Part shown: piece after piece, positions 1-24,050 of the stretch
How positions within the stretch are numbered: the stretch's first letter is position 1
Layout: every line of letters begins with the position of its first letter
Assembly: GCA_016839655.1 (NCBI GenBank)
Contig: JAEOTW010000034.1
Span: 1 to 24,050 of the forward strand
Reading direction: 5' to 3'
From: Promethearchaeota archaeon
Lineage (GTDB): Archaea; Asgardarchaeota; Lokiarchaeia; Sigynarchaeales; SOKP01
DNA: 24,050 nt
The notes under the pieces: generated by a model
Databases searched by the model: none
The model's input: only the letters and a program-made list of their open reading frames with translations
Told to the model about the DNA's origin: nothing
Translations under genes and position numbers: made by a program

Positions 1-70
1 AACTTGTTTTACCGACAGCTGGTTCTCCCACAATAATGATTTTTAAACTTGTCTTCTTGATTTTTTTCAT
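1..70 (-). CDS. Ras/Rab-like small GTPase, N-terminal fragment
   Basis: Reading the minus strand from the ATG at 70-68 gives 23 complete codons before the window edge. The peptide is a short basic start, then a hydrophobic beta strand (LKIIIV), then the P-loop GEPAVGKTS. This matches the G1 motif GxxxxGK(S/T) as found in Rab, Ras and Arf type GTPases, where the strand-loop is typically VGxxxVGKTSL. The G1 glycine is residue 15 and the P-loop lysine is residue 21. Only G1 is visible; switch regions, NKxD and any lipid-modification tail lie outside. Small GTPases are greatly expanded in Asgard archaea. The gene is divergent from the deacetylase gene and separated from it by 116 bp. The family is well supported; the subfamily cannot be assigned. 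Confidence 0.75.
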   Translation of the reverse strand, partial: MKKIKKTSLKIIIVGEPAVGKTS

Positions 71-186
71 ATTTAACTAATTTTATGAAGAAAATTTTAT
101 AAGTATATATGTAAATAATAAAATAATTGAAGTTAAAATTATAGAAATAAATTCAGAATAGAAAAAACAAGGTAAAGATCTACAAT
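71..186. promoter_or_regulatory. Divergent intergenic region with TATA-like elements
   Basis: This 116 bp gap separates the GTPase and deacetylase start codons, so it must carry both promoters unless one gene is read from elsewhere. It contains TTTTATAAG (95-103) followed by an alternating TATATATG (104-111), which read as TATA-like on either strand. Further AT-rich stretches follow at 112-145. No Shine-Dalgarno sequence precedes either start. The base composition is so AT-rich that individual boxes are weak evidence. Confidence 0.3.
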
Positions 187-1278
187 ATGACAACTGGAAT
201 AGTATATGATGATATTTATTTAGATCATAATATTGGAACTCATCCAGAAAGCCACAATAGATTAATTTCAATCATGGATTTTTTAAGAGAAAAAAAACTG
301 CTTGAAGATCCAAGCTTTAAAATCATTAATCCTAGAAAAGCCACCTTGGACCAAATAAGATATGTCCATAGGGACAGAATGATAAAAGAAATACAAGAAA
401 TTTGTGAGTTAAGTGCTAAAACTCGACGTCTTCAATATATCGATATGGATACAATCGCATCACCTAAGACTTATGAAGCATCCTTATATTCTGTAGGTGG
501 TAATTTACAGGCTGCAGATAAAATTTTGAATGGTAAAATAAAAAATGCATTTGCACTAGTAAGACCTCCTGGACACCACTCTAATTCCCATCGATTTTCG
601 GGGTTTTGCATATTTAATAATATTGCTATTACCGCAGAATATCTTTTTAGAGAAAAAGGGATAAAGAAAGTTGTTATTATTGATTGGGATTGTCATCATG
701 GGAATGGGACTCAAGATATTTTTTATCAAGGTTCTAAATCAGACTTCGGTGAATTAGTAATATTTAATTCTCATCAATATGGTTATTTTTATCCTGGAAC
801 GGGGAATTATGATGAAATCGGTACCGGTAAAGGAGCAGGTAAAATTATTAATTATGCAATGCCGGCTGGAGCTGCGGATGATGCTATTCCCATATTTTTT
901 GATGAAATAATCACACCTATATGCGATGAGTTTAAACCAGAGTTTATCCTAATCTCTGCGGGATTTGATACTCATTGGACCGATCAATTAACCAATATGA
1001 ATTGGACTTACCAAGCACCCGCAGATTATTTAAAAAAAATAAAAAAAATAGCACAAAAACATACTAATGATAGGATTCTTATAACTTTGGAAGGAGGATA
1101 TGAATTAGACAAACAAGCTCGCGCAGTTTATAATTGTTTAAAAGTTCTTAATGATGAGGATGAAAGCTTAATACGAGAAGATATAAGATCTTCTGGACAA
1201 AAAATGCTAGATTATTTCAATAACAAATTAATTCCCGCTTTAAAGGATAATTTAAAGCCATATTGGAAATGTTTTTAA
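187..1278 (+). CDS. Histone deacetylase-family (HDAC/AcuC/polyamine deacetylase-like) zinc hydrolase
   Basis: A complete 363-residue arginase/deacetylase-fold enzyme. The family removes acetyl groups from lysine side chains or acetylpolyamines with a catalytic zinc. The full active site is visible: the tandem histidines in RPPGHH (His130, His131), the zinc ligands Asp168 and His170 in DWDCHHGNGTQ, the third ligand Asp261 in SAGFD, and the transition-state tyrosine Tyr305 in LEGGY. The N-terminal motif GTHPESHNRL (17-26) is also typical. The length fits single-domain bacterial and archaeal class II-like HDACs, and no localisation signal or extra domain is seen. The substrate cannot be told from sequence: it could be an acetylated chromatin protein, another acetyl-lysine protein, or a small acetylated amine. 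The ATG at 187 lies just upstream of the conserved N-terminus. It is divergent from a small GTPase, and a 108 bp gap precedes the next gene. Confidence 0.9.
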   Translation: MTTGIVYDDIYLDHNIGTHPESHNRLISIMDFLREKKLLEDPSFKIINPRKATLDQIRYVHRDRMIKEIQEICELSAKTRRLQYIDMDTIASPKTYEASLYSVGGNLQAADKILNGKIKNAFALVRPPGHHSNSHRFSGFCIFNNIAITAEYLFREKGIKKVVIIDWDCHHGNGTQDIFYQGSKSDFGELVIFNSHQYGYFYPGTGNYDEIGTGKGAGKIINYAMPAGAADDAIPIFFDEIITPICDEFKPEFILISAGFDTHWTDQLTNMNWTYQAPADYLKKIKKIAQKHTNDRILITLEGGYELDKQARAVYNCLKVLNDEDESLIREDIRSSGQKMLDYFNNKLIPALKDNLKPYWKCF

Positions 1279-1295
1279 GATGTAACATACAAACA

Positions 1296-1307
1296 CTTTT
1301 ATATTTA
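1296..1307 (+). promoter_or_regulatory. Candidate TATA box for the proline-rich protein gene
   Basis: CTTTTATATTTA lies in the 108 bp gap after the deacetylase gene, about 80 bp before the ATG at 1387. It fits an archaeal TATA box with transcription starting near 1330. The downstream gene also has a good Shine-Dalgarno sequence (AAGGAG, 1375-1380), consistent with a leadered mRNA. Evidence is by pattern only. Confidence 0.35.
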
Positions 1308-1386
1308 CATTTATGCTATAATCATAATTACACGTATAAAATTATAGAAATTATTTTTAATTTATTTAAACAATAAGGAGATTAAA

Positions 1387-2295
1387 ATGTCGTATGAATA
1401 TGAGAGAAATGATGAAGATAAAGAAAAGGAAAAAAAAGAGCCTTCTTTTCCATCCATGCCCCCACCTTCAGTAACACCATTAACACCTCCTCCATCCATG
1501 CCCCCACCTTCAACAACACCACCTATGACACCTCCCCCTACATTACAACCTCCAACTCCTCCTACTTATGAACCCCCCCTACAAGCTCCAGCTCCCCCCA
1601 CATATGAACCAACTCTACAGCCAACCATTTCCACAGGACCTTCACAGGAAGAAATTGATTCTATTTACTCACAACTCCAAGAAAAAGATTCAAGTTTAAG
1701 CCAATTACAATCCCAAGTTAGTGATTTAAGCGGTCAAACATCCCAACTAAGTGCACAACTTCGAGAGAAGGAAAGTCAAGTAAATAGATTGACAAGCCAA
1801 TTACAATCAATACAATCGTCAAATGAGTCTTTTCACCAGCAAGTCCAACAACTAACAGATCAAAATGCTCAATTACAAGCACACATACCTGGATTGGAAC
1901 AACAAGTTCAAGAATTACAACAACATAATTCAATTTTGCAACAACAAATTGGTCCATTACAGGCACAAATAACAAAATTACAAGAAGAAGTTACTTATAA
2001 AGAAAAACGCATTCAAGAACTTAAAGAACCAAAAGCAGTCATGCCTTCTAGTTTAGCTCAAGGGATAACAAACCAAACAACAAGTTATAGTACCTCCCCA
2101 AGCATCTCAGCTACTCCCTCATCAACAGCAAGTCCGGCACCCTCAATGGGCGCTGGAAGAAGGATTTGCCCTAATTGTGGTGCAAGTGGTTTTGCTGTGA
2201 AAGAAGTAGAGGATAGAACTCGGATAATTAGTTATATACCCAAACCTATTTATGCAAAAAAATTAGTCTGTACTAAATGTGGATTTGAATTTTAA
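1387..2295 (+). CDS. Proline-rich, coiled-coil, C-terminal zinc-ribbon protein of unknown function
   Basis: I do not recognise a named family for the 302-residue protein. It has four visible parts. Residues 1-20 are highly charged. Residues 21-85 are proline-rich, with repeated MPPPS and TPPP units and two copies of PPTYEP. Residues 88-214 are Gln-rich heptad-like sequence (repeats such as LQSQ, LTSQLQ, VQQL) that should form a long coiled coil. A Ser/Thr/Pro linker (219-255) leads to a C-terminal zinc ribbon with ligand pairs Cys261/Cys264 and Cys295/Cys298. There is no signal peptide or membrane segment, so it is probably cytosolic. The build suggests an oligomeric scaffold presenting proline motifs at one end and a zinc ribbon at the other. 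AAGGAG at 1375-1380 supports the ATG at 1387. It appears to be a single-gene unit, with gaps of 108 bp before and 251 bp after. Confidence 0.85.
   Translation: MSYEYERNDEDKEKEKKEPSFPSMPPPSVTPLTPPPSMPPPSTTPPMTPPPTLQPPTPPTYEPPLQAPAPPTYEPTLQPTISTGPSQEEIDSIYSQLQEKDSSLSQLQSQVSDLSGQTSQLSAQLREKESQVNRLTSQLQSIQSSNESFHQQVQQLTDQNAQLQAHIPGLEQQVQELQQHNSILQQQIGPLQAQITKLQEEVTYKEKRIQELKEPKAVMPSSLAQGITNQTTSYSTSPSISATPSSTASPAPSMGAGRRICPNCGASGFAVKEVEDRTRIISYIPKPIYAKKLVCTKCGFEF
1450..1512 (+). repeat. 21 bp perfect direct repeat in the proline-rich region
   Basis: The same 21 bases, beginning CCATCCATGCCC and ending ACCTTCA, occur at 1450-1470 and 1492-1512. The period is 42 bp (14 codons). They encode the repeated SMPPPS element of the proline-rich segment. 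A more diverged repeat follows downstream encoding the two PPTYEP copies. The nucleotide identity suggests recent in-frame duplication in this tract. Confidence 0.8.
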
Positions 2296-2303
2296 AAATA
2301 CAG

Positions 2304-2330
2304 CTTTTCTTTTTATCTTAAAAATTTTTT
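2304..2330 (+). terminator. Candidate oligo-T terminator after the zinc-ribbon gene
   Basis: Just after the stop codon at 2295 there are three T runs on the plus strand (2305-2308, 2310-2314, 2325-2330). Archaeal transcription commonly ends at oligo-T tracts without a strong hairpin. The rest of the 2296-2546 gap is AT-rich and holds no gene that I can see. Confidence 0.35.
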
Positions 2331-2473
2331 AGATAATTCTCTTTGAATAGTGTACTTAATATAATTTTCATTACAAGAATTGTTTAGAGGATAATTTTCT
2401 TTTTAAATACATTTAAGTACTACAGAAAAATTATATTTAAAGATCCAAACAATTTAAAATTTCGATTGGAAAA

Positions 2474-2485
2474 TTATATATAAAA
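2474..2485 (+). promoter_or_regulatory. Candidate TATA box/BRE for the MoxR-DUF58 surface operon
   Basis: TTATATATAAAA is preceded by a purine-rich GGAAAA-like stretch (2468-2473) that could serve as a B recognition element. Transcription would start near 2510, about 35 bp before the ATG at 2547. It lies in the largest intergenic gap of the left half and directly before seven co-directional genes. It is the best TATA match seen in the window, but no start-site data support it. Confidence 0.45.
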
Positions 2486-2546
2486 AAATTGTTATTAATA
2501 TTCTAAACTTTTTTTGGTAAAATTAAAGCTTTAATTTTAGGATTTT

Positions 2547-5500
2547 ATGTCAGATTTAAGGGATGAAATATTAGGAGCCGGCATTAATAAAAAAAGGATT
2601 ATAGGAGTTGTATTAGTAGCAATACTTTTAATTGGTATTTTTGCTTTCTCCATGACTTTATTTAGTTTTCTTTTTGGAACCCAAAGACCAAATCCAAGCA
2701 AAGAAAAAGCTGAAACTCCTCCAGAAGATGTTGATCTAGTAGATACACCTTATCCTTTTGATGAGGACTTTTGGCAAGATTTATTGGACCAGGTAGATGA
2801 CCCTGCTTCTCTCCTTGATATGCTTTCAGAAATGCTTGATGGAGATATTGATGATTTAGATTTAGGAAATTTTTCTCAAGGTTTACTTGATCTCTTGTAT
2901 TCTGGAGCCGGAGAAATTGAAATTTTCAGAGTATATGATTATCTATCGTTTTTTAATATGTCAAATGTCTTATGGAAGTATGAATGCTTTGATGAATACA
3001 CTGGTGATGGTTGGACATCAAATGCAGTAAGTAACCTTTACGATTTTTACTCTTACGGTGATTATCTCGCTAATTATTTCCCTGATCCTGAACTCTTAAA
3101 AATTAAAATGCCATTATCCCCTGATATAGGAGCTAACTCAATGGTTGTTCCTACTCTTTTTCCAAGTCCTTTCATGATAGATGGAAGTATTTCGGCACCA
3201 AATTTAGATCCTGCCTCACCTCAGCTATTTAAAGATGAATATAATTCTACTACTTTAGATCTTACATTTTCCTTTGATGATGATGTAAATATGACATATG
3301 ATATGTTTGGATTTTATAATTACTTACCATCAAATGAAGAATTAAACACGACGGCGATGATAGTTACTAACCCTTCACCAGAATATCTAAGCTTACAGAA
3401 TACATTTTTACAATTACCTCCTACTGTCGCAGTATATAAAACAAATAATCCTTATTTCACTAATCATTTTGATATTTTGGATAATACAATAAATGCAAAT
3501 GACCATGCTTTTTGGGCAGCAAATAAAATCAGAAATTATCTTCAGACTCAGTTTTCATTTCCGATGAGCCCTGATGATTATAATCCAACACCAGAAGGAA
3601 GAGACGTTGTAGATTGGTTTTGTGAAACAGAACAGGGATTATGGTCTGATTTTGCTTCGACATTTTGTGCTTTTGCTCGAGCTTTTGGAATTATATGTCG
3701 ATTTGTTGATGGCTTCAATAGTTTAATGATTGAAGAATTTTGGGATAATGATGAGAGTCAATGGGGATTTGCTATTAAGTATAAAAACTTATATAATTGG
3801 GCAGAAATCTATGTCCCAACTGATATTTATGGAAATGGAAAATGGGTGCAATTTGATATTTTTGATAGTTATGGAGGTGGTGGAAGTCCAATAATCGGAG
3901 GTGATTATAATATCACAGTTTCAACTGATCAGACTACATATATCCGACCAGATACAGCAACTATTACTGCTGACGTTAGTTCAAATACAAACCCCGTAGA
4001 TAATCTAACTATAACCTTCAGAGATTATACCACAGGGAGAATATTAGGACAAGACGATACAGATCTAAGTGGATTTGCCTCAATTCAGACAGATTTTAAC
4101 GTTAGTGATATCATTGGGCCTCATTTAATTGAAGCAAGATATGATTTCTTTAATGCAGGTTATAATCTTACAACCTTATTAGGAGACATATCAATTGATT
4201 TGACTGATGTCAACCCTGGAGAACTAAATGTTTCAGATTCTCAACCAGATATTACTAATGTTGCAGGAATAGTATATGATCCGTTAAACGGTAAAGTAGT
4301 TGAGGGACCTGAGATAAATATCCGGTTATTTGACAAAGGAACAAACAATGAAATATCAAATCCATTCACACCTTCAGCAATTAATACTACGTATAATGGT
4401 GATTTCAATGATTTCTTGGATTTAAATTATAATACAGCCGGAAATTATGAAGTAAGAGCCGATCTTAACGGAACTTGGTGGATTGATACCCCTTTAGGTA
4501 CTTACTCATATTCTTTCTTATCTCTCATATTTCAAGTTCCCTATTATTATATAACAAACTCAAGTAACAGACTTGATTTTAATATTACAAAAGCTTTAGA
4601 TGTATGGTTCTATATTGATGGATTACCTTCAAATTATCCAAATTTACCTCCAAATTATGTAAGTGTTTCTAGATATCACAATTTAAATCTTACGGCTCGA
4701 GTTGTTTCGGTAACTATGGGACCAATTTCTAATAAGCGTGTGTTTTTTTATGATTATTCTAGAGGTGATATCCTAATTGGATCAAACATTTCAGATGCAA
4801 ATGGATTTGCCTCAATTAATTATTCTGTTGGAGATTTTAGTGCCGCAGGGCCGAATCTATTATATGCAAGAATCGGTTTACAAGCAAATTATTCTTACTA
4901 TGTCTTAGATGAAGAACCTACAATAAATATTGTTTCTGGGCCAACTCCTCGTGTCATAAACCGTACGGGTGGTGGTGCCACAGATTTTAATATTGTGGGA
5001 GAAATATATGATAGTACCAATAACTCATTACCTATAGGTTTCTCTGAGATTTCTCTTATATTATTAAGAGGTGGAGTGGATTATTCATCCTATTTAATTC
5101 CATATGAGGGTTACCCTTATCAAACGGATGATACAGGTACTTTTGATCTCACTTTTGGTGTTGCTGTAAATACTCCTCCTGGTAATTTTACCTTACGATT
5201 AGATTTTAACAGTACTATCGATCTTTCATCTTTCCCTTATTCTTGGCAATTTAATTTACTAAATTTAAATACTTCTACATATTTTAGTAATGAATTACAA
5301 GTTGATGCTCCAGCAACATTACAATTTAACTTTTGGATAAACGGGACTACATCTGATGATGCTTTCAATCCAGTAATCAATCGATATGATGACCTTAATC
5401 TCACAGCATTGATTCAATATAGTGGCACTCCAATAGATGATGGAGAATGGGTTTATTTCTATGATGTGACTCAAGATAATTTATTAATTGGATCAGCTCA

Positions 5501-7061
5501 AATAAGCTCAGGTCAAGCTCAAGTTACTTATTCAACAGGATTTAGTACAACTGCTGGACCACATTTGATTTATGCTACATGGAATAACAAATATAATTAC
5601 TCATATTTCATTTTAGATGCCCCTATTGATGTTAACCTTGATATTTGCCCACAACCTAGAGAAATTAATCGTAGTGGATCAGATGGAAGAAATTTCATAA
5701 TTCATGGCTATCTTAATGATTCACTTAACGGAAACTCTATCAAATTTGGTGAGATAAATGTTTTTATGTATGATGGACCAATTGATGTTTCATTTTATTT
5801 AAATTTAGAATTGGGATCTTTACAACTTGGAACATCAGGAGAAATAGATCTCCTCTATTCAGTTTCAAGCTCAACTCCTGCTAAAAATTATACTTTACAA
5901 ATAGATTTTAATGGAATATTTTTTTATACAAATCCCAATTATCCTCAATTTTTCGATTTATGGTATATTAGTAATTTTACGGATACAATACCTGGTTTTA
6001 ATGATTTAAGAGTTATTGATCCGGACGATATCGATATATCTTTCCTTATTAATGGGAATCCAACACAAACATTTTATTGGGATGTAAATCCTCCCGTTAG
6101 AGTAAATAGAGGAGATACAATAAACTTCAGTGTATACATCACTCAAAGTGGAGTTCCAGTCACTTCTGGTACAGTTAGGCTCTATGATGTATATAACAAT
6201 CATTTCTTATTAGGCTCTCATTTATACGATGGTTCTGAGATTCCACTTGGTCAATATAATTTTTTAATAGATACATCATTATGGCATGCAGGTCTGTTTC
6301 AGATTAAAGTAAACTGGTCTAGTTTCGCTACTTTTAACACTACATATGTGATAATTAATGAAAGAGTTAATATTTTTAGCAATATCGATCAGAGTTCTAT
6401 TTTAAGAGATATTGATAACTTTATAGTATCAGGTACAGTGAGAGAGAATGGAGAATTCTTAAGAGGTTTGAATTTAAATATAGTTTTATTGGATAGCTCA
6501 TATTCTGATGTTTCCGGTCTATATTTATTGGGTTCTCAAACAATAACCATCAATAACGATGGTTCTTATTCTTTCTTCAATTCAATTGATATTTCTTGCC
6601 CAAAAGGGAATTATTATATAAATATTACTTTTACCGGTGGTATTAATGCTCCAGGTATTTCTATGAGCGATTATATGGTTCATAATAGTAGTTTACAAAT
6701 CTCAATTGATATTACAGCAGGTACATATATTATTGGAAATTATGAGACTAATGTTTTTAAGGATCAATGGTATTACGGTGATGATTGCTATGTATACGGG
6801 AATTTGTATTGGGACAACGGAACTGCTCTGGCATTCATGGAAATTAATGTAACCATTAGAGACGGAGTTGGAGCAATTTTAGCTACTCAAGTAGGTTCTA
6901 CAGATATCAATGGATTTTTCAATCTAACATTTACAGTTAAAAATTGGTTGGAAGATACTGAAGTTTGGGTTAACTTTTATCCAGATGATCCAGACAATTT
7001 TGGTATTCCTGATGGATTGTATATAATTGCAACAGAACAAGAAGTATTTAGACAAGTGTAA
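2547..7061 (+). CDS. Giant membrane-anchored surface protein: degenerate transglutaminase-like domain plus tandem Ig-like repeats
   Basis: 1504 residues. One N-terminal membrane helix (about 18-43) follows a short charged cytosolic end, so the rest should be outside the cell. Then come an acidic linker (58-110), a partly conserved region, and a transglutaminase-like core (about 310-445) recognised by FASTF...ARAFGI.CRFVDGF (369-390), YNWAEIYVP (416-424) and WVQFD (433-437). In the usual Cys-His-Asp triad the Cys position is Trp366 and the His position is Tyr416; only Asp437 remains. The enzyme is therefore probably inactive. Residues about 460-1490 are beta-rich Ig-like domains in a repeat of about 240 residues, with many N-x-S/T sequons (NLT, NYS, NRT, NFT), consistent with N-glycosylation. 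No C-terminal anchor is seen. It is first gene of the presumed operon, 30 bp from the next. The role is inferred as an adhesive or cell-envelope ectodomain. Confidence 0.85.
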   Translation: MSDLRDEILGAGINKKRIIGVVLVAILLIGIFAFSMTLFSFLFGTQRPNPSKEKAETPPEDVDLVDTPYPFDEDFWQDLLDQVDDPASLLDMLSEMLDGDIDDLDLGNFSQGLLDLLYSGAGEIEIFRVYDYLSFFNMSNVLWKYECFDEYTGDGWTSNAVSNLYDFYSYGDYLANYFPDPELLKIKMPLSPDIGANSMVVPTLFPSPFMIDGSISAPNLDPASPQLFKDEYNSTTLDLTFSFDDDVNMTYDMFGFYNYLPSNEELNTTAMIVTNPSPEYLSLQNTFLQLPPTVAVYKTNNPYFTNHFDILDNTINANDHAFWAANKIRNYLQTQFSFPMSPDDYNPTPEGRDVVDWFCETEQGLWSDFASTFCAFARAFGIICRFVDGFNSLMIEEFWDNDESQWGFAIKYKNLYNWAEIYVPTDIYGNGKWVQFDIFDSYGGGGSPIIGGDYNITVSTDQTTYIRPDTATITADVSSNTNPVDNLTITFRDYTTGRILGQDDTDLSGFASIQTDFNVSDIIGPHLIEARYDFFNAGYNLTTLLGDISIDLTDVNPGELNVSDSQPDITNVAGIVYDPLNGKVVEGPEINIRLFDKGTNNEISNPFTPSAINTTYNGDFNDFLDLNYNTAGNYEVRADLNGTWWIDTPLGTYSYSFLSLIFQVPYYYITNSSNRLDFNITKALDVWFYIDGLPSNYPNLPPNYVSVSRYHNLNLTARVVSVTMGPISNKRVFFYDYSRGDILIGSNISDANGFASINYSVGDFSAAGPNLLYARIGLQANYSYYVLDEEPTINIVSGPTPRVINRTGGGATDFNIVGEIYDSTNNSLPIGFSEISLILLRGGVDYSSYLIPYEGYPYQTDDTGTFDLTFGVAVNTPPGNFTLRLDFNSTIDLSSFPYSWQFNLLNLNTSTYFSNELQVDAPATLQFNFWINGTTSDDAFNPVINRYDDLNLTALIQYSGTPIDDGEWVYFYDVTQDNLLIGSAQISSGQAQVTYSTGFSTTAGPHLIYATWNNKYNYSYFILDAPIDVNLDICPQPREINRSGSDGRNFIIHGYLNDSLNGNSIKFGEINVFMYDGPIDVSFYLNLELGSLQLGTSGEIDLLYSVSSSTPAKNYTLQIDFNGIFFYTNPNYPQFFDLWYISNFTDTIPGFNDLRVIDPDDIDISFLINGNPTQTFYWDVNPPVRVNRGDTINFSVYITQSGVPVTSGTVRLYDVYNNHFLLGSHLYDGSEIPLGQYNFLIDTSLWHAGLFQIKVNWSSFATFNTTYVIINERVNIFSNIDQSSILRDIDNFIVSGTVRENGEFLRGLNLNIVLLDSSYSDVSGLYLLGSQTITINNDGSYSFFNSIDISCPKGNYYINITFTGGINAPGISMSDYMVHNSSLQISIDITAGTYIIGNYETNVFKDQWYYGDDCYVYGNLYWDNGTALAFMEINVTIRDGVGAILATQVGSTDINGFFNLTFTVKNWLEDTEVWVNFYPDDPDNFGIPDGLYIIATEQEVFRQV
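3942..6746 (+). repeat. Four tandem ~240-residue protein repeats
   Basis: Within the giant surface protein the same pair of beta domains recurs. The first half is marked at residues 471-477 (ATITADV), 712-718 (LNLTARV), 950-956 (LNLTALI) and 1192-1198 (INFSVYI), a spacing of 238-242. Each is followed by a (F/L)YD...L(I/L)GS motif and, in most copies, a GP/AG...LIYA-like strand. The second half is marked by VINRTGG (803) and EINRSGS (1039), with weaker partners near 565 and 1283. The two middle copies are clearly most alike. The coordinates are approximate and similarity is at protein level only. Confidence 0.75.
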
Positions 7062-7091
7062 TGATGAAAGAAAGGGTGAAAACAAAATAAA

Positions 7092-8690
7092 ATGAAAAAA
7101 CTAAAGATTCCTAAATATTTCAAACAAAAAAATAAGGCAATTGGGATCTTTTTAATTATTTTAACTATTATAATTAGTTTCAATTCAATTAGTAACCTGT
7201 TTTTTAATAATAACAATAATAAGACTAATTCAAATCCAGAAATGTCTGGTTTTTTATGGGCTACATTAGATCTTACAAATCCTTTAGAAGTAAATAATTC
7301 TCGTTTCACTCACTATGCATCCATCGTTGTGAAAGGACGTCTTTATAATATTTTTAACGAATCAATTGATACTTCAGGAGTAAATGTCGCAATTGAAATT
7401 GATGATATAGTTGATATGGGATTTACTAATGTAACAGGTTTAAACGGATATTTTATTATTCGTTATACTATTGATCCTTATCTTGATGTATATTCAAGCC
7501 ATAAAGTAGAAGTCATTGTAACAGATACAGAACCAGGAGGACCTGGTAGTGAGATAGAATACCACCACTTTTACACTATATATGTCAATGCAACGTCATA
7601 TTTTAATATAATATCACATGATGATACTTCAACTCCTAAGTTAACTGAAGAAGCTTTCAATCTGAATGGATACTTATATTTTGATAATGGAAATGGCATT
7701 CCATTTATGAGTGTAAATTATTTTTGGTTCGATGGATCTTTAATCATCTCCCAAGGCTCTTTTTTTACTGATGCCTTAGGTTCATTAACAAACTTGCAAG
7801 TCCCTATTACTTCCACCAACCAATTAACCTTGAAATTAAATTACTCAGATTCTCCATTTGTTGACTACTCAGAAACCTCAATATTAAATATTAAAGTATT
7901 TTCAGATATAACTTGGAATTTGGATATTGATTATACTACTAGAGAAAGAGCTATATATACACTAAATGGTATCTTATCGTCTAGCACAGATCCTTCTTTA
8001 AAAATAAGTAACAGGGATGTTGAAGTTTATTTTAATGGAACCTATGTTGCAACTGCAACAACAAGAGCGGATGGCAGTTTTACATCTAATTTTCAAGTTC
8101 CTGATGGTAATGGAACGGCATCAATCCAAGTTCAATTAGTTGATTTTGCAGGAAAAGATATCAGTTCACCTGTTCAGTATATACTCGTAGAACAAGCACT
8201 CCCATCAAATCCTGGATTCGGTGATTTACCTCCTTTTTTAATTTTTTCTTTAATCTTTTTTCCCATTTTAGCAGGTGTAGTTGCAGTGCTGGTTGTATAC
8301 GGTTATAAATACTATAAAAAACAAGAAAAAGAATCTCGAGTGGTCAGTATACCACTAGAATCAAAATTTATAAATCTCAAGATCCTTAAAGATTCAGGAA
8401 GGTTAGAAGAGTCTATTTCATATTTATTCAATGCAATATATATGGATTTAATTGATGCTAAGTATAATCGAAAAAGAAAAGAAAATGAAACAATAAGAGA
8501 CTTTGCGATTATTTCAGTAAAAGAGTTAAAATTAACACCATCATCAATATATCCATTTATTCAAAAAGTTGAGGAAATAATATATGCAAAACCGTTTAAA
8601 ATAACAGAAAAAGATTTCTATAATACATGTGAATTATTTTCACCAATTTATTTCCAATTAACAGGATATAATTTCAATTTAAATTTTTAA
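7092..8690 (+). CDS. Two-TM Ig-like ectodomain protein with cytosolic DUF4129-like helical tail
   Basis: 532 residues. Membrane helix 1 is about 16-38. The external region (50-370) is beta-rich with sequons and Ig/carboxypeptidase-regulatory-like segments, for example around 285-350 with RADGSF. Membrane helix 2 is about 382-406, followed by a basic stop-transfer (YKYYKKQEK). A cytosolic all-helical domain (about 418-532) follows, with the signature NETIRDFAI and FIQKVEEIIY. This tail resembles the DUF4129 domain found at the C-terminus of bacterial TgpA-type transglutaminases (recognised by pattern, not by search). The same domain is encoded alone by the next gene. It lies 30 bp after the giant surface protein, whose ectodomain style it shares, so the two probably assemble together. 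It likely passes a cytosolic signal or force to the outside. No enzymatic motif was seen. Confidence 0.8.
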   Translation: MKKLKIPKYFKQKNKAIGIFLIILTIIISFNSISNLFFNNNNNKTNSNPEMSGFLWATLDLTNPLEVNNSRFTHYASIVVKGRLYNIFNESIDTSGVNVAIEIDDIVDMGFTNVTGLNGYFIIRYTIDPYLDVYSSHKVEVIVTDTEPGGPGSEIEYHHFYTIYVNATSYFNIISHDDTSTPKLTEEAFNLNGYLYFDNGNGIPFMSVNYFWFDGSLIISQGSFFTDALGSLTNLQVPITSTNQLTLKLNYSDSPFVDYSETSILNIKVFSDITWNLDIDYTTRERAIYTLNGILSSSTDPSLKISNRDVEVYFNGTYVATATTRADGSFTSNFQVPDGNGTASIQVQLVDFAGKDISSPVQYILVEQALPSNPGFGDLPPFLIFSLIFFPILAGVVAVLVVYGYKYYKKQEKESRVVSIPLESKFINLKILKDSGRLEESISYLFNAIYMDLIDAKYNRKRKENETIRDFAIISVKELKLTPSSIYPFIQKVEEIIYAKPFKITEKDFYNTCELFSPIYFQLTGYNFNLNF

Positions 8691-8806
8691 TTCAAATATT
8701 ATAAAAACCCCAAATATAAAATTTAAAATTAAGTACAAAGAAATATAAATTCAAAAAAAATTAATAATTAAATTATTCGAAAAAATACAAAAATAGGTAG
8801 AAAATA

Positions 8807-9184
8807 ATGGCAAAAAAGAAAAAAAAACAACCAGAACCAGAGATTAATATTAAGCAGAAGTTTGATAACGTGAAGATTCTCGTTGAAACAAATAGACCCA
8901 AGGAGGCAATAGCCTATATATATCTAGTGTATGATGATCTTATTAATATAAAATTTAAAAAACCTAGATTATCTCATCAAACTATTCGCGAATTTGCTAT
9001 TGCTTGTGTAAATGAATTAGAAAAAAAATTAAAACCAGAAGTTGTGTATCCATTTATAAAAAAAATAGAAGATATAATCTATGGTGGGGTTGAACCTACA
9101 ACTAAAGAACTAAACTTTACAATTGATTTGTTTACTAATCTATATAACGAAATAACGGGGAAGTCATTCACATTTAAGCTGTAG
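8807..9184 (+). CDS. Small soluble stand-alone DUF4129-like helical protein
   Basis: 125 residues with no membrane segment. A lysine-rich start (MAKKKKKQPEPE) is followed by an all-helical domain (16-125). This aligns along its length with the C-terminal tail of the preceding gene product: KFDNVKILVETNRPKEAI, TIREFAI and YPFIKKIEDIIYGG match KFINLKILKDSGRLEESI, TIRDFAI and YPFIQKVEEIIYAK. It is therefore a paralogous single-domain copy, probably cytosolic. It could compete or co-assemble with the membrane-bound tails, or act as an adaptor for the MoxR ATPase encoded downstream. The start ATG at 8807 has no clear Shine-Dalgarno sequence. The 116 bp gap before it is the largest in the operon before the DUF58 gene and is AT-rich, so a separate promoter is possible. 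Confidence 0.85.
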   Translation: MAKKKKKQPEPEINIKQKFDNVKILVETNRPKEAIAYIYLVYDDLINIKFKKPRLSHQTIREFAIACVNELEKKLKPEVVYPFIKKIEDIIYGGVEPTTKELNFTIDLFTNLYNEITGKSFTFKL

Positions 9185-9238
9185 GATTAAGAAGTATTAA
9201 TATTTGTTATAATCTCAATATACTAAAAAGCAATCACA

Positions 9239-11014
9239 ATGGTAAAACAAAGAAAAGCCTCTCAAAAGAGTATAAATATTTCCAAAGTAATAGTGTTCAT
9301 ATTTTTAACTATATACTTATTTATTTTTGGAATTATTATTAGTGATTTTATTGTTCATATACAACAAGAAAATCCAGGTAACTTACCCGCTTGGTGGGGT
9401 TTTATAACCTATGTCCCTCTTTTATGTTATTTTGGGGGAATTTTTAGTGGTGCTTTTCTTATTATATTTATAAGAAATGCTACTACTATAAAAACACGTC
9501 AAACACAATCTCGAAAGAAAATTAAATCTGGTTCAATATATAAACAAGCATTATTTGTCTTAATATTTATTTTTGTGTTTATTCCTTTATTTTCTCCCAT
9601 CATTGACAGAGGAAAAAATACTCAAAATTTTTCAGTTTACAATCCCGCTTGGAATGGAGCCACAGACTTTAAAACAGCTATTGAAAATGATGGATATGAT
9701 GTTATGACTGTACAATCAAGTCTGAGTGCCACTGATAGACTAATAAATACAACAATCAATAATCATTTTAAAGAATCAATACTACTGATTTTACTAGGTC
9801 CAAATCAATTTTATGATCCTATTTTCGAAATTCCTTATTTTATTGAATTTTTTAAAGGTACTAATTCACTTCTAATATGTCATGATCATGGTTCTACAAG
9901 TACACTATTATGGGAAATTTTACTTGCGAGTTTGTTTGATCCTAGTATTAATATTCCCTTAACAATATTTCCTGACGGAGTTTTACGAGATAATCAATCC
10001 TATGATACAACACCAGAATTTCCTGTTATCCAAAATTTTGCTCCTCATCCTACTACAGTCGGTATTAGTGAAGTTATACTATCAGTGGCTTCTTGTGCAG
10101 TAGGAGGACCTTTTATTAGTGCATTCGGTTGGAATTCTGTAGGTACTTCATCTGCTTACTCATTTATTGATAAAAACGATGATGGGAGATATACTGAACC
10201 GGAAGACACACTAAATTTGGGTTTTATGAGTTTAATTGATTTAGGATTCCCATTTCCTTCCACTTTTCCACTTGGAGTATATGACCAACATGTATTTTTA
10301 GCAAATGATATGGGAACACAACGAGTTTTTGTATCTGCCGATGCCAGTTTATTTAATAATGAACTAATTAATGATCCTCTCTATGATAATAGGCAATTTG
10401 GAATAAATATAATTCAATGGCTAACGCAAGTGAATGAAGGAAGGACTAGGGATGAATGGTTAGTAGTTTTTGATGAAGCTCACATAAGACCAGAATATTC
10501 TCGAGATCTTACATCCGCGGGAATTTTTGGTTTTGTAATGCAATATATCGTCCACTTGTCGACCAATCCAATCACAGCTTGGATTTATCCATTATTAGCA
10601 TTTTATTCCTTACGGAAATACCTCCCTAAAAAGGATAAGAAGAAGGAAGAGCAAAAAATAGCTGAAGAAGAGGAAAAGAAAGAAGAAATCGCTAGATTTA
10701 GAACCTCCTCCTTTTTTGCAAAAAAGATTGAAGAATATAAAGATAAAATGAAATATGGAGATGCATTAAAACTGCTTTATAGAAGGCTCGAAAGGAAATT
10801 GAATAGTCAATTGGGAGGAGCAAAAATTACAACACAAAATGTTATTGATTTGGTTATTTCAAAAGATCCTTCAGCTACAAAATTAAAAACAAGAAGATTA
10901 AGTAAATTTATGGAGAAAATATTAGCAATTAAAGAAGGTAAAGATAAAGTTAAAACTGAACAAGATTTCGAAGAATTATTTTACGAAATGGATTGGGCAG
11001 TTAATAATATTTAG
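9239..11014 (+). CDS. DUF4350-like membrane protein with extracytoplasmic amidotransferase-like domain and cytosolic tail
   Basis: 591 residues. Three membrane helices (about 15-38, 54-79, 102-121) are followed by an outside alpha/beta domain (130-425). Its opening pattern, FKTAIENDGYDV then a strand LLILLGPNQ, recalls the class I glutamine amidotransferase-like fold of DUF4350, a family often found beside MoxR and DUF58 genes. WLVVFDEAHIRPEYSRD (407-423) ends this domain, and a last membrane helix follows (427-458). No catalytic Cys-His pair is obvious, so it is probably a binding domain. The cytosolic part has a Lys/Glu coiled coil (462-487) and a helical domain (490-591) with the layout of the tails in the two preceding proteins. 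A calcium-loop-like segment DKNDDGRYTEPE sits at 311-322. The family call is by pattern and context. Confidence 0.7.
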   Translation: MVKQRKASQKSINISKVIVFIFLTIYLFIFGIIISDFIVHIQQENPGNLPAWWGFITYVPLLCYFGGIFSGAFLIIFIRNATTIKTRQTQSRKKIKSGSIYKQALFVLIFIFVFIPLFSPIIDRGKNTQNFSVYNPAWNGATDFKTAIENDGYDVMTVQSSLSATDRLINTTINNHFKESILLILLGPNQFYDPIFEIPYFIEFFKGTNSLLICHDHGSTSTLLWEILLASLFDPSINIPLTIFPDGVLRDNQSYDTTPEFPVIQNFAPHPTTVGISEVILSVASCAVGGPFISAFGWNSVGTSSAYSFIDKNDDGRYTEPEDTLNLGFMSLIDLGFPFPSTFPLGVYDQHVFLANDMGTQRVFVSADASLFNNELINDPLYDNRQFGINIIQWLTQVNEGRTRDEWLVVFDEAHIRPEYSRDLTSAGIFGFVMQYIVHLSTNPITAWIYPLLAFYSLRKYLPKKDKKKEEQKIAEEEEKKEEIARFRTSSFFAKKIEEYKDKMKYGDALKLLYRRLERKLNSQLGGAKITTQNVIDLVISKDPSATKLKTRRLSKFMEKILAIKEGKDKVKTEQDFEELFYEMDWAVNNI

Positions 11015-11070
11015 TCATTTTTACAATATCAAATAAAAAATAAATAAAAATATTATAAAAAAAAATAATC

Positions 11071-11075
11071 GAGGT
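11071..11075 (+). promoter_or_regulatory. Shine-Dalgarno of the moxR gene
   Basis: GAGGT lies 9 bp before the ATG at 11085 and supports that start. Most other genes of this operon lack such a clear site. Confidence 0.5.
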
Positions 11076-11084
11076 TAAAAATAA

Positions 11085-12065
11085 ATGGAAGCTCCAGACA
11101 AAGCAAAATATTATGACCATGAAGAAATTGATGTAGCACCTATAAGAGAGATAGCTCAGGAAGTTCTAAGTGAAGTAAGTCGAGTTATTGTAGGGAATGG
11201 TGAAATTTTGCAGCAATTATTTATAGCTTTACTTGTTAATGGCCATGTACTATTAGAAGGAGTTCCTGGTCTAGGTAAAACTGTAATGGCAAAAACTTTT
11301 GCTAAAACACTTGGTATATCATTTCGAAGAGTTCAATTCACACCTGATTTATTACCAGCAGATATTACTGGTACAAAAATTTTTGATCAGAATGAAGGTG
11401 CTTTTGTACTACAAAAAGGACCACTTTTTGCGAACATGGTACTAGCTGATGAAATTAACAGAAGTGCTCCTAAAACACAATCAGCTCTACTTGAGGCTAT
11501 GGCGGAACGTCAAATAACTATTGAGGGTCAAACTTTACAACTTGAAAAACCCTTCATAGTAATTGCAACAGAAAATCCAGTAGAAATGGAAGGAACTTAT
11601 CCACTACCAGAAGCTCAAGTTGATAGATTCTTATTCAAACTCTGGCTAGACTATCCTGAGCAAGATGAAGAGGTAGAAATTATGCGTCGACAAATTTCAG
11701 GTGAATCACCTTCTGTTGATATAATCACAACTGGTGAAGAAATCCTTGCAGCGCAGAAGATTATGAATTTGGTTTATATTGATGATCGAATTCTTAAATA
11801 TGTTCGAGATATCATTTTAAAAACTAGAAATCATCCCCAAATTGCGCTTGGATGTGGACCAAGAGCTAGTTTAACTCTTATGAAATGTGCGAAAGCTCGT
11901 GCTGCAATTCTCGGTCGATCTTATGTGACTCCTGATGATGTACGAGCATTGATAGTCCCAGCATTAAATCACAGACTTCTTTTAAAACCTGAAGCAGAAT
12001 TAGAAGGACTTGATACAAAGGCTGTTCTTAAATCAATTGTTGAGGAAATATCAATCCCTATCTAA
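11085..12065 (+). CDS. moxR: MoxR-family AAA+ ATPase
   Basis: 326 residues, the usual size for MoxR. These AAA+ ATPases act as chaperones that assemble or activate partner complexes, typically with a von Willebrand-type or DUF58 protein encoded next door. Visible parts: Walker A GVPGLGKT (59-66), the family loop FTPDLLPADITG (85-96), Walker B VLADE (119-123) with INRSAPKTQSALLEAM after it, sensor 1 ATENP (161-165), the arginine in VDRF (Arg181), and the lid region with GPRASL near 263. All catalytic residues are intact. The protein has no membrane segment and should work at the inner face of the membrane. The DUF58 gene follows directly and the tail-domain proteins precede it, which makes those tails its likely substrates or docking sites. 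Confidence 0.95.
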   Translation: MEAPDKAKYYDHEEIDVAPIREIAQEVLSEVSRVIVGNGEILQQLFIALLVNGHVLLEGVPGLGKTVMAKTFAKTLGISFRRVQFTPDLLPADITGTKIFDQNEGAFVLQKGPLFANMVLADEINRSAPKTQSALLEAMAERQITIEGQTLQLEKPFIVIATENPVEMEGTYPLPEAQVDRFLFKLWLDYPEQDEEVEIMRRQISGESPSVDIITTGEEILAAQKIMNLVYIDDRILKYVRDIILKTRNHPQIALGCGPRASLTLMKCAKARAAILGRSYVTPDDVRALIVPALNHRLLLKPEAELEGLDTKAVLKSIVEEISIPI

Positions 12066-12214
12066 ACCAATTTTTTTATGGTTAAGTTTTTAATCAGAAT
12101 AAATGAAAAAAATATTAAACAAGGTGTAGTTTTATATTAGGAGGTAAAGGTAGAAGTTTAATTTTATTTGCTGTATTTTTTCTTACAGCAGGATTTGCAT
12201 TTGTAAATTATTTC

Positions 12215-13462
12215 TTGATTTACTTCGCAATTCTATTACTATTTAGTACGATCATTAGTTTACCAATCTTCTATTATAAAATGAATATAGAAGAATTACA
12301 AGTACATAGAGAACTTGAGAAAGAAAAAGTATTTAAAGATGACTTTGTTCATGTAAAGGTAGTCATAGAAAATATAGGCCGAAATAGCTTTGATTTCATT
12401 GAAATAAGAGATAATTATAATCCACAGTTATTTAGGTTAATCTTAGGTGAGAATTTTATATCTACTAGAATTGGACCAAAAGACTTAATTAAATTTTCAT
12501 ATGTTCTTGAACCAAAAGTAAGAGGAGAATATGCTCTCGGACCTCTATCAATAATAGTAAAAGATAGATTAGGATTTAATTCAGTTGAACGTATCGTACC
12601 TGATAGTGTTACAGATATCCTTATTTACCCTCCTTATGAAGATATTAAAAGAATTGAAATTTTAGGCTCAAAACGATCTTTACAATTAAACTATGGTTTG
12701 CAAAGATCGAAACAAAAAGGACTCGGATCTGAATTTTATGGGATGCGGAAATATGTCTTTGGAGATCAATTTAGATTGATAGATTGGAAAGCAAGCGCTA
12801 GATCGCAAACTTTAATCGTTAAAGAGTATGAAAGTGAAAGAGATGTAACTGTAATGATTATTGTAGATTCATCTGATACAATGGCGGGTGGAGCAATTGA
12901 GAATACAAAATTTGAATATGCAATAAGAGCCTGTATGCTCTTAACAAAAGTTGCTCTAACACGACGAGATAACGTAGGAGTTTTTACATTCTCAGATAAG
13001 AAAAATTTGAAATTCTTGAAGCCAAATTCAGGAGAAGATCACTTTTATCAAGTATTAGATTTTGTAGCAAGAGTAAAACCACAAGGAAAGTGTAAATTCA
13101 TGGAAGCCATGGATCATTTTACAAAACGTTTTCAAAAACGCAGTTTAGTTTTTATTATATCTGATTTAGAAGCAAATCCAAAGGATATAGCTCAAGCTGT
13201 TAAGAAATTAGTCCCATTCAATCATTCGATAATAATTATTAATCCTTTCAGTCCATGGTTCGAGATTCATGAAATAGATTTATCTTCAACAGACAAAGCT
13301 TTAGCAGAAGCAATTAGTGAAGAAATGATGGAACATATTTTATCTATTAGACAAAATCTTCGAAATTTGGGGATCAATATAATAACTTGTGGACCTGATG
13401 ATATGATGAATCAAGTTTTAAGTAATTATATGGAAGCAAAAAAGAAAGGAAAGGCATACTAA
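12215..13462 (+). CDS. DUF58 protein, membrane-anchored with vWA-like domain (5' end uncertain)
   Basis: The 415 residues shown begin at an in-frame TTG, but the real protein probably starts upstream. The frame is open from 12119 and encodes GGKGRSLILFAVFFLTAG and more, completing the two-helix hairpin usual at the N-terminus of DUF58 proteins. No ATG, GTG or TTG exists in that stretch (see findings). In the numbering used here there is a membrane helix (2-20), an Ig-like beta region (about 28-140), the DUF58 signature GSEFYGMRKYVFGDQFRLIDWKASAR split over 171-196, and a vWA-like fold whose metal site reads DSSDT (218-222), i.e. D-x-S-x-T instead of the usual D-x-S-x-S. DUF58 proteins are standard partners of MoxR, whose gene precedes. 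Its partner role here is inferred from that pairing. The next gene starts 17 bp downstream. Confidence 0.85.
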   Translation: MIYFAILLLFSTIISLPIFYYKMNIEELQVHRELEKEKVFKDDFVHVKVVIENIGRNSFDFIEIRDNYNPQLFRLILGENFISTRIGPKDLIKFSYVLEPKVRGEYALGPLSIIVKDRLGFNSVERIVPDSVTDILIYPPYEDIKRIEILGSKRSLQLNYGLQRSKQKGLGSEFYGMRKYVFGDQFRLIDWKASARSQTLIVKEYESERDVTVMIIVDSSDTMAGGAIENTKFEYAIRACMLLTKVALTRRDNVGVFTFSDKKNLKFLKPNSGEDHFYQVLDFVARVKPQGKCKFMEAMDHFTKRFQKRSLVFIISDLEANPKDIAQAVKKLVPFNHSIIIINPFSPWFEIHEIDLSSTDKALAEAISEEMMEHILSIRQNLRNLGINIITCGPDDMMNQVLSNYMEAKKKGKAY

Positions 13463-13468
13463 GGGAGG
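13463..13468 (+). promoter_or_regulatory. Shine-Dalgarno before the polytopic membrane protein gene
   Basis: GGGAGG-like sequence immediately after the DUF58 stop codon (bases 13463-13468), about 11 bp before the ATG at 13480. It indicates coupled translation from the same mRNA. A second ATG at 13470 is in another frame and leads nowhere useful. Confidence 0.5.
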
Positions 13469-13479
13469 AATGTTAAGAT

Positions 13480-14946
13480 ATGACTCGAATATATATATTG
13501 TCATTAAAAATAATTAATCTATCATTGTTCGCCTGGCTGTTTGTTATTTTTCTTACTTCAATCTTTCATTTTGATACTGTGGTCGTAACAGCTGATAATG
13601 AATTTGTATTATTTGCATTTTTAGGAGCATTAAAAAACGTTTTCTCATATGCTATTTATGGATTTTTATTCATTATCGCTTATGGTTTAGCATTTATTTT
13701 TGGTGGAGCATTCAATAGTTATTTGTTTAATTTTGTTGAGGGTTTTTTTCAAGGTTATTTGAGTAATTGGTTTTCAATCCCTCAACCTGAATTACAGAAC
13801 ATTCCCAATTTAATATTAAGTGAATTAGGAGTACTTTTTAATGATCTTTATTTGTTTATTTTTCAAGTCTTATTCGTTATTTCAGTTATATATGCCATCA
13901 GAGGTTTTTTCAAAAGCGATCCTAGGAATTCATTTGTAGCAATTGGCTCAATCGTTCTTATGATTATTGTCCCCTTGATGATAGTAGGGTTAAGAGATAT
14001 GTTGAATTTGTTCCTAGGAAATTTACCTCCAGAAAGTAGACCAGAGTTTGTACAACAAATCTACCAAATGGCCTCAACTAATCCTCTTGATGATAATCTT
14101 ACTCAAGTTCCCATAGATAATCTATTTCAGTTTTTAGCGAGTCCAGTTATTTTATTTGCAATTATTTCATATATTTATCTCGAACTGACATTTCAAATAA
14201 CCTATGCTGATACAGTTACCAAACCTTCTGTAGAGAGAAGTGAAAGATTAGAAGCCCAATTAAATATTTTAGCTAGAGAATCACATTTCATAACCGCAAA
14301 TATCGATAAGATTAAAGAAGAAGCTAAAGAAAGAATGAAAGAAATTGAAGCAGAGCAGCAAGAAGGATTAGTTGTTGGAAAATTCTTTGCAAAAACAGGA
14401 AGGCGATTTTCCTATGTAAAAGAAATGATCGAAAGGAGAAAACTAGAGGAAGAGGAGAAAAAATTAGTAACTGCAGCCTCAAAAACTAGAAGACTTGGGA
14501 AGTATATTGATCGTCTTTTCCGAGAAGATCCTGAAGCTAGAGATACATTAACTGCAAGTTCTTCAGCTCCTCGGGTTCGAAATTTGGCAACATCTACTTT
14601 ATTCAATTTTATTTATCGTGTAGGCTTACTTATGATAATAAGTTTCATCATTATTCATCCATATTGGTTTTTAAATACAGTGCTACAATTACCTGATGCA
14701 ATTACTGAAAGTGTTGCAATGTATTCTCCTGAAGTCATTATAATAATACTCGGACCAATCATGTTAATATTTCCAGTAATTTCAAAACTAATTTCATTTA
14801 TCAAGCATAGAAATTTAATAATTCGATTACAGCAAGAAGGACGTATAAAAGAACTTCTGACTTCAGTTGGGGACTATGTTATAAAGGAAGAAGCTCAAGC
14901 AACAATTGAGGAAGAAACCAAGGAAGTAGCAACTGAATCCGCATAA
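13480..14946 (+). CDS. Polytopic membrane protein, last gene of the MoxR-DUF58 operon, unknown family
   Basis: 488 residues. I do not recognise a family. About seven membrane segments can be seen: near 7-29, 42-72 (possibly two), 120-143, 152-178, 214-240, 375-397 and 416-441. Between the fifth and sixth lies a large, highly charged, helical region (245-370) with coiled-coil character (for example KIKEEAKERMKEIEAEQQEG and ERRKLEEEEKK), probably cytosolic. The C-terminal 45 residues are acidic and cytosolic-looking. No catalytic motif or pore signature was recognised. It follows the DUF58 gene by 17 bp with its own Shine-Dalgarno sequence, and MoxR/DUF58 clusters often include a multi-pass membrane partner. 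It may be the membrane core on which the tail-domain proteins and DUF58 assemble. This is inference from position only. Confidence 0.8.
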   Translation: MTRIYILSLKIINLSLFAWLFVIFLTSIFHFDTVVVTADNEFVLFAFLGALKNVFSYAIYGFLFIIAYGLAFIFGGAFNSYLFNFVEGFFQGYLSNWFSIPQPELQNIPNLILSELGVLFNDLYLFIFQVLFVISVIYAIRGFFKSDPRNSFVAIGSIVLMIIVPLMIVGLRDMLNLFLGNLPPESRPEFVQQIYQMASTNPLDDNLTQVPIDNLFQFLASPVILFAIISYIYLELTFQITYADTVTKPSVERSERLEAQLNILARESHFITANIDKIKEEAKERMKEIEAEQQEGLVVGKFFAKTGRRFSYVKEMIERRKLEEEEKKLVTAASKTRRLGKYIDRLFREDPEARDTLTASSSAPRVRNLATSTLFNFIYRVGLLMIISFIIIHPYWFLNTVLQLPDAITESVAMYSPEVIIIILGPIMLIFPVISKLISFIKHRNLIIRLQQEGRIKELLTSVGDYVIKEEAQATIEEETKEVATESA

Positions 14947-14950
14947 GTAA

Positions 14951-14967
14951 CTTTTTATCCTTTTTTT
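14951..14967 (+). terminator. Oligo-T tract ending the MoxR-DUF58 operon at a convergent junction
   Basis: Plus-strand runs TTTTT (14952-14956) and TTTTTTT (14961-14967) follow the stop codon at 14946, as expected for archaeal intrinsic termination. The stop of the convergent cofD lies at 14966-14968, so the two units are only about 20 bp apart and the T tract reaches into its end. No clear T tract was seen on the minus strand just downstream of cofD. Confidence 0.45.
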
Positions 14968-15895
14968 ATAAATTTATGATAAAGTCAGCTAAATCTATTT
15001 TTTTTTCCAGATTTGTCATCAAAGTTTCATAGCTATAATTCTTAATTCCTAAATCTTCAATATCTGGTTTAAACTTACTATCTTTCTTATCAATAATAAG
15101 GGTACCTAAGAAATCCTTATAAAAACTTGCTACACCTAAACATGAGACTTCTAAACCACAAAATTTCATCATTTTATCTGCAGGGCCCTTAACAGTAGCA
15201 CCGTCTATAATTGGACTTATTGCATAAACTTTATCTTTAACTTTAAATAGAGTATCCTTAATTCCTTCTACTTGAAGAATAGTCCCTATTGAGACAATTG
15301 GATTTGAAGGACAAATAATTATTTTTTTGGCTCGTTTTATATATTTTAATACATTCGGTATCGGGATTGCTTTTTCAATTCCTCTAAATTCAATATTAAG
15401 AATTTCAGGTTTGCAATGATGCTTAATGAAATACTCTTCAAAATGCATAGTCCCTAATGGTGTGGATATAAAAGTTTCAACAGTTTCATTTGACATCGGA
15501 ATTATATGAGATTTAACACCTAAATTTTGACATATCAAATTAGTTATTTCTGCTTTATTATAACCTTGCTTAAATAAATCAGTGCGATATATATGAGTAG
15601 CTAAATCTTTATCACCAAGATTAAACCATCCAGTGTCATAAAATTTCTTTAAAACACTTAAACAATTAAATGACTCATTTACATAACCCCATCCTTTTTT
15701 TTTATCGACTAAGTTTGCTAATGTATAAGTAATAATATCTAAATCAGGGCATATATTGAGGCCAAATAATTCAATATCATCTCCGGTATTTACTATAATT
15801 TTAAGCAATTCTGGTTTAATAATTTGAGATATTCCTTCAATAAATTTTGCTGCTCCGACACCACCCGCCAAAAGTACATAATAATTTTCACTCAT
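14966..15895 (-). CDS. cofD: CofD: 2-phospho-L-lactate (or phosphoenolpyruvate) transferase of F420 synthesis
   Basis: 309 residues, full family length. CofD/FbiA joins the activated three-carbon unit (lactyl- or enolpyruvyl-diphospho-guanosine) to Fo, making F420-0 or dehydro-F420-0. Family motifs run in order: the glycine-rich start LLAGGVGAAKF (8-18), VNTGDDIELFGL (35-46), PDLDIITYTLA (50-60), WFNLGDKDLATHIYRT (90-105), IPMSNETVET (132-141), EEYF (153-156) and ICPSNPIVSIGTIL (194-207), then DGATVKGPADKMM (231-243). All look intact. It is last in a minus-strand operon, 12 bp after the cofE fusion gene, which carries the next step of the same pathway. The guanylyltransferase (cofC) and Fo synthase genes (cofG/cofH) are not in the window. 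Confidence 0.95.
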   Translation of the reverse strand: MSENYYVLLAGGVGAAKFIEGISQIIKPELLKIIVNTGDDIELFGLNICPDLDIITYTLANLVDKKKGWGYVNESFNCLSVLKKFYDTGWFNLGDKDLATHIYRTDLFKQGYNKAEITNLICQNLGVKSHIIPMSNETVETFISTPLGTMHFEEYFIKHHCKPEILNIEFRGIEKAIPIPNVLKYIKRAKKIIICPSNPIVSIGTILQVEGIKDTLFKVKDKVYAISPIIDGATVKGPADKMMKFCGLEVSCLGVASFYKDFLGTLIIDKKDSKFKPDIEDLGIKNYSYETLMTNLEKKIDLADFIINL

Positions 15896-15907
15896 AACTT
15901 ATCCCTT

Positions 15908-17320
15908 TTAAATTTTAAGTTCAAATATTATTTCCTTTAAATTTTTACGTTTTGGGGCTTGTATTGTTTTCATAGGGTATCCAACTGTAAAAAATGCCAT
16001 AGGGATATATGATTCAGGTAGTTTTAAACAATCCTTTATTATATTTTTAGCAAATACAGGTGCACAATACCAACATGCAGCTAAACCTTTCATCTCAAAC
16101 GCAAGAAGTAAATAAGTTGCTGAACTACTGATACTTTGGATCCCCAAAATAAATTCATTCCGATTTCTTTCAGGATTGGTATATTTCTCTAAATCTGAAG
16201 TATCCAAACATAATAAAATCAAAATCGGAGCGTTTAAAAAATTCTTTCTAGATTTTTCAACTCTAGATTTGATATAATCTTTAGGCTTTCCATCTTTCTC
16301 TAAATCAGATATTAATTTTTCATTCATTTTCTCTATTAATCTCTCACGTACTATATCTCTTTCAAAGATTATATACCTCCAATGTTGCCCATTATGAGCA
16401 CTTGGAGCCCATCGAGCAATCTCAATGCATTCTTCAATATTCTCTTTTTTAACATTTTCTGCTGTAAATCTTAATTTGTAGCTTCTACGATTTTTTAGAA
16501 ATTTATTGATAATTTTTTCTTCATTATCAAGAAACAAATCATCTTCTTTCTTTCTTATAATAGATTTAATTGTCGTCTTCTCATTAAATTCAAAGTTATA
16601 TCCTCTTATTAAAACTATTGGAATACCCTCATCTGATTCTCCCATAACTAATTGTGCTGCTGCTGCTAGACTATCGACTTGCCCAATAATAGTTGTTTGA
16701 AGTTCATATCCAAATAAATCCTTTTTACCTCGCATATCTAAAATTGGACTTATTCCTGAAACTCCAATCGCAGTTCCAATAGCTCCTAATCTAAACGGTC
16801 TACCAAAAGAATCAGAAATTATCACAGCAATCTCTTTTTTGGCATTTTTTTTCAACACTCTTCTTATTTCTTCAGCATCTTTATCTGGGTTTTCTGGTAG
16901 TAGTGTAATAATTCCCTCACCATTGGTATTTGACTTGTCTATTCCCGCATCAGCACATATAAATCCATGCTTAGTTTCAGTTATTAAAACATGTTGATAC
17001 TTCACTATTTGCTTTGCTTCATTAAGTATTAATTGTACTAATTCAGGTTTTTTTTCTGGTAATCCATATTTTTTTGATTTTTGTTTTAGTGTTTTAGAAA
17101 TTTCAAAAGCTTTCTCACTTGGTAAAATCTCATTCAAATTTAATGTTCTCCCATTACTTTTGGATATGATTGTCTGAGCAATCACAATAATATCTCCGTC
17201 CTGTAAAGTTAAGCTATTTTGCTTTAAAGCATGAATTATGATTTCAGGGATATTATCCCCCTTTTTAATTAATGGAATTTCACTTAATCCAATAATTTTA
17301 ATTTCATTCATAAGATTCAT
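15908..17320 (-). CDS. cofE: FbiB-like fusion: CofE gamma-glutamyl ligase plus FMN nitroreductase domain
   Basis: 470 residues, about twice the length of stand-alone archaeal CofE. Residues 1 to about 260 are F420-0:L-glutamate ligase, which adds the glutamate tail using GTP. Visible motifs are GDIIVIAQTIISKSNGR (42-58), IISDSFGRPFRLGAIGTAIG (167-186), RGKKDLFGYEL (197-207) and MGESDEGIPIVLIRG (226-240). Residues about 274-470 are a nitroreductase-fold domain with the FMN-phosphate arginines NRRSY (277-281), ARWAPSAHNGQHWRY (302-316) and GLAACWY near 412-418. The same order occurs in actinobacterial FbiB, where the nitroreductase part reduces dehydro-F420-0. It lies between the radical SAM gene and cofD with 12 bp gaps, so it is translated as part of the operon. 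Two ATGs (17320, 17311) are possible starts; the first is used. Confidence 0.92.
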   Translation of the reverse strand: MNLMNEIKIIGLSEIPLIKKGDNIPEIIIHALKQNSLTLQDGDIIVIAQTIISKSNGRTLNLNEILPSEKAFEISKTLKQKSKKYGLPEKKPELVQLILNEAKQIVKYQHVLITETKHGFICADAGIDKSNTNGEGIITLLPENPDKDAEEIRRVLKKNAKKEIAVIISDSFGRPFRLGAIGTAIGVSGISPILDMRGKKDLFGYELQTTIIGQVDSLAAAAQLVMGESDEGIPIVLIRGYNFEFNEKTTIKSIIRKKEDDLFLDNEEKIINKFLKNRRSYKLRFTAENVKKENIEECIEIARWAPSAHNGQHWRYIIFERDIVRERLIEKMNEKLISDLEKDGKPKDYIKSRVEKSRKNFLNAPILILLCLDTSDLEKYTNPERNRNEFILGIQSISSSATYLLLAFEMKGLAACWYCAPVFAKNIIKDCLKLPESYIPMAFFTVGYPMKTIQAPKRKNLKEIIFELKI

Positions 17321-17332
17321 GATAAATCAATT

Positions 17333-18388
17333 TTAGAGATTAGAATATCTTTTAATATCTGCTTTCTTACTTTCAGCAAACTTTTCAAATTTAATAGGAA
17401 TTGCACAACAAGCAGAGAAAAATTTGAATTGAATTTTAGAATTGTAGTTTTTTAGCCACACTAAGGTCTCTTTAGAGGGAATTTCAATTCTAGTTATACC
17501 TGCTTGAATAGCAGCTTTTTCAATTTCAATCTTAATTTTTCCTCTAGGTCTCATACATCCTAATGATATTTCTGTCTCAGGAAAAGCAACTCTAACGATT
17601 GAAATAACCTTGGCAATATCTTCAGGTTTTGGAGTATCAAATTTGATCTTAGAATCCTTTGGTGGTATTAATATAATAATTACTATCAGAGACGGATTGA
17701 TTTTGCTTTCTTTAATAAATTTTATAGATTCAATTTCTTTATTGAGCTTTCCATAATGTAGACCAATGCATATATGAGGCACAATATTTAATTTATATTT
17801 CTTTAAGATTTCTATTGCTCTTTTATATTCATTTAATTCAATATTTAAATGATAAATATTCTTTACAACATCCTCATCCATATTAATGTCAAAGGAGACA
17901 ATATCAACATTTGCTTCAGCAATTTTCTTTGCTGTTTCTTCATTTAATAATCCTGTATGGGTATTTATTATCAAATTTGTTTCTTTCTTTACTTTTTTAA
18001 TAGTATTTAAAAATTCTAATAATGGTACTGAACCATCAACCATACTCCCACCTGATATTAAAGCGCCTACACCACTCTTATTAGATAAATCAAATAGAAA
18101 TTTTTCGAGCTCCTCTTTTGTTAGAATTTGTCTCATACCTTTCAAATATTTCTTGTTACAATGTTCACATTCCAAGGCACACTCACTTCCCGTAATACTT
18201 ATTGCGGGAAATCTATTTGTGGGATTATATATTTTAAAAACATTATTAAAATTGCTTCGAGTGATCTTTTGAGTTAAAGCAAATAGATCATCAAGATCAT
18301 TTGAATTTAACTCTAAAATATTTAGAAAATCTTCCCATGAAGCGGATTTGGTCTCCAATTTCTCTATTAATATTCTACTATTATTCAT
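17333..18388 (-). CDS. Radical SAM enzyme, biotin-synthase-like (COG1856 type), probable LipS-type lipoyl synthase subunit
   Basis: 351 residues. The radical SAM cluster motif is C-x3-C-x2-C in GSECALECEHC (Cys70, Cys74, Cys77), preceded by FPAISITG, which with ALISGGS (109-115) and VPLLEFL (121-127) is the pattern I associate with COG1856, the 'uncharacterised homologue of biotin synthase'. Additional cysteines at Cys278 (LGCMRPRG) and Cys327-Cys328 near the C-terminus could hold an auxiliary cluster that supplies sulfur. In archaea, two such radical SAM proteins (LipS1 and LipS2) together insert both sulfurs of lipoate. Here one lies on each side of a lipoate ligase gene, which supports that role. 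I cannot tell LipS1 from LipS2. The start is the ATG at 18388, 8 bp inside the end of the ligase gene, which suggests translational coupling. Confidence 0.75.
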   Translation of the reverse strand: MNNSRILIEKLETKSASWEDFLNILELNSNDLDDLFALTQKITRSNFNNVFKIYNPTNRFPAISITGSECALECEHCNKKYLKGMRQILTKEELEKFLFDLSNKSGVGALISGGSMVDGSVPLLEFLNTIKKVKKETNLIINTHTGLLNEETAKKIAEANVDIVSFDINMDEDVVKNIYHLNIELNEYKRAIEILKKYKLNIVPHICIGLHYGKLNKEIESIKFIKESKINPSLIVIIILIPPKDSKIKFDTPKPEDIAKVISIVRVAFPETEISLGCMRPRGKIKIEIEKAAIQAGITRIEIPSKETLVWLKNYNSKIQFKFFSACCAIPIKFEKFAESKKADIKRYSNL

Positions 18389-19160
18389 ATTTTTTTAACC
18401 AATTCAAATTGGAGTATTTCTCTATTGCTAATTGCTTTGCTAAATTCTTCTCATCTTCAGAAATAATGCCATCTTCTAAAGTAATCCCCAGTGTGTCTTC
18501 AAAACCCTTTTTTAATGAAACTATTAGGTTAGCTTCTTGATAATTCGAAATATAATTTTTGATCCCTATACACTTTGCACGAACCGACCTTACCATTCTA
18601 GACTCTTCTACATTTTCAGGAGCTCTCAATATAGAATACATTAGTTCTGGATCAAGATCCAACAAAATAGTACCATGTTGAAGAAGGCACCCCTTTTTTC
18701 TAACTTGTGCATTTCCAGAAAATTTTTTTCCATCTAATAAGATAGCAGGGCAATGAATAATATCTTTTTCTGCGTTTAATCCAAAGATTGTCAAACCCTT
18801 AATTATTCCTTGGGTTATGATCTCAAATTGCTCTATTACCTTATTAGCACCTAGATCTTCAAGAGTTTTAATAGGGCATACAATTGAATAAGTAATTTCT
18901 CTGAATTCATCGTGAAAAACAGCACCACCTCCAGTAATACGCCTTACGATTGTGAATCCTCTTTTTTCAGCAAATTTTAAATTAATCTCATTTGATAGAC
19001 TCTGATTTCTTCCAATACTAGCAGTTGAAGGGTTCCATTTATAAAACCTTAGTGTACTTGGAGATTTCCTCTCTATAACTCTTTGTAAAATAGCTTCATC
19101 TAAAGCCATATTCCAGTATCCATTATTAACTTCAAGAGGTAAAAATCTCCAAATATTCAT
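18381..19160 (-). CDS. Lipoate/octanoate-protein ligase (sLpl(AB)-like)
   Basis: 259 residues from the ATG at 19160. A longer reading from a TTG at 19187 is less likely: it overlaps the upstream gene and adds residues before the conserved MNIWRFLPLE start. The enzyme activates lipoate or octanoate as an adenylate and attaches it to a lysine of lipoyl domains. Visible motifs are RRITGGGAVFHD (73-84), the catalytic lysine region DGKKFSGNAQ (143-152, Lys146), QHGTILLDLD (161-170), and a C-terminal segment ending IEKYSNLNWLKKYE that resembles the accessory part supplied by LplB in some archaea. The neighbours are two radical SAM genes, so the likely order is attachment of octanoate followed by sulfur insertion on the protein. 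The stop codon overlaps the next gene's start by 8 bp. No lipoyl-carrier gene (such as gcvH) is in the window. Confidence 0.88.
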   Translation of the reverse strand: MNIWRFLPLEVNNGYWNMALDEAILQRVIERKSPSTLRFYKWNPSTASIGRNQSLSNEINLKFAEKRGFTIVRRITGGGAVFHDEFREITYSIVCPIKTLEDLGANKVIEQFEIITQGIIKGLTIFGLNAEKDIIHCPAILLDGKKFSGNAQVRKKGCLLQHGTILLDLDPELMYSILRAPENVEESRMVRSVRAKCIGIKNYISNYQEANLIVSLKKGFEDTLGITLEDGIISEDEKNLAKQLAIEKYSNLNWLKKYE

Positions 19161-19176
19161 TTTTAATACCAAGGAG

Positions 19177-20187
19177 TTAGTTAACAAATTTGTATAATAA
19201 ATTAGATACTTCCTTCTTTTCGTTTTCTGTCAATGCTCTTGGATAGTTATAAATTGGACCTGATGGTTTTGATGTATAATAAGGACGATTGCATCCAGGA
19301 CATCCAGAAGTTAAAAAAGCATTTGAATCATTAATAATTCTATTTAGATCATTTTTACTAATATTGATATTTATTAATTGTCCTCTCGTATTAAATGTAA
19401 AGTCTTTTAGTTTTTTCTTCTTACTAATGATAAGAAATCTTCCTAACTGAAGTTTTCTAAAACTTAAAATTTCGGGTTGGGGTATGTTTTCATATCTGGT
19501 ACCTTTTATAGGAGTAAATGCAAATAATGAAACAATAATCCCTTTATTATTTAATTCTTCTATAAGTTTAATAACTTGTTTTTCTGTTTCTCCTAATCCA
19601 ATTATTATATGAGTACTTACATATCCAGGAGAAAAAATTTCTAATGCTTCATTTAACTTAATAAAATGTTCTTCCCATGTATAAGGACCTCCGATTTTAA
19701 CGCCTTTAGTTTTTTCAAAAACATCTGGTGTGGCACCATCTAATGCAATACCGACTCTTTCTATACCTTTATTTTTCAATTCTTTCAATTGTTCTCGTAA
19801 GAAAGGAGGAATAGCTACAGATATCGGAATATCTGTGTAAACACTAAGCTGAGTAATGATTTCAATTAAATCATTAAAATTCTCTGGATAATTTAGTGTC
19901 TGAATACAGATTCGTTTAAATTTTTTTGAAAATGGCATATATTTTAACTTCGTTAAAAAAACTTTAAAATTAAATATAGGCCAAGTAACTCGAGAAAGAT
20001 TTTCGGTTGATCCTTTTGATGAACGAGCTTGAGGACAAAAACCACAATTAGCAATACAATGACCTTCCTTGTATGTCATAATGTAGCATGTTGTTGGGGG
20101 GCTTTTGAATTGAGGCAATACTCCTAAACCTAAAACAGAAGCGCTTCCAAAAGACACTCTAATTTTTTCAATAGTCACTAATTTCAC
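19177..20187 (-). CDS. Radical SAM enzyme, biotin-synthase-related (COG2516 type), probable LipS-type lipoyl synthase subunit
   Basis: 336 residues from a GTG start; no in-frame ATG is available upstream before a stop. The cluster motif is C-x3-C-x2-C in EGHCIANCGFCPQARSS (Cys44, Cys48, Cys51), followed by LSRVTWP (64-70), the pattern I associate with COG2516. Cys34 and a C-terminal C-x2-C (Cys296, Cys299) in SGCPGCNRPYYTSKPSG may bind a second, sacrificial iron-sulfur cluster of the kind lipoyl and biotin synthases use as a sulfur source. It is first gene of the five-gene minus-strand cluster and ends 16 bp before the lipoate ligase ATG. It probably works with the other radical SAM protein, each adding one sulfur to octanoyl-lysine. 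Which one is LipS1 and which LipS2 is not resolved. Confidence 0.75.
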   Translation of the reverse strand: MKLVTIEKIRVSFGSASVLGLGVLPQFKSPPTTCYIMTYKEGHCIANCGFCPQARSSKGSTENLSRVTWPIFNFKVFLTKLKYMPFSKKFKRICIQTLNYPENFNDLIEIITQLSVYTDIPISVAIPPFLREQLKELKNKGIERVGIALDGATPDVFEKTKGVKIGGPYTWEEHFIKLNEALEIFSPGYVSTHIIIGLGETEKQVIKLIEELNNKGIIVSLFAFTPIKGTRYENIPQPEILSFRKLQLGRFLIISKKKKLKDFTFNTRGQLININISKNDLNRIINDSNAFLTSGCPGCNRPYYTSKPSGPIYNYPRALTENEKKEVSNLLYKFVN

Positions 20188-20374
20188 TAATAAATTAGTA
20201 AAATTAAGTTTTATTACATCAGTTTAAAAAATTTTTAATCGTTTTACTTAATATTATTTATGAAATATCAAGATTTACCCTTTATAAGTAACTACGTAAA
20301 AAATTTATTAAATCAATTATTTAAATGTTCAATATTGATTATATCCTTGAAATAAAGAAAGATGATGTAGATTT
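20188..20374. promoter_or_regulatory. Divergent promoter region between the cofactor operon and leuS
   Basis: This 187 bp gap separates two start codons on opposite strands and must hold the leuS promoter and most likely that of the cofactor operon. For leuS, CTTTATAAGTA (20280-20290) is a reasonable TATA box, giving a start near 20312. For the minus strand only loose AT-rich candidates are seen around 20240-20260. No gene and no clear hairpin was found here. Confidence 0.4.
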
Positions 20375-23164
20375 ATGGTTGAATATGACCCCCATAAGAT
20401 AGAAAAGAAATGGCAACAAAAATGGGAAAAAGAAAAAATATTTGAGGTCAAAGAAGATCAAAAGAAGAAAAAATATTATGTATTGGAGATGTATCCTTAT
20501 CCTTCCGGTAAACTCCATATGGGACATCTAAGGAATTACACTATTGGGGATTGTTATGCTAGATTTAAGAGAATGAATGGTTTTAATGTACTTTACCCTA
20601 TGGGTTTCGATTCATTTGGTATGCCAGCGGAAAATGCAGCAATAGATCATGGAGCTAATCCAGAATTATGGACAAACAAAAACATAAAAACAATGAAAAG
20701 TCAACAAAAAAGGATTGGACTTTCATATGATTGGACAAGAGAAATTTCAAGTCATGACCCTAACTTTTATAAATGGGATCAGTGGTTTTTTTTACAGATG
20801 TTAGAAAAGGGATTAGCTTATAAGCAAGAAAGCTACGTTAATTGGTGTCCTAAATGTTCGACTGTTTTAGCAAACGAACAAGCTCAAGGAGGAACATGTT
20901 GGAGATGCAACTCCAGAGTCGATCAAAAATTTTTAACACAATGGTTTTTAAAAATAAGAGAATACGCTGAAGAGCTACTCGAGGGTTTAAATCTTGTTGA
21001 TTGGCCTGATAAAGTAAAGATAATGCAACAAAATTGGATTGGAAGATCAGAGGGTACAATCATAAAATTTCCTATTGAAGGTGAAGATCGAACAATTGAT
21101 ATATTTACAACTAGAGCTGACACACTTTATGGTGCAACATTTATGGTTTTTGCTCCAGAACATCCTTGGATTCATGAATGGGTCAGTGATACTGAATATG
21201 AAAAAGACTTTAAGATTTTATACGATGATGTAATGCATCAAGATAAATTTGAAAGAACAGATATCGAAATTGAAAAAAAAGGTATGTACATTGGTAAAAA
21301 AGCGATAAACCCCGTAAATAATGAAGAAATACCCATATTTATTGGTAATTTCGTTATTTATGAGTATGGCGCAGGAGCTGTTATGGCTGTTCCTGCGCAT
21401 GATCAGAGAGATTTTGAGTTTGCGAAGGAATATGATATTCCCATAAAAATAGTAATTCAACCACACGATTATGAATTAGGTATAACAAAAATTTCTCGAG
21501 CATATGAGGATGTTGGAGTTCTTGTAAACTCAGAAGAATTTAATGGCCTTGAAAATCAAGTTGCTGCTAATGAAATAACTAAAAAATTAGATAAACTTAA
21601 TATGGGATATGCTACCGTAAACTATAAATTAAGAGATTGGGGTATTTCACGTCAACGTTATTGGGGATGCCCGATTCCAATAATCTATTGTGAAGATTGT
21701 GGTTTAGTCCCTGTACCATATGAGGATTTACCTGTTATTTTACCAAAAGATGTTAAATTTACTGGGACGGGTAACCCATTAGAAACAAGCGAGAAATTTA
21801 TCAATACTTTATGTCCTAAATGTGGAAATAAAGCAAAGCGAGAAACAGATACATTGGATACTTTTGTAGATAGTTCTTGGTATTTCTTTGCTTATTGTGA
21901 TCCTCCATCTAAAAAATCAATAGTACCATATAGAAGCAAGAATGTGAATTATTGGGGAAATATTGATCAATATATTGGAGGTATAGAACATGCAGTAATG
22001 CACCTAATATATGCCAGATTCTTCACAAAAGTAGCTAGAGATCTAGGGCTTCACAAATTTGATGAACCTTTTCAATCATTGCTTACACAAGGAATGATTA
22101 ATAAAGTTCATCCCTTCTGTATTAACTGTAATACCTTCCTTATGAAAGCTGATTTAGATCAAATGGAATGCAGAAAATGTGGAAGTAGAGAACTTATTCA
22201 AAAATCAGTAAAGATGAGTAAGAGCTATGGAAATACCGTAAATCCAGGAAAAATAATTGACAAATATGGAGCGGATGCGGCGAGGTTTTTTATTTTATTT
22301 GGTGCTAGTCCAGAATCAGGATTAGAATGGTCGGATGAAGGTGTAGATTATGCTTTTCGATACATTAGGAATACATTTCAGTTATTAACTGGCCCTTTTC
22401 AAGATGTTAGAACCACAACTACTGTACGAGACATATTGATAAAATATTTTTTAAATAAAACTATTAAAGAAGCTACTGAGAATCTGGATAAGTTATCAAT
22501 AAGAAATGCGGTTAATAATATTATACAATTTACATCTGAGTTAAATAAATATAGAAGTGAAGGGATTAATAGAGAAATCTTTGAAGAATGTAAGGAAAAA
22601 TTAATATTATTGCTTCATCCAATAGCACCTCATATGACTGAAGAAATATGGGAAATATTAGGTAGAAAGGGTTATGTAAGCAAAACAGAATGGCCGGTAT
22701 TCAATAAAAAACTAATTACCCAAGAATCTGATCATAAGTGGAAATTAATGAACAATATCATTGATGACATCAATAAAATTCAACTAGCAATGAAATTAGA
22801 TTCACTGAATAGAGTTCATATAATTATTGCTGATCATTGGAAATTAAAATTTTATAAAAGATTTATGTCTTTAATAGAAGATACAATGAATCAAGGAGAA
22901 ATAATGAAGCTTTTAATGAATGATAGTGAATTAAAAACACATGGGAAATTGATAAGTCAAATTATTAATAAAATTTTAAAAAATATAGGCAAATTTTTAA
23001 AATTTACATTATCTTCAGATGAAGAATTCCAATTTTTTAATGAAATAAAGCCAATATTAGAAAAAAAATTCCAGTCTAAAGTTGAAATAAAATTTGAAAA
23101 AGACTCAAACGAGGAAAAAGCAACTCAAGCCCTCCCTGGTAAACCAGCGATCATAATTTTTTGA
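20375..23164 (+). CDS. leuS: Leucyl-tRNA synthetase, bacterial-type, with zinc-ribbon insert
   Basis: 929 residues. It charges tRNA-Leu with leucine. Class I signatures are MYPYPSGKLHMGHLRNYTIG (39-58, HMGH at 48-51) and KMSKS (613-617). The CP1 editing domain is present, with FTTRADTLYG (244-253) and GAVMAVPAHDQRDFEFA (334-350). A zinc pair (Cys158/Cys161 with Cys175/Cys178) and a second knuckle (Cys439/Cys442 with Cys480/Cys483) are seen. The wording of all these motifs, including DTLDTFVDSSWYF (492-504), is that of bacterial LeuRS and not of the archaeal/eukaryotic type. A short Cys4 ribbon sits just before KMSKS (582-602). The C-terminus ends in PGKPAIIIF. Translation starts MVEYDPHKIEKKWQ, typical for the family. 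It is transcribed alone, divergent from the cofactor operon. Confidence 0.95.
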   Translation: MVEYDPHKIEKKWQQKWEKEKIFEVKEDQKKKKYYVLEMYPYPSGKLHMGHLRNYTIGDCYARFKRMNGFNVLYPMGFDSFGMPAENAAIDHGANPELWTNKNIKTMKSQQKRIGLSYDWTREISSHDPNFYKWDQWFFLQMLEKGLAYKQESYVNWCPKCSTVLANEQAQGGTCWRCNSRVDQKFLTQWFLKIREYAEELLEGLNLVDWPDKVKIMQQNWIGRSEGTIIKFPIEGEDRTIDIFTTRADTLYGATFMVFAPEHPWIHEWVSDTEYEKDFKILYDDVMHQDKFERTDIEIEKKGMYIGKKAINPVNNEEIPIFIGNFVIYEYGAGAVMAVPAHDQRDFEFAKEYDIPIKIVIQPHDYELGITKISRAYEDVGVLVNSEEFNGLENQVAANEITKKLDKLNMGYATVNYKLRDWGISRQRYWGCPIPIIYCEDCGLVPVPYEDLPVILPKDVKFTGTGNPLETSEKFINTLCPKCGNKAKRETDTLDTFVDSSWYFFAYCDPPSKKSIVPYRSKNVNYWGNIDQYIGGIEHAVMHLIYARFFTKVARDLGLHKFDEPFQSLLTQGMINKVHPFCINCNTFLMKADLDQMECRKCGSRELIQKSVKMSKSYGNTVNPGKIIDKYGADAARFFILFGASPESGLEWSDEGVDYAFRYIRNTFQLLTGPFQDVRTTTTVRDILIKYFLNKTIKEATENLDKLSIRNAVNNIIQFTSELNKYRSEGINREIFEECKEKLILLLHPIAPHMTEEIWEILGRKGYVSKTEWPVFNKKLITQESDHKWKLMNNIIDDINKIQLAMKLDSLNRVHIIIADHWKLKFYKRFMSLIEDTMNQGEIMKLLMNDSELKTHGKLISQIINKILKNIGKFLKFTLSSDEEFQFFNEIKPILEKKFQSKVEIKFEKDSNEEKATQALPGKPAIIIF

Positions 23165-23325
23165 AATTTATGGTTGAGATTATCAAATTAAATTATTTAA
23201 TAGGTCTAATTTCATTATTATTTTATTAACTCAGAATTAAATAAATTATTATAAATTTAATTATTTTAAAATTTGGTAGAAAAGCGGCAAATCAATTTAA
23301 ATTAAGAATATTATTTTTAAAGTAA
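23165..23325 (+). other. Intergenic region after leuS
   Basis: 161 bp of very AT-rich sequence, with several short T runs (for example 23208-23228) that could end leuS transcription. TATA-like stretches further on could serve the next gene, but none stands out from background. No RNA gene or repeat is recognised. Confidence 0.4.
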
Positions 23326-24050
23326 ATGACGATATATGAATTTAGTATAATTTCTACTACCGGATTTCCTTATTTTAATTCAATAATTAATCCTCTTCCA
23401 GAAGGAGTAAAACTGTTTCTTAGATTTTTTGACTTTTCTAAAGATAAATTAATTATTCAAGATCATTTAGAAGAAACCTCTAAATTTGATCTAACAGCTG
23501 GTTTAATATCTGCTTTGTTTGAATTTGCTAGAAATATAAATAAAAAAATAGAAGTTCTTGAATTTAAGCCTAAAAAAGATGAAAATCCAAATTATTTTGA
23601 TGAAAAAAAGTTAAAATATCATGGAGATGTTTTAATTACAGCACAAACTGAAACTTTTTTATTACATAAATCAGTTCGAGAAAAGATAAAATTGATCTAT
23701 AACAATTATATCGAGTCTAAAATTCCTCTTGAATCCGCTGATACTATTTATGAAAATGAAGAAAAAAAAATTAAAGCCATTTTAACAGATTTTGAAGCAA
23801 GAAAAAAGATCTCTAAAAATCGAAATGAAATGAAGCGTTTAGCAAACGATTTTTTGAATGAAATGAAAGATTATGGATTATGGGGAATATGTATAACATC
23901 ATTTGATCTTTCTCCAATTGTTTCTTACGGGAAGAAATATTCATTGGAAAATATATCTGATATTTTAAGACATATTGGATATATACCTGAAATTGCTCCA
24001 TTAGATTGGATTTATAGACAATCTTTTTTTTCTGATGAATCTGTTCAAGT
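23326..24050 (+). CDS. Protein with candidate longin-like N-terminal domain, C-terminally truncated by the window
   Basis: An open frame from the ATG at 23326 continues without a stop to the window edge: 241 complete codons. Codon use and amino acid content are ordinary for the window, so it is a real gene. No enzyme motif was recognised. The first 125 residues follow the order strand-strand (YEFSIISTTGFPYF), an amphipathic helix (DLTAGLISALFEFARNI), strands (KIEVLEF, GDVLITAQT), then another long helix (SVREKIKLIYNNYI). That order and the wording of the first helix resemble longin and roadblock-type domains, which are abundant in Asgard archaea next to small GTPases. After residue 140 come a charged helix and a further alpha/beta segment (LWGICITSFD, ISDILRHIGYIPEIAPLDW). 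The family call is tentative. Confidence 0.6.
   Translation, partial: MTIYEFSIISTTGFPYFNSIINPLPEGVKLFLRFFDFSKDKLIIQDHLEETSKFDLTAGLISALFEFARNINKKIEVLEFKPKKDENPNYFDEKKLKYHGDVLITAQTETFLLHKSVREKIKLIYNNYIESKIPLESADTIYENEEKKIKAILTDFEARKKISKNRNEMKRLANDFLNEMKDYGLWGICITSFDLSPIVSYGKKYSLENISDILRHIGYIPEIAPLDWIYRQSFFSDESVQ

What the first reader, a model, noticed from the sequence alone, without database searches (positions are those of the whole stretch)
2547..14946. A seven-gene MoxR-DUF58 surface assembly with its parts split and multiplied
Seven genes in one direction encode a MoxR ATPase, a DUF58 vWA-like protein, a DUF4350-like protein, two further proteins with DUF4129-like cytosolic tails, a multi-pass membrane protein and a 1504-residue ectodomain with a transglutaminase-like core. 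In bacteria the TgpA-type protein combines membrane segments, transglutaminase and DUF4129 tail in one chain beside MoxR and DUF58. Here those modules are on separate genes, with large Ig-like glycosylated ectodomains added. The proposal is that the ATPase acts on cytosolic tails to assemble or switch a surface complex of non-enzymatic ectodomains. I know of no described function for such a system in Asgard archaea.
Basis: partly seen in the sequence, partly recalled or inferred. Interest (0 to 1): 0.75.

Follow-up and report, generated by a model that had tools for sequence, protein, structure and literature searches.

The report
Asgard MoxR-DUF58 surface complex, split chain
Seven neighbouring genes of a Lokiarchaeon look like an ATP-driven device that handles large cell-surface proteins; most relatives keep it, and its enzyme-like outer part has lost its active site.

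Summary
The seven co-directional genes (2547-14946) are real: A (transglutaminase-like ectodomain), B (ectodomain, TM, tail), C (125 aa), D (DUF4350), MoxR, DUF58, G (multi-pass). All 42 Lokiarchaeial loci fetched keep the order as far as contig ends or scaffold gaps allow. In the wider phylum 216 of 227 genomes have DUF58, and D-MoxR-DUF58-G are contiguous in 30 of 38 regions read.

In 13 regions one chain carries both transglutaminase and DUF4129-type tail, so the Lokiarchaeial split is probably derived. B's tail and C are DUF4129-type through relatives, not by direct Pfam hit. In the window and all 24 other Lokiarchaeial copies aligned, catalytic Cys and His are replaced; four Asgard domains and a haloarchaeal TgpA keep Cys-His-Asp.

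By content this belongs to the known MoxR-DUF58-TgpA/DUF4129 kind. New: near-universality in Asgard archaea, enzyme-to-scaffold change, gene fission, a G family without Pfam or PDB relative. That MoxR-DUF58 remodels the tails to assemble a surface complex is inference.

The parts
2547..7061 (+). A: 1504-aa anchored ectodomain; one N-terminal TM (18-36), degenerate transglutaminase domain (about 317-437), then about four ~250-aa repeats; no C-terminal tail
3495..3857 (+). transglutaminase core of A (Pfam residues 317-437); catalytic triad columns read W-Y-D instead of C-H-D
7092..8690 (+). B: 532 aa; TM 16-34, ectodomain with weak Big_6/Big_13 similarity, TM 384-402, DUF4129-type tail
8346..8687 (+). 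DUF4129-type tail of B (from residue 419)
8807..9184 (+). C: 125-aa DUF4129-type protein without predicted TM
9239..11014 (+). D: 591 aa; three N-terminal TMs, DUF4350 domain (below Pfam cut-off here, above it in relative L139), C-terminal tail from about residue 486 with remote similarity to DUF4129
11085..12065 (+). E: MoxR AAA+ ATPase, 326 aa; GLGKT, DEIN and ATENP motifs each in 35 of 35 family sequences
12134..13462 (+). F: DUF58/vWA protein, 442 aa if started at ATA 12134 (listed ORF starts at TTG 12215); vWA motif DSSx(S/T)
13480..14946 (+). G: 488-aa membrane protein, 7 predicted TMs; relatives across the phylum; no Pfam family, no credible PDB relative

Best explanation
A TgpA-type MoxR-DUF58 membrane system of Asgard archaea, turned in Lokiarchaeia into a non-enzymatic surface-assembly device. 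Shown here: gene content, phylum-wide order, A and B modules in one chain with a DUF4129-type tail in relatives, loss of the transglutaminase active site, intact ATPase motifs. Inferred: A and B form one extracellular complex with D; the MoxR hexamer, with the membrane-anchored DUF58 vWA protein as adaptor, grips and remodels the tail of B (and perhaps of D) under ATP, which assembles, switches or turns over the outer complex; C is a tail copy released from the membrane that competes with or bridges the tails; G is the membrane scaffold.
For: Order A-B-C-D-E-F-G in all 42 Lokiarchaeial loci as far as contigs allow; L019 and L034, which lack the upstream genes, break at 100-N gaps. D-E-F-G contiguous in 30 of 38 non-duplicate regions from the phylum, often with overlapping or nearly touching genes. 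DUF58 in 216 of 227 genomes, exactly one in 6 of 6 Lokiarchaeial genomes searched. 13 regions fuse transglutaminase and tail in one chain; in L139 PF01841 1.9e-19, Big_1 8.3e-10 and PF13559 1.6e-7 lie in one protein. Split parts of a chain fused elsewhere usually work together. Tree of MoxR+DUF58: two fused/split changes. C vs B tail profiles 99.87%. Active-site loss. ATPase motifs intact. Ectodomains evolve fast and the ATPase slowly (median identity A 49%, B 47%, MoxR 88%, DUF58 85%). MoxR proteins typically work with vWA partners to remodel targets (PMC13036017, abstract); vWA-MoxR/GvpN gene pairs are linked to thaumarchaeal pili (PMC4858521, passages).
Against: No binding, structure or expression data. 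D tail vs DUF4129 is weak: 81-88% with wide, partly overlapping profiles, but 0.14% (vs C) and 8% (vs B tail) with Lokiarchaeia-only ones. The fused chain of L137 has no PF13559 hit at E<=1 and its C scores below cut-off (21.7 vs 24.8 bits). L131, L132, L134, L136 have ectodomain plus tail without transglutaminase hit; L079 likewise; L096, L145, L147 show C-D-E-F-G with no recognisable A or B in the 5 kb or so read upstream. 8 of 40 regions lack a full D-E-F-G: L084, L086, L149 cut by contig ends, L085 without recognisable G, L080 and L146 fragmentary, L150 arranged otherwise, L091 a different DUF58 copy. In P. aeruginosa PA2875 of the tgpA unit appeared non-essential (PMC3507681, passages).
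Confidence: 0.6

Rival explanations
1. An active TgpA-like enzyme: the outer domain cross-links or cleaves surface proteins and MoxR-DUF58 activates it through the tail.
For: Transglutaminase core at Pfam significance; triad intact in L139, L143, L144, in domain 1 of L083 and in Halorussus TgpA; the periplasmic domain of P. aeruginosa TgpA was assayed as a transglutaminase (PMC3507681, passages).
Against: In the window and all 24 other Lokiarchaeial copies aligned the catalytic Cys is W, F or Y and the His is Y; in L081, L082, L093, L098, L141 Cys, His and Asp are all replaced.
Confidence: 0.1
2. The MoxR-DUF58 pair serves another client, for example cofactor insertion into a membrane enzyme, and the ectodomains are adhesins that merely share the operon.
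For: NorQD and RavA-ViaA type MoxR-vWA pairs act on respiratory enzymes (search listing; NorQD abstract).
Against: The linkage of DUF4129-type tail, DUF4350, MoxR and DUF58 recurs across the phylum and in pieces in haloarchaea. What other genes flank the locus outside Lokiarchaeia was not annotated, so a further client is not excluded.
Confidence: 0.2
3. An archaeal conflict (defence) system of the MoxR-vWA ternary type.
For: The window MoxR passes Pfam bpMoxR, named after MoxR-vWA-beta-propeller ternary systems (39.1 vs 27 bits), far below its AAA_3 score of 217; a paper on NTP-dependent conflict systems with many MoxR mentions exists (PMC7159879, search listing only).
Against: No PADLOC model for any of the seven proteins at E<=1e-5; one DUF58 per genome in 6 of 6 Lokiarchaeial genomes, constant neighbours, conservation across the phylum.
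Confidence: 0.03

Closest known systems
TgpA unit of Pseudomonas aeruginosa (PA2875-PA2874-tgpA; PMC3507681, passages)
   Same: Co-transcribed unit with an outer transglutaminase domain on a membrane protein; the Asgard domain profile matches PDB 6g49 at 2e-13. That 6g49 is TgpA, that PA2875 and PA2874 are MoxR and DUF58, and that TgpA bears DUF4129 are recalled, not read.
   Different: Here the active site is lost, only one N-terminal TM precedes the domain, large repeats are added, the chain is split, DUF4350 and G are added.
PFNA operon of bifidobacteria (PMC8430577, passages)
   Same: Large secreted FN3 glycoprotein, MoxR-type AAA ATPase, DUF58 and a membrane transglutaminase in one cluster.
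   Different: Includes kinase PKB2; DUF4350, a stand-alone DUF4129 gene and G are not among the genes named in the passages seen.
Haloarchaeal clusters on plasmids
   Same: Halobellus ramosii: DUF4350-MoxR-703-aa ectodomain with CarboxypepD_reg and a DUF4129-like end (PF13559 6.5e-4, below cut-off). Halorussus vallis: TgpA_N-TG-Fn3_arc-DUF4129 chain, a 206-aa protein, DUF58, then a 14-TM DUF7519 protein.
   Different: Pieces lie in separate clusters (the gene tables are incomplete); Halorussus triad intact; the 3 downstream multi-TM haloarchaeal proteins tested do not match the G profile.
NorQD MoxR-vWA complex (PMC13036017, abstract)
   Same: MoxR hexamer with vWA partner; the working model borrowed here.
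   Different: Serves metal insertion into nitric oxide reductase.
vWA-MoxR/GvpN pairs and transglutaminase genes linked to archaeal type IV pili (PMC4858521, passages)
   Same: MoxR/vWA and transglutaminase genes beside archaeal surface structures.
   Different: Linked there to pilus loci in separate lineages; no pilus family was found among the seven proteins by Pfam.

Membership tests
MoxR AAA+ ATPase | AAA_3 core with Walker A/B, AAA_lid_2 | tested here: met
   PF07726 8.6e-65, PF17863 5.7e-25; motifs in 35 of 35 sequences; PDB 2r44 at 7.3e-84
DUF58 vWA protein | PF01882 above cut-off, vWA metal motif DxSxS/T | tested here: met
   117.7 bits vs 23.4; the five commonest forms, 32 of 36 sequences, all fit; the other 4 were not printed
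DUF4350 | PF14258 above curated cut-off | tested here: inconclusive
   window D 22.4 bits vs cut-off 30.4; homologue L139 65.5 bits, L148 18.7 bits
DUF4129 (B tail and C) | PF13559 above curated cut-off | tested here: inconclusive
   no hit for window B tail or C; homologues at the same place pass (L141 C 39 bits, L139 tail 31.7; 114 of 227 genomes) or fall short (L137 C 21.7; L131 tail 18.1); Lokiarchaeial C profile finds L081 C at 5e-9
DUF4129 (D tail) | significant similarity to DUF4129 | tested here: inconclusive
   no PF13559 hit for 6 of 6 D tails; wide profile comparison 81-88%, 14 controls at or below 1.2%
Active transglutaminase | catalytic Cys-His-Asp | tested here: not met
   W-Y-D in the window, register from 6g49
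TgpA-type system | MoxR, DUF58, transglutaminase core and DUF4129 encoded together | tested here: met
   (DUF4129 through relatives)
TgpA-type system | TgpA_N (PF11992) multi-TM N-terminus in the same chain | tested here: not met
   one N-terminal TM in A, no PF11992 at E<=1; relative L137 has a 28-residue match below cut-off, 2.1e-4
MoxR-vWA conflict system | match to defence-system models | tested here: not met
   0 PADLOC hits at E<=1e-5 for 7 proteins

The most novel reading that the evidence does not exclude
Asgard archaea ancestrally carry one conserved ATP-driven machine that builds or remodels their outer surface. In Lokiarchaeia, and separately in the L081/L082 clade, its transglutaminase was turned into a non-catalytic scaffold, and the chain was broken up so that the ATPase can switch the surface complex through exchangeable DUF4129-type tails. 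It could underlie the complex surface proteins seen by cryo-tomography in Lokiarchaeum.
Probability: 0.3. Interest if true: 0.85.

Novelty: new variant of a known kind. Interest (0 to 1): 0.62.

Why it matters
Cultured Lokiarchaea show complex, irregular surface proteins on a single membrane and lack a highly ordered S-layer (PMC9834061, passages); I saw nothing there on what assembles them. A near-universal locus in the phylum gives a named, testable candidate. The series intact enzyme, partly broken enzyme, dead scaffold, together with fused chain versus split genes, is a natural experiment on what the MoxR-DUF58-DUF4129 module needs.

Tried and rejected
Direct Pfam and NCBIfam scans for DUF4129 in the window's B and C: nothing; solved by relatives. 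Single-sequence PDB search with the A domain: one chance hit at E 0.4; an 18-row profile gave 6g49. PDB searches for G (best E 0.52), DUF4129-type domain (best E 0.028) and a D homologue as single sequence (best E 0.4): nothing credible. Rfam and tRNA scans: empty. Defence: no PADLOC hit. Whole-protein self-BLAST of A showed no off-diagonal repeat; cutting it in pieces did. Two changes were also counted for triad states on the tree; not used, since that count does not polarise losses. OST48_N and IFT52_GIFT hits in a D homologue: below cut-off, not pursued. A Kineococcus plasmid TgpA-like gene had no MoxR or DUF58 among its listed neighbours (table incomplete).

The 40 regions were chosen by me from listed DUF58 places for contig length and spread, not at random. 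L002, L006, L008, L010, L026 and L028 show a short 'C' at a contig start that is the end of B. L049-L078 and L099-L128 were not used for order counts.
Full report
What is there. The window holds seven + strand genes between 2547 and 14946 with gaps of at most 116 bases if DUF58 starts at 12134. A 251-base gap precedes them and a gene on the other strand follows. Domains: A has a transglutaminase core (PF01841, 1.3e-12); B only weak Big_6/Big_13; C nothing credible; D DUF4350 below cut-off; E MoxR; F DUF58; G none. Hydropathy marks one TM in A, two in B, none in C, three N-terminal ones in D (plus one segment inside its outer domain and none before its tail) and seven in G (a simple scale, not a topology predictor). 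A contains about four copies of a ~250-aa unit (best pair 2e-34).

Conservation in Lokiarchaeia. A scan of genome contigs with an 18-row alignment of D gave 42 loci, all with Lokiarchaeal record titles. 35 of 42 hold D-E-F-G contiguously, some D being cut by contig starts and MoxR of L032 lying in two ORFs; the other 7 are cut downstream by contig ends. 21 of 42 also show A-B-C-D; the rest begin within or after these genes, except L019 and L034, which have 10 kb upstream but break at 100-N gaps. 17 of 42 loci show the HDAC gene upstream, 16 of these with the coiled-coil gene. Median identity to the window is 88% for MoxR and 85% for DUF58 but 49% for A and 47% for B.

The rest of the phylum. 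DUF58 is found in 216 of 227 genomes at E<=0.001, 215 over cut-off (the phylum is Promethearchaeota by the L019 record). Of 40 regions read, 32 have D-E-F-G contiguous on one strand; two repeat Lokiarchaeial loci, so 30 of 38, of which 3 (L087, L088, L095) fall inside the Lokiarchaeial clade on the tree. Misses: L084, L086, L149 (contig ends), L085 (no recognisable G), L080 and L146 (fragments), L150 (other arrangement), L091 (a different, 313-aa DUF58). Clade names of these genomes are withheld by the tool. DUF4129 (PF13559) passes its cut-off in 114 of 227 genomes, with hits both in long chains and in short proteins; I checked the place against this locus only for genomes whose region was read, for example G195, where the hit is gene C of L081.

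Fused chain. In 13 regions one protein carries both the transglutaminase and the DUF4129-type tail (L082, L083, L084, L092, L093, L133, L135, L137, L138, L139, L142, L143, L144). In L139 Pfam finds PF01841, Big_1 and PF13559 in one chain, all above cut-off; L137 has PF01841 but no PF13559. In L081, L098 and L141 the long protein ends soon after its last TM and the tail is on gene C, which has its own TM. In Lokiarchaeia and L148 A, B and C are separate and C has no predicted TM; L089 and L090 are split too. L131, L132, L134, L136 have no transglutaminase hit, and L096, L145, L147 no recognisable A or B. On a tree of MoxR+DUF58 (49 rows) Lokiarchaeia plus L148 form a supported group (100/99) nested with fused lineages; fused/split needs two changes (the program warns of long branches, and the root is not known). 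That the fused form is older is inferred from its spread and from the haloarchaeal chain.

Tails. Lokiarchaeial C and B-tail profiles match at 99.87% (1.1e-31). The D tail against them reaches 81-88% only with profiles widened over the phylum, 0.14% and 8% with Lokiarchaeial ones; 14 control comparisons stayed at or below 1.2%. I call C and the B tail DUF4129-type by bridging, and the D tail possibly so.

Enzyme to scaffold. A profile of 18 Asgard transglutaminase rows (window included) hits the solved domain 6g49 (E 2e-13), which fixes the register (the listing calls it protein-glutamine gamma-glutamyltransferase, that it is TgpA is recalled). One search placed 46 rows, some also in those 18, one (L097) a duplicate of L011. 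The 24 distinct Lokiarchaeial rows (by title, or by tree position for L087, L088, L095) all read W, F or Y for Cys and Y for His; Asp is kept except in L020 (Glu). The window reads W-Y-D. L081, L082, L093, L098, L141 have none of the three residues. L092, L137, L142 read S-H-D; L135, L138 G-H-D; L133 G-H-E; second domains of L083 and L084 P-H-D; first domain of L084 C-Y-D; L148 S-Y-E; L089 and L090 are too divergent to place. Intact C-H-D: L139, L143, L144 and the first domain of L083. Halorussus TgpA is C-H-D.

Mechanism. MoxR motifs are intact in 35 of 35 and the DUF58 metal motif fits in the 32 of 36 sequences printed. By analogy with MoxR-vWA pairs (PMC13036017, abstract) I propose ATP-driven remodelling of DUF4129-type tails. 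The mechanism is inferred; the parts and their distribution are shown.

Known or new. One search (MoxR, DUF58, Asgard) found no paper. One search found 27 papers with two or more of six terms, 15 listed; none of the 15 titles concerns this locus, and the three that pair Asgard archaea with one other term were not read. One search (Lokiarchae-, MoxR) found one long paper, not read. The library holds open-licence papers only. Bacterial TgpA (PMC3507681), the PFNA operon (PMC8430577) and haloarchaeal clusters make this a variant of a known kind. Whether G or the full order exists outside the phylum was not settled: the 120 listed hits of the G search named no organism outside Asgard groups where a name was given, but 412 were found and 292 not listed.

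Noticed in passing
window 12134-12136; start of DUF58 in L001-L042: At the aligned start (xLGGKGR or close to it, 442 codons before the end) 19 of 36 Lokiarchaeial genes have ATT (11), ATA (7, the window among them) or ATC (1), 17 have ATG; in the 19 the first ATG/GTG/TTG lies downstream and GGTG stands in the 30 bases before. Suggests regular use of rare AUH start codons.
   Followed up: partly
window 17333-20187 (- strand): LipS1, lipoate ligase and LipS2 genes side by side, next to F420 genes cofD and cofE-nitroreductase. The ligase is found at >=80% length in 30 of 42 loci; L030 lacks the trio at this place.
   Followed up: partly
window 20375-23164: Leucyl-tRNA synthetase of bacterial type (TIGR00396 955 bits; archaeal TIGR00395 316 bits) in an archaeon.
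   Followed up: no
window 187-2295: Histone-deacetylase-family protein and a 302-aa proline-rich coiled-coil protein with a CxxC-bearing end stand before the operon, also in 16 of the 17 Lokiarchaeial loci that show the deacetylase.
   Followed up: no
L139:11892-13253: D homologue has weak matches to OST48_N and IFT52_GIFT besides DUF4350, below cut-offs.
   Followed up: no
L091:4280-12576: A second MoxR and short DUF58 (313 aa) locus of another layout; many genomes (for example most of G012-G041) hold 2-5 DUF58 copies.
   Followed up: no
L083:13407-18116 and L084:2019-6743: Two transglutaminase domains in tandem in one chain; first one with Cys kept, second with Cys replaced by Pro.
   Followed up: partly
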